DNA from: Gemmatimonadota bacterium
GTDB taxonomy: Bacteria > Gemmatimonadota > Gemmatimonadetes > Gemmatimonadales > GWC2-71-9
Reading direction: 5' to 3'
Assembly (NCBI GenBank): GCA_003223395.1
Contig: QHUZ01000021.1
Span: 1-64,000, forward strand
DNA length: 64,000 nucleotides
In this document: positions 1 to 64,000 of the stretch, piece after piece
How positions within the stretch are numbered: the stretch's first letter is position 1
Layout: each line of letters opens with the position of its first letter
The notes under the pieces: generated by a model
Databases searched by the model: none
The model's input: only the letters and a program-made list of their open reading frames with translations
What the model was told of the DNA's origin: nothing
Position numbers and translations under genes: made by a program

Positions 1-599
1 TTCATTTGTATCACCTGCCCGCGCCGCAGGAACCCGTCGGCCGTGACGAGCACGCTGGCCTCGCAATCGCGCAGCCGGCCCGCAATCGCGTCGCTGGCAT
101 ACCCTGAGAAGATGGGTGTGTAAATCGCACCGATCGCCGCGACGGCGAGCGTGGCGATGGCGCACTCAGGGGTCAGGGGCAGGAAGATCCCGACGCGGTC
201 CCCCGGCTTGACGCCAAGGGACCGCAGACCAGCGGCGCAGCGTCGCACGGCGGCCGCGAGCTCGCCATAGGTCAGCCGGCGCGTCACGCCTTCCTCGCCC
301 TCGTAGATGACGGCCGTCCGCGACGGATCGTGACGCAACGCTGAGGCCACGAAGTTTATCCGGCCGCCGAGCCACCAGGTGGTCCACGGAATGCCGCGGG
401 AGCTATCGAGCACGCGGTCGTAGGGTTTTTTCCAGATCAATCCGAGGTCACGGTCGACGGCGCGCCAGAAGCCGTCGAGATCTTCGATGGACCAGCGATG
501 GAGGGAAGGGAAGTCTGTGTGACCGTGGGCTTCGGCAAACTGCCGCAGCCTGCTGCGCGCGAGGTAGGGACGGGTTGGGACCCAGGCGAATGAAGGCAT
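1..599 (-). CDS. Acyl-CoA synthetase (AMP-forming), N-terminal part, cut by window edge
   Basis: About 199 residues are visible from the start at 599; the rest lies beyond base 1. The translation begins MPSFAWVPTRPYLARSRLRQ and shows the lead-in typical of acetyl-CoA and acetoacetyl-CoA synthetases (WSIEDLDGFWRAVDRDLGLI, then WWLGGRINF). The adenylating core follows (LTYGELAAAVRRCAAGLRSL, VKPGDRVGIFLPLTPECAIA, AIGAIYTPIFSGYASDAIAG). Members activate a carboxylic acid with ATP and CoA in the cytoplasm. The catalytic motifs and the substrate pocket are outside the window, so the substrate cannot be named. It is divergent from the peptidase gene at 696. No clear Shine-Dalgarno precedes the ATG, and a TATTTT hexamer ends nine bases upstream. 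Confidence 0.85.
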   Translation of the reverse strand, partial: MPSFAWVPTRPYLARSRLRQFAEAHGHTDFPSLHRWSIEDLDGFWRAVDRDLGLIWKKPYDRVLDSSRGIPWTTWWLGGRINFVASALRHDPSRTAVIYEGEEGVTRRLTYGELAAAVRRCAAGLRSLGVKPGDRVGIFLPLTPECAIATLAVAAIGAIYTPIFSGYASDAIAGRLRDCEASVLVTADGFLRRGQVIQM

Positions 600-627
600 G
601 GACAGATGAAAATAGTCAGCGAGATGG

Positions 628-655
628 GTAGGGGCGCAGCATGCTGCGCCCCTAC
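628..655. repeat. 28-bp perfect palindrome, copy 1 of 3
   Basis: The half-site GTAGGGGCGCAGCA is followed directly by its exact reverse complement. It lies in the 96-bp gap between the divergent acyl-CoA synthetase and peptidase genes. Identical copies occur at 32689-32716 and 63525-63552. Confidence 0.97.
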
Positions 656-695
656 ATGGTTTAAACGGACCGGCAGCCGTTGCCATCCTATAGCC

Positions 696-2540
696 ATGAA
701 TACACTCGCCCTCCTCCTCGCCCTCTTCGCGCCTGCGCATCCGACGCTGAAGCCAGCTATCCAGTACACGCTCCGCGTCGACAGCACCGATCTGTCCGGT
801 TGGACGATCGAGATGCGGTTCCAGAACAAGAGCGGAACGTTCCGGCTCGCCATGGCCGCGCATCCCGAGTACGACGACCGCTACTGGCGGTACGTGCGCA
901 CTGTCGCGGTGGAGCCGAGTGGCACCGTCACCCGACTTGATAGCGCGGTGTGGCAGTTCTCCGCGCCTGAGGGCTGGGTGACCGTACGCTATCGAGTCGC
1001 GCTGCCTCCGCCTGAGCCGGGGCTGAGGGCTTCGTGGCGGCCCTACCTCACACCCACCGGTGGACTGATCGGTGGACCGCACGCCTTTATGTATCTGCTC
1101 GGCGGGGAGCAGATGCCGGTTGCGCTGATCCTCGAGCTTCCAAGGAGCTGGGACGTCGCGACGGGTTTACGAGATGCTTTCAGAGCGACTGACCAGGGGC
1201 GGTTGCAGCGCGCGAATCAACGGATCTGGGGTTACGCTGCTGTCGACGCTGCATCACTTATGGACTCGCCCATTCTTGTCGGCCGCCTACGCCAATGGCG
1301 CTTTGTCGAAGCTGGCGTGCCGCACCGCGTCGTCTACTGGCCGCTCCCGAACGCGACGCCGTTCGACACGACGCGCTTCGTGTCTGGAATCCAAGCCATC
1401 GTGCATCAAACTTTCACGCTGTTTGGTACCGCCCCCTATCGCGACTACACATTCATGTTCGAAGATGGCGCCTACGGCGGCGGCCTCGAGCATCGCAACT
1501 CCGTCACACTCGGCGCGAGCAGCGGGGACTTGGCGCGCGATCCGAACGCGCTGGTCCCCGAAACAGCGCACGAGTTCTTTCATACCTGGAACCTGCTGGC
1601 GATCAAACCAATCGAGTACCGCGAGATCGATTACCGCACGCAGCCACCAGTTGCGAGTCTCTGGTTCAGCGAAGGGCTGACGATGTTCTACGCCGACCTG
1701 CTCCAGCGGCGTGCGGGGATCCCCTTGCGCGACTCGACGCGAACGACGCACCTGGAGCGCTTGATCGGCTCCTATCTCGCCAATCCCGCCTACGGGCGTT
1801 TCTCCGCGGAGTCGATCAGTCGGGTCGCCTACAACGTCGATCCCGGCGAGTTGGGCGATTACAGCGCGAGCACACACCTCCAGGGCGAGTTGATCGGGAC
1901 CATGCTCGACCTGATGATCCGCGACGTCACGCACGGCCAGCGCTCGATGGACGACGTCATGCGCCGGCTCTTCGATAGGGCCTCACCCCCTGACCCCGTC
2001 TCCCTTCGGGCGAGGGGGAACGCTGGAGTGAGAATCGATGGCCGAGTCATCGAACAAGCCGTCGAGTCGGTTTGCGGCTGCGACGTGACGCCGTTGTTCG
2101 ACGCCTTTGTCCGCGGCGCCAGTCCGATCGACATCGATCGCTACCTCGCTCTTGCAGGACTCAAGACTCAGGTCAGCTGGGGCCCCGCGATGTACAACGG
2201 CGAGCGCGAGCGCGATCTCCGCATGTGGGGGTTCGAGCGCGACAGCACCGTGCGGCTGGTCATCAACAATCCTGCCAGCATTTGGGGGCAGGCTGGACTG
2301 CACAGCCGCGAGCGGCTGGTCGGCATCAATGGCGTGCCTGTGAAGACCTGGCCCGAGCTACGCGCCAAACTCCAGGCCGTTCGGATCGGCGATACGGTCC
2401 GCGTCGAGGTGGCGCGCGCTTCTGGACCGTTCGTCGCGACGGTGGTGGTGGCAGGATTCGAGCGCCCGACCGTGCGGATCGAACGGTTGCCAAATGCGAC
2501 GGTGGCGCAACGACGTCTCGCGGAGGCTGCTATATTTTGA
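696..2540 (+). CDS. M61-family metallopeptidase with C-terminal PDZ domain, exported
   Basis: 614 residues. The ATG at 696 is chosen because it opens a signal peptide (MNTLALLLALFAPAHP); an upstream in-frame ATG at 606 would translate through the palindrome. The zinc motif HEFFH is at residues 292-296, with a downstream glutamate in WFSEGLTMFYADLL near residue 326. This is the gluzincin arrangement of M61 glycyl aminopeptidases. A PDZ-like domain occupies about 515-595 (PASIWGQAGLHSRERLVGIN). Members are extracytoplasmic aminopeptidases or endopeptidases. Residues 429-446 (ASPPDPVSLRARGNAGVR) are encoded by a dispersed-repeat-like insertion and look foreign to the family. The tatA gene follows after 2 bp. 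Confidence 0.9.
   Translation: MNTLALLLALFAPAHPTLKPAIQYTLRVDSTDLSGWTIEMRFQNKSGTFRLAMAAHPEYDDRYWRYVRTVAVEPSGTVTRLDSAVWQFSAPEGWVTVRYRVALPPPEPGLRASWRPYLTPTGGLIGGPHAFMYLLGGEQMPVALILELPRSWDVATGLRDAFRATDQGRLQRANQRIWGYAAVDAASLMDSPILVGRLRQWRFVEAGVPHRVVYWPLPNATPFDTTRFVSGIQAIVHQTFTLFGTAPYRDYTFMFEDGAYGGGLEHRNSVTLGASSGDLARDPNALVPETAHEFFHTWNLLAIKPIEYREIDYRTQPPVASLWFSEGLTMFYADLLQRRAGIPLRDSTRTTHLERLIGSYLANPAYGRFSAESISRVAYNVDPGELGDYSASTHLQGELIGTMLDLMIRDVTHGQRSMDDVMRRLFDRASPPDPVSLRARGNAGVRIDGRVIEQAVESVCGCDVTPLFDAFVRGASPIDIDRYLALAGLKTQVSWGPAMYNGERERDLRMWGFERDSTVRLVINNPASIWGQAGLHSRERLVGINGVPVKTWPELRAKLQAVRIGDTVRVEVARASGPFVATVVVAGFERPTVRIERLPNATVAQRRLAEAAIF
1981..2032. repeat. Dispersed GC-rich repeat embedded in frame in the M61 gene
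   Basis: The segment starts CCTCACCCCCTGACCCC, has an inverted core (TCTCCCTTCG against GGCGAGGGGGA) and ends in GGAGTGAG. This resembles the CCTCACCCCC...GGGGGAG type of short dispersed repeat known from many GC-rich genomes. It adds about 17 residues without breaking the frame. No second copy was recognised in this window. Confidence 0.5.
2531..2536 (+). promoter_or_regulatory. Candidate leaderless -10 element for tatA
   Basis: TATATT ends six bases before the tatA ATG and overlaps the end of the peptidase gene. There is no good -35 and no Shine-Dalgarno. Translation coupled to the upstream stop codon, 2 bp away, is the alternative. Confidence 0.35.
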
Positions 2541-2542
2541 AC

Positions 2543-2779
2543 ATGTTAGCAGACCTCAGTATCTGGCACATCCTCATCCTCGTGGCCGTGGTCACGTTGA
2601 TGTTCGGCACCAAGCGGATCCCGGAAATCGGGGCGTCGATCGGGAAGGGGATTCAGGCATTCAAGCGCGGCTTGCAGGACGCGGGCAATGCCATCGAAGA
2701 GCCGCCCCCGCCCTCTCCCCCGTCGCAGCAACCGACGTCGGTACCGAACTCGGGCGCGCCGAAACGGCTGAGCGAGTAG
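2543..2779 (+). CDS. tatA: Twin-arginine translocase subunit TatA/TatE
   Basis: 78 residues. One N-terminal membrane helix (IWHILILVAVVTLMFG) is followed by the TatA hallmark FGTKRIPEIGASIGKGIQAF, an amphipathic helix running to about residue 48, and a proline-rich tail. TatA oligomers form the transient pore that passes folded proteins with twin-arginine signals across the inner membrane. The length is usual for TatA/E, and there is no tatB- or tatC-like gene beside it. The start is the ATG 2 bp after the peptidase stop. Confidence 0.93.
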   Translation: MLADLSIWHILILVAVVTLMFGTKRIPEIGASIGKGIQAFKRGLQDAGNAIEEPPPPSPPSQQPTSVPNSGAPKRLSE

Positions 2780-2813
2780 CGCTGCCGAAGTAGCACGTCG
2801 CGCGCGGACGCTG

Positions 2814-2819
2814 CATAAT
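2814..2819 (+). promoter_or_regulatory. Candidate leaderless -10 element for the BNR-repeat gene
   Basis: CATAAT ends six bases before the ATG at 2826. The 46-bp gap after tatA contains no Shine-Dalgarno near the start and only a weak -35. Confidence 0.35.
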
Positions 2820-2825
2820 CCGCGC

Positions 2826-5800
2826 ATGCGAACTTCACTCGTCGTCCTCAGCGTCCTCGCGCTGCTCCCGGCACGCGCGACGCCGCAAACTCCCGATCTC
2901 AGTACCGCACTCCGCTGGCGCACGATCGGCCCCTTCCGCGCCGGGCGCGCCCGCGCGCTCGCCGGGACGCCGGGCCGCCCGACAGTCTTCTACATCGGCT
3001 TCGACAACGGCGGCGTCTGGCGCTCGAGCGACTACGGCAACAACTGGGTGCCGCTCTTCGACAGCGAAGCGACCGGTTCGATCGGCGCCATCGCCGTCGC
3101 GCCCTCGGCGCCCAACGTGATCTACGTCGGGACCGGCGCCGGGATCATCCGGCCCGACCTCGCGACCGGCAACGGCATGTACCGGTCCAACGACACCGGC
3201 CGGACGTGGACGCACTTGGGTCTCGACGAGACGGAGATGATCGCGTACGTGGACGTCGATCCGACGAATCCCGAGCGTCTCTTCGTCGCAGCACTCGGCC
3301 ACCCGTACGGGCCGAACGCCGAGCGCGGGGTGTATCGCTCGACCGACGGCGGGCGCACGTTCGCCAAGGTGCTGTACAAGGACGAGTACACGAGCGCGAA
3401 CGAAGTGCGGATCGATCCGAGCAATGCGAACACGGTGTACGCCGCGCTGTGGCAACAGCAGTCGACATTTTACGAGTACGCCGCGTTCGGCCCCGACTCG
3501 ACGTGGCCGGGCGAGGGTGGGATCTACAAGTCCACTGACGGCGGCACGACCTGGACGCAGCTCACGGGCGGCCTCCCGCCCGTGCTTGAGGCGAACATCG
3601 CGATCGCGCCAAGCAATCCGCAGGTGATCTACGCAATGGTGGCATCCGTGAATCCCGCCGGCGGATCGGGACCGGTGGGCTTCTACAAGTCGAGCGACGG
3701 CGGTGCGCACTGGACCCTGCGCACACGGATCCCCGGTTCGTCCGCGGCGCTCGGCGACACGACCGCCGCGACGGCCGATGCCCGCCCGCTTGGTCGCATC
3801 GGCGGCGGCGATCTCCCGCCTATCGTCGTCGATCCCAAAAACGAAAACGTCATTTACAGCGCGTCGATCGTCATGTGGCGCACGGAGGACGGCGGCACCA
3901 GCTGGTCGGCGGTACGAGGATCCCCCGGCGGCGACGACTACCAGCGCATCTGGATCCACCCCGACGATCCCAACCTGATCCTCGTGGTCTCCGATCAGGG
4001 CGCGGTGATCTCGTCGAATCGCGGCGAATCGTGGAGCAACTGGTACACGCAGCCCACTGCGGCCGTCTACCACGTGACGGCCGACAATGCATTCCCCTAT
4101 CGCGTCTGCAGCGGGCAGCAGGACTCGGGCTCTCTGTGCGTCGCGAGCCGCTCCGACGACGGCGAGATCACGTTCCACGACTGGCATCCGGCCAACATTC
4201 AGGAGTACGGCATCGCCGCGCCCGATCCACGCGATCCCGATGTCGTGTTCGGCAGCGCGCGCACCAACGTCTCGCGCTACGATCGCCGCACCGGTCAGAC
4301 GACGCCTGTGGGCCCCGACGTCGTCCAGCGCGGCGACAGTTTCGGCCGCAATGTGCGAACGATGCCGCTCCTCTGGTCGCCGGTGAACCCGAGCGTGCTC
4401 TACTACACGTCCAACGTCGTGTGGAAGTCGATCGATCATGCGCACACCTGGACGCGGATCAGTCCCGACCTCGCACGGCAGACCTGGGCGATTCCCGCCA
4501 GCGCCGGCCGCTACGCGCGCGGCGTGACGCCGACGCCCCGCGGCACGATCACCGCGTTGTCGCCGTCGCCGCGCAGCAGCGCGGTCCTGTGGGCGGGCAC
4601 CGACGACGGCAACATCCAGGTGACGCTGAATGGCGGGACGACGTGGAGGAACGTGACCCCGGCCGCGATTCAGCCGTGGACCCGGATCTTCAACATCGAG
4701 GCGGGCCATTTCGACACGCTGACCGCCTATGCCGCCGCGAACACACTGCGCATCGACGACATGCATCCGCATTTCTGGCGCACGCACGACGGCGGCCGCA
4801 CGTGGACGGAGATCAACACCGGCATCGCGCCGAACGCGGTCGCCAACTCGATTCGCGAAGATCCGCGCGTGCGCGGGCTTCTGTATGCCGCGACCGACGC
4901 ACAGGTTTGGGTCTCGTTCGACGACGGGGCGAACTGGCGGTCGCTGCGGCTGAACATGCCCGCGATCTCGGTGCGCGACATTCAGGTGAAGGACGACAGC
5001 ACCTGCTTGTGCGCCGACCTGATTGCAGGGACCCACGGGCGTGGGTTCTGGATTCTGGATGACCTGAGCCCGATTCGGCAGTTAGCGTCCCGCAGCGCTG
5101 CGACCTACCTCGTGAAGCCGAACACCGCTGTTCGCGTGCGGTTCGGCACCAACGAGCCGACCCCTTGGCCGCCCGAGTTGCCGGCCGCCGAGAATCCGCC
5201 CGCCGGGGCAATCATCGACTACGCACTCGCGGCGGACGCTTCAGGGCCGGTCAGGCTGGAAATCGTCGAGCCGTCCGGCCGCGTGATTCGCTCGTACTCG
5301 AGCGATGATCCAGTCATCGATCCCGATCCGGGCGTCGATCCTGTCGCCTACAATCGGCTGTGCCAGAAGAATCCGTCCGCCCCTGATTGCGGGCTCCCGC
5401 TCTATTGGCCGGCGCCACAGGAACGGCTGTCGAGTCGGGCGGGACTGCATCGCTTCACGTGGGACATGCGCTATCAGCCCATCGGCGATAACCCGCGTAC
5501 GGGCGAAGTCGAAGCGACCGGGGCGGTGCCGCGGCGCAGCGAGCACACGCCGACCGCGCCGTGGGCGCCGCCCGGCCGTTACACCGTGCGACTCACGGTG
5601 AGCGGGAAGACGTACAGCCAGCCGCTCACGCTGCGAATCGATCCGCGCGTCAAGACGCCCGCCGCGGGACTCCAGCAGCTCGCGGCGCTGACCCGAGAGA
5701 TGTATGACGCAGCCGCTCGGACGCGCGTCGCGTATCGCGATGCGCGCGCGCTGGTCGACTCCCTTTCAGGGACGCTGCGAGTACAAGTGGAGTCGCTTGC

Positions 5801-6023
5801 TCCGGCCGCGCCACGGCCCCGTCCGCGGGGACCGGTTCGTCCGGGAGCGCCTCCGCCGCCGCCGACGCTCGAGAGTGCGAGCAACGCGGCGCTCGCCGCG
5901 GCGATGGCGATGCAGGATGCGGAAATGACTCCGACGGCGGCGCAGGTCGCCGCGTGCGCGCGGGCACGCGCGCAGGTGAATCAGGTGCTGGCGCGATGGG
6001 CGCGCCTCAAACGGCCTTCTTAG
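2826..6023 (+). CDS. Exported VPS10/sortilin-like BNR-repeat beta-propeller protein
   Basis: 1065 residues with a signal peptide (MRTSLVVLSVLALLPARATP). About ten Asp-box/BNR motifs (S-x-D-x-G-x-T-W) run from residue 55 to about 720, for example RSSDYGNNW, RSNDTGRTW, KSTDGGTTW, RTEDGGTSW and RTHDGGRTW. They predict two stacked propellers like those of the sortilin VPS10 domain and of glycosyl-hydrolase-annotated homologues. The C-terminal 300 residues hold a beta-sandwich-like region and a helical, proline-rich tail. Such proteins are common in Gemmatimonadota and Acidobacteriota. The catalytic residues of true sialidases were not identified, so a binding role is as likely as hydrolysis. The gene ends flush against the convergent PepSY-like gene, with no gap between the stops. 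Confidence 0.85.
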   Translation: MRTSLVVLSVLALLPARATPQTPDLSTALRWRTIGPFRAGRARALAGTPGRPTVFYIGFDNGGVWRSSDYGNNWVPLFDSEATGSIGAIAVAPSAPNVIYVGTGAGIIRPDLATGNGMYRSNDTGRTWTHLGLDETEMIAYVDVDPTNPERLFVAALGHPYGPNAERGVYRSTDGGRTFAKVLYKDEYTSANEVRIDPSNANTVYAALWQQQSTFYEYAAFGPDSTWPGEGGIYKSTDGGTTWTQLTGGLPPVLEANIAIAPSNPQVIYAMVASVNPAGGSGPVGFYKSSDGGAHWTLRTRIPGSSAALGDTTAATADARPLGRIGGGDLPPIVVDPKNENVIYSASIVMWRTEDGGTSWSAVRGSPGGDDYQRIWIHPDDPNLILVVSDQGAVISSNRGESWSNWYTQPTAAVYHVTADNAFPYRVCSGQQDSGSLCVASRSDDGEITFHDWHPANIQEYGIAAPDPRDPDVVFGSARTNVSRYDRRTGQTTPVGPDVVQRGDSFGRNVRTMPLLWSPVNPSVLYYTSNVVWKSIDHAHTWTRISPDLARQTWAIPASAGRYARGVTPTPRGTITALSPSPRSSAVLWAGTDDGNIQVTLNGGTTWRNVTPAAIQPWTRIFNIEAGHFDTLTAYAAANTLRIDDMHPHFWRTHDGGRTWTEINTGIAPNAVANSIREDPRVRGLLYAATDAQVWVSFDDGANWRSLRLNMPAISVRDIQVKDDSTCLCADLIAGTHGRGFWILDDLSPIRQLASRSAATYLVKPNTAVRVRFGTNEPTPWPPELPAAENPPAGAIIDYALAADASGPVRLEIVEPSGRVIRSYSSDDPVIDPDPGVDPVAYNRLCQKNPSAPDCGLPLYWPAPQERLSSRAGLHRFTWDMRYQPIGDNPRTGEVEATGAVPRRSEHTPTAPWAPPGRYTVRLTVSGKTYSQPLTLRIDPRVKTPAAGLQQLAALTREMYDAAARTRVAYRDARALVDSLSGTLRVQVESLAPAAPRPRPRGPVRPGAPPPPPTLESASNAALAAAMAMQDAEMTPTAAQVAACARARAQVNQVLARWARLKRPS

Positions 6024-6512
6024 CTACTCCGGATGGGCGAGCGGTTTGCCATCGGGGCCGACCTGGATCTCGGAGCGCTTGGCGCCGGTACGCACTTGCG
6101 CTTCGTAGGCCACGAGGACGCCACGCTTGGTCAGCGACTCGACCTTGGTGATTTTGCCGGAACCGGCCAGCTGCAGCAGCCCTGCCTTCACGGCGGCGGG
6201 CAACGAGTCGAGTGCGACTTCCACCTCGATCTCGAGCACGGAGCCGTCTGCGCCGATCAGGACGTCTCGGCCGTGGCCGCGCACCCGCATCTCGACCTCA
6301 TAGACGAGCTGACCGTTGTCCGTCTCGCTCGAATAGCCGCGGATGGTTGCGCCCTGGCTCTCCTGGTCGACGGCCTTCTGCACCGCGGCCGGAAGCTCGG
6401 AGCGTTTCAGCTTCTTTTCTTTCTCTTGTGCGGGGGTCTGTTGTGTTGCTACCTGCGACGCGATCGCGCAGGTCAAAACCAGGAGGGGGGCCGTCCATTT
6501 AGAGATTGGCAT
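6024..6512 (-). CDS. Exported PepSY-like domain protein
   Basis: 162 residues. An N-terminal signal peptide (MPISKWTAPLLVLTCAIASQ) is followed by a short charged linker. Two PepSY-like halves come next: about 39-98 (LPAAVQKAVDQESQG...YEVEMRVRGHGRDVLI) and 102-158 (LPAAVKAGLLQLAGSGKITK...YEAQVRTG). PepSY-like proteins are periplasmic, and some inhibit proteases or bind sensors; no specific partner can be assigned. A GAGGA Shine-Dalgarno precedes the ATG. It is divergent from the YVTN gene, with candidate promoters in between. Confidence 0.75.
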   Translation of the reverse strand: MPISKWTAPLLVLTCAIASQVATQQTPAQEKEKKLKRSELPAAVQKAVDQESQGATIRGYSSETDNGQLVYEVEMRVRGHGRDVLIGADGSVLEIEVEVALDSLPAAVKAGLLQLAGSGKITKVESLTKRGVLVAYEAQVRTGAKRSEIQVGPDGKPLAHPE

Positions 6513-6542
6513 GACTATCCTCGCCGCTGTGGGTACAGACTC

Positions 6543-6582
6543 AATTCTATCTAGGCAGCGCGCTACATGCGCGCGTAGAATT
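6543..6582. promoter_or_regulatory. Divergent promoter region with inverted repeats
   Basis: AATTCTA (6543-6549) and TAGAATT (6576-6582) form an inverted pair around GCGCGC-tacat-GCGCGC (6558-6574). Read outward, each arm supplies a TAGAAT -10-like hexamer, one for the PepSY-like gene and one for the YVTN gene. This would leave 5' leaders of roughly 25-35 bases, each containing a Shine-Dalgarno. The GC core could be an operator, but that is inference. Confidence 0.4.
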
Positions 6583-6620
6583 AGGGCGTGTCTTCCCTCC
6601 GACCACCACCCAGGAGTCGT

Positions 6621-7664
6621 ATGTACAAACCTTCAATCCACACTCTTGCACTGCTCGTCGCCGCCGCCCTGGCCTGGCCCGGCGTGAGCTCGGCGCAATC
6701 ATTCAAGGTCGCGAAGTACAGCATCGGCGGTGACGGCGGCACGGATTACTTGACCGCCGAGCCAGGCACGGGACGCGTGTTCGTATCGCGCAGCACGCAC
6801 GTGATGGTGATCGACGGCAACACCGGCAAAGTGATCGGCGACATTCCCGACACGCCGCGGACGCACGGCATTGCGCTGGCGCCCAAATCGGGACACGGAT
6901 TCATCACCAACGGCGGCGATTCGACTGTCACGATGTTCGATCTCACGAGCATCGCGGTGGTCAAGAAGATCAAGGTTCCTACCGGCGGGCTTGACGGCAT
7001 CATGTACGACGACTTCTCCGACCGCATCATTCTTACGAATCACAGCCGTCCGGCCGGCACCGTCGTCGCCATCGATCCCAAGAGCGGAGATCTCGTTGCC
7101 ACGGTGCAGCTCGAGGATGATTCGCCCGAAGGCGCGGCCAGCGACGGCAAGGGAAAGATCTTCGTCAACAACGAAGGCAAGAGCACCATCCAGGTGATCG
7201 ACGAGAAGACGATGACGGCGATCGCGTCGTGGCCGCTGGCGCCGTGCGAAGGCCCGACCGGCATCGCCTACGATCGCGCCACGGACCGGATCTTCGCCGG
7301 GTGCGGCAAGACGTCGGTGGTACTCGATGCCAAAACGGGCAAGGTCGCCGCCACGATCACCAATGGTGACGGAGTGGACGCACTGGGATGGGATCCCGCG
7401 CAGAAGCTGATCTACATCCCGGCCGGCCGGGATAGCAACGTCACCGTCGTGCGCCAGGATTCGCCTGACAAGTACACAGTGGTCGCGACCGTGCCGACGA
7501 TGCGCGGCGCGAAGACCATTTCGGTGGATGTGCAGAAGCACATTGCGTATCTGTTCCAGCCCGAATACGGTCCGCCACCTGCAGGCACGCCGCCGCCGCA
7601 GCCGGGCCAGCGGCCCGTGCGAGGTCCCGTGATCGGAGCGTATTTCTTCGCGATCAGTCACTGA
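6621..7664 (+). CDS. Exported YVTN-type beta-propeller repeat protein
   Basis: 347 residues. The ATG at 6621 is preferred over an in-frame start 33 bases upstream because it has CAGGAG seven bases before it and opens a signal peptide ending GVSSAQS. Repeats of about 40 residues with the pattern V-x-x-I-D-x-x-T-G-K-V-V run through residues 40-310 (VMVIDGNTGKVIGDI, VVAIDPKSGDLVATV, TSVVLDAKTGKVAATI), predicting a seven-bladed propeller. The tail is proline-rich (PPPAGTPPPQPGQRP). The function is unknown; relatives are periplasmic and often take part in binding or redox processes. The S10 peptidase gene follows after 24 bp. Confidence 0.8.
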   Translation: MYKPSIHTLALLVAAALAWPGVSSAQSFKVAKYSIGGDGGTDYLTAEPGTGRVFVSRSTHVMVIDGNTGKVIGDIPDTPRTHGIALAPKSGHGFITNGGDSTVTMFDLTSIAVVKKIKVPTGGLDGIMYDDFSDRIILTNHSRPAGTVVAIDPKSGDLVATVQLEDDSPEGAASDGKGKIFVNNEGKSTIQVIDEKTMTAIASWPLAPCEGPTGIAYDRATDRIFAGCGKTSVVLDAKTGKVAATITNGDGVDALGWDPAQKLIYIPAGRDSNVTVVRQDSPDKYTVVATVPTMRGAKTISVDVQKHIAYLFQPEYGPPPAGTPPPQPGQRPVRGPVIGAYFFAISH

Positions 7665-7688
7665 CGCAAAAATGGGGGGAGAGGCATC

Positions 7689-9245
7689 ATGAGAGTCGGC
7701 ACAATTATTTTGACGGCGTGCGTGCTTGCCGTTCCGCTCACGGCACAGAACCCCGCGCCAGCGGCGTCGGAGCGTGACACGGCGGCCAAAGCCGCGGCTG
7801 CACCGATCCCGAAGGAAGCGTCGTCGGTCACCGATCACACCATCCGCATCGGCAGCCAGCTCGTCGCCTATCGCGCGACGGCGGCGACGATGTTGCTGAA
7901 GAACGACAAGGACGAGGCGATCGGGTCGCTCTACTACACGGCCTACACGCGCACCGGCGCGGGGGACCCGAGCCAGCGCCCCCTCGCCTTCATCTATAAT
8001 GGCGGGCCCGGCTCCGCCTCGGCGTGGCTCCACATGGGAGCGTTCGGTCCGCGTCGCATCGTGACGACCGACGCTGGGCCCACGCCGCCGCCCCCGTACC
8101 AAGTGGTGGACAATCAGAGCAGCCTGATCGATGTCACCGACATGGTGTTCATCGATCCCATCGGCACAGGATTCTCCAAGCCGGTCGGCAAAGGCACGGG
8201 GAAGGATTTCTGGGGCGTGGACGAGGATGCCAAAGCGCTCGCGCAGTTCATCTCGCAGTACGTGAGCCGCAACGGCCGCTGGGCCTCACCCAAGTACTTG
8301 ATCGGCGAAAGCTACGGCACGACCCGCTCGGCGGTCCTCGGCAGCCGGCTGGAACGCGACGGGATCTCGCTCAACGGCATCGTGCTGATCTCGTCGGTAC
8401 TCGATTTCGAAACGCTGCTGTTCTCACCCGGGCACGATCTGTCGTACGAGCTCTACCTGCCGAGCTATGCTGCGACCGCGGCCTATCACAAGGTGATTCC
8501 GGCGCCCGCCAATATGAGCGCGTTCTTGACTGAAGTCCGCCGCTACGCGATGGGCGACTACGCCACCGCGCTCGCCGCTGGCGCGACGCTGCCGGCGGAC
8601 CGCAAGGCCGCCGTGGCCAAGCAGGTCGCGGCGTACACCGGGCTCTCCGAGGACTATGTCATGCGAGCCAGCTTGCGCGTGAACCTGCGGCAATTCATGG
8701 CCGAGCTGCAGCGCAGCCGCGGGCTCGTGACGGGGCGGCTCGATTCACGCTTCTCGGGCCCACTGCCCGATCTCTTGACCGAGAACGCGCCGGGCGATCC
8801 GCAGTCGAATGCCGTGACGGGCGCATTCACGGCGGCTGCCAACGCGTACCTCCGTGGCGAACTGAAGTTCGACACCCAGGACCGCTACCTGATGGGGGGC
8901 GGCAACCAGGGGCAGTGGAACTGGGCGCGTGACGGCCAGCGTGGCTGGGCCGCGACGACGTATGTCGGCTCCGACTTGACGCAGGCGCTTGTGACGAACC
9001 CGCACCTGCGGATCGAGGTCGAGAACGGCTATTACGACCTGGCGACGCCGTTCTTCGCGACCGAGTACACCGTCAACCATCTCGAGGGGCTGTCGCCCGA
9101 TTTGCGCGATAACATCTCGCTCAAGTACTACGACGCCGGGCACATGATGTATTTGTACGAACCGGCGCTCGCGGAGCTGAAGCGGAATGTGGCGCGCTTC
9201 ATCACGAATCCTGCGCCCGCGACGGCGAGGGCCGGCTCGAATTGA
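7689..9245 (+). CDS. Exported S10-family serine carboxypeptidase
   Basis: 518 residues with a signal peptide (MRVGTIILTACVLAVPLTAQ) and a GGGGAGAGG Shine-Dalgarno region. The S10 fold is clear: the oxyanion motif YNGGPGSASAWLHMGAFGP, the nucleophile serine 208 in IGESYGT, aspartate 450 in NGYYDLATPF and histidine 485 in DAGHMMY. S10 enzymes cleave C-terminal residues from peptides, usually at acidic pH, here presumably in the periplasm or outside the cell. The length matches bacterial S10 members. It probably shares a transcript with the YVTN gene. The stop is 2 bp from that of the convergent YceI-like gene. Confidence 0.92.
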   Translation: MRVGTIILTACVLAVPLTAQNPAPAASERDTAAKAAAAPIPKEASSVTDHTIRIGSQLVAYRATAATMLLKNDKDEAIGSLYYTAYTRTGAGDPSQRPLAFIYNGGPGSASAWLHMGAFGPRRIVTTDAGPTPPPPYQVVDNQSSLIDVTDMVFIDPIGTGFSKPVGKGTGKDFWGVDEDAKALAQFISQYVSRNGRWASPKYLIGESYGTTRSAVLGSRLERDGISLNGIVLISSVLDFETLLFSPGHDLSYELYLPSYAATAAYHKVIPAPANMSAFLTEVRRYAMGDYATALAAGATLPADRKAAVAKQVAAYTGLSEDYVMRASLRVNLRQFMAELQRSRGLVTGRLDSRFSGPLPDLLTENAPGDPQSNAVTGAFTAAANAYLRGELKFDTQDRYLMGGGNQGQWNWARDGQRGWAATTYVGSDLTQALVTNPHLRIEVENGYYDLATPFFATEYTVNHLEGLSPDLRDNISLKYYDAGHMMYLYEPALAELKRNVARFITNPAPATARAGSN

Positions 9246-9247
9246 AG

Positions 9248-9862
9248 TTAGCGGCGCCGCAGGGCGACGGCGTCGATGTCGAACGTGACGGCATCCGCGA
9301 CGCGTACGGTGCCGCCCGGTCCGCCGCGGTAGGGACGAATGCCGTAGTCTGATTGCCGCACCGAGAATGTCGTGGTGGCTCGCAGCGTATCCGGCTCGAT
9401 CCGAACGCGCACCGTCAGTGGCACGGTGCGCGTTTGGCCTTTCATGGTGAGCGCCGCTTGAATGCGGAGCGTGTCTCCGGCCAGTTCGACGGCTTGCGAC
9501 GTGAGCGTGATCTCCGGGTACTGCGGCACGTCGAGCACATCAGCGCGCATCGCTGCCGTCACTTTACGAATTTCTGCGGTATCGGGGGGCGTCAGTACCT
9601 CGAGCCCTACCGTCGCGATGGAGACCGCCAGGTGGGACGCTTGCGGTTGGTACGGATAGTACACAACGCGGCCTGAAAACTGGCGCGCTTGTATGAGATG
9701 CTCGTGACCCGCGAATCCGAACAAACCGGCTTTCCCGGTACGCACCACGAAGCGACTCGAGGGCGCGAGCTCGTAGACCACGGAATCACGCGCGATGACC
9801 TGCGCCGCGCCGAGCCTCGGAAGGACGCTCAGCGCAACAAGTGTTAGCAATCGGCCGTTCAT
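9248..9862 (-). CDS. YceI-family periplasmic protein
   Basis: 204 residues with a signal peptide (MNGRLLTLVALSVLPRLGAA). The lipocalin-like YceI fold is suggested by the repeated strands and typical phrases: SRFVVRTGKAGLFGFAGHEH near the N-terminus, YPEITLTSQAVE, and LTMKGQTRTVPLTVRV before the last strands. YceI proteins bind isoprenoid or amphiphilic ligands in the periplasm, and the ligand here is unknown. The ATG overlaps the dinB stop by 4 bp, so it is translationally coupled to a DNA polymerase gene, which is an odd pairing. Confidence 0.88.
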   Translation of the reverse strand: MNGRLLTLVALSVLPRLGAAQVIARDSVVYELAPSSRFVVRTGKAGLFGFAGHEHLIQARQFSGRVVYYPYQPQASHLAVSIATVGLEVLTPPDTAEIRKVTAAMRADVLDVPQYPEITLTSQAVELAGDTLRIQAALTMKGQTRTVPLTVRVRIEPDTLRATTTFSVRQSDYGIRPYRGGPGGTVRVADAVTFDIDAVALRRR

Positions 9863-11052
9863 TTTTCCTCGACGATGCCGCCTGGCAGAATACTCTTTGC
9901 ACCGAACTTGCCGCGCACGCGATCGATGGCGCGTGCCAAGCCGCGGTCGCGTTCGGTCTCCTCAGAAAGGATAACCAGCTGATCGGTCACGGGGGCTTTC
10001 GCGAGGCCCGACAGCCGCACGCCGACGAGCCGCGCCGGCACCCGCCGCGCGTTGCGCAAGCTTGCGAGCAACTCGTGCGCGACACGCAGAATCACACGAT
10101 CTGACACGACCGGCTCAGGCAGGGTGCGTTGCGCGGAGCGGGTCTTGAAGTCCCAATCCCGCAGCCGCACCGCCACGGTTCGCGCGGTGAGCCCGTCGCC
10201 GCGCATGTCCGCGGCGGCGCGCGTGACGAGGCGCAGCAGCTCGCGCTCGATGTCGGTGTCTTCGTGCAGGTCCTTCCCGAACGTCTCGTCGCGGCTGATC
10301 CCGCGGTTCATCGTGCGGTGGAACACGTCGCCTTCGTCCTGACCTTGCACGCGGTTCCACAGCCACTGCGCTTCGCGCTTGCTCATCCAACGCTCCAGCG
10401 CCGCCAAGTCGTGGCGGAGCACGTCTGCGACGGTGATCAAGCCGTAACGCGCCAGCCGCGCCTGAAACTTGGGGCCGACCAGCGGGATGTCCGCCAGCGT
10501 GCACGATCGCAGGAACGTCTCCTCGGCGCCCGGCTCGATGATCACGACCCCGGTGCCGCCCGCGCTCGGCTTGGCGCGATCGACCGCCATCTTCGCGATG
10601 AGCTTGTTCGTGCCGCCGCCGATCGAGAGTGTGAGTCCCGTCGTCTCACGGAGCGCGGACCGGATCCGCTGCGCTGTCGCGTCGAGCGCCTCATGGTGAT
10701 AGACGCCTTCGGTGCCTGTCAGGTCGAGATACCATTCATCGATACTCGCGCCCTCGACGACGGGCGAGAACTGATGCAGCAGTTTGCGGATCTCGGCGCT
10801 CTTCTGGATGCAGGCCTTGAAGGGAACCGGCACGCACACGGCATCGGGGCAGAGGCGCAGGGCGCGTGCGATCGGCATCGCCGAGCGGACGCCGAACTTT
10901 CGGGTCTCGTAGGACGCGGAGCAGACGACGCCGCGGCTTTCGCGCGAGCCGCCGACGATGAGGAGGGGCGCTTTCCCGGCGCCGTCGGGATCGACCGCGC
11001 GCGCGACAGCGACGTAAAACGCGTCTGCATCGGCCAGGAGAATGCGACGCAT
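9859..11052 (-). CDS. dinB: DNA polymerase IV (Y-family translesion polymerase)
   Basis: 397 residues. The ATG at 11052 gives MRRILLADADAFYVAVARAV, whose first acidic motif (D8, D10) starts at the usual distance from the N-terminus. The second catalytic motif is SIDEWYLD (D105, E106), with tryptophan where most DinB proteins have alanine or another small residue. Fingers, a thumb with helix-hairpin-helix (LADIPLVGPKFQARLARYGL) and the little finger (about 240-370) are present. The enzyme copies damaged DNA with low fidelity. The C-terminus ends GGIVEEK, without an obvious beta-clamp-binding motif. No LexA box was recognised in the 120-bp upstream gap. Confidence 0.9.
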   Translation of the reverse strand: MRRILLADADAFYVAVARAVDPDGAGKAPLLIVGGSRESRGVVCSASYETRKFGVRSAMPIARALRLCPDAVCVPVPFKACIQKSAEIRKLLHQFSPVVEGASIDEWYLDLTGTEGVYHHEALDATAQRIRSALRETTGLTLSIGGGTNKLIAKMAVDRAKPSAGGTGVVIIEPGAEETFLRSCTLADIPLVGPKFQARLARYGLITVADVLRHDLAALERWMSKREAQWLWNRVQGQDEGDVFHRTMNRGISRDETFGKDLHEDTDIERELLRLVTRAAADMRGDGLTARTVAVRLRDWDFKTRSAQRTLPEPVVSDRVILRVAHELLASLRNARRVPARLVGVRLSGLAKAPVTDQLVILSEETERDRGLARAIDRVRGKFGAKSILPGGIVEEK

Positions 11053-11172
11053 GCCCGAACATATCCCGAATAATCTAGGGATCAACCCTGTGTCGTTTGG
11101 CTCGGTTTTGGTTGCTCGGGGAAACCCGGCTCGGCATTGTGTGCGTCTCGCCATGGCCCGCTCGGAGGCTTG

Positions 11173-14100
11173 ATGCGCAGGATCGTGCTTGCCGCGCTCG
11201 TGATTGCCGCATGCACCAATGATGCGACGCAGCCCACGACGGTCGGGCTCTCATTCTCGGTGGTATCTGGAGACGGCCAGTCTGGCGTCGTCGGTCAGCC
11301 GCTTCCGAACCCATTGGTAATCAAGGCGACCGATTCTCGCGGTCGCCCGCAGAAGAACCTCCAAGTGAGCTTCATCATCACTTCCGGCGGCGGCTCCGCG
11401 AATCCTGTGTCTGCGCGCACCGATCAGAATGGTTTCGCGCAGACGGCGTGGACCCTTGGTACCTCGGTTGCCCAGGCGCAAGGTCTCGAGGCGCGCGCGG
11501 GCAGTGCGTTGCTCGGTGCGTTCTCCGCGACGCCACTGGTTGGTCCACCGGCGCAGCTTGCGATTCAGGCGGGTGATGGTCAGTCCGCTGCACACAACAC
11601 GCCAGTCTCTGTTGTGCCGTCGGTGGCGGTGCGGGACCAGTACGGCAACGCCGTCCCCGGTGCTTCTGTGTCATTCACGGTTACGGCGGGGGGCGGGAGC
11701 GTGACGGGCTCGCCCGCGACGTCCGCCGCCGACGGCGTTGCGACGCTCGGCAGCTGGATGCTCGGTTCCACGGTAGGGACGAACACCCTTCGGGCCAGCG
11801 TCGCGGGCGCGAGCCCGGCGACGTTCACCGCCACGGCAACCCCGGGTGCGGCGGTGAGATTGACGCTGGCAGCGGGCGACAATCAGACGGCTGAGGCCAA
11901 CACGCAGGTTCCGATTCCGCCCGCCGTGCGCGTCGCGGATGCCGCGGGGAATGCGGTAGCGGGCATCCGTGTGACATTCGTTCCGATTCTGGGCGGCAAT
12001 TTCGTCCATCCGGATACCGCCTCGTCCGGACCGGATGGTGTCGCGGCACCGAGCTTCTGGATGTTGGGAACGAGGACCGGCTCGAACACTATGCGGGCGA
12101 CCGCGTCCGGCATTGCTGACACCGTCATATTCCACGCGACCGCTACGTCAGGGCCCGTCGACGCCGACCACAGCGGCATCGGCGCACAACCGGACAAGAT
12201 CACTACGAGCAACACGAGTCGCATTTACGTGATTGCGCGATCTCGCATCCTCAATCCGGTCCCGGGGGCCACGGTCGTCTTCGAAGCGACCGGTGCAGGG
12301 AACACCATCGTGCAGCCGTCCAGTCCAACGGATTCCGCTGGATACGCGGAGGGTCAATTCAGCTCGACGGTGCTGGGACAAAAGATCGTGAGCGCCACGA
12401 TCAATGGAATCCGGATCACGCCGACGTGGACCGTGACCGTACAGGGTGGGCCTCCGGCGGACCTGAGTCTGTACGCCGGCAACAATCAGACGGCGCAGGT
12501 CAATACGAATGTGCCGATTGCTCCAGCGGTGCTGATTCGCGACGCCAACGGCAATCCTGTCCCGGATGTCATTGCGACGTTCGTGATCATCCAGGGCGGC
12601 GGATCCGTCGGGGGCTCGCAAGTGGCGCAGGTAGCGTCGGGTCAGAACGGCGTCGCCGCAGTTTCGTTCTGGCGCTTTGGGACGACAACCGGCGCGAACA
12701 AGCTGCGGGCTACAGTGCAGGGCATTGCGGACTCCGTCGTCTTCTTGGGGACAGCCACCGCCGGGCCGCCCGCGTCGGTGACGATCCGCGCGGGCAACAA
12801 TCAGGTCGGATACACCAATACCGCGCTCCCGACGAGCCCTTCGGTGACCGTGAAGGACGCGTTCAACAACCTGGTCCCCGGTGCCGCGGTCACGTTCGCC
12901 ATCACTGAAGGCAACGGAACGATTGCCGGAACCAATCCCGTGCCGACGGACGCCGCCGGTGTCGCGACCGTGGGCGCGTGGGTCTTGGGTCCTGCGATCG
13001 GCACGAATCGTATGACCGCCACCGCGGGCGGCGCGAGCCCCGTGACACTCACGGCGACCGCCCAGTCGGGCCCGCCGACGTCCGTTGAGATCCATGGCGG
13101 CAACACTCAAACGGCAAAGCCCAACGAGTACCTGCCGATTGAGCCCTCCGTCCTGGTGCGCGATGCAAGCGGCAACCCGGTCGACGGCGTCCGCGTCAGG
13201 TGGGCCGTGACATCAGGCGAGGGTTCGCCGGGAAACTCGTACCCAACAACGGTCGCAGGTGGCATCGCCGCGGCGATCTGGCGGCTCGGGCCGGTGCTCG
13301 GTACCCAGACACTGGTCGCGACCGTGGAAGGCGAGGGCATCAGCGGAAACCCGGTCACCTTCACGGCAACGGCCGTTGGCGATTTCTGGAGGCGCCTCGC
13401 GTCCGCGCCGACGCATCGCATGGACGCTGCGGGTGAGGCCATCGACGGCAAGCTGTACGTCGTCGGAGGAATCCCGTTCGCCGATCCGCTGCAAGGCGCG
13501 GGAGACATGACCGGGCTCGTCGAAGTGTACGAACCCGCGACCAACAGTTGGACGACGAGGTCGCCGATGCCCACGCCACGCGCGTCGCTGGGCGTCGGCG
13601 TCATCAACGGTATTCTCTATGCGGTGGGTGGATGGCACGGAGGACCCCTCGCGGCGGTCGAGGCATACGATCCGGCGACGGATACGTGGACCCAGAAGGC
13701 CCCCCTGCCCACGGCGCTGTACGATCTCTCGGTGACGGTGATCAACGGCGTCCTCTATGCGGTGGGTGGAGCCAAGCTCGTCGAGTGCTCGCCGAGTGAC
13801 CCCTATTATCCCTATTGCAACAATTACGAGACCGTGGCCACCGTCCAGGCGTACGACCCCGTGACCGATACCTGGACTCAAAAGGCCGACATGCTCACGC
13901 CGCGGCAGTTCCACGCCTCGGCTGCGGTGAACGGCATCTTGTACGCTTTCGGGGGCCAGTGGCACGGCGTGAATGACTATCTCGCAGCGGTGGAGTCGTA
14001 CGATCCCGCGACGAACACGTGGACCGCACGGGCTCCAATGCCCACGGCACGGTTCGGACACGGGGCGGGGGTCATCGGCGGAATCATCTACGTAGCCGGA

Positions 14101-14283
14101 GGCTCCGCGGTCAACGAGGCCTACGATCCCGCGACGGACTCGTGGACGACGAAGGCGCCGATGCTTGAGCGGCGTCAGGAGTTCGCCTCGGCCGTGATCA
14201 ACGGCGTGTTCTACGTCGCGGGTGGGACCAGCAGTTCAGCGAGCAACTGGAGTCTCAAGCTGCTCGACGCTTATCACCCCTAA
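11173..14283 (+). CDS. Surface lipoprotein with seven Ig-like repeats and a kelch propeller
   Basis: 1036 residues. The ATG at 11173 follows GGAGG and opens a lipoprotein signal with the lipobox ending at cysteine 14 (VIAAC). Seven repeats of about 100 residues span roughly 20-735. Each has the Big_1/invasin-like pattern: A-G-D/N-x-Q-x-A...P-x-V-x-V-x-D-x-x-G-N-x-V-x-G-x-x-V-x-F, then G-x-A-x-x-x-W-x-L-G-x-x-x-G. Repeat 4 is the most diverged. Residues 736-1036 form six kelch repeats (VINGILYAVGG, YDPATDTWTQKAPLP and similar). The Ig-like stalk probably presents the propeller away from the outer membrane for adhesion or sugar binding. The substrate is unknown. It is divergent from dinB. Confidence 0.85.
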   Translation: MRRIVLAALVIAACTNDATQPTTVGLSFSVVSGDGQSGVVGQPLPNPLVIKATDSRGRPQKNLQVSFIITSGGGSANPVSARTDQNGFAQTAWTLGTSVAQAQGLEARAGSALLGAFSATPLVGPPAQLAIQAGDGQSAAHNTPVSVVPSVAVRDQYGNAVPGASVSFTVTAGGGSVTGSPATSAADGVATLGSWMLGSTVGTNTLRASVAGASPATFTATATPGAAVRLTLAAGDNQTAEANTQVPIPPAVRVADAAGNAVAGIRVTFVPILGGNFVHPDTASSGPDGVAAPSFWMLGTRTGSNTMRATASGIADTVIFHATATSGPVDADHSGIGAQPDKITTSNTSRIYVIARSRILNPVPGATVVFEATGAGNTIVQPSSPTDSAGYAEGQFSSTVLGQKIVSATINGIRITPTWTVTVQGGPPADLSLYAGNNQTAQVNTNVPIAPAVLIRDANGNPVPDVIATFVIIQGGGSVGGSQVAQVASGQNGVAAVSFWRFGTTTGANKLRATVQGIADSVVFLGTATAGPPASVTIRAGNNQVGYTNTALPTSPSVTVKDAFNNLVPGAAVTFAITEGNGTIAGTNPVPTDAAGVATVGAWVLGPAIGTNRMTATAGGASPVTLTATAQSGPPTSVEIHGGNTQTAKPNEYLPIEPSVLVRDASGNPVDGVRVRWAVTSGEGSPGNSYPTTVAGGIAAAIWRLGPVLGTQTLVATVEGEGISGNPVTFTATAVGDFWRRLASAPTHRMDAAGEAIDGKLYVVGGIPFADPLQGAGDMTGLVEVYEPATNSWTTRSPMPTPRASLGVGVINGILYAVGGWHGGPLAAVEAYDPATDTWTQKAPLPTALYDLSVTVINGVLYAVGGAKLVECSPSDPYYPYCNNYETVATVQAYDPVTDTWTQKADMLTPRQFHASAAVNGILYAFGGQWHGVNDYLAAVESYDPATNTWTARAPMPTARFGHGAGVIGGIIYVAGGSAVNEAYDPATDSWTTKAPMLERRQEFASAVINGVFYVAGGTSSSASNWSLKLLDAYHP

Positions 14284-14300
14284 GCGCACATCGTAAAATC

Positions 14301-14335
14301 AGCCCCGCAGCGGTCTCCGTTGCGGGGCTTTTCCT
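14301..14335 (+). terminator. Rho-independent terminator
   Basis: The nine-base stem AGCCCCGCA pairs with TGCGGGGCT at 14321-14329. An inner CGG/CCG pair extends it, and a T-rich tract (TTTTCCTT) follows. It lies 17 bp after the Ig/kelch gene and 21 bp before the phosphofructokinase start. It is the clearest intrinsic terminator in the window. Confidence 0.85.
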
Positions 14336-14356
14336 TCCCTCTATCTTCTTGCCACT

Positions 14357-15541
14357 ATGAACAAAGGCACCATCGGTATCCTCACCGGCGGCGGCGACGT
14401 CCCCGGCCTCAATCCCGCGATCCGCGCCATCACGATTCGCGCCCTGCGCGACGGCTACAAAGTCATCGGCATCCGCCACGGGTGGGGCGGACTGGTGGAC
14501 TACTCGCGCGAAAAAGACGCCGACAACAGCGAGCAGATCCTGCCGCTCACCGAAGCGATCGTGAACCGCGCCGGCCGCACCGGCGGGACGTTCCTGCACA
14601 CTTCGCGCGTGCGGCCGAGTCATCTGCCCAAAGAACGCGTGCCAGCGCATCTCACCGCGTACACTGAAAAGACGAATGACATCACCAAGGATGTGATCAA
14701 GAACCTCGAGCACATTGGCGTCGATGTCCTGATTCCGATCGGCGGCGACGACACACTCAGTTACGCCAAGCGGCTGCACGATGAGGGGCTGAAGGTCGTC
14801 GCGATCCCGAAGACGATGGACAACGACGTCTACGGCACTGACTACTGCATCGGGTTCAGCACGTGCGTGACGCGCACGATCGAACTGACGCACCGGCTGC
14901 GCACGTCGGCCGGCTCGCACGAGCGCTTCCTCGTGATCGAAGTGTTCGGCCGGTACGCCGGCTTTACCGCACTGCTCCCGACGATGGCTGGCGCGGCCGA
15001 CCGCTGTGTGATTCCCGAGTATCCCGTCGAAGTGGAGCACCTCGCCGAGCTGCTTGTGCAGGACCGCAATAAGAACCCGAGCCGCTATTCGGTCGTCCTG
15101 ATTTCGGAGGGCGCTCGACTCACCTCGCACGAAGGGATGAGCTTCGAGGGTGAGGAGACCGACATGTTCGGGCACCGCAAGCTCGGCGGCATCGGCGACC
15201 AGATCGGTACGGCGCTCAAGGAATCGTCGGCGAAGCTCAACAAGGGCCGGAAGATCGACGTCGTGAACCAGCGGCTCGGCTATCTCGTTCGTTCGGGCGA
15301 CCCCGACGCGCTCGACTCGATCGTGCCGATGGCATTCGGCAACCTGGCGCTCGACTTGATCGTGAAGAAGCAATACGGCCGGCTCGTAAGCATTCACAAG
15401 GGGTTCTACGACACCGTGCCGCTATCGAGCGTCACGTCGGACAAGAAGGTCGTGGACGTGTCGAAGTACTACAACACGCAGCGCCTGCGGCCGATTTACC
15501 AATTCGACGGGGCGCCGCTGTTTATCATGACGAGCGACTGA
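14357..15541 (+). CDS. pfp: 6-phosphofructokinase, predicted PPi-dependent
   Basis: 394 residues in the PfkA superfamily. The phosphoryl-donor loop is GGGDVPGLN (11-19). The donor-selecting motif is GGDD (129-132), where ATP enzymes have GGDG. The catalytic motif is PKTMDND (151-157), with lysine 152 where ATP enzymes have glycine and catalytic aspartate 155. Aspartate plus lysine at these two sites is the established signature of pyrophosphate-using enzymes, so reversible PPi-linked fructose-6-phosphate/fructose-1,6-bisphosphate conversion is inferred. Further sugar-phosphate motifs are MAGAADRCVIPE and ISEGARL. The gene stands alone after a terminator. The symbol pfp rests on these residues, and pfkA would be the neutral name. 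Confidence 0.88.
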   Translation: MNKGTIGILTGGGDVPGLNPAIRAITIRALRDGYKVIGIRHGWGGLVDYSREKDADNSEQILPLTEAIVNRAGRTGGTFLHTSRVRPSHLPKERVPAHLTAYTEKTNDITKDVIKNLEHIGVDVLIPIGGDDTLSYAKRLHDEGLKVVAIPKTMDNDVYGTDYCIGFSTCVTRTIELTHRLRTSAGSHERFLVIEVFGRYAGFTALLPTMAGAADRCVIPEYPVEVEHLAELLVQDRNKNPSRYSVVLISEGARLTSHEGMSFEGEETDMFGHRKLGGIGDQIGTALKESSAKLNKGRKIDVVNQRLGYLVRSGDPDALDSIVPMAFGNLALDLIVKKQYGRLVSIHKGFYDTVPLSSVTSDKKVVDVSKYYNTQRLRPIYQFDGAPLFIMTSD

Positions 15542-15851
15542 TTTCCGCAGACTTCAGGGGACGAGTAAGCGGTCTGGAAAATGAGATGCTCCAAGTGGGC
15601 CTGAGGTAACGCGAGTAGAAATGTGTTGCACAACCTCTGCTGCACGCAGTCCACAGGCCGCGCTCCGCGCCACAGTGTGATCGCCGGCACGCATTCTCGG
15701 GGTTAACCCTAGTGGCTCGACAGTAAGGAGATACCGACCACCGTCGTAACGCGCAGGGCATGGGAGGGCTGGCATGTGCCTTGCGCGCTCGTCCTAAGAA
15801 TCTGTTCGCCAATCCTAAAAAAAAATCGCACCGACTCGGAGAGAGCGCACC
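15542..15851 (+). other. 310-bp leader region of the glycan operon
   Basis: This is the only gap over 300 bp in the window. It contains a 10-bp palindrome GGGTTAACCC near 15700, a stem-loop at 15750-15787 and a nine-A run at 15817-15825. No convincing -35/-10 pair, coding region or known riboswitch consensus was seen. A GGAGAG Shine-Dalgarno sits just before the GTG start at 15852. Confidence 0.6.
15750..15787 (+). promoter_or_regulatory. Stem-loop in the operon leader
   Basis: CGCGCA (15750-15755) pairs with TGCGCG (15782-15787). The inner GG/CC and CATG/CATG pairs extend the stem with small internal loops, leaving a 10-base loop, GGAGGGCTGG. No T-run follows, so it is not a simple terminator. 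It lies 64 bp before the first start codon of a seven-gene operon. Confidence 0.4.
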
Positions 15852-18452
15852 GTGCAGCGCGATCCTGGTTCCTCTTTACACGTCATCCGCGATGAGGCAC
15901 TCGTCGTCCCGGCCCCCGCATCGCCGACCCCGTCGCCCATCGCACCACCTTCCGCCCCCGCCACCCGCCCGCCTGAAGGCCCGGCGACCGTCCGTGGAAA
16001 GTTTTTCTTTGTCGGAGATCAGAAGCTCTATCTCCGCGGCGTGACATACGGGACGTTTCGCCCGCGCGCCGACGGCAGCGAAGTGCCCGAGCCCGACGCC
16101 GTCGACCGGGACTTTGCGGGCATGGCGGCGCACGGATTCAATACCGTGCGCGTGTACACCGTGCCGCCTCGCTGGCTGCTGGACACCGCCGCGCGTCACG
16201 GTCTGCGGGTGATGGTGGGCGTGCCCGTCGAGCGCTACATCGGTTTCCTCGCCGACAAACGCAAGGATGCACCCGACCTCGACGCGCTCGTGCGGACCGC
16301 GGTACGCGACTGTGCCGACCATCCCGCCGTGCTGTGTTATGCGATCGGCAACGAGATTCCCGCGCCCGTCGCGCGCTGGTTCGGCCGCCGCCGGGTCGAG
16401 CGCTTCCTGGAGCGGCTGTATCGCGTCGCCAAGGAGGAGGCGCCCGACAGCCTCGTCACCTACGTCAACTATCCGTCCACCGAGTACCTGCAGCTCGATT
16501 TCCTGGACTTCCTCTGCTTCAACGTGTACCTCGAGTCGCAGCAGCGGCTCCAGGCCTACCTCGGACGGCTGCACACCCTGGCGGGTGAGCGGCCGGTGGT
16601 GATGAGCGAGGTCGGTCTGGACAGCCGGCGGAACGGCGAGCACCAGCAGGCGCGGACCCTGGATTGGCAGGTCCGCAGCGCGTTCGCCGGGGGGTGCGCG
16701 GGGGCGTTCGTCTACGCCTGGACCGACGATTGGTATCGGTCCGGCGAAGATGTGCGCGACTGGGACTTCGGCGTGACGCGCCGGGATCGCCGGCCGAAGC
16801 CGGCGCTCACCGCGGTGCGTGAAGCGTTTGTCCACCTGCCCTTCGCCCCGACGCTGCCGTGGCCGCGCGCTTCGGTCGTGATCTGCTCGTACAACGGGTC
16901 GCGAACCCTCGCCGACTGCCTCGACGGTGTCGCGCGGCTCGAGTATCCGGATTATGAGGTCGTGGTCGTCGATGATGGATCGACCGATCAGACCGCGGCC
17001 ATCGCGCGGCGGTACGACTGCCGCCTGATCCAGACGCCGAACCGTGGCCTCGCCAGCGCGCGGAACACCGGGTTGGCCGCCGCCACCGGCGAGATCGTCG
17101 CCTACCTGGACGATGACGCTCGGCCCGATCCGCACTGGCTCGCCTATCTCGCCGCGACGTTCCTTAGCACGTCCCACGCGGCGGTGGGCGGTCCCAACGT
17201 GGCGCCTCCCGGTGACGGACCGATCGCCGATGCGGTCGCGCGCTCACCCGGCGGTCCGGTGCACGTACTGCTCACCGATCGCGAAGCCGAGCACATCCCC
17301 GGCTGCAACATGGCGTTCCGCAAGGAGTGCCTCGCGGCGATCGGAGGCTTCGACCTCCAGTTCCGCGTGGCGGGTGACGACGTGGACGTCTGCTGGCGCC
17401 TGCACGAGCGCGGCTGGTCGATCGGCTTCCACTCGGCCGCGATGGTCTGGCATCATCGCCGCAACTCCATTCGCGCGTATTGGCGGCAGCAACTCGGCTA
17501 CGGGCGTGCCGAGGCGATGCTGGAGCGGAAGTGGCCTGAGAAGTACAATGGGCCTGGGTACGTGCGTTGGGCCGGTCGCCTGTATGGGCCGGGGCGCCCG
17601 GAAGCGCCGCCGTGGCGCCGCGCCCGCGTCTACCACGGCATCTGGGGCGTCGCACCCTACCAATCGCTGTACGAGCCCGCGGCCGGCGTGCTCGGCGCAC
17701 TCCCGCAGATGCCCGACTGGCATCTCACGCTGGCAATCCTTGCCGGCATCGCCGCTCTGGGGGTCGAGTGGCCGCCGCTGCGCTTGGCGCTGCCGCTGCT
17801 TGGCTTTGGGGTGTCCATCTCCGTGGCACGTGCCGCCATGAGCGCCGCGCGCGCGTCGTTCCCCACGACGCTCGACCGGTGGCGTCGTCTGCAGCGCCGT
17901 CTGCTCACAGGTGTGTTGCACCTCCTGCAGCCGATCGCGCGGCTGCGCGGGCGGCTCAAGGAGGGGCTCACGCCGTGGCGTAGCCGCGGCGTCCGGGGCC
18001 CAGCCCCGCTGTGGCCGATCGCTACGAGCGTGTGGAGCGAGCGCTGGCTTGCGCCGAGCGCGCGCGTGGAGACGATCGCCGCCGCGTTACGCGCCGTCGG
18101 CGCCTGCGTGCTGCACGGTGGGCCCCACGATCGCTGGGATCTCGAGGTCCGGGGCGGATTCCTCGGAGCGGCGCGCGTGCTGATGGCGGTGGAGGAGCAC
18201 GGCAGGGGCTGTCAACTGGTGCGGGTCAAAGCGTGGCCCGTGATCCCGGCGCGCGGCCCGCTGGTCAGCGTCGCGCTCGCGGTGGCGGCGGTCGCGGCGT
18301 TGCACGATCATGCCTGGAGTGTGGCGGCCGTGATGGGGCTGTCCGCGCTGGTCCCCATCATGAAGGGCGTCTCGGAGACCGTTGCCGCAATGGCGTCGGT
18401 GCTCAATGTCCTGCGTCGCGTGCGAGATACCGAGGCGCAGCCCGGTGAGTGA
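15852..18452 (+). CDS. Fusion of a clan GH-A-like glycosidase domain and a family 2 glycosyltransferase
   Basis: 866 residues, GTG start. Residues 50-330 resemble a (beta/alpha)8 glycoside hydrolase: entry strand KLYLRGVTYGTFRP, acid/base glutamate 168 in YAIGNEIP and nucleophile glutamate 253 in VVMSEVGLDSRR. Residues 341-600 are a GT2 domain: VVICSYNGSRTLADCL, DXD-like LDDDA (420-422), NMAFRKEC and the catalytic-base region RVAGDDVDVCWRL. Two hydrophobic stretches (about 618-665 and 797-840) suggest membrane association. Such a protein could build a polysaccharide and trim or transglycosylate it. It is the first gene of the operon and overlaps the exporter gene by 8 bp. The topology of the two catalytic halves is unresolved. 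Confidence 0.85.
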   Translation: MQRDPGSSLHVIRDEALVVPAPASPTPSPIAPPSAPATRPPEGPATVRGKFFFVGDQKLYLRGVTYGTFRPRADGSEVPEPDAVDRDFAGMAAHGFNTVRVYTVPPRWLLDTAARHGLRVMVGVPVERYIGFLADKRKDAPDLDALVRTAVRDCADHPAVLCYAIGNEIPAPVARWFGRRRVERFLERLYRVAKEEAPDSLVTYVNYPSTEYLQLDFLDFLCFNVYLESQQRLQAYLGRLHTLAGERPVVMSEVGLDSRRNGEHQQARTLDWQVRSAFAGGCAGAFVYAWTDDWYRSGEDVRDWDFGVTRRDRRPKPALTAVREAFVHLPFAPTLPWPRASVVICSYNGSRTLADCLDGVARLEYPDYEVVVVDDGSTDQTAAIARRYDCRLIQTPNRGLASARNTGLAAATGEIVAYLDDDARPDPHWLAYLAATFLSTSHAAVGGPNVAPPGDGPIADAVARSPGGPVHVLLTDREAEHIPGCNMAFRKECLAAIGGFDLQFRVAGDDVDVCWRLHERGWSIGFHSAAMVWHHRRNSIRAYWRQQLGYGRAEAMLERKWPEKYNGPGYVRWAGRLYGPGRPEAPPWRRARVYHGIWGVAPYQSLYEPAAGVLGALPQMPDWHLTLAILAGIAALGVEWPPLRLALPLLGFGVSISVARAAMSAARASFPTTLDRWRRLQRRLLTGVLHLLQPIARLRGRLKEGLTPWRSRGVRGPAPLWPIATSVWSERWLAPSARVETIAAALRAVGACVLHGGPHDRWDLEVRGGFLGAARVLMAVEEHGRGCQLVRVKAWPVIPARGPLVSVALAVAAVAALHDHAWSVAAVMGLSALVPIMKGVSETVAAMASVLNVLRRVRDTEAQPGE

Positions 18453-20172
18453 CGTCGTCCTATACCGGCGGGTTCTGCACCAGGCGCGACCATACGGCCT
18501 GCATTTCGTCGCGCTGTTTGCGGTGGGGTTGCTGGCGAGCCCTGTCGCTTTGCTCACCCCCGTGCCGCTCCGCATCGTCGTCGATAACGTTATCGGCGCG
18601 CGACCACTGCCGCCGCTGCTGCGCGCCGTCCTTCCCGCAGCGGCTGTAAGCACGCCCGCCGCGGTCTTGTTCGCGGCGTTGTGCCTGCTGATCCTCGTCG
18701 CGGCCGCCAATCAGGCGCAACAGCTCGGGGGCACATTGCTGCGCACCTGGGTCGGTGAGCGGCTGGCGCTGGACATCCGGTCCCGGATGGTCGATCGCAT
18801 GCAACGGCTTTCGCTGCAGTATCACGATTCGCGTGGCACCGCCGATTCGCTGTACCGCATCCAGTACGACGCACCGGCGATCCAGAACATCCTGGTCGAC
18901 GGCGCCATTCCGTTCGTGACGGCGACGATCACGTTGAGCACGATGATCGTCGCCACGGCGCGCCTGGACTGGCCCCTCGCGCTGGTCGCGCTCGGCGTGT
19001 GCCCTGTGCTGTTGGTCCTGTCGCGTGTCTACCGCGGGCGCATGCGGCGCCAGTCGCGTCACGTGAAGAAGCTGGAGGCGGCGGCGCTGGCCGTGGCGCA
19101 CGAAACGCTTGGGGCGTTGCGTGTGGTGAAGGCTTTCGGGCAGGAAGCGCGCGAGACCGAGCGGTTCGTGGGGCGCTCGCGCGAGGGCATGATCGCGCGG
19201 CTCCGGTTCGCGCTGTTCGAGGGACGCTTCGGCGTGTTCGTCGGTCTGACCACCGCGGCGGGAACGGCCGCCGTGCTGTTCATCGGCGTGCAGCACGTCC
19301 AGGCCGGCCTCATCACCTTGGGCCAGCTCCTGATGGTCCTGGGATACCTGGCCCAGTTGTACGATCCCCTGAAGACGATCAGCCGCAAAGCAGCAGGGAT
19401 CCAGGCGTATCTCGCCAGCGCCGAGCGTGTGTTCGCGCTGCTAGACGAGCCGTCGGACGTCCCGGAACGGGTGCGCGCCCGACCGCTGCCGCGCGCCACC
19501 GGCGCCGTGACGTTCCGCAACGTCTCCTTCAGTTATGACAGCGAGCGCCCCGTGCTGCGCGAGGTGTCGTTCGAGCTGCCGCCGGCTGCGCGCGTCGCGG
19601 TGGCGGGGGCGACCGGCGCGGGGAAGACGACGCTCGTGAACCTCCTCACCCGCTTCTACGACCCGACCGAGGGCGCGATCCTGCTGGACGGTGTGGATCT
19701 CCGCGAGTATCGCCTTGCAGATCTGCGGAATCAGTTCGCGATCGTGCTCCAGGAGCCGCTGCTGTTCTCGACGAGCATCGGCGAGAACATCGCCTACGGA
19801 AGGCCCGGAGCGACCACCGCGGAGATCGAGCGTGCGGCGGCGGCCGCCGGAGCGCACGACTTCATCGTCCGCTTGCCGGAGGGGTACGAGACCCCCGTGG
19901 GCGAGCGCGGCCTCAAGCTCTCCGGCGGAGAGCGGCAGCGCGTCGCCTTGGCGCGCGCCTTCCTCAAGGACGCTCCGCTCTTGATCCTGGACGAGCCAAC
20001 CAGCGCGGTCGACGCCAGGACCGAAGCCGTCATCCTCGACGCGATGGACCGCTTGATGGAAGGGCGCACCGCGTTCCTCATCACTCATCGCGAGCGCGCG
20101 CTCGCCGCATGCGATCTGCGCCTGCAGCTCGAGCGTGGACGACTGCTCGCCGGCGCGACGGCCATGGCATGA
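18445..20172 (+). CDS. ABC exporter, fused membrane and ATPase domains (MsbA type)
   Basis: 575 residues. The GTG at 18445, in GTGAGTGA, overlaps the previous gene and gives MSDVVLYRRVLHQARPYGLH; a longer frame upstream would intrude far into that gene. Residues 1-320 carry six membrane helices. The ATPase has Walker A GATGAGKT (388-395), signature LSGGERQRVALARAFL (from about 492), Walker B LLILDEPTSAVD and the switch histidine in LITHRER. As a homodimer it would move a lipid-linked or amphipathic product across the inner membrane. Its place between glycosyltransferase and kinase genes suggests it exports the operon's product. Confidence 0.93.
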   Translation: MSDVVLYRRVLHQARPYGLHFVALFAVGLLASPVALLTPVPLRIVVDNVIGARPLPPLLRAVLPAAAVSTPAAVLFAALCLLILVAAANQAQQLGGTLLRTWVGERLALDIRSRMVDRMQRLSLQYHDSRGTADSLYRIQYDAPAIQNILVDGAIPFVTATITLSTMIVATARLDWPLALVALGVCPVLLVLSRVYRGRMRRQSRHVKKLEAAALAVAHETLGALRVVKAFGQEARETERFVGRSREGMIARLRFALFEGRFGVFVGLTTAAGTAAVLFIGVQHVQAGLITLGQLLMVLGYLAQLYDPLKTISRKAAGIQAYLASAERVFALLDEPSDVPERVRARPLPRATGAVTFRNVSFSYDSERPVLREVSFELPPAARVAVAGATGAGKTTLVNLLTRFYDPTEGAILLDGVDLREYRLADLRNQFAIVLQEPLLFSTSIGENIAYGRPGATTAEIERAAAAAGAHDFIVRLPEGYETPVGERGLKLSGGERQRVALARAFLKDAPLLILDEPTSAVDARTEAVILDAMDRLMEGRTAFLITHRERALAACDLRLQLERGRLLAGATAMA

Positions 20173-21191
20173 CCGACACCGCGAGCCCCCCGAGCCCCCC
20201 GCTCCCCCGACCGACCCCCTCCAGAGGGGCGGTCCTGGTGGGCAACCTCAGGGGGCACGCGGCCGCTGAGGCCTGGAGCGCCGTCTGCCGTGACGCCGGA
20301 GCCCCCGAAGCGATCGAAGTGCTGCGCGGTGGAAAAGAATCGGCCACGTATCGGCTGACGGGCGCCGGCCCGCGCGGTGAGCCCGTCATCGCGCAACGCT
20401 GCACGGCCGCGCGGGCGGCGATCGAACGCACGATCCACGAGCACGTCTTGCCGCACGTGCCCGTGACAGCCCCGCGCTACCACGGGTTTCGCGAGGATCG
20501 CGACGGGTTCGTGTGGCTGTTCTTCGAAGACGTGGGCAGCGAGCGAGCTTCGAAAACCGATCCCGCGCATCTGGCTCTCGCAGGGCGGTGGATCGCGCAG
20601 CTACACGTCGGCGCGAGCAATATTCCGGCCGCGCGGGCGCTGCCCGAGGCAGGCCCCCATCGCTATCGCGAGCACCTGCACGCGGCGTGCGACACGATCC
20701 GTCCTCGGCTCGCGAATCCAGCCCTGGCCGCGGCCGACCTGCGACTCCTGAAGCGGCTGCTGGAGCGCCTCGAGCGTCTCGAGCAATTCTGGCCGCACAT
20801 CGAAGGCGCGTGCGCGGGCATACCAGCCACACTGACGCACGGCGACTTCCGCGCCAAGAACGCCATCGTGCGGGCCGGAGCGACTGGACTCGAGCTGTTC
20901 CCGATCGACTGGGAGACTGCGGGGTGGGGCATCCCGGCGGTCGATCTGACGAAGATCGACCTGAAGGCCTACGGATCGGTCGTGCGTCGCGCATGGCCTG
21001 ATGCTCGGCCCGAGGTGCTGCGGCGGCTCGCTGCCGTCGGTCGCATCTTCCTCGCGCTCGCGGCGATCAGCTGGGTCAGCCCGCAGTTGGCTTACGACAC
21101 CCCTCTCTACCTGGTGCGCCCCATGTCATGGTTACGCGTTTTTCACCGACAAGTCGGCGTGGCTGCGCGCCCGCTGCGCGCCCTGGTATGA
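20169..21191 (+). CDS. APH-fold phosphotransferase 1
   Basis: 340 residues, with an ATGA overlap with the exporter gene. The kinase catalytic loop is THGDFRAKNAIV (H224, D226, N231) and the metal-binding motif is PIDWETAGWG (D247). Both are hallmarks of the aminoglycoside phosphotransferase/choline kinase fold. The N-terminal 30 residues are low-complexity and proline-rich (MTDTASPPSPPLPRPTPSRG), encoded by a C-rich inverted repeat near 20190-20240. In this context the substrate is more likely a sugar or lipid-linked intermediate than an antibiotic, but that is inference. The next gene encodes a second protein of the same fold. Confidence 0.82.
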   Translation: MTDTASPPSPPLPRPTPSRGAVLVGNLRGHAAAEAWSAVCRDAGAPEAIEVLRGGKESATYRLTGAGPRGEPVIAQRCTAARAAIERTIHEHVLPHVPVTAPRYHGFREDRDGFVWLFFEDVGSERASKTDPAHLALAGRWIAQLHVGASNIPAARALPEAGPHRYREHLHAACDTIRPRLANPALAAADLRLLKRLLERLERLEQFWPHIEGACAGIPATLTHGDFRAKNAIVRAGATGLELFPIDWETAGWGIPAVDLTKIDLKAYGSVVRRAWPDARPEVLRRLAAVGRIFLALAAISWVSPQLAYDTPLYLVRPMSWLRVFHRQVGVAARPLRALV

Positions 21192-22249
21192 GCCGCGCCA
21201 TCGCTACGTTGCGCACCCTCGTGCCCGGAACCGCCGAGCCGGGCTGGCGCGAGCTGTGCGATGCCCTGGCGGACGTCCTCGATGGCTCGAGCGCCAACGG
21301 GCGCCCGATCGAACTCGACCGCCTGAAGTCGCGCGTCTACCGCCTCCGGGCGGGAGAGAACGGCACCGTACGCTCGCTCGTCGTGAAGCGCTACGATCCG
21401 TGGCTGGCGCGGCGTAACGAGCTGGTGTTGCGGCGGTGGTTGCCCGCGCTGGATCTGAGCGACCGTGCTCCACGCCTTCTCGCTACGGCGGTCGAGCGCG
21501 GCGGGGCCTGGGCGTGGCACGTGTACGAGGACCTCGCTGGTGACCCGCTCGATCCGCAGGACCCGGACCCGCTGCAGGTCGAAGCGGTCGTCGACGTGAT
21601 TGCGACGTTGCACACGCGCGCCGCCGGCCACGCCGTCGTCCCGCAATGCCGGCATTTCTGCGGCTCCCTGGGCGCGGGCTTTTTCGCGGCCAATGTGCGC
21701 GACGCCATTGCCGTTCTCGAAGCCCTGGCGCCGCCGCGCATCGAGCCGACACCCGCGCAAGGCGAGCTGCGCGGGCGATTGCTCGATCGTCTCTATCGGC
21801 TCCGCGGGGAGATCGGCGCGCGCACCGCCCTCCTCGAGGCATGGGGTGGGCCCGATACGTTGCTGCACGGCGACCTCTGGACCACAAACGCGCTCGTGCA
21901 CTCCGATCAGGCGCGCGGGACGCGCGTCGCGCGCCTGATCGACTGGGATCACGCGGCAGTGGGGCCGGCGACGTACGACCTGTCCACGTTCCTGTACCGG
22001 TTCCCCAAGGCCGAGCGTCCGTGGATTCTGGAGATGTACGCCCGCGCGCTCCGGCGCGCGGGCTGGCGGTTGCCGTCGGTGCGGGAGTTGAACGCGATGT
22101 TCGAGACCGCCGAGTACGCGCGGTACGCGAGTCGCATCATCTGGCCCGCGGTCGCGTTGCTGGAGGAGCGGGCGGCTTGGGGCTTCGATCAGCTCGCCGA
22201 AGTGGAGCGCTGGTTCGACGCCCTGGAGCTCGTCCTGCCCGAGCCATGA
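21188..22249 (+). CDS. APH-fold phosphotransferase 2
   Basis: 353 residues, ATGA overlap with the first kinase gene. Its catalytic loop is LHGDLWTTNALV (H227, D229, N234) and its metal site is LIDWDHAAVGP (D252), with the lysine region SLVVKRYDPWLARRNELVLR near residues 60-80. It is only distantly similar to its neighbour, so the two are diverged paralogues or independent recruits and probably act on different acceptors. Soluble and cytoplasmic, with no signal peptide. The phosphorylated substrate is unknown. Confidence 0.82.
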   Translation: MSRAIATLRTLVPGTAEPGWRELCDALADVLDGSSANGRPIELDRLKSRVYRLRAGENGTVRSLVVKRYDPWLARRNELVLRRWLPALDLSDRAPRLLATAVERGGAWAWHVYEDLAGDPLDPQDPDPLQVEAVVDVIATLHTRAAGHAVVPQCRHFCGSLGAGFFAANVRDAIAVLEALAPPRIEPTPAQGELRGRLLDRLYRLRGEIGARTALLEAWGGPDTLLHGDLWTTNALVHSDQARGTRVARLIDWDHAAVGPATYDLSTFLYRFPKAERPWILEMYARALRRAGWRLPSVRELNAMFETAEYARYASRIIWPAVALLEERAAWGFDQLAEVERWFDALELVLPEP

Positions 22250-23409
22250 CGACCGTGGTGGTATCGCCATTCGACGTGGTGAGTTTTCCCGACGGAGCCG
22301 GGCATTTCTGGGTGTACATGCAGTACGTGCAAGGCCTGCGGCGCCTCGGTTGCGACGTGTATTGGCTGGAGCAGGTCCAACGCGGTAAGCATCGCGACTT
22401 GGGGGCGCTCGCGACGTTCCGCGAGCGGATGGAGTGCTTCGGCATGGGCGACCGCGCCCTCCTGTACACGCGCGGCGACGGCACGCGGAACGCCGGCGAC
22501 GATGCTCCGATCGAGTGGCTCAACGGGTCCGACACCTCCGCCTGGGACGTGCTGCGCCAGGCCGATCTGTTGCTCAACTTCCATTACGGGATTGACCCTC
22601 GCATTCTGGGCGGCGCGCGCCGCACGGCGCTCGTCGACATCGATCCCGGCCTGACGCAGATCTGGATGAGCTCTGGGCAGATCCGCGTTCCCCACCACGA
22701 CGTGTACTTCACGATCGGCGAAACGGTCGGCACGGCGGCGGCGCCGTTCCCCGACTGCGGTCTCGCGTGGCGGCACATCCGCCCTCCCGTGTGCCTGGAG
22801 CTGTGGCCCTATGTCTACGACCCGCACTGCGAGTCGTTCACCACGGTCGCGGGGTGGTGGTCGGGGAAATGGGTCAAGGTGCGCGAGAACGGCACAGAGA
22901 TCTGCATCGACAACAACAAGCGCGTCGCCTTTCTCGAGTTCGCCGAGCTGGCAGGGCTGACGACGCAGCCGCTCGAGCTGGCGCTGCATCTCGCCGACGG
23001 CGACGGAGAAGACCGGCGCCTGCTCGAGCAGCGATGCTGGCGCGTGCGCCACGCCCGGGAAGTGGCCAGTACGCCGCAACACTATCAGGTGTACATCCAG
23101 CGCTCGCGCGGCGAGTGGAGCTGCGCGAAGCCGTTCTTCGTCAAGCTGCGGAACGCCTGGGTGAGCGATCGCACGGTGTGCTACCTCGCGAGCGGCAAGC
23201 CTGTGGTCGTCCAGCATACGGGGCCCAGCGCCTATCTGCCGCACGGCGAGGGGATGTTTCGGTTCCAGACCGTGGACGAAGCTGCGGCCTCGCTCGATGC
23301 CATCAACACCGCCTACGAGCGTCATTGCCGGGCGGCGCGCGAGATCGCGGTCCAGTACTTCGACGCGAAGCGCGTGCTGGCCGACCTGTTGCAAGTGGCG
23401 CTGCGATGA
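22246..23409 (+). CDS. Putative GT-B-like glycosyltransferase
   Basis: 387 residues. The ATG at 22246 is in an ATGA overlap; an open frame extends 600 bases further upstream but lies antiphase inside the kinase gene. The N-terminal half has a Rossmann-like start with a glycine-rich loop (FPDGAGHFWVYMQYVQGLRR). The C-terminal half has the nucleotide-sugar-binding pattern of CgeB-like/family 1 transferases (CYLASGKPVVVQHTGPSAYL, GEGMFRFQTVDEAAASL). The middle (about 200-290) is unusual and matches nothing I recognise. The likely role is addition of a sugar to the operon's product. The glycosyltransferase assignment rests on the C-terminal pattern only. Confidence 0.65.
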   Translation: MTTVVVSPFDVVSFPDGAGHFWVYMQYVQGLRRLGCDVYWLEQVQRGKHRDLGALATFRERMECFGMGDRALLYTRGDGTRNAGDDAPIEWLNGSDTSAWDVLRQADLLLNFHYGIDPRILGGARRTALVDIDPGLTQIWMSSGQIRVPHHDVYFTIGETVGTAAAPFPDCGLAWRHIRPPVCLELWPYVYDPHCESFTTVAGWWSGKWVKVRENGTEICIDNNKRVAFLEFAELAGLTTQPLELALHLADGDGEDRRLLEQRCWRVRHAREVASTPQHYQVYIQRSRGEWSCAKPFFVKLRNAWVSDRTVCYLASGKPVVVQHTGPSAYLPHGEGMFRFQTVDEAAASLDAINTAYERHCRAAREIAVQYFDAKRVLADLLQVALR

Positions 23410-24227
23410 CGCCGAGGATTGCGTTCCTGCTGCCGAGCTACTCCCGGCACAGCACCAGCCTCATGCCGCAGATCGTGCGTGCCGTGGCGGACGCGGGAGC
23501 GGACGTCGACGTCATCGTGCCGCCGAGCGGCGCGATCGACCTGGACGCCGTACCGGTCGCTCACGATCTCTACGTGCTGCGCAAAATGAGCGGGCTGGCG
23601 CTCAGTCTGGCGGGCGCGCTCCACCAGCTGGGCGCAACGATCGTCAATTCCTATCCCGCCACGGCCGCCCTGCGCGACAAGATCGTCGCTTCCCGGGTGC
23701 TGCACGCCGCCGGCGTGCCCACGCCTCCCGCGTTCGTCGCGGACAGCACGGACGACCTGGCTCCGTTGCTCGAGGACGGTCCGCTCGTCGTGAAGCCGTA
23801 CGGGGGTGGCGGCGGCCACCACGTGCAGGTCGTCCGGACCGCCGCCGAGCTCGCCTCGGTTCCGCAACGCCCGCGCGAGCCCGTGTTCGCGCAGCGATAC
23901 CTGCCGCATGACGGCCGTGACCGGAAGATCTATGCGATCGGGGACCGTCTGTTCGGCGTAAAGAAGGTCTTCCCGCGGCGGACCGATGAAGAGAAGCGCG
24001 GCGAGCCATTCGTGCTGTCGGCTGAGCTCGTCGACATCGTCGAGCGCTGCGGTCGGGCGTTCGGAGCGCAGCTGTACGGCGTCGATATCGTGGAGAGCGG
24101 CGGCCAGCCGTACGTGGTGGATATGGGCACCGCCCCCGGATACAAGGGTGTCCCGGACGCGCCGCGCCTAGTCGCCGAGTACCTCTACGCGGCGGCGTCC
24201 TCCCTCGAGCCGGCGGCGCGCGCATGA
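23406..24227 (+). CDS. ATP-grasp ligase-like protein (RimK/glutathione-synthetase type)
   Basis: 273 residues, ATGA overlaps on both sides. It has an N-terminal pre-grasp domain (MTPRIAFLLPSYSRHSTSLM), the central entry DKIVASRVLHAAGVPTPPAF, the ATP-binding lysine in LVVKPYGGGGGHHVQVV and the metal-site region LYGVDIVESGGQPYVVDMGT. ATP-grasp enzymes join a carboxylate to an amine or thiol through an acyl phosphate. In place of the usual glutamate-x-asparagine metal ligands it has DMG, so metal binding or activity may be altered. In this operon it could attach an amino acid or amine to a glycan precursor. Confidence 0.78.
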   Translation: MTPRIAFLLPSYSRHSTSLMPQIVRAVADAGADVDVIVPPSGAIDLDAVPVAHDLYVLRKMSGLALSLAGALHQLGATIVNSYPATAALRDKIVASRVLHAAGVPTPPAFVADSTDDLAPLLEDGPLVVKPYGGGGGHHVQVVRTAAELASVPQRPREPVFAQRYLPHDGRDRKIYAIGDRLFGVKKVFPRRTDEEKRGEPFVLSAELVDIVERCGRAFGAQLYGVDIVESGGQPYVVDMGTAPGYKGVPDAPRLVAEYLYAAASSLEPAARA

Positions 24228-26881
24228 TGGCCCTGGCGGCTCTGCTCGCCGCACTCCAGGCGGTCGACCCCATAGCGCCACCCGTGGCTACGCCTGTGGT
24301 GCAGGCGGTGCGCGTGTCGAGCGGCCGCGTGTCCCCCGTGGTCGACGGCCGCCTCGACGATGCCGCCTGGTCCCAGGTGACGCCGGTGCGCGACCTGCTC
24401 CAGAGCGTTCCGGACGAGGGCCGGCCCGTGTCGGAATCGACGGAGGTGCGGATCGTGTACGACGCGGACGCCCTGTACATCGGCGCCCGGCTGTTCGACG
24501 CCGAGCCCGGCAAGATCGTGCGGCGGCTCACGCGGCGCGACGCCTCGTCGCACAGCGACGAGTTCCGGGTGTTGCTGGACAGCTATCACGATTACCGCAC
24601 GGCGTTCGAGTTCACAGTCAGCGCCGCGGGGGTCCGCACCGACGTGCTCTACGGTGGCGACGGCACCTTCTCCGACAAGTCGTGGGACCCCGTGTGGGAG
24701 GCCGCGACCACTGTGGACTCGCTCGGCTGGACGGCGGAGATCCGCATCCCGTTTACCCAGCTGCGGTTCGCCCGCGTCGCGGACCAGGTATGGGGCGTGC
24801 GCTTTGTCCGCTGGATCGAGCGCAAGAACGAGTTGGCGCTCTTTCCATTCGTGGCCCGGACCGAGAGCGGTATGGCCTCTCGCTTCGCGAGCCTTGTCGG
24901 GCTCGCGGGCGTGGAGACCCGCAAGCACATCCAGATCCTGCCCTACGCCGTCGGGACTGGGACGTACCGCCAGCCGACGGGGCGCGGCAACCCCTTTGAG
25001 ACGCCGAGCGCGTACCAACGCAGTGTGGGCGCGGATCTGAAGTACGGGGTGAGCTCCAGCCAAACGCTCGACGTGACGGTGAACCCCGACTTCGGGCAGG
25101 TGGAGGTCGACGAGACGTTCGTGAACCTCACGGCCTTTGAGCAGTTCCTCGACGAGCATCGGCCGTTTTTCATCGAGGGCACGCAGATCTTCGATTTCGG
25201 CGGGAACGGCGGCGGGGTGATCCGCTTCAGTGACCCGCCGCTGTACCTCTACTCGCGCCGGATTGGGCGGCCCCCGCAGGGCGAGCCCTCGTCGAGCGGC
25301 GCCTTCCAGGACGTTCCGCAGAGCACCACGATCCTCGGTGCCGCGAAGCTCACCGGCCGCTCGGCCGGCGGGTGGTCGGTCGGCGTGCTTGACGCGCTCA
25401 CCGCCCGCGAGCGTGCCACCGTGCTCGATACCATTACGGGGACACGCTACCGCGACGAGGTCGAGCCGGCTACCAACTATTTCGCGGGGCGAGTCAAGCG
25501 GGACCTGAACGGCGGCAATACGAGCATCGGGCTGCTCGCGACGGCCATGGATCGGCGGCCCACGACACCGGCGCTCGGCATGTTGGCGCGCGACGCGTTC
25601 GCCGGCGGCCTCGATTTCTTCCAGCGCTGGGGCGACAAGCATTACACGTTTGCCGGTAGCGTCGGCGGTTCGTACCTCCAGGGAGAACCCGCCGCACTGC
25701 AGCAGGTGCAGCGGTCGTCCAACCGCTACTACCAGCGCCCCGACGCACAGCGTTTCCGCTACGATCCCACGCGTACGTCGCTCGCCGGCGTCAGCGCCGA
25801 CCTGTACCTGAACAAGGTGGCGGGGAACTGGCGATGGGGCCTGGGCGGGCGCACCGCCTCCCCCGGGTTCGAAGTGAACGACCTCGGATTCCAGAATCGT
25901 GTGGATCGCATTTCGGCAGCCGCCGTGCTGGGCTACAAGTGGACCAAATCAGGCAGAACGTTGCGCCAGGCCAACGCTTATCTCCAGGTCTCGCCGAGCT
26001 GGAACTACGACGGCAATCCGATCGACCGCAAGATCTCGGCGTTTGGCTACGCGCAGTTCCGGAACTTCTGGTTTGCCGATTGGTCCGCCTCCTATTCGCC
26101 CCGCGTGGTCGACGACCGGCTCACCCGCGGCGGGCCGCTGGCGATGAAGCCGGCGGCGTGGTTCACGAGCGCGGACCTCACGACGGACACGCGGCGCGTA
26201 CTCGGCGCCTACGGGTTCGTGTCAGTGCAGCGCGACGAGGCGGGCGGCTGGGCCGTGAATCTGATTCCCCAGCTCACGCGGCGGCCCAGCGCCGCGCTGT
26301 CGCTCAACGCCACGGGGGGCTATTCCACGGGCCGAGCGGCGGCGCAGTTCGTCACCAAGGCCACCGACTCCACCGCCGCCGCGACGCTCGGCACGCGCTA
26401 CGTGTTCGCGGCCCTGTCGCAGCGCCAGGCGTACGTGACGCTGCGCGCCAACGCGACGTTCTCTCCAACGCTGAGCTTGCAGCTCTACGCCCAGCCGTTC
26501 GCGTTCGCCGGCGACTACACGGACTTCAAGGAATTGCGGGCGCGCAGGACGTTCGCGTTCAACGTCTACGGACGCGACAACGGCTCGACGATCAGCCGCA
26601 CGGGCAACACGTATGTCGTCCAGCCCGACGGTGCGGCGCCGGGCGACACCCTGCGGTTCACGGACCCCGACTTCCGCACCCGCGCCGTCAAAGTCAACGC
26701 GGTGCTGCGCTGGGAATACCGCCCGGGCTCCACGCTGTTTGTTGTTTGGACGCAGAGCCGTTCGGGGTATGTGCCGTATGATCCGGAATTCGATCTGCAG
26801 CGGGATTTCACGCGAGAGCTGTTCCGCGACCGGCCCACGAACGTGTTGCTGCTCAAGGTGAGTTACTGGCTCAGTCGCTGA
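24224..26881 (+). CDS. DUF5916 outer-membrane protein with CBM9-like N-terminal domain (1 of 2)
   Basis: 885 residues, ATGA overlap with the ATP-grasp gene. A short signal-like N-terminus is followed by a CBM9-like beta-sandwich (about 30-220): VVDGRLDDAAWSQVTPV, EVRIVYDADALYIGARLFD, WTAEIRIPFTQLRF. A long beta-strand region follows with the DUF5916 phrases TLDVTVNPDFGQVEVDETFV and FFIEGTQIFDFG, ending in YWLSR. The family is predicted to form outer-membrane barrels. As the last gene of a biosynthesis-export operon it could be the outer-membrane exit or receptor for the product. A second member lies at 34929-37274. Confidence 0.82.
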   Translation: MMALAALLAALQAVDPIAPPVATPVVQAVRVSSGRVSPVVDGRLDDAAWSQVTPVRDLLQSVPDEGRPVSESTEVRIVYDADALYIGARLFDAEPGKIVRRLTRRDASSHSDEFRVLLDSYHDYRTAFEFTVSAAGVRTDVLYGGDGTFSDKSWDPVWEAATTVDSLGWTAEIRIPFTQLRFARVADQVWGVRFVRWIERKNELALFPFVARTESGMASRFASLVGLAGVETRKHIQILPYAVGTGTYRQPTGRGNPFETPSAYQRSVGADLKYGVSSSQTLDVTVNPDFGQVEVDETFVNLTAFEQFLDEHRPFFIEGTQIFDFGGNGGGVIRFSDPPLYLYSRRIGRPPQGEPSSSGAFQDVPQSTTILGAAKLTGRSAGGWSVGVLDALTARERATVLDTITGTRYRDEVEPATNYFAGRVKRDLNGGNTSIGLLATAMDRRPTTPALGMLARDAFAGGLDFFQRWGDKHYTFAGSVGGSYLQGEPAALQQVQRSSNRYYQRPDAQRFRYDPTRTSLAGVSADLYLNKVAGNWRWGLGGRTASPGFEVNDLGFQNRVDRISAAAVLGYKWTKSGRTLRQANAYLQVSPSWNYDGNPIDRKISAFGYAQFRNFWFADWSASYSPRVVDDRLTRGGPLAMKPAAWFTSADLTTDTRRVLGAYGFVSVQRDEAGGWAVNLIPQLTRRPSAALSLNATGGYSTGRAAAQFVTKATDSTAAATLGTRYVFAALSQRQAYVTLRANATFSPTLSLQLYAQPFAFAGDYTDFKELRARRTFAFNVYGRDNGSTISRTGNTYVVQPDGAAPGDTLRFTDPDFRTRAVKVNAVLRWEYRPGSTLFVVWTQSRSGYVPYDPEFDLQRDFTRELFRDRPTNVLLLKVSYWLSR

Positions 26882-26907
26882 CGGGCGCCGGATTTTCGCT
26901 GTACAAT
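26878..26907 (+). promoter_or_regulatory. Candidate leaderless promoter for the Gfo/Idh/MocA gene
   Basis: CTGACG (26878-26883), an 18-bp spacer and TACAAT (26902-26907) stand seven bases before the ATG at 26915. No Shine-Dalgarno is present. The -35 overlaps the stop of the DUF5916 gene. Confidence 0.5.
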
Positions 26908-26914
26908 CTGTCGC

Positions 26915-27946
26915 ATGCTCAACGTCGGCCTCGTCGGTTTCGGCTTCGCGGGCAAGGTCTTCCACGCGCCGGTCATCCGGGCCGTGGACGGCCTGCGACT
27001 CACGACCATTGTCCAGCGCCACGGGGGGAGGGCACCCGATCCGCGCTATCCGGAGGTGGAATTCGTCCACAGTGTTGACGAGCTCCTGAAACGGCAGATC
27101 GATCTCGTGGTCGTCGCCACTCCCAACACATCCCACCATCCGATCGCGAAGCAGGCGCTGCTGGCGGGCCGGCACGTCGTGGTCGACAAGCCATTCACCA
27201 CGACGCTCGCCGAAGCGGAGGACCTGGTCCGGCTCGCCAAACAACAGCGGCGCATCGTCACGGTGTACCAGGATCGCCGCCACACCGGTGATTTTGCGAC
27301 GGTGCAGCAGGTGGTGTCGGAAGGCGCGCTGGGCCACATCGTGCTGTTCGAATCGCATTTCGACCGTTTCCGTCCGGAGCAGAAACCCAACGCGTGGCGG
27401 GAGGAGCCGCTTCCCGGATCCGGCGTCTGGTTCGACATCGGCCCGCATCTCTTCGACCAGGCCCTGCTGCTGTTCGGAATTCCGGAGGCCGTCGGCGCCG
27501 ACATTCGGATCGAGCGCGCCGGTGGCAGGATCGACGATGCCTTCGACGTCACGCTCTACTACCCGCACAGTCGCGCCGTCTTGCGCGCCTCCATGCTCAG
27601 GCCGCCCGTCGGACCGACGTGGATCGTGAATGGCACGAGCGGATCGTTCGTCAAATATGGAATGGATCCCCAGGAAGCCGCGCTGAAGGAGGGACGCACG
27701 CCGGACGAGCCCGATTGGGACACCGAGCCGCCGGAGCTCTACGGCAAGCTGATCACGTCTGACGCAACGCGCACAGTGCCGACGTTACGGTCGAGCTTCG
27801 CGCGCTATTATGAAAACGTGCGAGACGCGATGCTCGGCAACGCGCAGCTCGCCGTGACACCCGAGTGGTCGCTCGATGTGATGCGAGGCTTGGTCCTGGC
27901 CGCCGAAAGCACTCGAACCCGCCGCGTGGAGCCCTGGAGCGCATGA
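26915..27946 (+). CDS. Gfo/Idh/MocA-family NAD(P)-dependent oxidoreductase
   Basis: 343 residues. The dinucleotide-binding motif is GLVGFGFAGKVFHAP (5-19). The family catalytic lysine motif appears as VVVDKPFTTTLAEAEDL, and the substrate-domain histidine lies in GVWFDIGPHLFDQALLLFGI. Members oxidise or reduce the hydroxyls of sugars, inositols or related compounds in the cytoplasm. The sequence is closest in feel to the YdgJ/YhhX-like branch, though I cannot confirm that. It follows the glycan operon by 33 bp with its own candidate promoter, so a link to glycan metabolism is possible but not shown. The next gene overlaps by ATGA. Confidence 0.9.
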   Translation: MLNVGLVGFGFAGKVFHAPVIRAVDGLRLTTIVQRHGGRAPDPRYPEVEFVHSVDELLKRQIDLVVVATPNTSHHPIAKQALLAGRHVVVDKPFTTTLAEAEDLVRLAKQQRRIVTVYQDRRHTGDFATVQQVVSEGALGHIVLFESHFDRFRPEQKPNAWREEPLPGSGVWFDIGPHLFDQALLLFGIPEAVGADIRIERAGGRIDDAFDVTLYYPHSRAVLRASMLRPPVGPTWIVNGTSGSFVKYGMDPQEAALKEGRTPDEPDWDTEPPELYGKLITSDATRTVPTLRSSFARYYENVRDAMLGNAQLAVTPEWSLDVMRGLVLAAESTRTRRVEPWSA

Positions 27947-28404
27947 AAAAACCGTCGTTCTACGTTCTCCTGGGCGGTCTCGTCGCCGGCACATTCGACA
28001 TCACGTACGCGTGCACCTTCTGGTACCTGAAACGAGGCGTCCTGCCGACGCGCGTATTGCAATCAGTCGCCTCCGGACTGCTCGGAGACGCGAGCTTCAC
28101 CGGCGGCTGGGGAAGCGCGCTCCTTGGTCTCGCGCTGCACTACTTCATCGCGACGTCGATGGCGGTGACGTACTACCTGTTCGCGCGGCGCTGGTCGGAG
28201 CTGTGGCAAAAACCGTGGGTCTTCGGACCACTCTACGGTGTGCTGCTGTACGGCATCATGAACTACATCGTCGTCCCGCTCTCGGGCGCCAACCCCGGCT
28301 CGAGAAACCTGGTCTGGGTGCTGCTCAGCATCGCCGTGCACGCGTTCTTGATCGGTACGCCGTGCGCCCTGTTCGCGCGGCGCGCCATGCAGGCCGACGT
28401 CTAG
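27943..28404 (+). CDS. Small integral membrane protein of unknown function
   Basis: 153 residues, ATGA overlap with the oxidoreductase gene. Four hydrophobic segments are visible: FYVLLGGLVAGTFDITYACT, ALLGLALHYFIATSMAVTYY, FGPLYGVLLYGIMNYIVVPL and LVWVLLSIAVHAFLIGTPCA. This suggests a four-helix inner-membrane protein resembling YagU-like hypothetical proteins. No catalytic motif was recognised. Coupling to the oxidoreductase is the only functional clue. Confidence 0.7.
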   Translation: MKKPSFYVLLGGLVAGTFDITYACTFWYLKRGVLPTRVLQSVASGLLGDASFTGGWGSALLGLALHYFIATSMAVTYYLFARRWSELWQKPWVFGPLYGVLLYGIMNYIVVPLSGANPGSRNLVWVLLSIAVHAFLIGTPCALFARRAMQADV

Positions 28405-28433
28405 GGCGTTTTGCAGTATCTTCTGCGGTTGGA

Positions 28434-30446
28434 ATGACCTCAAAGCCCCCTTCATCCTGTCTGCGGTGCGGCGCCAGCCTCGGTGCCGGCGCGTCGTTTT
28501 GTCCCCGCTGCGGGACAGGCATTCCCGTACAGCGGCCCTGGTCCGGCCCCACGCTCCCAACGCCGCCCGGTGCGGTCACGGAACCGCGGCCCGAGGCTGC
28601 CGAGGCGCAGCTCGCCGCACTGCGGCGGGCGACGCTCGGGCAGTACGAGATCCTCAGCGAGATCGGTCACGGCGGGATGGCCACCGTCTACCTCGCGCAC
28701 GATCTCGCGCTCGACCGCAAGGTCGCCATCAAGGTCCTCGCACCCGCCTTGCTGGCCATGGGAGAAGGGATGGTCGAGCGTTTCAAGCGCGAGGCACGCA
28801 CCGCCGCGGCGCTCAGTCATCCGCACATCATCCCGATCTACGCCGTCAGGGACAGCGAGCAGGTTCTCTACTTTGTGATGAAACACGTCCAGGGACGGTC
28901 GCTCGACCAGGTCGTCCGCGATGTGGGACCACTGCCCATCGCGATGATCCAGGCGATCGTCGCCCAGGTGAGCGACGCGCTCGGCTACGCGCATCGCCAT
29001 GGCGTCATCCATCGCGACATCAAATCCGCGAACATCATGCTGGACGAAGAAGGGTGGGCCGTCGTCACCGACTTCGGCATCGCGAAGGTGTTGCAGGCGC
29101 AGGGTCTCACCATGACCGGCGTGACGGTCGGGACACCGACGTACATGAGCCCTGAGCAGTGCGCCACGGAAGAAGTGACCGGCGCGTCGGACCAGTACTC
29201 GCTCGGCGTCGTGGCCTACGAGATGTTGACCGGGAAGTTGCCGTTCCAGGACGACTCGATCATGTCTGTCATGTACGCGCACTTCAACCAGCCGCCGCGT
29301 CCGGTGACCGATCTGCGACCTGATTGTCCTCCCAATCTGGGCGATGCGGTCATGCGCATGCTGGAGAAGCAACCGGCACAACGCTGGCCGAGTATGGACG
29401 ACGTCGTCGCGGTGTGCGGCCGCCCGTCGCTGCGCCACGACGATCCGATCCGGCGCGAGATGATCACGCTGGCACACGGCAGCGCGCGGCCCGCGGGGCC
29501 GAAGACACCGACCAGCCCGATCGTGTTGTCGCGCGTCCGGACGCGCCCCACGCTCCGGCGGCGGCGCTGGATGTGGCCCGCGATCGCCGTGACGACCGCC
29601 GTGCTGGCGTTCGGGCTCTCGCGGTGGTTCTCAGGCACACCACACGTGGGTCCGCCCACCGCAGCGCCGGTCGCGGCTGGCCACGACTCGGTACCGGGCG
29701 CAGCCGCGGCGGGTGCTGACTCGAGCCACACGGTGGTGCGTCCCGAGCCGACCCCGCCCCAACCACCTCCGACCGCGCGACGGCCGATCGTCGCGGCGCA
29801 ACGCGATGACAGCTTGCTCGGATCGCTGCGCGCGGGCGCCCTGCGAGCGGAGCAGCGCGCGGCGTTGGCCGGTGCTTCGCCGGCGGATCTCAGCGGCGGC
29901 CACGCGGCGTTCGCGAGCGCCGAGTCGCTGGCGTCGGCGCGGCGCGTCTCCGAGGCGATGATGCAGTTTGCCAGCGCGGCATCGCTGTGGGCGGACGCCG
30001 AACGCATCGCGCGGTCGCGTCGGGTCGCGGAGGCTCCGCCCCCGCCGCCCCCGCCGCCCCCGCCGCCCCCCCCGCCCGCGCCACCTCCGGTACCCGTGGC
30101 CACGGTAGCAACCGACCCGCGACCGGATATCGAGAAGGTGATCGCGAACTACGCGGGTGCGCTCGAGTCACGGGACATCGAGCAGGTCCGGCAGGCGTAT
30201 CCCGGAATCACGGGCGCACAGCAGGCGAGTTGGCAGACGTTCTTTGACCGCGTCCGCAATCTCAAAGCCAGCCTCAGCATCGCCAACCTGAATGTCACCG
30301 GGGGTGGCGCGTCAGCCGATGCGACGGTCAGCGGCGTCTACGAGTACGACAATGCGGGCACCGGTCGCGCCGAGCGGCGGCCGGTGACGTTTCATACGAC
30401 GCTCGCCCGCGACGCAAGCGGCTGGCGGATCACCGCGATCCGGTAA
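28434..30446 (+). CDS. Membrane Ser/Thr protein kinase with N-terminal zinc ribbon and C-terminal NTF2-like domain
   Basis: 670 residues. The ATG at 28434 opens a zinc ribbon with cysteines 9, 12, 23 and 26. The Hanks-type kinase domain spans about 70-330: GHGGMATVYLAHD, catalytic lysine 100, HRDIKSAN (193-200), D213FG and GTPTYMSPEQC. One membrane helix (about 380-400, MWPAIAVTTAVLAFGLSRWF) is followed by a proline-rich linker with 14 consecutive prolines (535-548). A C-terminal domain (IEKVIANYAGALESRDIEQV...WRITAIR) resembles DUF4440/SnoaL-like NTF2 folds. That domain would sit outside the inner membrane and may sense a ligand. The kinase motifs are intact, so activity is expected. Confidence 0.92.
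   Translation: MTSKPPSSCLRCGASLGAGASFCPRCGTGIPVQRPWSGPTLPTPPGAVTEPRPEAAEAQLAALRRATLGQYEILSEIGHGGMATVYLAHDLALDRKVAIKVLAPALLAMGEGMVERFKREARTAAALSHPHIIPIYAVRDSEQVLYFVMKHVQGRSLDQVVRDVGPLPIAMIQAIVAQVSDALGYAHRHGVIHRDIKSANIMLDEEGWAVVTDFGIAKVLQAQGLTMTGVTVGTPTYMSPEQCATEEVTGASDQYSLGVVAYEMLTGKLPFQDDSIMSVMYAHFNQPPRPVTDLRPDCPPNLGDAVMRMLEKQPAQRWPSMDDVVAVCGRPSLRHDDPIRREMITLAHGSARPAGPKTPTSPIVLSRVRTRPTLRRRRWMWPAIAVTTAVLAFGLSRWFSGTPHVGPPTAAPVAAGHDSVPGAAAAGADSSHTVVRPEPTPPQPPPTARRPIVAAQRDDSLLGSLRAGALRAEQRAALAGASPADLSGGHAAFASAESLASARRVSEAMMQFASAASLWADAERIARSRRVAEAPPPPPPPPPPPPPPAPPPVPVATVATDPRPDIEKVIANYAGALESRDIEQVRQAYPGITGAQQASWQTFFDRVRNLKASLSIANLNVTGGGASADATVSGVYEYDNAGTGRAERRPVTFHTTLARDASGWRITAIR
30036..30077 (+). 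repeat. CCGCCC-type microsatellite encoding 14 consecutive prolines
   Basis: Fourteen uninterrupted proline codons (CCG/CCC) include a run of eight C at 30066-30073. The tract lies in the kinase linker outside the membrane. It is slippage-prone and would need EF-P for efficient translation. Confidence 0.95.
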
Positions 30447-30473
30447 CTCATCGCCCACTAGGCGTCTCGGCGT

Positions 30474-31817
30474 CTAGAAGTTGTACTCCAGGCCGGCGGT
30501 CCAGAGCAGGTTGGGCCGCAATCCACCCCGGTTCAACGGCCACAGGGTGTTGGCGACGAGCGTTAGCCCTGAGTGCGTTACGAACTTGAAGCCGAACGAT
30601 CCGTTGATCACATCGTCACGTTCGCTCGGGATGTTCGTCGGCTGGAGCGTGCGACGGAACGGCAGGTCGTAGGTGACCGTGCCCGGCAGCCGTAATTTGC
30701 TTTCACCCACCTGCAGCTCCGACACCAAATCGACCGCGATCGCCGCCCACGGCGCCATGACGTGATCGAACCCGACCGTCGCGAGGACGGCGCTGTTCTG
30801 CGAGCTCCCGCCTCGAAACAGATATCCGACGTTGGCGTGCGGTGAGAATGCCCCGAATCGCGCCGAGAGGATGCCCAGACCGCGGGCCGCGATGTGGCCG
30901 GCGCCGAGCAGGTCATCCGCACTGCCGGTGGGGAAGCGGATGTCACCCAGGACGGCGAAATTGGTCCGCTCCGACCGCATGACGTTGATCTTGACCCGGG
31001 TGGCGATGTCGCCGACGCCGGTTGCGGATCCTTCCACGAACCGGGACGTCGAGAGCTCGGGGTTCGCCGCCGTGCCGCCGAAGAAATGCTGCGCGGTCGT
31101 GCCGCCGAACGGTACGATCTGCGCGTCGCTGGTGCCCCGCAGCGACGTCGAGACGATCGGCAGGACGACGCCGATGTCGACGCGGTCGAGCAGGCCGAAG
31201 GTCACGAAGAACGACGTCACCGTCATGTCGATGTCGAGCTGCAGTCGCAGGTCGATCACGTCGTTTTCGTGTGTCGGGACGCCGTAGGGCGTACACGACT
31301 GCCCCACGATACTGTCGCACGCCGGCCCGGTCACGTTCTCATGCGTGAACGTCATCTCGATGTCGTGCAGATTCACGCCGCGCAGCGTCTCGAAATGCAG
31401 GCGGTTGATGTTGGCCCCGACGAACACTCGGCCCCGGCCGAGCGTGGGGGCGCGCTCGCCGAACACGGCACCGGGCGATCCCGACGTCGGAACGGGGACC
31501 CCGGCTTCGAACCGGAATGTGGAGCCGCCACTCGTGGCGCTGACGGGGAGGTTTCCCACGTTCTGGCTGATGGCGGAGCTGATGAAGGAGATGAGCGAGC
31601 CGTTGTCCGCGTTGGCCGCGGGCACGAAGTGGTCGGCGTGAATCGCCGTAGCGGAGTCTGAGCCGGCTGTCCCCCCGAGGAACAAGGGGTCCTTACCATT
31701 CGTGAAGATGAACAGCTGCGAGATCTTGTCGCGGAGCCCCCCTCCCTGGGCCGGGAGGAGAGTGGGGAGGACCACCAGGGCGAGCGAGACGAGACTCCAC
31801 GAGAAGCGCCGCATCAA
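30474..31817 (-). CDS. Outer-membrane beta-barrel protein, possible transporter
   Basis: 447 residues. A GGAGGA Shine-Dalgarno precedes the ATG, and a signal peptide (MMRRFSWSLVSLALVVLPTL) follows. The body alternates short beta strands and turns and ends in phenylalanine (TAGLEYNF), the usual C-terminal signal of outer-membrane barrels. Phrases such as TVTSFFVTFGLLDRVDIGVV and GDIATRVKINVMR recall the MetA-pathway phenol-degradation/transporter-like barrel family (COG4313-like). Its substrate is unknown. The stop is 27 bp from the kinase stop. Confidence 0.68.
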   Translation of the reverse strand: MMRRFSWSLVSLALVVLPTLLPAQGGGLRDKISQLFIFTNGKDPLFLGGTAGSDSATAIHADHFVPAANADNGSLISFISSAISQNVGNLPVSATSGGSTFRFEAGVPVPTSGSPGAVFGERAPTLGRGRVFVGANINRLHFETLRGVNLHDIEMTFTHENVTGPACDSIVGQSCTPYGVPTHENDVIDLRLQLDIDMTVTSFFVTFGLLDRVDIGVVLPIVSTSLRGTSDAQIVPFGGTTAQHFFGGTAANPELSTSRFVEGSATGVGDIATRVKINVMRSERTNFAVLGDIRFPTGSADDLLGAGHIAARGLGILSARFGAFSPHANVGYLFRGGSSQNSAVLATVGFDHVMAPWAAIAVDLVSELQVGESKLRLPGTVTYDLPFRRTLQPTNIPSERDDVINGSFGFKFVTHSGLTLVANTLWPLNRGGLRPNLLWTAGLEYNF

Positions 31818-31930
31818 TTCCTCCGAGCCACGGACTGAGTGATTGACCGGACTCGAAGAGATGGGACACCGGAGTGCGCGTCAACCCCTGAGAGTGTAGA
31901 ATCGGGGATTCACATCGAACCGGATCGCCC

Positions 31931-32692
31931 GTGACACGCCCATACATCCTCAATGAGCTGACCTGGAAAACCGTGCGCGACACGCGCTACGACGTCGCCG
32001 TCCTGCCGTGGGGAGCGACCGAGGCGCACAACTATCACCTCCCGTACGGCACCGACAACATCCAGGCCGACGAGGTCGCCGCGCGCGCCGCCGAGCGGGC
32101 GTGGAGCCGCGGCGCGAAAGTCGTGGTGCTGCCGGCCGTGCCGTTTGGCGTGAATACCGGGCAGCTCGACATTCCCTTGTGCATCAACATGAATCCCAGC
32201 ACGCAGGTGCTCGTGCTGCGCGACGTCGCCATGTCGCTCGCGGGGCAGGGGATCGGGAAGCTCGTGGTCTTCAACGGGCACGGCGCGAATGATTTCCGCC
32301 AAATGATTCGCGAGCTGCAGCCGCAGGTCTCGTTGTTCCTCTGTACGGTCAACTGGTACAAGGTCGTCGATCCGAAAGGCTTCTTCACCGATCTCGGCGA
32401 TCACGCGGCCGAGCTCGAGACCAGCGTGATGCAGCACATCGCGCCCGATCTCGTGCTGCCGCTGTCCGACGCCGGCTCCGGCGCCGCGCGGAAGTTCAAG
32501 ATCACAGCGTTTGGGGAAGGATGGGCATGGGCGCCCAGGAATTGGCGTCAAGTGACGGACGACACGGGGTCCGGGAATCCCGCGGCCGCGACGCCCGAAA
32601 AGGGAAAACGCTACGTCGAGGCGGTAGTCGGCAAGATCGCGGAGTTCTTCGTGCAACTGGCGAAGGCAGACGCAAAGTCGATGTATGAGTAG
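31931..32692 (+). CDS. Creatininase-family amidohydrolase
   Basis: 253 residues, GTG start. The metal-binding motif EAHNYHLPYGTD supplies glutamate 31, histidines 33 and 36 and aspartate 42; NGHGAND and a later glutamate in HAAELETS complete the usual di-metal site. The family includes creatininase, mycofactocin MftE and 3-dehydro-scyllo-inosose-type hydrolases, so the substrate is open. A TAGAAT hexamer about 30 bp upstream may be the -10. The stop codon (32690-32692) lies inside palindrome copy 2. The last residues (MYE) are therefore followed directly by the repeat, which may also terminate transcription. Confidence 0.85.
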   Translation: MTRPYILNELTWKTVRDTRYDVAVLPWGATEAHNYHLPYGTDNIQADEVAARAAERAWSRGAKVVVLPAVPFGVNTGQLDIPLCINMNPSTQVLVLRDVAMSLAGQGIGKLVVFNGHGANDFRQMIRELQPQVSLFLCTVNWYKVVDPKGFFTDLGDHAAELETSVMQHIAPDLVLPLSDAGSGAARKFKITAFGEGWAWAPRNWRQVTDDTGSGNPAAATPEKGKRYVEAVVGKIAEFFVQLAKADAKSMYE

Positions 32693-32716
32693 GGGCGCAG
32701 CATGCTGCGCCCCTAC
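32689..32716. repeat. 28-bp perfect palindrome, copy 2 of 3
   Basis: Identical to 628-655. It supplies the TAG stop of the creatininase gene and fills half of the gap before the convergent S9 peptidase gene. It is well placed to act as a bidirectional terminator or transcript-end hairpin. Confidence 0.97.
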
Positions 32717-32738
32717 GACCTGGGGTCCGGCCCCCGGT

Positions 32739-34856
32739 CTACTGTCCCGTCGCCGCCGCCGGTCCCAGCCAGCGCGCGAACCACGCCGCCACTTCCTTAT
32801 AGAAGAAGCGGCTGTCCTCACCCCTCAGAATCCAGTGGTTTTCCTCCGGCCAGATGATGAGCCGCGAAGGGATCTGCTGGCGCTGCAGCGCCGTCCAGAA
32901 CTCCAGCGCGTTGTTCATCGGCACCCGGAAATCGCGCTCTCCCACCGACACGAGCACGGGCGTATGCAGATTCGCGGCGCGGCGCATCGGGCTCTGCGTG
33001 CGCCAGAGCGGATGATCTTCCCACGGCGGGCCGCCAACGTTGCGCTCGCGGTCGTAGTTGAAATCGCTCGTGGCCCACTGCGTCTCGAGATCCCATTCGC
33101 CCGCGTGACTCACCAACGCGCGATACCGCGTCGTTGTCACCGCGAGCCAGTTGGTGAGATGGCCGCCGTAACTCGCGCCACCCGCGATCTGCTTCGACGC
33201 ATCGAGGAACCGAAACCGCTTCATCGCCGTGTCCGCGGCTTCGTTCAGCTCGTTCGCGGGACCTTCGAGGGGATCGAACTGAATGTCCTGCGAGAACTTC
33301 TCACCGTATCCGGTCGAGCCGGTGTAGTCGGTCATCAGGACGACGTAGCCCGGCGCGCCGAGCAGGTGTGGGTTCCAGCGGAGGCCAAAGTTGTCAGTCC
33401 ACATGTTCGCGGCGCCGCCGTGGATCAGCACGAACAGCGGATAGCTGCGGGTGGAGTCGAACCCCGGTGGGAGGGCGTAGAAGCTGTGGATCCGCTTGCC
33501 GCGGGTCGAGGTGAACCAGAACTCGCGCAGTGGCTGCCAATCGATCTTCGCGGCCCGCTCGACATTGAACTTGGTGAGCGGTGTCGCCCGGCCTGTGGCG
33601 GGATCGATGCGCACGATCTCCGGGGGATTCGTTGCGCTCTCGTAGACCGCGGCGAGCTTGAGCGCGCTGCCGGTGGTCGCCGCGGCGAGCTGGAGGCTGC
33701 CGAACGTCCCACTCGTCATCGTGCCGACTTCCTGCTCCTTGCCACCCGTCGCCGGCGCGCGGAACAGGCGTTGATGGCCCGCGTCTTCGGCGAGGAAGAA
33801 TACCGTGCGGTTGTCCGGCGCCGGTGTGTACGTGCCGACGGAATGTTCCGCGCCGCCCGTCACCACCCGCATCGCCGTTCCGCCGGAAGGCCATGCCGAC
33901 GCCACTAGCCTGCGGTTGTTGAAGGTGTGCTCGTTGGTCGGCGTCATGATGGCGTACAGCGTCTTGCCGTCCGGACTGAATTGCGGTGCGTCGTAGTCGT
34001 CCTTGCCCTGCGTGAGACGTTGGGGCTCACCCCCGCTCGCGCTCACGCGCCAGAGTGCCTGGACGACGTCGCCATGGGTCCAGTCGGTACGATTGGTCGT
34101 AGCGGCGAACACGACACCGCTCCCGTCGGGCGTCCACGCCGCTGCGAGATCTTCACCACTGGTGCCGAGCTGTCCGCCGAATCCCGCGCCTTGAATGAGC
34201 TGCGAACCCACGAGCAAATCTCGTGGTTGCGAGCCGGGCTCGAGCGATTGCACGAACAGATGCGGCCGCCGGTCGTCGAGCCAGTGATCCCACAGCCGAA
34301 TCGGCGACGCGTCATACACGCGCGCGTTGTACTTGCGGGCGCGTCGCTCGGCCGCCGCGGCGCGGTTCGCCGAATCCGTCGCCGCACCGGGATAGATCAA
34401 GCTCGTGAACAGGATCGCCTTGCCGTCGGGACGCCACAGGGGACTCGCTGCGCCGGTTGACAGATTCGTGACGCGCTGCGCTTCACCGCCGGTCGCCAGA
34501 TCGAGGACGTATACCTGCGACTGGTCGTCACCTTCGCGGCGGGCGCTGAACGCGATGCGCCGACTGTCGGGACTCCAAGCGACGCCGCCCTCGCCCCCTT
34601 TGGTATTGGTGAGGCGGCGCGGTTCGGCACTGCCATCGGTCGCGACGAGCCACAGATCGCTGACCTGCTCGCCTTCGGTATACGACGGCTCGGTGACACT
34701 GAAGACGATCCCGCGTCCGTCGGGGCTGATCGCGGCCGCGGATATCCGCTTCATCAGAAAGACGTCTTCGTGCGTGATCGTATGGCGTTGCTGCGCCGCG
34801 AGCGGCGAGCACAACAAACCGATGACCCAGGGGAACAATTGGAGTTTGCGCATCAT
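32739..34856 (-). CDS. Exported S9-family peptidase (prolyl oligopeptidase/acylaminoacyl-peptidase type)
   Basis: 705 residues. The ATG pair at 34856 is chosen because GGAG stands six to seven bases upstream and a signal peptide follows (MMRKLQLFPWVIGLLCSPLA). Residues 30-430 form a WD40/TolB-like propeller (AWSPDSRRIAFSA, LWRPDGKAILFTS, QFSPDGKTLYAIM). The C-terminal alpha/beta-hydrolase carries serine 562 in GGASYGGHL, aspartate 642 in GERDFRVP and histidine 674 in ENHWIL. It should cleave short peptides in the periplasm or outside the cell. It is convergent with the creatininase gene. Confidence 0.93.
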   Translation of the reverse strand: MMRKLQLFPWVIGLLCSPLAAQQRHTITHEDVFLMKRISAAAISPDGRGIVFSVTEPSYTEGEQVSDLWLVATDGSAEPRRLTNTKGGEGGVAWSPDSRRIAFSARREGDDQSQVYVLDLATGGEAQRVTNLSTGAASPLWRPDGKAILFTSLIYPGAATDSANRAAAAERRARKYNARVYDASPIRLWDHWLDDRRPHLFVQSLEPGSQPRDLLVGSQLIQGAGFGGQLGTSGEDLAAAWTPDGSGVVFAATTNRTDWTHGDVVQALWRVSASGGEPQRLTQGKDDYDAPQFSPDGKTLYAIMTPTNEHTFNNRRLVASAWPSGGTAMRVVTGGAEHSVGTYTPAPDNRTVFFLAEDAGHQRLFRAPATGGKEQEVGTMTSGTFGSLQLAAATTGSALKLAAVYESATNPPEIVRIDPATGRATPLTKFNVERAAKIDWQPLREFWFTSTRGKRIHSFYALPPGFDSTRSYPLFVLIHGGAANMWTDNFGLRWNPHLLGAPGYVVLMTDYTGSTGYGEKFSQDIQFDPLEGPANELNEAADTAMKRFRFLDASKQIAGGASYGGHLTNWLAVTTTRYRALVSHAGEWDLETQWATSDFNYDRERNVGGPPWEDHPLWRTQSPMRRAANLHTPVLVSVGERDFRVPMNNALEFWTALQRQQIPSRLIIWPEENHWILRGEDSRFFYKEVAAWFARWLGPAAATGQ

Positions 34857-34928
34857 CACGTCTCCAAATGTGGATGGACCAGTCATGATTCGGGGCATGT
34901 GATGAATTATCGCACTACGGCGAGAATG

Positions 34929-37274
34929 CTAGAGCCTGAACAGGTAGCTCAGCTTGAGGAAGAAGGCATCATCCGTGCGCGTGAGCCCATGGAATCGGAA
35001 CGCGTCATCGTCCAGCATGTTGCTGCCGTATCCCGCAAACACGACCGTTCCTGGGATCGGCTGATAGCTGACCAGCGCGTCCAGGTGGAACAGGTTGGTG
35101 GCACTAGCCGCGGAGCGGGTGATGGTGCCGCCGGGCCCCGCGATCAGGATCGGCGCGCCGGTGCGCGAATCATCGCGGAGCGAATCGGTCTGGTCCTGGA
35201 TGTACTGGCCCACTAACCTGATGAACAGCGGCCGCGACAACTGATACTCCACCTTGACCCGCGCGACGCGACCCACGTTCACCAGACTGCCGTCGGTGCG
35301 GCGATTGACCTGTTGCCAGAAATAGCTGAATGAGTTCCGCAGCCGGTCCGTCGGCCGGTACGACACGTCGGCGCTCAGCAGTAGCAAATCGGCCGAGGCC
35401 CACTCGAAGAAATTCTCGTCATGACCCTGCAGGAAAAACCCGCCGGCGCTGAAATGTTTCCACTGCGGCGTGCCGATCTGGATCAGGTATTCGCCGTTCC
35501 CGATCGTCGGCTGCCCCACGAACGGAATCGTGTCGAGTCCGCCACCCACCCGGGGAACTTCGAGCCGATAGTTCGCATACAGCGCGGAGTCGTAGCCGAA
35601 CGACTCCACGAAATACCCGGCGCCGATGTTCCAGCCACCCCGCAGCGACGCGTTGCCATTGAAATGCAGCTTCTTGTCCTGGATGTGCCGGCCGTGGATG
35701 AAGTTCTGATACTGCCAGATCCCATCCACCAGGATGTCGCCGGTGAACCGCTCCAGGAGCGCGCCCGGTTTGCCGTAGGTCGTGTAGCTGGGATCGACGT
35801 ACGAATGCACGATGCCGGCGCGCCCGATGAACCCGCTCGCCGAGCGGAAATCGTCCGAGATACCGGCGAACACGCTGCGGAGTCCCCAGACCCGATGCTG
35901 CATCGTGAACTGCGCGAGCCACAGCGGCGCCGTCGTCGTGACACCACCCGTCCGCGTGCGGCTCCCCGCCACCTGCAGGTTCAGTCCATAGATGTCATTG
36001 AAGACCAGCCGGCTGTCCACTTCGGCCACGCGGTTGTAATTCCCGCCGTCGATGCGGTCGGTGTACAGCACGCCGACGCGCGATCCATGCCCCAGGCCGT
36101 GCTGGGCGCGCACGATGTTGAAGATCGGATTATCGTCCCCACTCGCGGATGCGAATTTCTGGTCGACCGCCGACAAGAAGCCGATATCGGTGCCGCTGGC
36201 ATTGCCGGTGAGCTTGACCGCCACGACCGGCTGCACGATCCGACGGGTGTAGATGAGCCCCTGCGGCACCTGAAACAGCTCGCTGCCCTCGAGGAAGAAC
36301 GGCCGTTTCTCGGGAAAGAAGAGCGCCTGGCGCGGATCGAACGCGAGCTGGCCGGCGTCCGATTCGACTTGGGAAAAGTCGGGCTTGATCGTGCCGTTCA
36401 GGTTGAGATTGTCGGAGACGCCCCAGCGCACGTTCCCGCCGATCTGCGGATTCCCCATGTCGTAGCTGTAGCCGGATGCGGTCGGTGCTCCGGCGGTTTT
36501 GCCGGTCGCTTCGGGATCGATGTCCACGACCAAACCGCGATGCATCCCCGACAGACCGATCAGATTCCCCGACTGTCCGATGAACGTCGCGTTGGCACGG
36601 TGCGCCGGGAACCACGTATCCTCGAACCCCGAATGCTTCACCTGGCGCACGATGTTGAGGCTCCAGTCCTGCGGCTGCTTCGGCTGGTAGCGGAGACTCT
36701 TGAACGGAATGCGGACCTCGACTTCGTAGCCCCACGGCGTAACGCGTCCGCGTGACTGGAAGACGTAGTCCGGACTGAGGTCCGGCTGCTCCCGGCCAAT
36801 GACCGCGCCACCGATGAACCCGCTCGCCGAGACGTTCGCACCTTCGATCAGCGCGCCGTCGCCCTGCACACCGAGCGGGTTCACGGCGAACATCAGCGCC
36901 TTCTTGCCGTCGTGGAAAGTGCCGAGCAGGATCTGCACGTTGTCGTCACCGAAGATCTGGTCGCGGTCGGCGAGTGTCGCCGTGGGCTGGCCATGCAGCT
37001 CGTAGGCGCGGATCCCGAAGTAGATCGCGTTCGCGGAGTACCACACCAGCACCTGGGTCGAATCGACCGCGGAAACACCGTCGTTCGGAGCGTATTGCGA
37101 GAAGCCCGTCAACAGCGCGGCGCGCGCCCACGTCGAGTCCGACAGGTCGCCGTCGATCACGACCTCGGCCTCGAACCGTGGAATCCGCACGTCCAGCTGG
37201 CGCCCGCGGCCCGAGTAGATTCCCAGGGAATCGGGCTCGGCGCAGCCGAGCAGCAGGCACAGCGTCAGGAGCAT
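34929..37274 (-). CDS. DUF5916 outer-membrane protein with CBM9-like N-terminal domain (2 of 2)
   Basis: 781 residues from the ATG at 37274; a TTG three codons upstream is the alternative. A lipobox-like LLLGC at the N-terminus could make it a lipoprotein, which is unusual for a barrel. The CBM9-like domain (VVIDGDLSDSTWARAALLTG, VLVWYSANAIYFGIRAYE) is followed by the DUF5916 region with NLNGTIKPDFSQVESDAGQL and FFLEGSELFQVP, ending in LSYLFRL. Its role is probably outer-membrane transport or glycan binding. It is divergent from the phosphoesterase gene at 37332. Confidence 0.82.
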   Translation of the reverse strand: MLLTLCLLLGCAEPDSLGIYSGRGRQLDVRIPRFEAEVVIDGDLSDSTWARAALLTGFSQYAPNDGVSAVDSTQVLVWYSANAIYFGIRAYELHGQPTATLADRDQIFGDDNVQILLGTFHDGKKALMFAVNPLGVQGDGALIEGANVSASGFIGGAVIGREQPDLSPDYVFQSRGRVTPWGYEVEVRIPFKSLRYQPKQPQDWSLNIVRQVKHSGFEDTWFPAHRANATFIGQSGNLIGLSGMHRGLVVDIDPEATGKTAGAPTASGYSYDMGNPQIGGNVRWGVSDNLNLNGTIKPDFSQVESDAGQLAFDPRQALFFPEKRPFFLEGSELFQVPQGLIYTRRIVQPVVAVKLTGNASGTDIGFLSAVDQKFASASGDDNPIFNIVRAQHGLGHGSRVGVLYTDRIDGGNYNRVAEVDSRLVFNDIYGLNLQVAGSRTRTGGVTTTAPLWLAQFTMQHRVWGLRSVFAGISDDFRSASGFIGRAGIVHSYVDPSYTTYGKPGALLERFTGDILVDGIWQYQNFIHGRHIQDKKLHFNGNASLRGGWNIGAGYFVESFGYDSALYANYRLEVPRVGGGLDTIPFVGQPTIGNGEYLIQIGTPQWKHFSAGGFFLQGHDENFFEWASADLLLLSADVSYRPTDRLRNSFSYFWQQVNRRTDGSLVNVGRVARVKVEYQLSRPLFIRLVGQYIQDQTDSLRDDSRTGAPILIAGPGGTITRSAASATNLFHLDALVSYQPIPGTVVFAGYGSNMLDDDAFRFHGLTRTDDAFFLKLSYLFRL

Positions 37275-37331
37275 GTTCGACAATAATGGCAGCGAAACTG
37301 CAGGGTCACCTACCAGTGGAGAGTTAGGAAC

Positions 37332-40070
37332 GTGTCACAACTCGCACTTACGTTTGTAATCCTGCTGCAGACGCCTGCGACTCCCCCCCCACAGCCGCGG
37401 CGCGAAATCCCCGATCCCGGCACGATCGCCACGACGCAACGCGTGTCGCCGGCCGGCGTACAGAGCGTGTTTACCGATCGGGTGTTTGGCGTGCGCTTCG
37501 GCGCGAAGCCGGGGGAGATCTGGGTCACCGTGCATGGCGCGGCGTACCGCTTGGCCTGGCAAGACAACGTCGTACGCGCCAGCGCTGCGTTCGACGGCCG
37601 GTCGGGTGTGCAGGGGATCGCGATCGATCCGGTAACTGGGCGCGCCCTGTTCAGCACGGTGGGCCAGGTGCCCGCGGACCTTGCGCGCAGCCGCATCCCG
37701 GGGTCGCAGGAGCTCGCGCATACCAAGTCGGTCACCCAGCTGTTCGCCTACGACGGCGATTCCGTCGCGTCGCGGGCGAGCGGCGGCGACAGCGCGGTCG
37801 TGCGCTGGTCGTCGCCCGCCTTGGGCGACTACATAGCCGGATCACCGGCAGTGGCGAAGCGCGCGAACGCTACCGGTCATCGGGTCGCGGTGCTGCCGCT
37901 CCCCGCCAACGACGCGCTCGCCGTTTTCGACGCCGACAGCGGGGTGCTTCTCAAGACCATTCCGTTGGGCGTGCTGCCCGTGGCCGCGGTAATCAGTTGG
38001 GATGGTTCGGTCGCGTACGTCTCGGTGATGGGCGGCCGCAAGCCCGCCGCGAAGGATCGCGCGGCCGCGCAGTGCTGCGATCCGTTCGCCGAGCTCGTGC
38101 GCGTGGACGCACGCGGCATCGCGCAGCGAGGCAATGTGACGCGGGTGGATCTGGTGGCGGGCACCGCCGGGAAGGCGATTCCTGTCGGTCGCCATCCGAC
38201 GGGACTGGCGTGGGACGAGAGTGGCGCGCGGCTGTACGTCGCCAATAGCAACTCGGACACGGTCAGCGTGATCGACACGCGCGGGGATAGCCTGCTCCGC
38301 TCGATCGCCATCGCGCCGTTCCGCGAGCGCAAGATCGGCCTCGCGCCGACCGCCGTTGCCCTTTCACCGGATGCCCGGACGCTGTTCGTGACGCTGGCTG
38401 GTGTGAACGCGGTCGCCGCCTACGGCCTGCCCGGCGACCAGCTGCGCGGGCTCGTGCCGACTGGGTGGTATCCGACGAGCCTCGACGTCAGCGGCGACGG
38501 ACGCGCGATCGCGGTCGGCTCATTGTTCGGCGTGGGATCGGGCGTGGGACGCCCGTTGGGCTTGACCGGTCGCTACGTGCATTCCTACCGTGGGTCGGTC
38601 AACGTCATTCCGGAGCCGTCTGGTGCAGAGATCGCCGCCTATGCAACGGCGGTCGCGCAGAACAATCGTCTCACGCTGCGGACCGATAGTGCGGGGCCTT
38701 CACTCGTGCCGCGGCGCAACGTCGCGGCGCGCGCGGTTCCCGAGCGTCCCGGCGAGGCTTCGCTGATCGACCATGTCGTCTACATCGTGCGCGAAAACCG
38801 CACCTACGACCAGGTCTTCGGCGACATCGGCAAAGGTGCGAGCGACAGCTCGCTGGTGCAATACGGGCGCGGTGTAACGCCCAACGCCCACGCGCTCGCC
38901 GAGCAGTTCGTCCTGCTCGATCATTTCTTCGCGACCGGCGGGAACTCGGCGGATGGGCACAACTGGCTCACGCAGGCCAACGAGACGGAGTACCCGATGT
39001 GGCCGCTCTACACGGGTCGGAGTTATCCGTCGGAAGGGGTGGATCCGCTCGCCTACTCATCCGGCGGATTCCTGTGGGAAGCGGCCCAGGCAAAGGGGAG
39101 GACCGTGCGGGTGTTCGGCGAATACGCTCCGTCGCCGCAGTGGGACAGCGCGAGTGTTCGTGCGTCGCTGCTCGCCCAGTATCGCGATTCGCAGCCCCAC
39201 AATCCCGCATACTTCCGTGGGCTCGTAGCCAAGCGGTATAACACGCGATCGGACATTGCGTCGCTCGATCGCATTCTGGTCCGTGAGTATCCGGGCTGGA
39301 CGCAGACGATTCCGGACGTGGTGAAGGCGGATGTGATCCTGGAGCATCTGCGGATGTGGGAATCGAGACACGCGATGCCCAACCTCGTGCTGATTATTCT
39401 GCCGAGCGATCACACGGAAGGGATCAATGCGGGCTGGTGTACGCCGAAGGCGTGCGTCGCGGATAATGACTTGGCGCTCGGCCGCATCGTCGAGGGTCTG
39501 TCCCACAGCTCGTTCTGGAAATCGATGGCGATTCTGGCGGTCGAAGACGACGCACAGAACGGCGTGGACCACATCGACGGGCACCGCACCGTGGCCCTCG
39601 TCGCCAGCCCGTATGCGCGACGCGGCGTGATCGATCCGACATTCTACCACCAGCCCAGCATGGTGAAGACGATCGAGCTGATGCTCGGCCTTCCGGCGCT
39701 CAGCATCTACGATCTCGTCGCGACAGACATGCGCGCGAGTTTCATCGGACCCGGCGAAGCGCCGACCTTCGAACCGTACACGGCTTTGGTGCCGCAGCAG
39801 TCGTTGTTCGAGGTCAACCAGCGCGTGGGGTCGATCACCGGGCCGCACGCCGCCGAGCGCCGGCGTGCGGCGCTCGCGTCGGCCAGGATGAACTTCCGGG
39901 ATCCAGACGCCGCGCCATCGGACCTGCTGAACCGCATTCTGTGGCACGACGCGCGCGGGTGGGACGTGCCGTACCCGGAAGTGCGGCGCTCCTTGTTCTT
40001 CCCGATGGCTGTGGACCTTACCGATGACGAGCGGGAGGAACGGGAGCCGGTACGGGCTCGGATGCCCTGA
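37332..40070 (+). CDS. YVTN beta-propeller fused to an alkaline-phosphatase-superfamily phosphoesterase
   Basis: 912 residues, GTG start with GGAGAG upstream. Residues 40-420 hold YVTN-type repeats (GARLYVANSNSDTVSVIDTR, DARTLFVTLAGVNAVAAY). From about 470 a phospholipase C/acid-phosphatase-like domain begins with VVYIVRENRTYDQVFGD. It continues with FFATGGNSADGHNWLTQANE, LVLIILPSDHTEGINAG, VEDDAQNGVDHIDGHRTVAL and ASPYARRGVID. Such phosphoesterase domains are usually exported hydrolases of phosphomonoesters or diesters. The N-terminal hydrophobic stretch is short, so export is probable but not certain. The last 53 bp overlap the convergent EamA gene. Confidence 0.85.
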   Translation: MSQLALTFVILLQTPATPPPQPRREIPDPGTIATTQRVSPAGVQSVFTDRVFGVRFGAKPGEIWVTVHGAAYRLAWQDNVVRASAAFDGRSGVQGIAIDPVTGRALFSTVGQVPADLARSRIPGSQELAHTKSVTQLFAYDGDSVASRASGGDSAVVRWSSPALGDYIAGSPAVAKRANATGHRVAVLPLPANDALAVFDADSGVLLKTIPLGVLPVAAVISWDGSVAYVSVMGGRKPAAKDRAAAQCCDPFAELVRVDARGIAQRGNVTRVDLVAGTAGKAIPVGRHPTGLAWDESGARLYVANSNSDTVSVIDTRGDSLLRSIAIAPFRERKIGLAPTAVALSPDARTLFVTLAGVNAVAAYGLPGDQLRGLVPTGWYPTSLDVSGDGRAIAVGSLFGVGSGVGRPLGLTGRYVHSYRGSVNVIPEPSGAEIAAYATAVAQNNRLTLRTDSAGPSLVPRRNVAARAVPERPGEASLIDHVVYIVRENRTYDQVFGDIGKGASDSSLVQYGRGVTPNAHALAEQFVLLDHFFATGGNSADGHNWLTQANETEYPMWPLYTGRSYPSEGVDPLAYSSGGFLWEAAQAKGRTVRVFGEYAPSPQWDSASVRASLLAQYRDSQPHNPAYFRGLVAKRYNTRSDIASLDRILVREYPGWTQTIPDVVKADVILEHLRMWESRHAMPNLVLIILPSDHTEGINAGWCTPKACVADNDLALGRIVEGLSHSSFWKSMAILAVEDDAQNGVDHIDGHRTVALVASPYARRGVIDPTFYHQPSMVKTIELMLGLPALSIYDLVATDMRASFIGPGEAPTFEPYTALVPQQSLFEVNQRVGSITGPHAAERRRAALASARMNFRDPDAAPSDLLNRILWHDARGWDVPYPEVRRSLFFPMAVDLTDDEREEREPVRARMP

Positions 40071-40929
40071 CCGTCGGCGCTTTTCGCGCGATCGCGACGC
40101 CGACCAAACAGAGCACGCCGCCGAGCACCGCAATGAGGGTCGGGACTTCGCCGAGAATCAGCCAGCTCATCACGATCGTGATCGGCGGCACGAGGTAGGC
40201 GGTCGCCGCGAGCCGGCCCGCTGATCCACGCGCCAGCGCGTAGGCCCACGTCGTAAAGGCGATCGACGTCGGAAAGACTCCCAGGAAGAGCAGCCAGGCG
40301 ATGGCGCCGGCTGGCGCCATGCGCCATTCCCGCACCAGCTGAGGCGCGTAGGGGAGGCAGACCAGCGCCCCAACGACGCAGCAGCTCCACGTTGCCTGCA
40401 GGGCGGTGATCCGATTCAGCACCGGCTTCTCCGCAACCATTCCGATCGCGGACGCGAGCGCCGCAACCAGGCAGAGAATCACCCCAACGAGCGAGGCGCT
40501 GCGGGACGACGTCGCGAGCCCGATCACCACGACACCCGCGAACGCCAGCGCGCCGCCGAGCAAGAGGTTGGGCGTGGTGCGCTCTTTCAGGAATACCGCC
40601 GCGAGCGCGACGATGAAAATCGGTGCGATCAGGACCAGCATCGAGGCCGTTCCCGCATCGACGCGGCGCTCGGCCTCGTTGAGGAGGACTTGGTACACGC
40701 CGAACCAGAGCAGGCCGGCGAGCACGAGGAGGCCGAGCTCGCGTTTCGTCGGGCGGATCGTAGGCCGCGAGAGCACCACGGCGCCCAGCAGGACGCTCCC
40801 AATCGCGAGCCGACCCAGCGCGAGCGGACCGGGCGAGAACGAGCGGCCCGCGGCTCGAATGCCGACGAACGCCGCCGCCCACAGGACGACGGCAACAAGG
40901 GCCGCGACGAGCGGAAGCTGCTTCTTCAT
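40018..40929 (-). CDS. DMT-superfamily transporter, EamA type
   Basis: 303 residues with ten hydrophobic segments in two homologous halves, the EamA repeat architecture. Examples are LVAALVAVVLWAAAFVGIRA and SMLVLIAPIFIVALAAVFLK in the first half, and YLVPPITIVMSWLILGEVPT plus LIAVLGGVLCLVGVAIARK in the second. The family exports amino acids and other small metabolites; the substrate cannot be read from sequence. A TATCAT hexamer ends seven bases before the ATG and there is no Shine-Dalgarno. Confidence 0.92.
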   Translation of the reverse strand: MKKQLPLVAALVAVVLWAAAFVGIRAAGRSFSPGPLALGRLAIGSVLLGAVVLSRPTIRPTKRELGLLVLAGLLWFGVYQVLLNEAERRVDAGTASMLVLIAPIFIVALAAVFLKERTTPNLLLGGALAFAGVVVIGLATSSRSASLVGVILCLVAALASAIGMVAEKPVLNRITALQATWSCCVVGALVCLPYAPQLVREWRMAPAGAIAWLLFLGVFPTSIAFTTWAYALARGSAGRLAATAYLVPPITIVMSWLILGEVPTLIAVLGGVLCLVGVAIARKAPTVRASEPVPAPVPPARHR

Positions 40930-40936
40930 GCGCGGT

Positions 40937-40942
40937 ATGATA
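40937..40942 (-). promoter_or_regulatory. Candidate leaderless -10 element for the EamA gene
   Basis: TATCAT on the minus strand, seven bases before the start codon. No clear -35. Confidence 0.35.
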
Positions 40943-40964
40943 ACTGCGCACGCGCATTATCGGA

Positions 40965-41912
40965 TCAGCGTGCGGACGCCGTCGCGCTGATGGAAATCAG
41001 CGCCCCATCACGACCCAACGACTGTACCCCGACCACCGTGGCGATGGGGGCGTTCGCACTGAAGTACGCGGCGCCGGCCGTACGGATCGTCTCGAGATCT
41101 GCGGGCCGATAGTTCACGACGTAAATGGTGAGCGTCGTAACGTCGCGGAGCGACGCGCCCGCGCTCTGAAGGACCGAGCGGAGGTTCGCGAACGCGCGCT
41201 CGGCCTGCGCGCGCAGATCGGAGCCGACGAGCGTCCCCGTGCTGTCCACGCCGAGCTGGCCCGTGACGTAGACGGCTCGTCCAACGCGCACCGAAGGCGA
41301 GCCAACCGCCGGCGCCGCCACGCCCGGCGGTGTGGGGAGGGCCGTCTTGATCTCGGGAGCGCCCGCTCCGGGGGTGGCGAACTCCCCGCGGAAGCCCGCT
41401 TCGTCCCAGCGCCGCTGGTCTTCGCGGCGTTTTCTTTCGGTGGCCTGGTCCTGGTCGTCCCGCCACTTCTTATAAGCCTTGATCTGGTCGCCGTTCAGGA
41501 ACCGGCGCAGATCGCCCTCGAACCGGTCCTGCCGGTCTCGCAGCGTCTTGCCCAGGTCCTGCAGGTGCTCGGCGTAGAACGCCGCCGCGGCGCGATCGCC
41601 GTCGTCGAGCCGCTCGTTCATTTTCGCGATCGCCGCGTTCGCGCTGTCACGCTGCGGACGCGTCGCGACCATGAACGAGTCGTATGCCTGCGCGTACCGG
41701 GTGGATTGATCGGCGGACAGGCTGAGCATCGCGCGCGCGAGTGCCGTATCCAACGGCCCGACCAGCTCGACGCCGGGCAGCTTCGGCGCGGGCGGTCCAT
41801 AGCGGCCGCCCTGACTCATACTGCCTCGCCCATAGCCGCCCTGTCCGAATGCGGCGGTCGGCACCAGAAGCAAGGTTGCGGCGAGGAACGCGAATAACGA
41901 CCCGTACTTCAT
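40965..41912 (-). CDS. Exported fusion of a charged helical domain and a degenerate RidA-like domain
   Basis: 315 residues from the ATG at 41912, which follows GAGGAG and opens a signal peptide (MKYGSLFAFLAATLLLVPTA). Residues 25-165 are a charged helical region (TALARAMLSLSADQSTRYAQ, RFLNGDQIKAYKKWRDDQDQ) like Spy/heavy-metal-sensor chaperones. Residues about 195-315 are a RidA/YjgF-like fold (VGRAVYVTGQLGVDSTGTLV, AFANLRSVLQSAGASLRDVT). The active-site arginine of RidA enamine deaminases is replaced in PIATVVGVQ, and the terminal glutamate in ISISATA. It follows the SARP regulator gene by 58 bp and may share its transcript. Confidence 0.78.
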   Translation of the reverse strand: MKYGSLFAFLAATLLLVPTAAFGQGGYGRGSMSQGGRYGPPAPKLPGVELVGPLDTALARAMLSLSADQSTRYAQAYDSFMVATRPQRDSANAAIAKMNERLDDGDRAAAAFYAEHLQDLGKTLRDRQDRFEGDLRRFLNGDQIKAYKKWRDDQDQATERKRREDQRRWDEAGFRGEFATPGAGAPEIKTALPTPPGVAAPAVGSPSVRVGRAVYVTGQLGVDSTGTLVGSDLRAQAERAFANLRSVLQSAGASLRDVTTLTIYVVNYRPADLETIRTAGAAYFSANAPIATVVGVQSLGRDGALISISATASAR

Positions 41913-41970
41913 GGGGCTTCTCCTCAGAGGATAACGGGATGATACATGAGACGAGTGGTTCGTCGCACCG

Positions 41971-43869
41971 TTAGCATTTCTTGGCCAGGATACGCTGGCG
42001 TTCCCCCTCAGTGACCATGTCGCGCGCGACGACGTCACGCACGATGCGGGCGACGAACACGTAGCCCCGCGCCTCGGCGACGAGCCAGCGGCGCCATTCG
42101 AGCTCGTCGAGTGCGGCGTGCAACCCGTCTCCCTTCAGATCCGTGGCACAGCCGATTCGCGCTGCCGCGACGCGCTCGCCGAGAATCGCCGCGGCGACGA
42201 GAGCCTGCTGCGCCGGCTTCGACAGGCAGCGAAACCCTACGCGGATCGCTGCGACGATCGTGTCGGGCAGGTCGCCGGGGAAGGTGGAGTCGAGGGTTCG
42301 CAACGGATGCGGCCAGGCACCATTCGTGGCTTCGAGATCGAGACCCTGCGCCATCGCGTGAAGGATCTCCACGGCGAGGAGCGGCAGCCCACCGGAATCT
42401 GCCGCGATGCGCCGCAACAGACGATCCAGGGCCTCGCCTTTGTATGACGGTAGCGCCCACTGGATCAGCTGCCGGATCGCCGCGGTGTCCAATTTGCCCA
42501 GCGAAATCGCGGCACCCGTTAGATCTCGTCCGATGCGGGCCCGGAACTCCGCAAGCTTCGGTGGCGCGGGCTCCGGCGTCGTGGCGAGCACGATGAGCAC
42601 CGGGGCGCGCGCGAGGTCGCGGGCGAGTCGTTCGATGATGTGATATGACGTCGGATCGATCCACTGCGCGTCATCGAAGATCAACAGCTGCGGGTGTTCG
42701 GCGGCCGTCACGCGGAGCACTTCGCTGATCGCGGCGTCGAGCGCCCAGGGGCTGCCTGCCGGACGCCGTGGCGGAAACCGTTCGGCCCACTCGCCGGCCT
42801 GGGCGGCGAGCGTCGCGAGCGCGCCGGGATTCGCGCCGGCGACACCGGGCGCATCCGCCAACCCGCCGCACGCGAGTCCCAGGATCGCACTGGCGGGATG
42901 CTCGACGTCGGCCGCGACGGCGCGCGTACCGATCACGACTCCCCCGCCGACCGCGGCGCGCGTCGCGAGCTCCTCCAGGAAGCGCGTCTTGCCGCCACCG
43001 GATTCGGCTTCGATCACGAGGAGCGCCAGTCGGCCATCGGCTGCGCGACGCCACTGCGTGAGCGCGGTCTCCAGCTCGCGGTCTCGGCCGAGCAGCGGCG
43101 CGCGACGCCACGTCACGCTCCGCTGCGGCGATAGCGCTTCTTTCGGCAGGTGCCAGGCGCGCCCGCTGCGCAGCCGCTCGACCATCGCCTGGGTTTCGGG
43201 CTCGATGGTCACATCCCCGTCGCGGCGCGCGTCCTTCACGAACCGGTCGAGCAGCTGCAGGGCGCCTGCCCGATCACCTGCTCCCGCGAGACGCCGCAGG
43301 TGCCCGCGCAGGGCGCGCTGTGACACCGGGTCCATCTCGCGGGCCCGGCCAAGCGGCCCGTCCGCGCCGAGCTCGTCGCCCGCATCGAGTCGCTCCTCGG
43401 CGTGGCGCAGCAACGCGTCCATGGTGCGTCCGTGCCAGAACGATCGCTCGACCGTCAGCCAGTCCTCGAAGCCGGCCGCGTCTGGGACCTTGAAGCCCTC
43501 GAGGAACTCACCGTTGATCATGGGCGTCGTATGCGACCAGTCGCGTTGCTGCGCCAGTTTCTCGAACTCCTCAGTGTCGAGCTCCACGGCGCCGTCCAGC
43601 AGCTGCACGACGTCGCCCGTGGCCTTGAGCCGGTCCTCGCCCACGTATTGGCGCAGGACCCGGATGGCCTCACGCACGGATTGGCGCGCGGCTCCGTCGT
43701 CCTTGTCCGGCCAGAGCAAACCAATCAGCTGCTCTCGCGTGCACCGGCGCTTGGGCGAGCGGGCGAGGTAGAGCAGGAGCGCGATGTTCTTTTTCCAGAG
43801 CAGCTGGGAGGGGGCTTCCGCGCCATCCATCGTGACTTCGAGCGTTCCCAAAGTCTGGAAGCGAATCAT
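41971..43869 (-). CDS. SARP/BTAD-type transcriptional regulator with ATPase domain
   Basis: 632 residues; the ATG overlaps the kinase stop (ATGA). Residues 1-95 are an OmpR-like winged helix (KNIALLLYLARSPKRRCTRE, LIGLLWPDKDDGAARQSVRE). Residues 100-235 are the bacterial transcriptional activation domain (FEDWLTVERSFWHGRTMDAL). Residues 255-600 are an AAA/STAND-type ATPase, with Walker A ESGGGKT (lysine 294) and Walker B LLIFDDAQW. It resembles AfsR without the TPR tail. SARPs activate adjacent biosynthetic operons from heptamer direct repeats, and a candidate set lies at 46618-46660, upstream of its own operon and of the divergent synthase operon. Confidence 0.87.
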   Translation of the reverse strand: MIRFQTLGTLEVTMDGAEAPSQLLWKKNIALLLYLARSPKRRCTREQLIGLLWPDKDDGAARQSVREAIRVLRQYVGEDRLKATGDVVQLLDGAVELDTEEFEKLAQQRDWSHTTPMINGEFLEGFKVPDAAGFEDWLTVERSFWHGRTMDALLRHAEERLDAGDELGADGPLGRAREMDPVSQRALRGHLRRLAGAGDRAGALQLLDRFVKDARRDGDVTIEPETQAMVERLRSGRAWHLPKEALSPQRSVTWRRAPLLGRDRELETALTQWRRAADGRLALLVIEAESGGGKTRFLEELATRAAVGGGVVIGTRAVAADVEHPASAILGLACGGLADAPGVAGANPGALATLAAQAGEWAERFPPRRPAGSPWALDAAISEVLRVTAAEHPQLLIFDDAQWIDPTSYHIIERLARDLARAPVLIVLATTPEPAPPKLAEFRARIGRDLTGAAISLGKLDTAAIRQLIQWALPSYKGEALDRLLRRIAADSGGLPLLAVEILHAMAQGLDLEATNGAWPHPLRTLDSTFPGDLPDTIVAAIRVGFRCLSKPAQQALVAAAILGERVAAARIGCATDLKGDGLHAALDELEWRRWLVAEARGYVFVARIVRDVVARDMVTEGERQRILAKKC

Positions 43870-46607
43870 CGTGCCCCCAGCGCTGCGCAGTTCAATGCAA
43901 GCGTACGCGTCCGAGCGGTGTCCGCCCGCGCTCCATAGGGAGCCGGGGCATCAAACCAATGTCGCACGACCGTGGCGTAGGCGGTACAGGCTTCGCCGCG
44001 GTCGGCTCGCCGGATGCCGTCGAGGAGCCGCGCGAGGCGCCAGCTCGCCAATGTGCCGAACGCCCAGTCGACGTCTGCCGCCTGGGGCAGACCGGTTGGG
44101 ACGCCCACGAGGTCCAGATGCTCGTGCCAGACCAGTTCGCTCTTGGCGCCTTCGATGTCACGGATCTGGGCGCGCCAGACGGCGCTTTGGAAATGCACGA
44201 TCGCTCTGAAAAACGGATCTACCCATCGTGCGACGGAGTCCACGTCAATCGGATCGAGCTGTTTGAGCGCGGCGCCGGGGTGGCCGGCAGCCGCAAGCGA
44301 TTCGGCGACGAGCAGGGCCTTCAGCTCGCGGGATGCGACCGGACGCACCTGTTCGGGGTTCTCGAGGAGCGCGCTCATCCACACCGCGCGATCGCGCAGT
44401 TTTTCGTCTTTGCTCAGGGTCCACCGATGAAGGCCCTCGAGCGCGTCCGCCGTCGCGGCTTTTCCTCCCTCGAGGAATGCGAGCGCCGTCTGCAGTTCCG
44501 CCGTAAACAGATCGAGATTCGCCTCGGGCGACACGTTCGCGGCCTTGGCCGCCAGGTTACGCGTATCCTCCAGCCGGCCGAGCGCCAGCGAGCCCATTGT
44601 CTCGGCGATCAGCGCGGAGCGGCGTACGTCCCGCGAGTGGTTCTTCTGCAGCATCTGCCCTAATGCGATCGTACCTCGCGGCACGTCGAACGTCGGCAGC
44701 ATCCGCGGCCCTGCGCCCAGGATGGGGCTGCTCTGGGCCTCTGGCGAATTCACGATCTGTACGGTGACGCCTTGTGCCTCGCTGGGCGAGACGAAGCGCC
44801 ATTCGAACCCGAGGCGCAGCAGCGCCCGGAGCACGGCTGAGAAGGGGTCGGGCACGCCGCTATGAGCTTGCAGCGAATCCAAGGCACTTTCCGCGCTGGC
44901 AGAGTCTCCTTCCGCGGTTGCGACCCACGCGAGATGCTCCCATGCCGGTCCAAAGTCCGGCCGCAGCCGCGCCGCCCGTTCGAACGCGGGAATCGCTTCG
45001 GAGCGGCGGTGGCCCACGAGCGGCCCACGGTGGAACAGCTCATCGCCCAGCTGAAACCATCCCAGGAAAAACTGCGGGTCGCGTTGGGTCACGGCGCGCA
45101 GCGTGTCGAGTCGTGCGTTCAGGGGCAGTTGTGCGGCGCGAATCAGACTGGCGTACTCACGCGGCAAAGAATCCGCGTGAGCCAGAACTGTCCTCATGCG
45201 ATCGGGGTCCTCGTCGATGCCGAGCCAACGCTCCACCTCCGTCATCCGCCAGAGACAGATCCAGCAGCTCGGGTCGGTGGCGACAGCCTTCTTGTACGCG
45301 GCGTACGCCTCCTCCCACTCTGCCTCGCCGACGAGTTGCTCCGCCTCGAGGAACTGAGCCAGGCCTTCGGCCCTGTGGGGGAGGGCGCGCGGCGGCAGCG
45401 ATGCGGCGAGTGGGCTGCGATCGCGCCAGACGCCGAGCACGATCTGGTAACTGGTCGAGTCACTGAGCGTGGGCCAACTCTCGAGTGGGACGTGAAATTC
45501 GGACGTCGGAATCCCACCGGTGAGGCGCAGGGCGACGTCGCCGCCTGTCACCGTCATTCGCGCCTGAACGACGAGCGACGCCGAGTCTACGAAATCGATA
45601 TGGTCGCGCAGGTCGGAGCGGACAAGCCGACCCAGTGAATCGGCGACCGCGCCTTGGGCGGGCGGACCGACGTAGTCGATTGCGCCAAACGTCACTCGCG
45701 GGTTGCTCGAATTGGCGAGCGTCGCTGGAGGGGGGGCGGCGAGGTGGATCGCCACGATAACCGCGCCAATGATGGTCTCTCTTCCGCCGATTGCCTCGAT
45801 CAATCTGGCGAGATCGGGGCCCTGGGTTTGCTCCAAGGCTTTCCGAAATGACCTTGGGTCGGGCCAGCGCTCCGCGGGGTCTTTCGCCATCGCCTTCTGC
45901 AGCACGCGCGCGAGATCGTGCTGAATGCCCTTCCAATCGACGTGGTCGCCCTGCTCGTGGAACCGGCGCCCTGATACCGCCTCATACAGGACGACCCCGG
46001 TGGAGTAGATGTCGGTCCGCGGCGTGACCGGTTGTCCCTCGACCTGCTCGGGCGCCATGTATTCCGCAGTGCCATCGCGATTGTGTGGGTCGCTTTCGTC
46101 ATCTGAAGGCGGCCGCGCGATCCCAAAGTCGCCGAGTAACGCGCGATCCGACAACACAAACACGTTGCTCGGCTTGATGTCGCGGTGCACGAATCCCAGG
46201 CGATGCATCGCCTGAAGACCGTGGAGTAGGTCAATGCCGATCCCTAGGACTTCGTCGGACCGGAGCGGACCCGCTTCGAGACGACGGTCGAGCGTCGGCC
46301 CGTTGACAAACTCCATGATGTAGTACTGCAGGCCGTCATTATCGCCGGTGTCGTGGATGACGATGACGTTGGGGTGTTTGACGTCGGCGAGCGTCTGCGC
46401 CTCGCGCAGAAATGCTTCAGCGCCGTCGGCGGTGAAAAGCTCGGGCCGAAGGACTTTGATCGCGACGCCCCGGTTCAGCCGGACCTGGTGCGCGCGATAC
46501 ACGACGCCCATTCCCCCCTCACCGATCCGGTGCTCCACCCGATAATCGGGCGCCACCGCCTCTTGCAGACGTGTCTTGAGCGGATCGAACTGGGGATCGA
46601 TCGTCAT
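43866..46607 (-). CDS. Ser/Thr protein kinase with C-terminal TPR-like tail
   Basis: 913 residues from the ATG at 46607, preceded by GGAGG; longer in-frame starts would invade the divergent promoter region. The kinase domain spans 20-265: GEGGMGVVYRAH, lysine 51, HRDIKPSN (141-148), D160FG and GTAEYMAPEQV. A short hydrophobic segment (277-292) may be a membrane helix. The remaining 600 residues are helical and TPR-like (AEWEEAYAAYKKAVATDPSC, AIPAFERAARLRPDFGPAWE). It is coupled to the SARP gene, the order expected of an AfsK/AfsR-type pair in which the kinase phosphorylates the regulator. That relation is inferred. Confidence 0.9.
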   Translation of the reverse strand: MTIDPQFDPLKTRLQEAVAPDYRVEHRIGEGGMGVVYRAHQVRLNRGVAIKVLRPELFTADGAEAFLREAQTLADVKHPNVIVIHDTGDNDGLQYYIMEFVNGPTLDRRLEAGPLRSDEVLGIGIDLLHGLQAMHRLGFVHRDIKPSNVFVLSDRALLGDFGIARPPSDDESDPHNRDGTAEYMAPEQVEGQPVTPRTDIYSTGVVLYEAVSGRRFHEQGDHVDWKGIQHDLARVLQKAMAKDPAERWPDPRSFRKALEQTQGPDLARLIEAIGGRETIIGAVIVAIHLAAPPPATLANSSNPRVTFGAIDYVGPPAQGAVADSLGRLVRSDLRDHIDFVDSASLVVQARMTVTGGDVALRLTGGIPTSEFHVPLESWPTLSDSTSYQIVLGVWRDRSPLAASLPPRALPHRAEGLAQFLEAEQLVGEAEWEEAYAAYKKAVATDPSCWICLWRMTEVERWLGIDEDPDRMRTVLAHADSLPREYASLIRAAQLPLNARLDTLRAVTQRDPQFFLGWFQLGDELFHRGPLVGHRRSEAIPAFERAARLRPDFGPAWEHLAWVATAEGDSASAESALDSLQAHSGVPDPFSAVLRALLRLGFEWRFVSPSEAQGVTVQIVNSPEAQSSPILGAGPRMLPTFDVPRGTIALGQMLQKNHSRDVRRSALIAETMGSLALGRLEDTRNLAAKAANVSPEANLDLFTAELQTALAFLEGGKAATADALEGLHRWTLSKDEKLRDRAVWMSALLENPEQVRPVASRELKALLVAESLAAAGHPGAALKQLDPIDVDSVARWVDPFFRAIVHFQSAVWRAQIRDIEGAKSELVWHEHLDLVGVPTGLPQAADVDWAFGTLASWRLARLLDGIRRADRGEACTAYATVVRHWFDAPAPYGARADTARTRTLALNCAALGAR

Positions 46608-46617
46608 TCCTGCCTCC

Positions 46618-46660
46618 GGGCTTGAACTTACGGCTTGACGCCCGCTTGCGCCCCGCTCGC
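46618..46660. promoter_or_regulatory. Heptamer direct repeats, candidate SARP-binding sites
   Basis: On the plus strand GGGCTTG (46618), CGGCTTG (46631), CCGCTTG (46642) and CCGCTCG (46653) repeat with periods of 13, 11 and 11 bp. On the minus strand the register reads GCGAGCG, GCAAGCG, TCAAGCC and TCAAGCC, which match the TCGAGCG-type SARP heptamer at five or six of seven positions. They fill the 65-bp gap between the kinase-SARP operon and the synthase operon. The region is GC-rich, so chance similarity must be considered. Confidence 0.5.
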
Positions 46661-46666
46661 TACCGT
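46661..46666 (+). promoter_or_regulatory. Candidate leaderless -10 element for the synthase operon
   Basis: TACCGT keeps the TAnnnT core, lies directly after the heptamer repeats and ends six bases before the ATG at 46673. There is no -35 hexamer, as expected of an activator-dependent promoter. Confidence 0.35.
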
Positions 46667-46672
46667 CCCCCC

Positions 46673-48091
46673 ATGACGAGCCCCCGTCTGCAGGCGCAGC
46701 CGCTCGACTACCACTTCCTCGACGTCGCCGAGGGTGCGCAGCCGTTCCTGCGGAAGCTGTTCGAGAGCTTCGGCTTCCGGGCACTCCGCCTCTGGGTCGA
46801 TGCCGGTGTGTCGGCTGAATCGTTCGATCGCCAGGGGTGTGACGGACTGGTGACGGCGCTCGGCGAATGCGACGGCCGCACGATCGCACTTGCGTGGAGC
46901 GACTTCCGCGTCAAAGCGTCCTCGTACGGGCGGTGCAACTCGCGACGCTTTGCTGCCTTCTTACGTCAGCTGCGCGAGTCGCGAGACGCCATCCCGCTCA
47001 TCTACGTGGTCAATTCCGCGGGCCTCAGTCTCATGGAAGGCCGGAGCGCCTTCTCGGACGCGTTCGCGCTGTGGCCGGAATTGCTCCGGTATGCGGAACA
47101 GGGGCTATTGCTGACCTGCGCCGTCGGCAAATGTCTCGGACTGGCGCCGCTGCTGTACGGGTTGGGCCACTACCGCATCGCCGTGGCCCGTGGCACGCAC
47201 ATCAACCTGACGGGCCCCGAAGTCATCCGGCTGTTCTTCGGCACCGGTGTGGACTTCGAGACCCGGGCCGCCGCCGAGCGGTGTCTCGAGTGCCACGATC
47301 TCGTGCACGAGATCGTGCCGTCGCTCGAGGACGCGCTGCGGCTGTGCCGCGCTCTGATCGCGCGGCGGCCGGGCGCGGGTCCATCCCCCGAGCTGGGCGC
47401 GCGTACCGGCCCGCTCCTGCTCCAGATGCTGGACGGACCCCCGCGCGAAGTCGTGCCGGGCTGGTGCCCCCGCGTCCGGCTGTTCATCGGCACGCATCGC
47501 GGCAAGCCACTCGGCCTCTTCGTGAACCCGCTCGAGCGATCGAACAACATGATCACGGTGCGCACGCTGGAGAAATACGGAGCGGGGCTCGACCTCTTCC
47601 GCGCGCTGGGCCTGCCGATCGTGAGCGTGCTCGATTCGCCGGGGATCGATCCGCGCTGCGAACAAAGCGACGCGAACAACATCCGCCGCATTCTCGCGGT
47701 CGGTGAGAAGATCATCCGCTATCCGCATGGCGCGATGGGCGTCGTGACCGGCCGCTGTTTCGGCGGCGCGACGGCGCTCTCGATTCCCAAAGTGTTCGGC
47801 GGGACGCGGACGATCGCGCTGCCCGGCGCGCAGTTCGGCGTCATGCACGAGCGCATCGTCGAGCAGGTCTTGAGCGGCAGCCCGCGCCTGCTCGCGGAAT
47901 GGCGCACCGCTGCGGCGGCCCAGGACGCATCGTTCAGCGATCTCCTGGCGCAAGGTGCACTCGATGCCGTCGTGCAGCCGGAAGACCTGTCTGCAGAGCT
48001 CGATCGCTTCCTCGAGTGCGAGGGCGACGGTCCGCGGCTGGTGGGGGCACGGCGGCGTCGCAGCGCGCCACACATGGTGCTGGCGCGATGA
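46673..48091 (+). CDS. Divergent carboxyltransferase-domain protein (acyl-CoA carboxylase beta-like)
   Basis: 472 residues from the ATG at 46673. Two crotonase-like halves are visible. The N-half (GRTIALAWSDFRVKASSYGR, VVNSAGLSLMEGRSAFSDAF, INLTGPEVIRLFFGTGVDFE) and the C-half (MITVRTLEKYGAGLDLFRAL, VSVLDSPGIDPRCEQSDANN, GAMGVVTGRCFGGATALS) follow propionyl-/acetyl-CoA carboxylase beta subunits. The DSGGAR-type oxyanion motif of the N-half has become NSAGLS, and no biotin carboxylase or biotin carrier gene lies nearby. It may carboxylate or decarboxylate an acyl-CoA to prime the adjacent KASIII enzymes. First gene of a seven-gene coupled operon. Confidence 0.75.
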   Translation: MTSPRLQAQPLDYHFLDVAEGAQPFLRKLFESFGFRALRLWVDAGVSAESFDRQGCDGLVTALGECDGRTIALAWSDFRVKASSYGRCNSRRFAAFLRQLRESRDAIPLIYVVNSAGLSLMEGRSAFSDAFALWPELLRYAEQGLLLTCAVGKCLGLAPLLYGLGHYRIAVARGTHINLTGPEVIRLFFGTGVDFETRAAAERCLECHDLVHEIVPSLEDALRLCRALIARRPGAGPSPELGARTGPLLLQMLDGPPREVVPGWCPRVRLFIGTHRGKPLGLFVNPLERSNNMITVRTLEKYGAGLDLFRALGLPIVSVLDSPGIDPRCEQSDANNIRRILAVGEKIIRYPHGAMGVVTGRCFGGATALSIPKVFGGTRTIALPGAQFGVMHERIVEQVLSGSPRLLAEWRTAAAAQDASFSDLLAQGALDAVVQPEDLSAELDRFLECEGDGPRLVGARRRRSAPHMVLAR

Positions 48092-49092
48092 ACGCGCGCA
48101 TCGCGGGCGTCGGCCACTATCTGCCGGGACAGCCGATCACCAATGAGGAGCTGATCGCGCGCCACCGGCTGCGCATCAAACCGTACTTCATCCGCAATCA
48201 CGTGGGTGCCGAAACGCGGCACTTCGCGGCTCCGGACCAGGCGACGTCTGATCTGGCCGTCGAAGCGGCGGCGCGGGCGATCGACGCGAGCGGCGTTCCG
48301 GCGACGGAGATCCAGCGCATCCTGCTCGCGACCGTGTCGGGCGACTATCCGACCCCCGCGACCGCGTGCATCGTGCAGCGCAAGCTCGGCCTGCGGGGGC
48401 GCGCGGCGATCGACGTCGTTGGCGCGTGCTCGGGATTCCTGCAGGCGCTCGACCTGGGCGCGCGCTGCGTGGCAACCGGCGAAGGCCCAGTGCTCGTGAT
48501 CGGCGCCGACGTGCGGTCGCGCCAGCTCAACTTCAGCGACCTCCGCACTGCCTTCCTGTATGGTGACGGGGCAGGGGCGGTCGTGCTCACCGCGGGCCCG
48601 GACGGCGCCGAGATCCGGCATTCGATTCTCACGGCTGACGGCGAGGGTGCCGAAGCCGTGTACATCCCCGCGGGAGGTTCCCGCGAGCCGATCACGCAAG
48701 CGGGACTCCTGAGTCAGCGCAATTGCATCACCATGACCGACGGGCGGCGGGTGGCGGACGCGGCGCGCGCCGGATTTCGCCATCTCGCCGACCGACTCGT
48801 CGCCGAGACATGCGTGCCCGCGTGCGACGTCGGGTTCGTCTGCCTCCATCAGCCGAATCTCTTCCTCGTCCGCCAAATCCTGTGCGACCTCGCGATCGCC
48901 GAGGAGCGCACGTGGATCAATTTCCCGGCCTATGGCAACACGACCTCGGCGTCAGTCCCGATCGCGCTGTCGGAGGCGGTCGCCGCCGGGAGAATCGCTG
49001 CGGACTCGTGGGTCTGGCTCGGCGCCGTGGGCGCCGGGTTCGCCGGCGCGATTCAGCTCGTGCGTTGGGGCACCGTCCGGAGCGCCGCATGA
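48088..49092 (+). CDS. Beta-ketoacyl synthase III-like enzyme 1
   Basis: 334 residues, ATGA overlap with the carboxyltransferase gene. The thiolase fold has the complete KASIII triad: cysteine 114 in VVGACSGFLQAL, histidine 254 in CLHQPNLFLV and asparagine 284 in AYGNTTSASVP, with the glycine-rich end WLGAVGAGFAGAIQL. Such enzymes condense an acyl-CoA with a malonyl unit, or acylate other acceptors. Its operon position and a second homologue downstream argue for specialised rather than housekeeping fatty-acid synthesis. No acyl carrier protein is encoded in the operon. Confidence 0.88.
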   Translation: MNARIAGVGHYLPGQPITNEELIARHRLRIKPYFIRNHVGAETRHFAAPDQATSDLAVEAAARAIDASGVPATEIQRILLATVSGDYPTPATACIVQRKLGLRGRAAIDVVGACSGFLQALDLGARCVATGEGPVLVIGADVRSRQLNFSDLRTAFLYGDGAGAVVLTAGPDGAEIRHSILTADGEGAEAVYIPAGGSREPITQAGLLSQRNCITMTDGRRVADAARAGFRHLADRLVAETCVPACDVGFVCLHQPNLFLVRQILCDLAIAEERTWINFPAYGNTTSASVPIALSEAVAAGRIAADSWVWLGAVGAGFAGAIQLVRWGTVRSAA

Positions 49093-49793
49093 TCCTGGTC
49101 ACCGGCGGGAGCGAAGGCATCGGGTTCGCGTGCGCGCGCGAGCTGCTGGACCGGACGACGGTCTCCGTGTTGGTCACCGGCCGCTCGCAATGCAAGCTCG
49201 CCGGCGCCCGCGAGGCTCTGAACGGTCCGGCACGTGCGCGCTTAGCCACGCTCGCGTGCGATCAGGCGAGCGCGAGCGACGTCGCGACGCTCGTGTCGCT
49301 CATCGAGCGAACGGAGCGCATCGACGCGGCGATCCTCACGGTCGGCGTGAATCCGGCGTATGCCGAAGGACCGCTGCGCGTACATGCGCTGTCCCTGGCG
49401 ACCATCGAGCAGACCATCCGCACCAATTGCACCCACGCGCTGCAGTTGACGGCCGCGCTGCTCGACCGCTTTCGGCGCCAGCGCGCCGGAGTCCTGGTGT
49501 GGATCGGCTCGCAGGCGCAGGCGGTCGGCCTTCCGGGCGCGGGCCTCTACTGCGCAACCAAATCCTTTCTGTCCGGCCTCGCGCGCACCGCGCACCACGA
49601 GTACGCGGCGCGCGGCATCCGCGTCCACCTCGCCCATCCGGGGATCGTCCGCACGCCGCGCACCGCGGCAGTCGCCGACGAATTTGCGCGACGGCACAGC
49701 CTGCACGTTGCTGAAGCTCCCCAGGTGGCTCGACAAGTCGTGGACCTGCTGCTCGACGGCGATCAGGCGGTCGTGGAGGTGAACCTGTGTTGA
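49089..49793 (+). CDS. Short-chain dehydrogenase/reductase
   Basis: 234 residues, ATGA overlap. It has the cofactor motif TGGSEGIG (5-12), asparagine 113, serine 141 and the Y154-x3-K158 pair, so the full SDR tetrad is present. GRS after the second strand (residues 31-33) favours NADPH, though weakly. In this operon it probably reduces the beta-keto product of a KASIII condensation to a hydroxyl. Substrate not determined. Confidence 0.9.
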   Translation: MILVTGGSEGIGFACARELLDRTTVSVLVTGRSQCKLAGAREALNGPARARLATLACDQASASDVATLVSLIERTERIDAAILTVGVNPAYAEGPLRVHALSLATIEQTIRTNCTHALQLTAALLDRFRRQRAGVLVWIGSQAQAVGLPGAGLYCATKSFLSGLARTAHHEYAARGIRVHLAHPGIVRTPRTAAVADEFARRHSLHVAEAPQVARQVVDLLLDGDQAVVEVNLC

Positions 49794-50563
49794 TCCTCGA
49801 TCTGCTCTGGTGGATCGGATGGGCGTGGTTTGCCGCGTGGATCGCGCTGCCGCTGGTCGCGGTGCCGCTGCTTGGCATCGTTCCCGGTTTCGTCGTATGG
49901 GCCGTGCTCGCGCCGTGGTCGGCGCTGCTCGGCATGGCGACGCTGCACCGCGTCCTGCCCGACAGCGAGCCCGGCACGTTCCGTCTCCCGGGAGATGGCG
50001 GCGGCGTGCGCTGGGCCTTGAAGGCGTGGGCTCCGTCGCTGTATCTCACGCTCTTCCAGCCGCTGTGCTTCACCAGTCGCTTCTTCCAGCTGTTCGCCCT
50101 GCGTGTGTTCGGCGCGCGCCTCGCACCGGGAGCCTGGCTCACGTCGCGGACGATCGTACGCGAGCCCCATCACGTACGCATCGGCTTGCGGAGCCTGATC
50201 GGCGAGTATGCGCACCTGATCTGCTCCTATCAGCCGCGCCCGGGTCTGCTCATCGTCGCGGCGATCACCGTCGGGGACGACTCGCTGGTGGGCGGCCATA
50301 CCCATCTCGCGCCGGGCGTCACCATCGGATCGCGGTGTGTCATCGAGCACGCCGTCGCGATCGGTGCGCGGACTCATATCGGCGATGATTCCCGCATCGG
50401 CGCCGGCACGACGATCTATAACGCTGCCCGGATCGGGCGCGGCGTGTTCGTGGGGAAGAATTGCCTGATCCCAAGCGGTGCGATCATCGCGGACGGCACA
50501 CGCGTGCCCGACGGCACCGTCTGGACCGCCGCGAGCAGGCGCGAGCTCGAGGCCGCCTCGTGA
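49787..50563 (+). CDS. Membrane-anchored left-handed beta-helix (hexapeptide) acyltransferase
   Basis: 258 residues. The GTG at 49787 has GGAGGT six bases upstream and overlaps the SDR gene by 7 bp. Two hydrophobic helices come first (LLWWIGWAWFAAWIALPLVA, VPGFVVWAVLAPWSALLGMA). From about 125 to 245, hexapeptide repeats follow ([LIV]-G-x-x-x-x), for example IGLRSLIGEYAHLI, VTIGSRCVIEHAVAIGARTH and IGDDSRIGAGTTIYNAARIG. Such enzymes form trimers and O- or N-acylate sugars, lipids or amino compounds. Anchoring at the membrane suits a lipid substrate. Confidence 0.83.
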   Translation: MLILDLLWWIGWAWFAAWIALPLVAVPLLGIVPGFVVWAVLAPWSALLGMATLHRVLPDSEPGTFRLPGDGGGVRWALKAWAPSLYLTLFQPLCFTSRFFQLFALRVFGARLAPGAWLTSRTIVREPHHVRIGLRSLIGEYAHLICSYQPRPGLLIVAAITVGDDSLVGGHTHLAPGVTIGSRCVIEHAVAIGARTHIGDDSRIGAGTTIYNAARIGRGVFVGKNCLIPSGAIIADGTRVPDGTVWTAASRRELEAAS

Positions 50564-52191
50564 TCGCCGCGTGGGTGTTCCGGCTGGCGTTGCAGCGGTT
50601 CCGCACCGCATGCGGGGATCCGCTGGCGGCGCAGGCAGCGCAGCTGCGCCGAATTCTCAGGGCCGCCGCGCGCAGCGAATTCGGCGTGCGCCATCAATTC
50701 ACGCGCATCGCGCGACTCGGTGATCCCCGCGAGATGATCCGGGCGTTCCAGACGGCCGTGCCCGTACGGTCCTACAAGGAGATGCGGGACGACTTGGACG
50801 CCGTGTACGCCGGTCGCTGGGAGATGCTGTGCCCGAGCCGGCCACTCCGATTCGCGATGACGGCCGGATCCACCGGGCACTACAAGTACATCCCCGTAAC
50901 CCGGGAGTACCACCGCGAGGTCGGCCGCAGCGCGATGATCTTCAACGGCGCGCTGGAGGCATGCTTTCCAGCGACGCGCAGCCTCAAGACGCAGTTTCTC
51001 GTCGGGTCCGCGGAGGGCGGTCGCTCGCCCGCGGGCATCCCGCAAGGGTTCGCGTCTGGCTTCAACTATCAGAACCTGCCGCGGTTCGTGCGGCGCCGGT
51101 TTGTCGCGCCGTATTGGATCTTCACGATCGACGATCCGGACGAGCGTGCGTACGCCGCCGGCCGCATTCTCATGGCCGAGCCACGGCTCGGCGTGCTGAG
51201 CGCGATTTCGCCGGTCAACCTCATCAACCTGCGGCAAGCGCTGGACCGCAACGCGGAACGCCTCATCGCCGATGTGGCGGGCGGCACGCTGACCACTCGG
51301 GGTTCGGCGGCGGTCGCCGGCGCGTGGTCCAGTCGCCGCGACCCGCGCCGCGCTCGTGCTTTGGACGATGCGTGGCGGACAAACGGCACGCTTCCCACCA
51401 GCCAGCTGTTTCCGGAGTTGCGCGTGCTGGTCTCGTGGCAGGGTGGCAACATGAGCTACTACCTCGATGATGCGCGTCGTGCGTTCGGGATCGACCAGAC
51501 CTTCGAGTTTCCGATCTCGGCGAGCGAGGGAGTCTTCGCGATCCCGCTGCACGGGAACCGTCCGGGTGGCGCGCTGGCGGTGACCTCGCATTTCCTGGAA
51601 TTCATTTCCGAAGGCGGTGGTACGCCGCTGCGCGCCGACGAGCTGGAACTGGGGCGTGAATACCGCATTGTCGTGACGAACGGCGGCGGGCTGTATCGCT
51701 ACGACATGGAGGACATCGTCCGTGTCACGTCGAGCTTTCGCGCGACGCCCGTGATCGAGTTCGTCAGCAAGCAGGACCGCCAGATCTCGGTGAGCAATGA
51801 GCGGCTCACGGAGCTGGATGTAACGCGCGCGATGCAGGAAGCCAGCCGCGAACGGCCCCGGCGGTTCCCGGAATTCCTGTTCGTGCCGTGCTCCGATCGC
51901 CGGTATCGGGTGGTGTTGGATGCGGCGGCGTGGCCCGGCGACGACCTCACCACTTTCGCGCAGGCGATCGAGCGTGAACTGCGCGAGGCGGCGAAGGGCT
52001 ACGACTTCGAGCGGGAAGATGCGCTCCTGTCGCCGCTGCAGCTGATCGTCACGGCGCCCGACGAACTCCGCAACTGGTTGCGCCGCCGCGAGCAGGACGC
52101 GCTGCCCAACGCGCAGATCAAGCCTTTGCACCTCACCAACGAGTTCAACGCGCACCAGGCCTTCACCGCGGTCGCCACGTATGCGGCTTGA
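50560..52191 (+). CDS. GH3-like acyl-adenylating enzyme (acyl-acid amido synthetase family)
   Basis: 543 residues; the GTG overlaps the previous stop (GTGA). GH3 hallmarks are the ATP loop TAGSTGHYKYIPVT (101-114), FPISASEGVFAIPL and the adenylate-binding NGGGLYRYDMEDIVRV (near 375-390), with a mobile C-terminal domain beyond about 430. Plant GH3 enzymes activate a carboxylic acid as acyl-AMP and join it to an amino acid, and bacterial homologues are mostly unstudied. Here it could conjugate the finished acyl chain to an amine. The length is close to plant members. Confidence 0.87.
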   Translation: MIAAWVFRLALQRFRTACGDPLAAQAAQLRRILRAAARSEFGVRHQFTRIARLGDPREMIRAFQTAVPVRSYKEMRDDLDAVYAGRWEMLCPSRPLRFAMTAGSTGHYKYIPVTREYHREVGRSAMIFNGALEACFPATRSLKTQFLVGSAEGGRSPAGIPQGFASGFNYQNLPRFVRRRFVAPYWIFTIDDPDERAYAAGRILMAEPRLGVLSAISPVNLINLRQALDRNAERLIADVAGGTLTTRGSAAVAGAWSSRRDPRRARALDDAWRTNGTLPTSQLFPELRVLVSWQGGNMSYYLDDARRAFGIDQTFEFPISASEGVFAIPLHGNRPGGALAVTSHFLEFISEGGGTPLRADELELGREYRIVVTNGGGLYRYDMEDIVRVTSSFRATPVIEFVSKQDRQISVSNERLTELDVTRAMQEASRERPRRFPEFLFVPCSDRRYRVVLDAAAWPGDDLTTFAQAIERELREAAKGYDFEREDALLSPLQLIVTAPDELRNWLRRREQDALPNAQIKPLHLTNEFNAHQAFTAVATYAA

Positions 52192-53209
52192 GGCACCAGC
52201 CGTCCGCATCGTAGACGTCGAAACCTGCGACTTCGGGATGATGTCCGCGTACGACACGGCCACCGTCCTCCGCGCGGCCTGTCCGGACGAGGCAGAGCGC
52301 TACCTCACGTCGTCGGCGTCGCGGCAGTTGATCGCCCAACTCGGCGTTGCGCGGCGCTATCTGACGCAGATTCCTGGGGCGCCGCCGCACCCTGCGCGCC
52401 TCAATGCGCTCGACCTGGCGCGCTCGGCGGTGGCGCGGCTCCAGGCGCGACGCGCGCATGATCTCCGCAGTCTCGATGCGCTGATCTTTGTCAGCACATC
52501 AAATCCCAATCCGTGCAACAGCCAGGCGGCGCTGCTTGCGGCGCAGTGCGGGATCAGGGCTTCGTGCATGGATCTCAAGGCGGGGTGCAGCGGCGGCGTG
52601 CTCGGCCTCATGCAGGCCGCGCTCCTGCTGCAAGCCGGATGTAAGCGTGTGCTGGTCGTCATGGCGGAGAACCTCTCGCAGTTCACGCCACCGGACGATC
52701 TCCGCATGCTGCTGACGGTAGGGGACGGCGCGGCCTGCGTACTGCTCGAGCGGACGCCGAACGGATCCGGGTTCCTGTCGATGATTCACGGCACCGAGCC
52801 TGCACTGGCCGGCTCGATGACCGTGTCGTCGCGATTCCCGCCGGTTGATGCGAATGCGCGGTACCAGTACGAGTTCCACGACGTCAACCGGGCCGCCGAG
52901 TTCGTGCGCGCCCGTTGGCGCACGCTGTTTTGCGAGAGTCTCGCCTCCGCCGGCGTCTGCCGGGAAGGTCTCGGGTACGCACTGTTCCATCAGACACACG
53001 CCGCGCAGATGGACGACCTCATGACGGACCTGCGGCTCGATCCCGCGGCCGTCCCGGTGGTCGTGCGCGACTACGGCAACATGGGCACGCCCACATTCGC
53101 CGTCGCCCTGGCGGGGATCCACTCGAGACTTCTGCCGGGCGACCGAATCCTGTTGCAAGCGGTCGGCGGCGGCGTGAGCTGGTGCGCGATCGTCGCGGAG
53201 CACCAGTGA
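52181..53209 (+). CDS. Beta-ketoacyl synthase III-like enzyme 2
   Basis: 342 residues; the ATG lies 11 bp inside the GH3 gene. The triad is cysteine 136 in LKAGCSGGVLGL, histidine 270 in LFHQTHAAQM and asparagine 300 in DYGNMGTPTF, ending in LQAVGGGVSWCAIV. It differs widely from the first KASIII-like protein, so the pair probably performs distinct steps, such as condensation and ester or amide-forming acyl transfer. It is closer in feel to the 3-oxoacyl-ACP synthases of secondary metabolism, but this is inference. Confidence 0.86.
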   Translation: MRLEAPAVRIVDVETCDFGMMSAYDTATVLRAACPDEAERYLTSSASRQLIAQLGVARRYLTQIPGAPPHPARLNALDLARSAVARLQARRAHDLRSLDALIFVSTSNPNPCNSQAALLAAQCGIRASCMDLKAGCSGGVLGLMQAALLLQAGCKRVLVVMAENLSQFTPPDDLRMLLTVGDGAACVLLERTPNGSGFLSMIHGTEPALAGSMTVSSRFPPVDANARYQYEFHDVNRAAEFVRARWRTLFCESLASAGVCREGLGYALFHQTHAAQMDDLMTDLRLDPAAVPVVVRDYGNMGTPTFAVALAGIHSRLLPGDRILLQAVGGGVSWCAIVAEHQ

Positions 53210-55524
53210 AGCTCGCGCAGCTGGTCGTACGCCGGCGCGGCTGGATCGCGGTGCTGTGGGTGGCCGCCGCGGTCGTGTTCGTCCCACGCGCGAGCCGGCT
53301 GCCGAACGTCCTCCAGACCAGTGCGCGCGTCGAGGGAAGCGAATCCGCCGCCGTCGAGCGGCTGCTCCAGGGGCCACTCGCATCGGCCTACGCGCGGTAT
53401 GCAGTCCTCGTCATCGGTGGTGTGCCGTCCCCGGCAACGGCGGAAGGAGCGGCGGCGCTGCGGCGCGTGATTCAACCTGTGGCCGCTGCGCCGCAGGTCG
53501 CGGGGGTGTTTTCCTATCTGGACCGAGCGGACAGCCTGCTGGTGAGTCCTGCTGGTCGCGGCACGCTCGTGATCGTGGGACTCGCCGCCGACAGCGCCAC
53601 GAAACCCGACCGCATCATTCCGCATTTGCGCAGTCTCACCGAGCGGCTGGCCGGGGCGTTGCGCCGGGATTATCCCGACATCGTGCTGCGCTGGACTGGT
53701 GAGACGCCACTCAACGTCGATCTGCGACGGACCAGCGCCGCCGATGTGCAGCACGCTGAGCGCCGGGCGCTGCCGGTGACGGCGGCGCTGTTAGTGCTCG
53801 CCTTCGGCGCGCTGGCGGCGGCGCTCGTGCCCGTGGTGGCGGGTGCGGTGGCGATCGCGATCGCGTTGGGTGCGGCCGCCGTCGCGGCCGGCATCTGGCC
53901 GCTGTCGATCCTCCTGCAGAGCGTCGTCCCGATGCTCGGCCTCGGGTTGGGTATCGATTACGCGCTGCTGATGGTGAGCCGGTTCCGCGACGCACTCGGT
54001 GAGGGCCGAGAGCCGAGCGCCGCGGCCGCAGAAGCGGCGCAGCATGCCGGCCACACGATTCTGCTCTCGGCGGCGACGGTCGCCCTGGGTTTCCTGGTGC
54101 TGCTCACCGTCCCGCTCAACGAGATGCGCGCGATCGCGGCGGCTGGCCTTCTCGTCGTCGTCACGTCGGCGCTGCTCGCGACGACGCTGCTGCCCGGCGT
54201 CCTCGCGACGCTCGGGGCGCGCATCGATTGGGGCCGAGTGCGGCGCGCGACGTTCCGGCGGACTTCGGTCGAGTGGTGGCGGCGCTGGGGTCGCTGGGTC
54301 ACTGGCCATCCGTGGGTTGCCCTCGTCGCCGGCGGCCTGCCGCTCGTGGTCCTGGCGCTGCAGGCGATCGGGCTCCAGTCGGGGCTGCCGCGCGGCGACT
54401 GGCTGCCGGCGTCGATGGAATCCGCGCGCGCGTTGAGCGATCTGCGAAGGATGGGGCGGAGCGGGATGATCCAAACCCTGCGGATCGTCGTGACCATGCC
54501 GGAGCACGTCTCGGTCCGGCAGCCCGCGGGCTGGGATGCCGTGGCTCGGTACACGCAAACGTTGCAGGCGGATCCTCGGGTCGCGCGCGTGCGATCCATC
54601 GTGACCGTGCTCGAGGCCGCCGGGATGAGCCGCGCAAAACTCGCGAGCACTCCGGGCTTCACGACACGGCGCTTGACCGCCGGCTTGCTCAGCCGGGACG
54701 GGCGACTCGCACTCGTCGAGGTGATGCCGGGCGAGTCGGTCGCACCGAACGAGGTGCTCGCGTTCGTACGCGAGCTACGCGCCATGGGTACGCGGCGGCT
54801 TGGGATCGGCGGCGCTTCGCTCACGGTCGGCGGGCTGCCGGCATTCAATACCGACTATCAGGACGCCGTGGCCGGTCGCTTCTGGCACATCGTCGCGCTC
54901 GTCGTGGGCGGGACCATGTTGGCGCTGTTCGTCGGGTTCCGATCGGTCTTGGTTCCGCTCAAAGCGGTGGTCCTGAACCTCCTGTCGGTCGGCGCAGCAT
55001 TCGGCGCGCTGAAACTGGTCTTTCAGGACGGCCACGGCGCGCGCCTGCTGGGCGTGACACAGCCCCTGGGCGCGGTGTTCTCGTCATTGCCCGTGGTGGT
55101 GTTCTGCATCGTGTTCGGCCTGAGCATGGACTATGAGGTGTTTCTCATGACGCGCATTCGCGAAGCCCGCAACGCCGGCATGAGCGATCACGACGCCATC
55201 GTCGAGGGCCTGGGAAGTACGGCGCAGGTCATCACGAACGCCGCGGCGATCATGCTGGTCGTGTTCGCGGCCTTCACTCTCGGTGACGTGCTGCTGACCA
55301 AACTGCTGGGCTTCGCGCTCGCCGTGGCGGTGCTGCTCGACGCCACGATCGTCCGAATGATCGTGGGGCCGGCGCTGTTACAGCTGGCGGGAAAGTGGAA
55401 CTGGTGGCCGGCGGGGAACCGCCTACCGGAGTCGCGGGAGCTTGGGGGGCTTCGGCCCGTGGCGGACGGCGCCCCGCACGGCTACGTACTCGAGCGGCGT
55501 CCCGGTCCGCGCACATCGCAGTAG
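53206..55524 (+). CDS. MMPL/RND-family exporter
   Basis: 772 residues; the GTG overlaps the previous stop (GTGA). It has twelve predicted helices with two large extracytoplasmic loops after helices 1 and 7. The proton-relay regions typical of MmpL transporters are present in both halves: LGLGIDYALLMVSRFRDALG and IVFGLSMDYEVFLMTRIREA. MmpL and hopanoid transporters move lipids and lipid-like metabolites out of the inner membrane. As the last gene it is the likely exporter of the operon's acyl product. The 3' end overlaps the convergent gene by 102 bp. Confidence 0.92.
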   Translation: MKLAQLVVRRRGWIAVLWVAAAVVFVPRASRLPNVLQTSARVEGSESAAVERLLQGPLASAYARYAVLVIGGVPSPATAEGAAALRRVIQPVAAAPQVAGVFSYLDRADSLLVSPAGRGTLVIVGLAADSATKPDRIIPHLRSLTERLAGALRRDYPDIVLRWTGETPLNVDLRRTSAADVQHAERRALPVTAALLVLAFGALAAALVPVVAGAVAIAIALGAAAVAAGIWPLSILLQSVVPMLGLGLGIDYALLMVSRFRDALGEGREPSAAAAEAAQHAGHTILLSAATVALGFLVLLTVPLNEMRAIAAAGLLVVVTSALLATTLLPGVLATLGARIDWGRVRRATFRRTSVEWWRRWGRWVTGHPWVALVAGGLPLVVLALQAIGLQSGLPRGDWLPASMESARALSDLRRMGRSGMIQTLRIVVTMPEHVSVRQPAGWDAVARYTQTLQADPRVARVRSIVTVLEAAGMSRAKLASTPGFTTRRLTAGLLSRDGRLALVEVMPGESVAPNEVLAFVRELRAMGTRRLGIGGASLTVGGLPAFNTDYQDAVAGRFWHIVALVVGGTMLALFVGFRSVLVPLKAVVLNLLSVGAAFGALKLVFQDGHGARLLGVTQPLGAVFSSLPVVVFCIVFGLSMDYEVFLMTRIREARNAGMSDHDAIVEGLGSTAQVITNAAAIMLVVFAAFTLGDVLLTKLLGFALAVAVLLDATIVRMIVGPALLQLAGKWNWWPAGNRLPESRELGGLRPVADGAPHGYVLERRPGPRTSQ

Positions 55525-56007
55525 CAGCCCGCCGCGGCTCATGTCGCCACGGCCGGCGAACGTGGCTGGGAAGAGCAGGCGATCACCGAAGACGTCCAGG
55601 AGCGGGCCGACGTACTTGTCCGTCGCGACGCTTCCCAGCAACACGACACGGTCGTCTGTCGCGAGTCCGCGGTGCAGCGCGGTCGCATCCCGAACCAGGG
55701 GTTCCCGAAACGCAGGCTCGGCTTCGTCCACCGGTACGGTCGCCATCTTCCGCAAATCGTCGACCCGAATCAGCACATCGGCCGGGAGGAGGCCGCGCCC
55801 CGGCGCGATTACGTACGCCCGCCCAAACCGCGTGGCGTACGCGAGCTTCCCGCGGAAATAGAGGCTGCTCATGAAGGTGAACACTTCGCCGAGCGGCGCG
55901 CCGCCGTTGGCAAGGCGCGCGGTCAGCGGGCTCGTCTGACTTTTGAGCAACAGCTGCGCGCGTGTGCCGGCGCAGCTGGCGGGGGACAGCAGAAATACTG
56001 TCAGCAC
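55423..56007 (-). CDS. Conserved-looking hypothetical protein, convergent overlap with the MMPL gene
   Basis: 194 residues from a GTG at 56007, chosen because GGAG stands seven bases upstream and the preceding 27-codon ORF stops one base before it. The sequence has the texture of a soluble conserved protein (LTARLANGGAPLGEVFTFMS, SLYFRGKLAYATRFGRAYVI, DRLLFPATFAGRGDMSRGGL, EYVAVRGAVRHGPKPPKLP). I do not recognise the family. The last 34 codons are antisense to the end of the MMPL gene. Confidence 0.65.
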   Translation of the reverse strand: MLTVFLLSPASCAGTRAQLLLKSQTSPLTARLANGGAPLGEVFTFMSSLYFRGKLAYATRFGRAYVIAPGRGLLPADVLIRVDDLRKMATVPVDEAEPAFREPLVRDATALHRGLATDDRVVLLGSVATDKYVGPLLDVFGDRLLFPATFAGRGDMSRGGLLLRCARTGTPLEYVAVRGAVRHGPKPPKLPRLR

Positions 56008-56008
56008 A

Positions 56009-56092
56009 CTACCGCTCCATGTACCGTCGCAAGAAAAACATTGCCGCGCCAAAGATCACAATTATCAGGATGATCCAGATGATCCGGGGCAT
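56009..56092 (-). CDS. 27-residue membrane micropeptide
   Basis: The ORF reads MPRIIWIILIIVIFGAAMFF, then LRRYMER and a TAG stop: one membrane helix with a basic end. A strong Shine-Dalgarno (AGGAGGA) lies seven bases before the ATG. The stop is one base from the GTG of the downstream hypothetical gene, whose ribosome-binding site sits inside the last codons. This points to translational coupling. Function unknown. Confidence 0.7.
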   Translation of the reverse strand: MPRIIWIILIIVIFGAAMFFLRRYMER

Positions 56093-56131
56093 TCTGTCAT
56101 CCTCCTGAATAGGTATCCGCGCGAAAAAATA

Positions 56132-56160
56132 TTGCATCCCCAAACCCGGTTTCACATATT
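56132..56160 (+). promoter_or_regulatory. Candidate leaderless promoter for the coiled-coil membrane protein
   Basis: TTGCAT (56132-56137), a 17-bp spacer and CATATT (56155-56160), then six bases to the ATG at 56167. Confidence 0.45.
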
Positions 56161-56166
56161 TACCCC

Positions 56167-56610
56167 ATGTTCGGGCTCGGCGGCGGTCTCTTCACCTTCG
56201 CGGCGCTGTTCTACTTCGTCGCGGACTACGAGCACATGACCGGGTGGAAATGGGCCCTCGCGAGTATCGCGGTCACCTTAACTATCAACCAGCTGTTCCC
56301 CGCGTCCTTCATCTTCGTGCTACCCGCCCAGTTTGGGCTCTTCCTCGTGATGTGGTGGGCGCACCTCAAGAATCAGGCCCAGCGTGATGTCGAACGCGAC
56401 CAGCGCCAGAAGGACAGCGTGCGCGAGCGCCAGCAGCGGGTCAGCCGGGCCAGGGAAGAAACCGCGGCCAATACCGATTTTGTCGCGCAGGAGCGTGAGC
56501 GGGAGGCGGCCGCTGCCGCCGCGCTGAAGGAGCGCCAGGAGCGGGTCCGGCTGGCGCGAGAACAGCGCGAGCGTGAGGAGCGCGACATGGGGAAGGGAAC
56601 GGGAACCTAG
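56167..56610 (+). CDS. Membrane protein with C-terminal coiled coil, unknown function
   Basis: 147 residues. Hydrophobic helices cover about 1-17, 28-44 and 46-64 (LFTFAALFYFVADYEHMTGW, WALASIAVTLTINQLFPASF, FIFVLPAQFGLFLVMWWAHL). From residue 68 onward the protein is highly charged, with Arg/Glu/Gln-rich heptads (QRDVERDQRQKDSVRERQQR, EREREAAAAAALKERQERVR), predicting a long cytoplasmic coiled coil. It stops 1 bp from the convergent gene. I do not recognise the family. Confidence 0.7.
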   Translation: MFGLGGGLFTFAALFYFVADYEHMTGWKWALASIAVTLTINQLFPASFIFVLPAQFGLFLVMWWAHLKNQAQRDVERDQRQKDSVRERQQRVSRAREETAANTDFVAQEREREAAAAAALKERQERVRLAREQREREERDMGKGTGT

Positions 56611-56611
56611 A

Positions 56612-57271
56612 TCAGATTCGTCCCTGGCCCAAGGTCCAGGCCGTCGAGATGCCGAGTCCCAACCACAGCAGGTCCAGCAGTCGGAACGTCCCCCAAAACA
56701 GCGCCCAGAATCCCAGCGTAGACAAGAACTGGTCGAAGTGCACGTGCACGAGACGCTCGCGCTCGGCAAATGAGGACGCCTTCGCCGCAGTCATCGCCTC
56801 GCTGATCATCTGCTGCCGCAATTCGTACCCGGGTCCGAAGAATGTTGTGTCGGCGACGCGGTCGGGACGCGTGTCGATCGTCTTCTGCAATTCCGGCGAA
56901 AAGGACTTGTGCTGGGTCTTTTCGACGAGGAAGATCATGGTCAGCGATCCGGGATTGTTCGCGAGCTCCTGGCGCAGGATCGGCTGCAAGGCGACGACGA
57001 TGAGGACCACCTTCGCGAAGAACACGGTCAGCAGGGTCAGCACGGCCGCCAGCGCGCCGGTCGCCTTGGTCGGCGGTTTGGCGGTTTTCGCGATCACGAT
57101 CCCCAGCAGTCCGCCGACACCCCACGCGGCGACGCCGACGGCTTGGTGCGTCACGTAGACCAGGCCTACCCACGCGACGATGATCCCGATGCCCGCAAGC
57201 ACGCCGGCCAGCAGCGGCGATCCTTCCGCGCGCGGCGGCGCCGCCTTGCCGTAGACCCGGACCGTGCCCAT
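56612..57271 (-). CDS. Integral membrane protein of unknown function
   Basis: 219 residues if begun at the ATG at 57271, where a TATCGT hexamer ends seven bases upstream; an in-frame ATG at 57301 is the alternative. Membrane helices appear at LLAGVLAGIGIIVAWVGLVY, VAAWGVGGLLGIVIAKT, ALAAVLTLLTVFFAKVVLIV and a C-terminal FWALFWGTFRLLDLLWLGLG. A charged loop sits between helices 3 and 4 (KTQHKSFSPELQKTIDTRPD). No motif of known function. Confidence 0.65.
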   Translation of the reverse strand: MGTVRVYGKAAPPRAEGSPLLAGVLAGIGIIVAWVGLVYVTHQAVGVAAWGVGGLLGIVIAKTAKPPTKATGALAAVLTLLTVFFAKVVLIVVALQPILRQELANNPGSLTMIFLVEKTQHKSFSPELQKTIDTRPDRVADTTFFGPGYELRQQMISEAMTAAKASSFAERERLVHVHFDQFLSTLGFWALFWGTFRLLDLLWLGLGISTAWTLGQGRI

Positions 57272-57340
57272 GTGCCATACGATAGTGAGCGACGTTCCCA
57301 TTTGCACGACTGATTGTGTCGTCTGGCGCGGGGCTGCTGC

Positions 57341-58084
57341 TCAGCCGGTCGTCAGCATCACTGGGGCGTGATCGCTCGTTCCGACGTCCGCCTGCACGAT
57401 GCAGCTGGATGCCCGTTCTGCGATCGCCGGTGAAGCGAGCACGTAGTCGAGGCGCCAGCCGATGTTCCGGGCGCGCAGATTCCGCCACGGCGCCCACCAC
57501 GTAAACAGATTCGGATTGTCGGGATCGAAGCGGCGTCCCAGGTCCACGAGCTGGGTGCCGAGCAGTGTTTCGAAGAGCGCGCGCTCCTCGGGGCGCTGTC
57601 CCACCGCGTTGGGTTTCCGCTCCTTGGGGTGCACGTCCATCTCGGTGCGCGCGATGTTCAGGTCGCCGCACAGAATCAGCCGTCGGCCATCGGCCGTCAG
57701 CCGCGCGGCCCAATCGCGGAGGCTCGTTACGAACGCGAGCTTCGCCGGGTAATCCTTGCCGCCGTTCGGCACATAGATCGATGCGATGACCAGGTCGCCA
57801 TGCTCCACCTGCACGATCCGGGATTCCATGTCGAACGGCGGATGACTGAACACCGGATCGACGGCGAAAAGGTCTTTGCGGACGTGTAACGAGACGCCCG
57901 AATAGCCCTTCAGGGTGTGCCAATAGGCGTGGTAGTCGGGGAGCTTGGATTCGGCGGGGATCTGGGCGGTGGTGGCCTTCAGCTCCTGCAGGCACACCAC
58001 GTCCGGACGATCGCGCTGCAGCCATTCACGCAGCTGCGCCGCCCGGGCCCGAATGCCGTTGACGTTCCAGGTCGCGATTTTCAC
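57341..58084 (-). CDS. xthA: Exodeoxyribonuclease III (AP endonuclease)
   Basis: 247 residues, GTG start giving MKIATWNVNGIRARAAQLRE. Family residues are in place: asparagine 7, the metal-binding glutamate 34 in CLQELK, the tyrosine of IYVPNGG, aspartate and asparagine in CGDLNIA, and the C-terminal SDHAPV histidine. It cuts DNA at abasic sites and removes 3'-blocking groups in base-excision repair. The length is typical. A TATCGT hexamer ends six bases before the GTG. It is divergent from the ArsR-AHSA1-VOC operon. Confidence 0.95.
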   Translation of the reverse strand: MKIATWNVNGIRARAAQLREWLQRDRPDVVCLQELKATTAQIPAESKLPDYHAYWHTLKGYSGVSLHVRKDLFAVDPVFSHPPFDMESRIVQVEHGDLVIASIYVPNGGKDYPAKLAFVTSLRDWAARLTADGRRLILCGDLNIARTEMDVHPKERKPNAVGQRPEERALFETLLGTQLVDLGRRFDPDNPNLFTWWAPWRNLRARNIGWRLDYVLASPAIAERASSCIVQADVGTSDHAPVMLTTG

Positions 58085-58090
58085 CCCCGA

Positions 58091-58096
58091 ACGATA
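58091..58096 (-). promoter_or_regulatory. Candidate leaderless -10 element for xthA
   Basis: TATCGT on the minus strand, six bases before the GTG at 58084. It lies back to back with the promoter of the ArsR operon. Confidence 0.35.
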
Positions 58097-58101
58097 AGGC
58101 C

Positions 58102-58131
58102 TTGACAGCCGCGCGGGACCCGCCGTACATT
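58102..58131 (+). promoter_or_regulatory. Candidate sigma-70 promoter for the ArsR operon
   Basis: A perfect TTGACA (58102-58107), an 18-bp spacer and TACATT (58126-58131). Eleven bases separate the -10 from the ATG, so the leader would be only a few bases. An AACTAGTT palindrome at the start of the gene could be an autoregulatory site. Confidence 0.55.
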
Positions 58132-58142
58132 ACCCGACAGTT

Positions 58143-58544
58143 ATGAAACCAACTAGTTATGCTCTCGACGCGACCTTCGCGGCCCTGGCCGATCCCACCC
58201 GCCGCGCCATCCTGGCGCGCCTCGCGACCGGCGAGGCGTCGGTCGCCGAGCTGGCGGAGCCGTTCGACATGAGCCAGCCCGCCATCTCGAAGCATCTCAA
58301 GGTGCTGGAGCGCGCCGGGTTGATTTCCCGCGGCCGCGAGGCGCAACGCCGGCCGCGGCGCCTGGAACCGCGGCCGCTCGCCGACGCGACCGATTGGATC
58401 GAGCGCTACCGTCGCATCTGGGAAGGGAATTACAAGCGACTCGACGCCGTGCTCCAGGAGCTCAAGGACAAGCAGCGGAGGACCGTGGATGCGCTCGTGG
58501 ACGAGGGTAAGCCCAGGCCGAAAAAAAAGAGGAGAACCAGATGA
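58143..58544 (+). CDS. ArsR-family winged-helix transcriptional regulator
   Basis: 133 residues. The winged helix (about 8-75) contains ATFAALADPTRRAILARLAT, then the recognition helix in DMSQPAISKHLKVLERAGLI. The C-terminal half is helical and ends in a lysine/arginine-rich tail (GKPRPKKKRRTR). No metal-binding cysteine pair is present, so it belongs to the non-metal branch usually found with AHSA1-domain genes. It overlaps the next gene by ATGA and probably represses this three-gene operon. Confidence 0.92.
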   Translation: MKPTSYALDATFAALADPTRRAILARLATGEASVAELAEPFDMSQPAISKHLKVLERAGLISRGREAQRRPRRLEPRPLADATDWIERYRRIWEGNYKRLDAVLQELKDKQRRTVDALVDEGKPRPKKKRRTR

Positions 58545-59017
58545 AACAGCCGGCTCTCAAGGTTACGACTCCCTCCGAGCGCGAGCTCGTCATGACGCGG
58601 GAATTCGCCGCGCCGCGGGGTATGGTGTTCGACGCGCTGACCAAACCCGAGCTGGTGCGGCGGTGGCTGCTGGGCCCCCCCGGCTGGACGATGCCGGTCT
58701 GCGACATCGATCTGCGCGTTGGCGGGAAGTACCGCTACGTCTGGCGCAACGCCGATGGCCGGGAAATGGGCATGGGGGGTACGTTCAAGGAGATGGTGCG
58801 GCCCTCGCGCCTCGTCGCCACCGAATCGTATGACGACCACTGGACCGGCGGCGAGACGCTCGTCACCACCGAGCTCGTCGAGACGCGCGGCACGACGACC
58901 GTCAGCACGACGGTCCGTTACGCGACGCGCGAAGCACGGGACGCTGCCATCAAGATGGGGGCGACGAAAGGGTTGGAGGCGAGCTACGTTCGCCTGGATG
59001 AGCTGTTAACTGCGTAA
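58541..59017 (+). CDS. SRPBCC/AHSA1-domain protein
   Basis: 158 residues, ATGA overlap with the regulator gene. Typical AHSA1 phrases are ELVMTREFAAPRGMVFDALT, ELVRRWLLGPPGWTMPVCDI, GGKYRYVWRNADGREMGMGG and the final helix GATKGLEASYVRLDEL. The fold makes a hydrophobic cavity that binds a small ligand; the ligand is unknown. ArsR-AHSA1-VOC is a recurrent gene trio in soil bacteria. Confidence 0.92.
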   Translation: MKQPALKVTTPSERELVMTREFAAPRGMVFDALTKPELVRRWLLGPPGWTMPVCDIDLRVGGKYRYVWRNADGREMGMGGTFKEMVRPSRLVATESYDDHWTGGETLVTTELVETRGTTTVSTTVRYATREARDAAIKMGATKGLEASYVRLDELLTA

Positions 59018-59040
59018 CCTGACGATCAAGGAGAATTCGT

Positions 59041-59526
59041 ATGCAGAAGATCACGCCATTCCTCTGGTTCGACAACAACGCCGAAGAGGCGGCGCAGTTC
59101 TACACGTCGATCTTCAAGAACTCGAAGATCCTCAACGTCAGCCGCTACGGCGACGCGGGGCCTGGTCCCAAAGGCTCCGTGATGGTCGTCAACTTTCAGC
59201 TCGAGGGCCAGCAATTCACGGCGCTGAACGGCGGCCCGTTGTTCAAGTTCAGCGAGGCCTTCTCGTTCGTCGTGAACTGTGAGACGCAAAAGGAGATCGA
59301 TGAGTACTGGCACAAGCTCACATCCGGCGGGGGGAAGGAGAGCGAGTGCGGCTGGCTCAAGGACAAGTTCGGCTTCTCCTGGCAGATCGTCCCGACGGCG
59401 CTCGGCAGGTTGATGAGTGATCCCAAGCAAGCGAATCGCGTCATGCAGGCGTTGCTGCAGATGAAGAAGCTCGATATCGCGAGGCTCGAAGAGGCGGCTG
59501 AAGGCAAGATGGCCGCTACCCGTTGA
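59041..59526 (+). CDS. VOC-family (PhnB-like) protein
   Basis: 161 residues with AAGGAGA before the ATG. The glyoxalase/bleomycin-resistance fold is shown by [40 protein letters not shown] and [20 protein letters not shown], with [20 protein letters not shown] near the end. It matches the PhnB/3-demethylubiquinone-methyltransferase-annotated subgroup. Third gene of the ArsR operon; the enzymatic role is unknown. The last 11 bp overlap the convergent aldo/keto reductase gene. Confidence 0.9.
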
Positions 59527-60493
59527 CGGTGCGCATCCCGCCCTCGGGGTAACGCGCTCCGGCGGCGGTACCCAGGCCTTCGATCTGCGCAATCTCGGCG
59601 CCCGACACCGTCACGGTGAGGGCGCCGACGTTTTCCTCGACGTACCTCCGGTGCTTGGTGCCGGGAATCGGGACGATGTCGTCGCCCTTGGCGAGCAGCC
59701 ACGCGAGCGCGAGCTGGCCGGGCGTGCAGCGTTTCTGCCGGGCGAGCGCTTCGACGCGCCGGACAAGATCGAGATTCTTCTGAAAGTTGTCACCCTGAAA
59801 GCGCGGATGGTTCTTGCGCCAATCGCCCTCGGCGATGTCCTCCGGACGCGTGATCTGGCCGGTGAGGAACCCGCGGCCGAGCGGACTATACGGGACGAAC
59901 CCGATGCCGAGCTCCCGTACGGTGGGGAGGATCTCGTCCTCGACGTCGCGGCTCCACAACGAGTATTCCGTCTGCAGCGCAGTGATGGGGTGGACTGCGT
60001 GCGCCCGCCGCACCGTCTGGGCTGACGCCTCCGAGAGCCCGAGGAACCGCACCTTCCCCGCCCGTACGAGGTCCGCCATGGCGCCGACGGTTTCTTCGAT
60101 CGGCACGGCGCGATCGACCCGGTGCTGATAGTACAGATCGATATGGTCGACGCCGAGGCGGCCCAGCGAGGCGTCGCAGGCGGTCTTCACGTACTCGGGC
60201 CGGCCATTCTGGCCGATGAATTTGCCGTCGGGAGCCCGCACATTGCCGAATTTCGTCGCCAGGACGACGCGCTGGCGCTTCCCCTTGATCGCCTTCCCAA
60301 CCAGGACCTCGTTGGTGAAGGGGCCGTAAACGTCGGCGGTGTCGAGGAAATCGATGCCCAGATCCAGGGCCCGGTGAATGGTCGCGATGGACTCGGCGTC
60401 ATCGCGGGAGCCATAGAAGTCAGACATCCCCATGCATCCCAGGCCTAAGGCAGATACGCGAAGGCCCTGAGTCCCGAGTTCACGTTTGATCAT
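59516..60493 (-). CDS. Aldo/keto reductase
   Basis: 325 residues. The ATG at 60493 is used; AGGAGG lies nine bases upstream, while the in-frame TTG at 60502 abuts the Shine-Dalgarno. The catalytic tetrad is visible as aspartate and tyrosine in [10 protein letters not shown], lysine in VLATKFGNV and histidine in [13 protein letters not shown]-binding phrases ([32 protein letters not shown]) follow. It closely fits the YajO/AKR13-like group that reduces aldehydes. Single-gene unit. Confidence 0.94.
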
Positions 60494-60612
60494 GGTTCGC
60501 AAACCTCCTGTTGCATCGGTGCAATATGACGTTTCGCGCGGCCTAGTGACGCGACGGGTGCCTCGCTTGGTATCCTTTTTCTGAAGGGACCCCTTCTTCG
60601 TCGAGGTGGCTT

Positions 60613-62157
60613 ATGGCGCCCTCCGGCCTCCGGGCCGTTTGTCTCGTCGTTCCGCTCGTTTGTTTCGTCGGTCCCGCGCGTGCGCAGTTGATCCCGATCA
60701 AGACGATTCCCATCGCCCAGGGCGATCAGTTCCAGATCTTCCCCGCCAATAATCTCGGCATGGGCAGCGCGTCGATCGCACTCGCGGATTCGCTCGCTGA
60801 TCCGTTTGCGAACCCGGCGATGGGCACCCGACTCACCGCTGCGCGGTTTTTCGGATCGCCGACCTTGTACAGTGTCTCGCGGAACGCGGGCGGCGGCAGA
60901 TCGTTGCCGTTCGCCGTGCTGACGCGCCGGGCTCTGTGGTACGGTGGACTGGCGCTCGCGTTGCAGCAGGTGGACCCGAGCCGGCCACCCCAGCCGGATG
61001 GATTGTTCCTGCGAAGTGGCGCGGTTCAGGTGTTCCCCAACTCTCCGGACTCCGTAATCCCCGGACCCGACTTGCGCGCGCATGGCAACGAGTACGCCTT
61101 CGCGATGGTCGGTCGCGATCTGCCGGGCTCGAAGATCTCGATCGGGGCGAGTGCGATGTGGACCGGGCTCCATGCACTCGATGGTGTTGACCTCCTCTAT
61201 GCCGGCAGCCAACGCGTCGCGCAGGACGGTCACGCGCTCGATCTGCGGCTCGGCGCCGTGAAGGCGTGGCCGGGCGAGCGGGGCGACCGTTTCCTCGAAG
61301 CGCTCGTCCTCCACAACGACTTTGCCGCGACGCATACGGTCACCTACGCAGACCAGTACTGGGATCCCGGCCTCCAGGAATTTCGCCAGCGCGCCCGTAT
61401 CGAGCACAACGTCGACCAAACCCATACCTGGGGACTGCATTTCAAATACACCGTTCCGTTCGCCACGTCGGGTTGGCGGATCGGCTGGATCGGGACCCTG
61501 AATCGGTCGTCGCATCCCAAGATTCCCAACTACGAGCTGGTAAACGTCCCGGCGATTCCGCGCGATCCCGGGTACACCACGGCCTTCGATCTTGGCATCG
61601 GGCTGTCGAAGGTTCGCGGCCTCGCCTCGTTCGGGGCGGATGTCGTGTTCGAACCGATCCGCAGCTACACGTGGGCCGCCGCAGAGGCGCCTATCAGTAC
61701 CGTCTCGGGCGACACCCTCGCCGTCGGCGCGAAAACGATCGAGAACCATTTCCGCTTTGCGAACGCGCTGCTGCGCCTCGGGGTCGGACGTGATATCGAG
61801 CTCCCCGGAGAGAAGAAAGTGTTCGGTCTGCAGCTCGGCCTCATGCTGCGCTCCGTCCATTACAACTTGCGCCAACAGGACAACGTGCAGGATCTGCAGC
61901 GGCGGCTCACAACGGGCTGGATGGAATGGACCCCGACGTGGGGCCTGAGCCTGCGCTTTCCGGAATTCGAGCTCCGGTACGCCGGCCGGACGACGAATGG
62001 CGCGGGCCGGCCGCAATCGACCTTCCAGGTGGGATGGGCGGTTGACGACGTCGCCCTGGCAGGTGGGACGCTGCTCGCCGCGCCCAACGGACCGCTCAAC
62101 CTGACGCACGTCAAAACCACGACGCACCAGATCTCGGTGTCATTGCCGCTGCGCTGA
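60613..62157 (+). CDS. Outer-membrane beta-barrel-like protein of unknown function
   Basis: 514 residues with GAGGTGG before the ATG and a signal peptide ending GPARAQ. The N-terminus after cleavage contains NLGMGSASIALADSLADPFA, the pattern of PorV/FadL-like barrels (an N-terminal hatch followed by strands). The rest is beta-rich (TWGLHFKYTVPFATSGWRIG, VFGLQLGLMLRSVHYNLRQQ). It ends ISVSLPLR rather than in an aromatic residue. The di-haem peroxidase gene follows after 21 bp, so the two are probably co-transcribed. Confidence 0.68.
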   Translation: MAPSGLRAVCLVVPLVCFVGPARAQLIPIKTIPIAQGDQFQIFPANNLGMGSASIALADSLADPFANPAMGTRLTAARFFGSPTLYSVSRNAGGGRSLPFAVLTRRALWYGGLALALQQVDPSRPPQPDGLFLRSGAVQVFPNSPDSVIPGPDLRAHGNEYAFAMVGRDLPGSKISIGASAMWTGLHALDGVDLLYAGSQRVAQDGHALDLRLGAVKAWPGERGDRFLEALVLHNDFAATHTVTYADQYWDPGLQEFRQRARIEHNVDQTHTWGLHFKYTVPFATSGWRIGWIGTLNRSSHPKIPNYELVNVPAIPRDPGYTTAFDLGIGLSKVRGLASFGADVVFEPIRSYTWAAAEAPISTVSGDTLAVGAKTIENHFRFANALLRLGVGRDIELPGEKKVFGLQLGLMLRSVHYNLRQQDNVQDLQRRLTTGWMEWTPTWGLSLRFPEFELRYAGRTTNGAGRPQSTFQVGWAVDDVALAGGTLLAAPNGPLNLTHVKTTTHQISVSLPLR

Positions 62158-62178
62158 ACGGCGGGGAGGGGGCTCACG

Positions 62179-63516
62179 ATGACCAGACACGTCAGAACGC
62201 TGTGCATCCTCGCCGTCCTCGGGGTGATCGCGTGCAATGATCCCGCGCCCATCCAGGGTGTACCCGAGTCGCTCGATGCGCAGCTGCGCCGCCAATTCAC
62301 CCAGTGGAATATCGTCCCGATCGGCGAGGCGCCCCACCAGGATCCCGCGATGGTCGCCCTCGGCCAGGCGCTGATGTTCGACAAGATCCTCAGCGGGAAC
62401 CGCGACGTCTCCTGTGCGACCTGTCACGATCCGACGCAACATCTCACCGACGGACTCGCGCTGGCGGTGGGAACCGGCGGTAATGGCTCCGGTCCGGCGC
62501 GCACGCTGGGGGCGGGGCGGGTGTTCGTGCCCCGCAACGCGCCAACGCTGTTGAACAGCCCGATCGGCCTGCCGTACATCTTTTGGGATGGTCGGCTGAC
62601 GCGCTTTGGGCCGCCGCTGCCCGACGTGGTCTTGCCGACCAACGACTTGCTGCAGGCGCAGGCCATGCTTCCCGTCTTGAATCGCGTGGAAATGCGCGGC
62701 GAAAAAGGCGATCTCGATGTGTTCGGCAATCCGAACGAGCTGGCCCAGTTCGACGACACGCAACCGAACGCGATCTGGCAGGGCGTGATGCACCGCCTCG
62801 TCGCGGTGCCCGGCTACGTGACGCTGTTCAATGCCGCGTTCCCCTCGATCCCGTCCACCAGTCTCACCTTCCAGGATATGGCGACGGCGATTGCGGCCTT
62901 CCAGACGGATGCGTTGATGAAGACCGGATCGCCGTTCGATCGCTACCTGGCCCGGGACAACAATGCGCTGTCGGTCGCGGCGAAGCGTGGCGGTGTGCTG
63001 TTCTTTGGCGAGGCGCGCTGCTCGCAGTGTCACAATGGGCCGTTCCTGGGCGGGCGGGACTTCGCGAATTCGGGCGTGCCGCAGCTAGGACCCGGCGTAG
63101 GCCAGGGCGCGCCGCTCGACAAGGGTCGCGGCGAGCTCCTCAACTTCCAGTTCTATCAGTTTGCGTTCCGCGTGCCGCCGCTTCGCAACGTCGAGCTTAC
63201 GGCGCCGTATTTCCACAACGGCTCGTTCCCGACGCTGGAATCGGTCGTCAAGCACTACAACGATGTGTCGACATCGCTGCGCACGTTCGACCCGTCCACC
63301 CTCCCAGCGAGCGTCCAGAGCAGCTATCACGGCGATGTCGGTACGATCAACGCCGTGCTCGCGACGCTGGACGGCCGGCTGCAGTCGCCGCTGCATTTGA
63401 CGGATGCCCAGATCGCCGATCTCGTGGCGTTCCTGAAATCGCTCACCGATCCGGCAGCGCGTGATCTCTCCGGCATCGTGCCGGCTTCGGTGCCGAGCGG
63501 ATTACCAGTGCGCTGA
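62179..63516 (+). CDS. Di-haem cytochrome c peroxidase/MauG-family lipoprotein
   Basis: 445 residues, GGGGAGGGGG upstream of the ATG. The lipobox VIAC places the lipidated cysteine at 19. Two c-type haem motifs are present: CATCH (79-83) and CSQCH (281-285). The family phrases LGQALMFDKILSGNRDVSCA, RNAPTLLNSPIGLPYIFWDG, PPLRNVELTAPYFHNGSFPT and QIADLVAFLKSLTDP are present. It would reduce peroxide or modify proteins by long-range oxidation at the cell surface. The C-terminus reaches palindrome copy 3 after 8 bp. Confidence 0.93.
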   Translation: MTRHVRTLCILAVLGVIACNDPAPIQGVPESLDAQLRRQFTQWNIVPIGEAPHQDPAMVALGQALMFDKILSGNRDVSCATCHDPTQHLTDGLALAVGTGGNGSGPARTLGAGRVFVPRNAPTLLNSPIGLPYIFWDGRLTRFGPPLPDVVLPTNDLLQAQAMLPVLNRVEMRGEKGDLDVFGNPNELAQFDDTQPNAIWQGVMHRLVAVPGYVTLFNAAFPSIPSTSLTFQDMATAIAAFQTDALMKTGSPFDRYLARDNNALSVAAKRGGVLFFGEARCSQCHNGPFLGGRDFANSGVPQLGPGVGQGAPLDKGRGELLNFQFYQFAFRVPPLRNVELTAPYFHNGSFPTLESVVKHYNDVSTSLRTFDPSTLPASVQSSYHGDVGTINAVLATLDGRLQSPLHLTDAQIADLVAFLKSLTDPAARDLSGIVPASVPSGLPVR

Positions 63517-63524
63517 AAACAAAT

Positions 63525-63552
63525 GTAGGGGCGCAGCATGCTGCGCCCCTAC
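63525..63552. repeat. 28-bp perfect palindrome, copy 3 of 3
   Basis: Identical to copies 1 and 2. It lies in the 50-bp gap between the convergent di-haem peroxidase and BamA-like genes, as copy 2 lies between convergent genes. Confidence 0.97.
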
Positions 63553-63566
63553 CGTGTTCTCCGTGT

Positions 63567-64000
63567 TTAGAACCCTTCGGTCAGACTGAACCGGACCAGC
63601 CAGTTTTTGTCTGGCCGGTCGAAGGGATGCACGATGTCCATCTGGCCGATCGCGTACCCCAGCAGATTCATGCGGAGCGAGACGCCGGTGCTGCGGACGA
63701 GCTTGCGGGGTCCCGTCCCGAACAACTGGGCGCCTTCGCTCGCCGACCACGCTACGCCGGCGTCGTAGAAAATGCCGGCTTCGATCGGCAGCACGCCGTA
63801 GTAGCCGCCGCCGACGCCCAGCAGACCGAAGGGGGGGAATCGGAGCTCCGCGTTTGCCACCAGGATTTTGCTGCCCCAGAGCTGATCGAACACGGGGCAG
63901 GGGGAGGTCGGCGTGGGGTTCACGCATTCGCTCAACTGGAAGCTCCCGCGGTCATACCCACGCACCAAGCTCGAGTATCCGATGAACATCGGATAGATGC
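63567..64000 (-). CDS. BamA/TamA-like outer-membrane protein, C-terminal barrel, cut by window edge
   Basis: About 144 codons are visible and the frame stays open to the edge at 64000. SLVRGYDRGSFQLSEC contains the [VL]RGY motif of the Omp85 loop 6. A barrel strand pattern follows (ILVANAELRFPPFGLLGVGG, IEAGIFYDAGVAWSASEGAQ), ending in phenylalanine (VRFSLTEGF), the insertion signal of outer-membrane barrels. Omp85 proteins insert or secrete other outer-membrane proteins. The N-terminal part, which would distinguish BamA, TamA and surface-antigen peptidase fusions, is outside the window. Confidence 0.8.
   Translation of the reverse strand, partial: IYPMFIGYSSLVRGYDRGSFQLSECVNPTPTSPCPVFDQLWGSKILVANAELRFPPFGLLGVGGGYYGVLPIEAGIFYDAGVAWSASEGAQLFGTGPRKLVRSTGVSLRMNLLGYAIGQMDIVHPFDRPDKNWLVRFSLTEGF

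Follow-up and report, generated by a model that had tools for sequence, protein, structure and literature searches.

Winged-helix response regulators of the PhoP/PhoB type read 11-bp direct repeats near the -35, and differ from the regulator described here in having a receiver domain and a histidine kinase partner. EmbR, whose kinase partner is PknH, carries an FHA domain in place of the AAA_16 ATPase of the present regulator. In common the two have a DNA-binding half of the SARP type and its link to signalling by a Ser/Thr kinase (EmbR of Mycobacterium; 2fez, 2ff4). Also among the closest described systems is that of AfsR from Streptomyces coelicolor (8hvr, 8k60; PMC10936776), which likewise combines a winged helix with BTAD and ATPase domains and has a Ser/Thr kinase gene in its neighbourhood. 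At the afsS promoter the AfsR box extends from -40 to -19 and the -35 from -38 to -33; T-38 is contacted, and T-27 matches it in the second repeat (PMC10936776). The promoter described below resembles that of afsS in its two 11-bp direct repeats overlapping the -35, its extended spacer and its poor -10 (CACTGT in afsS, which is also NAnnnT), whereas its half-site is CTTGACG and that of the AfsR box is CGTT(T/C)ATCG. Phosphorylation of the S. coelicolor AfsR changed its activity only slightly and raised its ATPase activity (PMC10936776). PimR and other SARP-LAL regulators also read heptamers with 4-nt spacers, in up to three copies, but the PimR operator does not overlap the -35 and has the consensus CGGCAAG, and the C-terminal half of PimR is related to guanylate cyclases and LAL regulators (PMC5930380).

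SARPs have recently been reviewed as exclusively actinobacterial (PMC10972967), and in the literature searched nothing relevant was found that joins SARP or BTAD with Gemmatimonadota. Here we analyse a stretch of 64,000 nucleotides (the window; G000:C88:1-64000) from a Gemmatimonadota genome of 3.4 Mb, G000, in which a Ser/Thr kinase and a SARP-like regulator lie divergent from a biosynthetic operon. The explanation that we consider probable, on the basis of sequence comparisons, is a non-actinobacterial SARP regulon in which the kinase-coupled SARP is the likely activator of an acquired operon.

Results and discussion

A coupled kinase-SARP pair

The pair occupies the minus strand of the window as follows.

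41971-43869, minus strand: SARP-like regulator of 631 aa, with winged helix (Trans_reg_C), BTAD and AAA_16 ATPase (Pfam, AlphaFold2, PDB folds)
43866-46607, minus strand: Ser/Thr protein kinase of 913 aa with a C-terminal TPR-like region (Pkinase, 148.7 bits)

In the regulator, Pfam places an OmpR-type winged helix at the N-terminus (Trans_reg_C, 28.7 bits against a cut-off of 26.2), followed by a BTAD domain that is marginal by sequence, just above its cut-off (22.2 against 22.1 bits), and an AAA_16 ATPase (67.4 bits). A single-sequence search of the DNA-binding half against the PDB was weak (EmbR, E=0.037), while a 29-member profile matched EmbR at 7e-9 and AfsR at 1e-4, the AfsR match spanning residues 5-235. 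The AlphaFold2 model (pLDDT 88.5, about 95 in the winged-helix region) found its best PDB folds in the AfsR initiation complexes 8k60 and 8hvr, with a target-normalised TM of 0.72-0.73 to the AfsR SARP unit and with EmbR also among the top matches. The profile and the fold search settled the question left by the weak single-sequence result: in structure the regulator is a SARP, as the initial annotation had proposed.

The 4-bp overlap of the two genes, ATGA at 43866-43869, which had been noticed at the outset as a sign of coupling, is confirmed, and is kept in most of the orthologous pairs for which both genes were found. With this conservation, co-production and functional pairing of kinase and SARP are likely. 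The kinase starts at the ATG at 46607, so that the longer reading frame to 46889 is not needed, and its catalytic motifs (HRDIKPSN, DFG, APE, VAIK) are all present; together with the conserved coupling, these intact motifs make it plausible that the kinase phosphorylates the regulator.

The description of the locus as a compact AfsK-AfsR pair did not survive inspection of the domain content. The AfsR type comprises a SARP, a NOD ATPase and a TPR domain, and Pfam finds no C-terminal TPR domain in this 631-aa regulator from the Gemmatimonadota; the AfsK equivalog NF053615 scores 76.3 bits, through the kinase domain only, against a whole-protein cut-off of 1300, and the C-terminus of the kinase is weakly TPR-like. 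We have therefore not filed the pair as a member of the AfsK-AfsR group, whose kinase gene, unlike the overlapping one here, lies two genes away from the regulator. By analogy, the best reading is that the pair would nevertheless work as AfsK-AfsR does. On the other side of the regulator lies a RidA-domain gene (40965-42038) whose longest reading frame runs into the regulator gene at its 3' end, and which adjoins the regulator in G003 and G005 too.

An operon inserted beside the pair

The operon runs on the plus strand from 46673, divergent from the pair.

46673-48091, plus strand: first operon gene, carboxyltransferase-like (Carboxyl_trans, 60.2 bits)
47899-55524, plus strand: rest of the operon (Pfam/NCBIfam)
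55423-56052, minus strand: conserved gene on the other side of the insertion, directly preceding the kinase in G001, G003 and G008

After the carboxyltransferase-like gene come a KAS III (with its real start near 48088), an SDR-like protein, a hexapeptide acyltransferase, a GH3-type/OlsH-like ligase, a second KAS III and an MMPL/MmpL3-like exporter, which together make a lipid- or polyketide-like operon. At high identity the first gene was found only in G020 among the 288 genomes of the order, and in the GTDB contig collection only in Gemmatimonadetes bacterium SZUA-544, which is that same genome and belongs to the same family as the window. There the operon has the same gene order with 65-77% identity, except for the SDR-like gene (39%). 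A broken homologue of the first gene, a fragment, is present in G423. The SARP, by contrast, occurs in 74 of 102 family genomes, far more often than the nearly unique operon, and the pair is thus not tied to this operon in particular. In the best reading the operon was acquired horizontally and carried a SARP-type promoter.

The insertion itself is evident from comparison with operon-free relatives of the same genus (G001, G003, and G008 in a shortened version), where the kinase directly follows a homologue of the 55423-56052 gene on the same strand. In G000 this gene now lies 9 kb from the kinase, with the operon exactly between them. The 3' end of the MMPL gene overlaps it antiparallel, and the C-terminus of the exporter is chimeric relative to that of G020. 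The exporter takes its last ~35 residues (55405-55524) from the antisense strand of the conserved neighbour, an insertion scar.

The gap between the kinase and the carboxyltransferase-like gene (46608-46672) is exactly 65 bp, and holds plus-strand heptamers at 46619 and 46632 (both GGCTTGA), 46643 (CGCTTGC) and 46654 (CGCTCGC), with periods of 13, 11 and 11, the last abutted by the TAnnnT hexamer TACCGT at 46661-46666; the initial annotation had all these positions right. When the gap is shuffled by dinucleotides, three heptamers as similar as these come to stand at exactly 11 bp in 0.6% of cases; the figure is 0.1% for random 65-bp windows of the genome and 0.3% for upstream windows. With the spacing left free, an array of four repeats appears in 2% of shuffles. 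On its own this rarity is suggestive only, and cannot carry the claim because dozens of gaps are scanned in such a reading. Our sample of the genome's own sequence was 464 kb in pieces; matches to the 19-mer with 3 mismatches showed no excess over the control level, and a search for leaderless promoters, by TAnnnT at -12, yielded no more than a weak rise between -16 and -11.

Two features divide the gap.

46610-46632, minus strand: retained ancestral kinase leader, with the Shine-Dalgarno sequence GGAGG and the kinase-proximal heptamer (46619-46625)
46634-46666, plus strand: predicted SARP-type promoter of the operon, CTTGACGCCCGCTTGCGCCCCGCTCGCTACCGT (identity to G020, promoter grammar)

The leader is identical at 20 of 23 positions to the kinase leader of the operon-free G001, at an equal distance from the ATG, and none of 300 shuffles did as well; by itself, the match to the G003 leader lacked significance (9 of 300 shuffles). 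Within it, TAAGTT preserves as a fossil the stop codon of the former upstream gene, TAA being the stop of that gene in G001. Positions 46634-46652, on the other hand, agree at 17 of 19 with the promoter of the same operon in G020. With a G001-like leader reaching to 46632 and a G020-like promoter from 46634, the junction falls between the heptamers at 46619 and 46632. By these comparisons the operon was inserted beside a resident kinase-SARP pair, and the array in the gap is a mosaic. We thus reject a single array of four equivalent heptamers, as first described: the kinase-proximal one belongs to the ancestral leader, adjoins the Shine-Dalgarno sequence and predates the operon, the others arrived with the operon, and the outermost, CGCTCGC, is not conserved in G020.

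A predicted SARP-type promoter that travels with the operon

The predicted operon promoter has half-sites at 46634-46640 and 46645-46651, a -35 (TTGACG) at 46635-46640 and a -10 (TACCGT) at 46661-46666. We describe promoters of this class by the grammar CTTGAC-N5-CTTGAC-N11-A-N3-T, that is, 11-bp direct repeats, a 20-bp spacer and an NAnnnT -10. The operon promoter agrees with it at 12 of 14 positions, and is the only site of at least 11 in 84 kb of this contig (sites of at least 12/14 are expected at 0.0002 per 65-bp gap), although its second half-site, CTTGCGC, is degenerate. The first gene has no Shine-Dalgarno sequence and its ATG lies 7 nt downstream of the -10, so that its transcript is possibly leaderless. 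If the transcript does start at the ATG, the -35 would fall at -38 to -33 and the -10 at -12 to -7, the register of afsS; TTNA occupies -38 to -35 as in afsS, and the positions T-38 and T-27 are both kept.

Sites also stand before the operon in G020 (13/14) and, 89 bp upstream of the broken first-gene homologue, in G423 (14/14). Across these three genomes, then, the promoter travels with the operon. In G423:C1 (L085), of family f5, the operator is thus perfect, the first-gene copy is broken and a close orthologue of this SARP is missing, a state that suggests transfer and subsequent decay.

The site might instead serve the kinase-SARP operon itself. SARP genes are often autoregulated, and the heptamers lie just upstream of the kinase. 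This we regard as very improbable: the -10 and the 20-bp spacing fit the plus strand only, the kinase-side heptamer abuts the Shine-Dalgarno sequence, and operon-free relatives that hold the pair show no such array upstream of the kinase.

A promoter class tied to the SARP family

The core CTTGACGCNNGCTTG was found 41 times in the family and its reversed pattern about 10 times; several of the 41 sites are immediately beside SARP orthologues. The search pattern left the NAnnnT bases unspecified. Even so, of the 33 sites read out, 26 have NAnnnT at an offset of exactly 20 bp from the first TTGACG, and no other offset has more than 3. Near kinase-SARP loci, doubled CTTGACG (at least 13/14) was found 8 times at period 11 and 0-2 times at each of 16 other periods; at period 11 it was absent from 400 kb of background. 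The full grammar yields 169 sites in the 102 family genomes, and its reversed control one match in the whole 288-genome order. It is also found in several f3 genomes and, across the phylum, in f7 and f9 and, among the f5 genomes sampled, in G423 alone, with no control match.

An ordinary housekeeping promoter, TTGACG with TACCGT and a repeat by coincidence, is only slightly less improbable than autoregulation. In its favour are the good -35 that TTGACG provides, the weakness of the second half-site, and the fact that CTTGA-N6-CTTG alone is hardly enriched in G000 (11 vs 6). Yet a spacer of 20 bp is a long way from 17, both half-sites persist in the G020 promoter, and the full grammar has no match in the 179 genomes of the sister family f2 and next to none in several other families.

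Conserved heptamers with drifting spacers, which had been predicted for a genuine operator, were seen at the genus level in orthologous target promoters. Before the nuclease-lipoprotein genes of four genomes of the genus, 13 of 14 heptamer positions are unchanged, as against 0 of 4 in the 4-bp spacer and 3 of 60 in the 60 bp upstream. Since these sites were found by pattern, 12 of the 14 bases were to some extent bound to agree, which does not apply to the spacer drift and the orthology. In G000 itself (C61:10314-10346; L282) a perfect SARP-type promoter precedes an endonuclease/exonuclease/phosphatase-type lipoprotein; an ECF sigma gene and a FecR-like gene lie immediately upstream, and related genes in three other genomes of the genus are also preceded by sites.

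Predicted targets are mostly exported, 36 of 61 being signal-peptide-like by a crude rule against 94 of 304 in the background. They include endonuclease/exonuclease/phosphatase domains (6 of 49 scanned) and epimerase domains (4 of 49), and in the family epimerases, PKD/beta-helix and other exported proteins. With targets so varied, the promoter code is not limited to biosynthetic clusters. Some genomes, namely G031, G101, G014 and G029, have 6-8 full-grammar sites.

The class is linked to this SARP family in its occurrence and in its position. Sites are present in 56 of 74 SARP-positive and 7 of 28 SARP-negative family genomes (P=6e-6), and within the genus in 6 of 6 and 0 of 4, respectively (P=0.005), P values that overstate independence in that the genomes are related. 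A SARP-family gene is no more than 6 kb away at 21 of the 150 listed sites, where a rough calculation ignoring relatedness expects about 0.7, and some lie 11-67 bp behind the SARP gene. In G017, G076, G088 and G091 the site is oriented away from the kinase, the topology of the window, and the SARP profile, run over 37 stretches that surround sites, matched proteins of this SARP family only. Mere coincidence of repeats and SARP, which the inserted operon, the mosaic gap and the lack of an orthologue in G020 had brought into consideration, was dropped once sites were found beside SARP genes. Of the original proposal of a SARP-type operator before the operon, then, the operator class and its tie to the SARP family stand, and the four-heptamer array does not. 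In G008:C64 (L044) there is a natural deletion, in which the SARP and the kinase domain are gone and the TPR part of the kinase is kept.

A more serious alternative, still unlikely in our judgement, is that this is a real SARP- or OmpR/PhoB-type site read by another winged-helix regulator, with the kinase-SARP pair as an accidental neighbour. The promoter is conserved in G020 and G423, whose best SARP matches are 31-32% identical over the DNA-binding half and which both lack a close orthologue, so that another SARP could read it there; operon and SARP are not co-inherited, most relatives holding the SARP without the operon; about ten other BTAD matches exist in G000; seven SARP-negative family genomes still have sites; and PhoP-type regulators also read 11-bp repeats, PhoP sharing the AfsR box in Streptomyces (PMC10972967). 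Of the two genomes without a close orthologue, G020 is only 56% complete, and in G423 (99% complete) the first operon gene is broken. Against the alternative, the sites co-occur and co-localise specifically with this SARP family, and the genomes G002, G004, G008 and G009, which lack this SARP, have no full-grammar site, though G008 retains other BTAD matches. On this balance it is probably this SARP, and not a paralogue, that acts on the operon.

Proposed mechanism and implications

For the kinase-coupled SARP as activator of the operon, we propose the following mechanism. The resident, translationally coupled kinase-SARP pair would encode a signal-responsive activator. A SARP dimer would lie side by side on the two 11-bp CTTGACG-type repeats covering the -35 and the 20-bp spacer, and would hold region 4 of the RNA polymerase sigma factor over the weak NAnnnT -10, as AfsR does at afsS. 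Bound to its half-sites in this way, the dimer may substitute for -35 recognition and activate a promoter with a weak -10 and a long spacer. The insertion placed an operon with this type of promoter between the kinase and the gene that once preceded it, and the operon now stands under the resident regulator or, at the least, beside it. Binding and activation are inferred here, as is phosphorylation; the kinase probably modulates the ATPase half of the regulator.

A structurally clear SARP family is thus widespread in the Gemmatimonadota, contrary to the view of SARPs as restricted to the actinobacteria (PMC10972967). Its promoter code is predictable base by base, in half-site, spacing and -10, so that the 'sigma adaptation' mechanism of AfsR becomes testable in a distant phylum, and it gives a handle on the kinase-regulator pair. 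More tentatively, and with somewhat less than even confidence, we suggest that several families of Gemmatimonadota may have SARP regulons in which a coupled kinase-SARP module reads CTTGACG-N4-CTTGACG-N9-NANNNT before mainly exported proteins, and that mobile biosynthetic operons may carry this code to plug into the resident regulator. With the code, silent clusters could be located and turned on in a phylum of which very few members have been cultured.

Follow-up and report, generated by a model that had tools for sequence, protein, structure and literature searches.

GH3-family enzymes are widespread in bacteria, yet a pathway has been reported for one of them, OlsH (PMC12493201). OlsH of Singulisphaera acidiphila, described in 2025, makes N-acyl ornithine from a free fatty acid, and in planctomycetes the OlsH operon also encodes the alpha/beta-hydrolase OlsI, an O-acyltransferase, so that bacterial GH3 lipid chemistry as such is already described (PMC12493201). 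A second system of reference is the mycolate pathway of the Corynebacteriales, in which a carboxyltransferase (AccD4), a condensing enzyme (Pks13), a short-chain reductase (CmrA) and an MMPL exporter (MmpL3) form a series. For condensing enzymes of the KASIII type, chain length is linked to a gate residue: a bulky residue restricts E. coli FabH to acetyl-CoA, while small residues give a long-chain preference (PMC3734052).

Here we analysed a seven-gene operon in a window of 64,000 nucleotides from a Gemmatimonadota contig (QHUZ01000021.1), which places a GH3 enzyme in a seemingly complete unit for building, conjugating and exporting a product, with chain-making enzymes of its own. With the OlsH/OlsI pair it would share a GH3 enzyme that makes an N-acyl amino compound and a subsequent second acylation. 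It differs in that its GH3 lies far below the OlsH cut-off, OlsI is absent, and a carboxyltransferase (CT), two KASIII enzymes, an SDR ketoreductase, a hexapeptide acyltransferase (LbH) and an MMPL exporter are added. With the mycolate system it has the series of carboxyltransferase, condensing enzyme, SDR and MMPL exporter in common, but its KASIII enzymes take the position of the type I PKS and its GH3 that of FadD32, a mycolyltransferase is lacking, and the likeness between the MMPL and MmpL3 sequences holds at superfamily level only. Literature searches found no described pathway with this gene combination, in keeping with the original prediction that no known lipid cluster would match.

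Gene layout and conservation

Inspection of the open reading frames of the window placed all seven genes on one strand (Table 1), with successive overlaps of 4, 4, 7, 4, 11 and 4 bp; position, strand and overlaps are thereby as originally predicted. All family assignments lie above the Pfam gathering scores. Among the seven genes there is no carrier protein, as had also been foreseen, and neither a thioesterase nor a biotin protein. Promoter and terminator scans found no site. A kinase gene upstream was considered as a further member and rejected, the flanking genes of the window all being absent near the second copy described below.

Table 1. Genes of the operon (positions 46673-55524 of the window)
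Gene	Predicted product	Position	Strand	Start	Length (aa)	Family model
CT	divergent biotin-dependent-type acyl-CoA carboxyltransferase	46673..48091	+		472	PF01039
KASIII-1	3-ketoacyl synthase III	48088..49092	+		334	NF006829
SDR	SDR ketoreductase	49089..49793	+		234	PF00106
LbH	hexapeptide acyltransferase	49787..50563	+	GTG	258	PF00132
GH3	acyl-adenylate-forming amide synthetase	50560..52191	+	GTG	543	PF03321
KASIII-2	second divergent KASIII	52181..53209	+		342	PF08545 + PF08541
MMPL	RND-superfamily exporter	53206..55524	+	GTG	772	PF03176

A metagenome-assembled genome from another genus of the family, SZUA-544 (G414), carries all seven genes in identical order between unrelated flanks. The proteins of the two copies share 64-79% amino-acid identity, and most overlap lengths recur, including the 11 bp between GH3 and KASIII-2. 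The dN/dS values of about 0.15-0.3 across the operon indicate purifying selection on every gene. Since gene order and most overlaps recur in SZUA-544 and purifying selection acts on each gene, the seven-gene set goes beyond a chance assembly. In a third genus, KASIII-1, SDR, LbH and GH3 are found on a short contig. Conservation across Gemmatimonadota had been put forward as a check, with an unconserved gene order as refutation; the order is the same in the second genus, and this refutation failed. A general feature of the phylum the operon is not, being rare even in its own family (3/102 genomes). A scan of genome contigs for CT, which used two short peptide patterns and is therefore weak evidence regarding other phyla, returned SZUA-544 and a Parapontixanthobacter CT that, at 20% identity, is too remote to count. 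Plasmid searches gave distant relatives only.

Housekeeping counterparts are encoded elsewhere in the genome, namely a fab-operon FabH, FabG, ACP, further CTs, AccB and AccC; biotin carboxylases lie at C100 and C21, and at C100 a biotin/lipoyl domain adjoins AccC. The operon copies thus appear to be extra and dedicated, and able to borrow carriers.

Enzymes of the operon and their nearest described relatives

The CT scores 60 bits on PF01039 (gathering score 22.3), and its best PDB match is PccB of S. coelicolor. Like PccB, AccD5 and AccD6 it shows two-part carboxyltransferase homology and retains the biotin-side oxyanion Gly-Ala of the C-domain (Gly365-Ala366), but it forms a deep lineage on a very long branch, with 16-23% identity to the CTs it was compared with, and has no alpha subunit nearby. 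In its N-domain the Gly-Gly of the acyl-CoA oxyanion site is replaced by Gly156-Leu157, both in the window and in SZUA-544, and Ala368 occupies the specificity position of PccB Asp422. The dN/dS of CT is about 0.23. The active sites of the operon had been predicted to be intact except for the CT oxyanion motif; this holds for the other enzymes, and the CT change is real but confined to the acyl-CoA side. The altered site makes CT activity doubtful, and the operon offers a natural test of what a Gly-Leu oxyanion carboxyltransferase does. A structure model of CT was poor (mean pLDDT 38 from a 2-row alignment) and was discarded.

KASIII-1 scores above the cut-off of NF006829, the general model for beta-ketoacyl-ACP synthase 3 (258.1 bits, cut-off 249), and alignment with the genome's own FabH shows its triad C114-H254-N284 to be complete. 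KASIII-2, about 25% identical to KASIII-1, has a complete triad as well (C136-H270-N300) and is recognised by PF08545 and PF08541 (58.9 and 51.1 bits; gathering scores 24 and 26.6), but falls below the NF006829 cut-off with 109 bits. Compared to FabH, PqsD and BioZ, both thus keep Cys-His-Asn, but lie below the FabH subfamily cut-off, KASIII-2 being far from all models. At the position of E. coli FabH Phe87, KASIII-1 has Thr89, as does the long-chain-accepting FabH of M. tuberculosis, and KASIII-2 has Cys112 or a gap. Because the Phe that restricts FabH to acetyl-CoA is absent in both, the open gates support a medium or long acyl primer. The operon hereby allows the role of two dedicated KASIII enzymes in one pathway to be examined. 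In the SDR (PF00106, 118 bits) the catalytic residues S141-Y154-K158 and N113 were located.

LbH (PF00132, 60 bits) has two hydrophobic N-terminal segments that are predicted to be membrane helices. With LpxA, LpxD and PglD it shares repeats of the left-handed beta-helix type, and its conserved His lies in a like motif; E187-H188 is invariant in three orthologues. It differs from them in its membrane helices and in reaching none of their equivalog cut-offs, the nearest NCBIfam models being LpxD, LpxA and NeuD. Again the structure model was poor (mean pLDDT 59 from a 3-row alignment), and a fold search with it gave insignificant matches only, many to other repeat or beta-helix folds, from which nothing was concluded.

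GH3 scores 138.9 bits on PF03321, above gathering, and also matches GH3_M and GH3_C. Its three nucleotide motifs, defined as in PMC12493201, are all intact (T101AGSTGHYK, I319SASEG and G377LYRYDMED), and the C-terminal Lys521 is present. The sole NCBIfam match is OlsH (NF052613), at 90.3 bits where the equivalog cut-off is 620 (75.4 bits for the SZUA-544 copy). By sequence, GH3 thus shares the superfamily of OlsH, the OlsH equivalog itself not being reached.

The MMPL protein (PF03176, 230.6 bits) contains the proton-relay pairs D251-Y252 and D642-Y643 and 11 hydrophobic segments, some of which span more than one helix. Its nearest solved structures are those of MmpL3. On NF052608, the model of the trehalose monomycolate exporter MmpL3, it scores 277 bits against a cut-off of 1400, and unrelated control MMPLs from the SZUA-544 genome and another genome of the phylum (G237) score 272-286 bits. 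The MmpL3 likeness is therefore generic and was rejected as a sign of mycolate export.

Proposed product and alternative readings

That the locus serves acyl-chain biosynthesis, conjugation and export, as originally predicted, is well supported by the conserved gene set, selection, family assignments and intact motifs. Our tentative proposal, in which we place slightly less than even confidence, is that the operon directs the synthesis and export of an N-acylated compound, with an aminolipid of the acyloxyacyl type as the likeliest form. Hereby, CT together with the one AccB/AccC-type biotin carboxylase set of the cell would provide a carboxylated extender, either malonyl-type or a longer 2-carboxyacyl unit, which KASIII-1 would join to a medium or long acyl primer with the help of the housekeeping ACP. 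The SDR would reduce the 3-keto to a 3-hydroxy group, and GH3 would adenylate the acid and pass the acyl group to an amine or amino acid to yield an amide. The membrane-bound LbH may then transfer a second acyl group from acyl-ACP onto the 3-hydroxyl or onto a head-group amine or hydroxyl, KASIII-2 may either condense a second time or transfer an acyl group, and MMPL would export the product from the inner membrane. The aminolipid is supported by the intact GH3 motifs and Lys, given that a GH3 making N-acyl amino acids is known in OlsH, and the LbH step by the conserved His in LpxA/LpxD/PglD-like register together with the membrane anchor. The product would most likely be an N-acylated, probably 3-hydroxy or acyloxy, aminolipid or acyl amide, with the amine, like the parts played by CT and KASIII-2, equally conjectural, and it can be sought directly by expressing the seven genes in a laboratory host.

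Several features weigh against an aminolipid: no thioesterase of the operon would supply GH3 with free acid, carrier and biotin proteins are missing, the CT oxyanion site is altered, the amine is not fixed by residues, and the resemblance to MmpL3 is generic. An equally possible product is a soluble small molecule. As a specific pathway, a diffusible metabolite (an N-acyl amino acid, polyketide-like amide, pyrone or signal) seems to us somewhat unlikely; here KASIII-1, CT and SDR would build a short polyketide-type chain and MMPL would act as efflux pump. The patchy distribution within the family would suit a secondary metabolite, and GH3 and both KASIII enzymes have distant relatives in natural-product clusters: one of GH3 in a Streptomyces PKS cluster, one of KASIII-1 beside CT, ACP and KAS genes next to a PKS, and one of KASIII-2 beside ACP, thioesterase, acyl-CoA ligase and NRPS genes. 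However, PKS and NRPS genes are missing from the operon, as are genes for a carrier, a regulator or resistance, the membrane-anchored LbH and MMPL indicate a lipid, and a closer cluster was not found. An OlsH-type ornithine-lipid pathway, with GH3 forming lyso-ornithine lipid and another operon enzyme as O-acyltransferase, would account for OlsH being the only NCBIfam match of GH3 and for the SDR, which would give the 3-hydroxy acyl chain that ornithine lipids typically carry. The scores far below the equivalog cut-off, the lack of OlsI among the seven genes and the varied gene contexts of the distant GH3 relatives examined make it very improbable.

The Gly-Leu oxyanion site in both copies, the deep divergence of CT and the lack of a biotin protein in the operon would also fit a CT that is a biotin-independent decarboxylase-like or structural subunit, the pathway then starting from housekeeping malonyl-ACP. 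We regard this as unlikely, as the biotin-side Gly-Ala is retained, the dN/dS value indicates constraint, and Leu may be tolerated at a site that binds the oxyanion through backbone NH groups. A mycolate-like logic, analogous to AccD4-Pks13-CmrA-MmpL3, would have CT carboxylate a long acyl-CoA at C2, KASIII-1 condense it with a second acyl chain to an alpha-branched 3-keto acid, the SDR reduce this and MMPL export the conjugate. The equal functional set, the Ala at the specificity position in a very divergent CT, the open KASIII gates and MmpL3 as best solved-structure match of MMPL speak for it, but the control MMPLs score alike, the SDR is as near to many other SDRs as to the mycolate reductase, and neither CT nor KASIII-1 shows detailed homology to AccD4 or Pks13. 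Moreover, we know of no KASIII that uses 2-alkylmalonyl extenders, and we consider this logic quite unlikely. Its fullest form, a Gram-negative mycolate analogue in which CT makes a long-chain 2-carboxyacyl-CoA and two long chains are joined by KASIII-1 and/or KASIII-2 into an alpha-branched 3-hydroxy acid that GH3 amidates, LbH acylates and MMPL exports, is a long shot; if true, it would yield a previously undescribed class of outer-membrane aminolipids.

In one further genome of the family (G282), a distant GH3 gene adjoins a close relative of the operon MMPL (53% identity), a neighbourhood which hints that GH3 products and this type of MMPL belong together, in favour of the N-acylated product proposed here.

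Gene layout and conservation of the operon

Inspection of the open reading frames places the genes for a biotin-dependent-type carboxyltransferase (CT), KASIII-1, an SDR, a membrane-anchored hexapeptide acyltransferase (LbH), a GH3-type acyl-adenylate-forming amide synthetase, KASIII-2 and an RND-superfamily exporter (MMPL) where they were originally predicted, all on the + strand and with overlaps between successive genes of 4, 4, 7, 4, 11 and 4 bp, again as predicted. The same seven genes are recovered by a simple codon-usage gene caller, which also yields the nearest neighbours on either side. In Pfam, all above the gathering score, we found Carboxyl_trans, ACP_syn_III and ACP_syn_III_C (twice), adh_short, Hexapep, GH3 with GH3_M and GH3_C, and MMPL. 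The CT start lies 65 bp from the divergent kinase/regulator neighbours.

Coordinates of the operon, its neighbours and other gene groups
Feature	Location	Strand	Content
Operon	window 46673-55524	+	CT, KASIII-1, SDR, LbH, GH3, KASIII-2, MMPL
Nearest upstream gene	window 43866-46607	-	Ser/Thr kinase, divergent
Divergent neighbours	window 41971-46607	-	Ser/Thr kinase (weak TPR signal), BTAD/AAA transcriptional regulator
Nearest downstream gene	window, placed at 55423	-	
Second gene row	window 16041-24227	+	GH2-like + GT2 fusion protein; ABC exporter; two APH-type kinases; 387-aa protein, no family assigned; RimK-like ATP-grasp ligase
GH3 locus of another family genome (G282)	L027 8083-15010		distant GH3 and Rieske oxygenase, divergent from an MMPL 53% identical to that of the window
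GH3 locus, Citrobacter portucalensis plasmid NZ_CP134684.1	L043 7887-17392		GH3 first, followed by genes for several radical SAM proteins, N-acetyltransferase, PAP2 phosphatase
GH3 locus, Streptomyces plasmid NZ_CP027299.1	L041 1-13410		GH3 within a type I PKS cluster that also holds an additional threonyl-tRNA synthetase gene

Searching 102 family genomes with CT retrieved one further true copy, in MAG SZUA-544 from another genus, where all seven genes overlap in identical order and strand sense, the 11-bp GH3/KASIII-2 overlap included. Gene by gene, the two operons share 64-79% amino-acid identity; dN/dS lies at about 0.15-0.31 for each of the seven, at a dS near 1. Around this second copy, no flanking gene of the window is present. 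In a third genus, KASIII-1-SDR-LbH-GH3 are found on a 3.7-kb contig whose ends fall inside both outer genes. The operon is a conserved unit and not a random gene row; its predicted order, as the second copy and the dN/dS values show, is real and maintained. It is, however, rare. CT matches occur in 1/395 phylum and 2/288 order genomes, GH3 of the operon clade in 3/102 family and 2/395 phylum genomes, and KASIII-2 matches in 1/394 class genomes. Since these matches are so few, and both CT and GH3 are absent from the other searched members of the window's own genus, conservation across the phylum is not upheld.

Active sites and supply from the genome

The exception predicted for the CT oxyanion motif applies to one of two residue pairs. 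In the alignment with S. coelicolor PccB, Gly182-Gly183 is replaced by Gly156-Leu157, a change common to both operon CTs, whereas Gly419-Ala420 is retained; Asp422 corresponds to Ala368. We take these PccB residues to form the acyl-CoA oxyanion site, the biotin-side site and the specificity determinant, respectively. Both operon CTs pair on a very long branch of a small tree, apart from the other CTs compared.

The remaining active sites are intact, as had been claimed: the triads C114-H254-N284 (KASIII-1) and C136-H270-N300 (KASIII-2), SDR residues N113, S141, Y154 and K158, three GH3 nucleotide motifs (T101AGSTGHYK, I319SASEG, G377LYRYDMED) and, in LbH, which has two membrane helices, an invariant Glu187-His188. 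The latter is a motif of the same kind as in LpxA, LpxD and PglD, where the corresponding His is catalytic. The GH3 motifs agree with those given for plant GH3 and for OlsH, the N-acyl ornithine-forming GH3 of Singulisphaera acidiphila (PMC12493201). Thr89 of KASIII-1 occupies the position of Phe87 in E. coli FabH, a gate at which bulky Phe confers a preference for acetyl-CoA and Thr, the residue of M. tuberculosis FabH, one for long chains (PMC3734052); in KASIII-2 this position is Cys112 or a gap.

The operon enzymes are additional to a housekeeping set, from which carriers can be borrowed, since the genome holds a normal fab operon (FabH, FabG and ACP-sized genes, with the gene order inferred from sizes and position), an additional KASIII (contig C107), additional CTs (C21, C27, C1, C11), biotin carboxylases (C100, C21) and a biotin/lipoyl domain adjoining that on C100.

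Proposed pathway and other GH3 contexts

In the most economical reading, which we favour tentatively, CT, KASIII-1 and SDR would be dedicated to building a 3-hydroxyacyl chain, GH3, which needs a free acid, would join it to an amine via an acyl-adenylate, LbH would carry out a second acylation, with KASIII-2 as second condensing or transferring enzyme, and MMPL would export the product. Among described pathways, OlsH/OlsI ornithine-lipid synthesis (PMC12493201) comes closest. The operon GH3 shares one superfamily with OlsH and fails the OlsH equivalog test (90 vs 620 bits); unlike that pathway, the operon lacks OlsI, the alpha/beta-hydrolase O-acyltransferase. Within the part of the literature covered, we found no paper describing this gene set.

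Natural-product clusters contain distant relatives of the operon parts, which makes a diffusible metabolite the main rival product, although we consider it rather unlikely. A mycolate-like alpha-branched acid is improbable. The likeness of MMPL to MmpL3, its apparent support, failed the control and was rejected, as equal scores were obtained with other MMPLs from this phylum.

Elsewhere, both inside and outside the phylum, GH3 genes have a desaturase, a D-aminopeptidase-like gene or Rieske oxygenases as neighbours, so GH3 serves several bacterial pathways. A VanA-type Rieske oxygenase stands beside a distant GH3 in three loci (L026, L027, L042; Gemmatimonadota and Burkholderia arboris), that of B. 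arboris also with a fatty-acid desaturase; GH3-Rieske may be a recurrent lipid module. The Citrobacter plasmid is mobilizable and enterobacterial, and the extra threonyl-tRNA synthetase of the Streptomyces cluster is possibly a self-resistance copy. Elsewhere in the window, the second gene row, likewise tightly packed, looks like a separate biosynthesis/export cluster.
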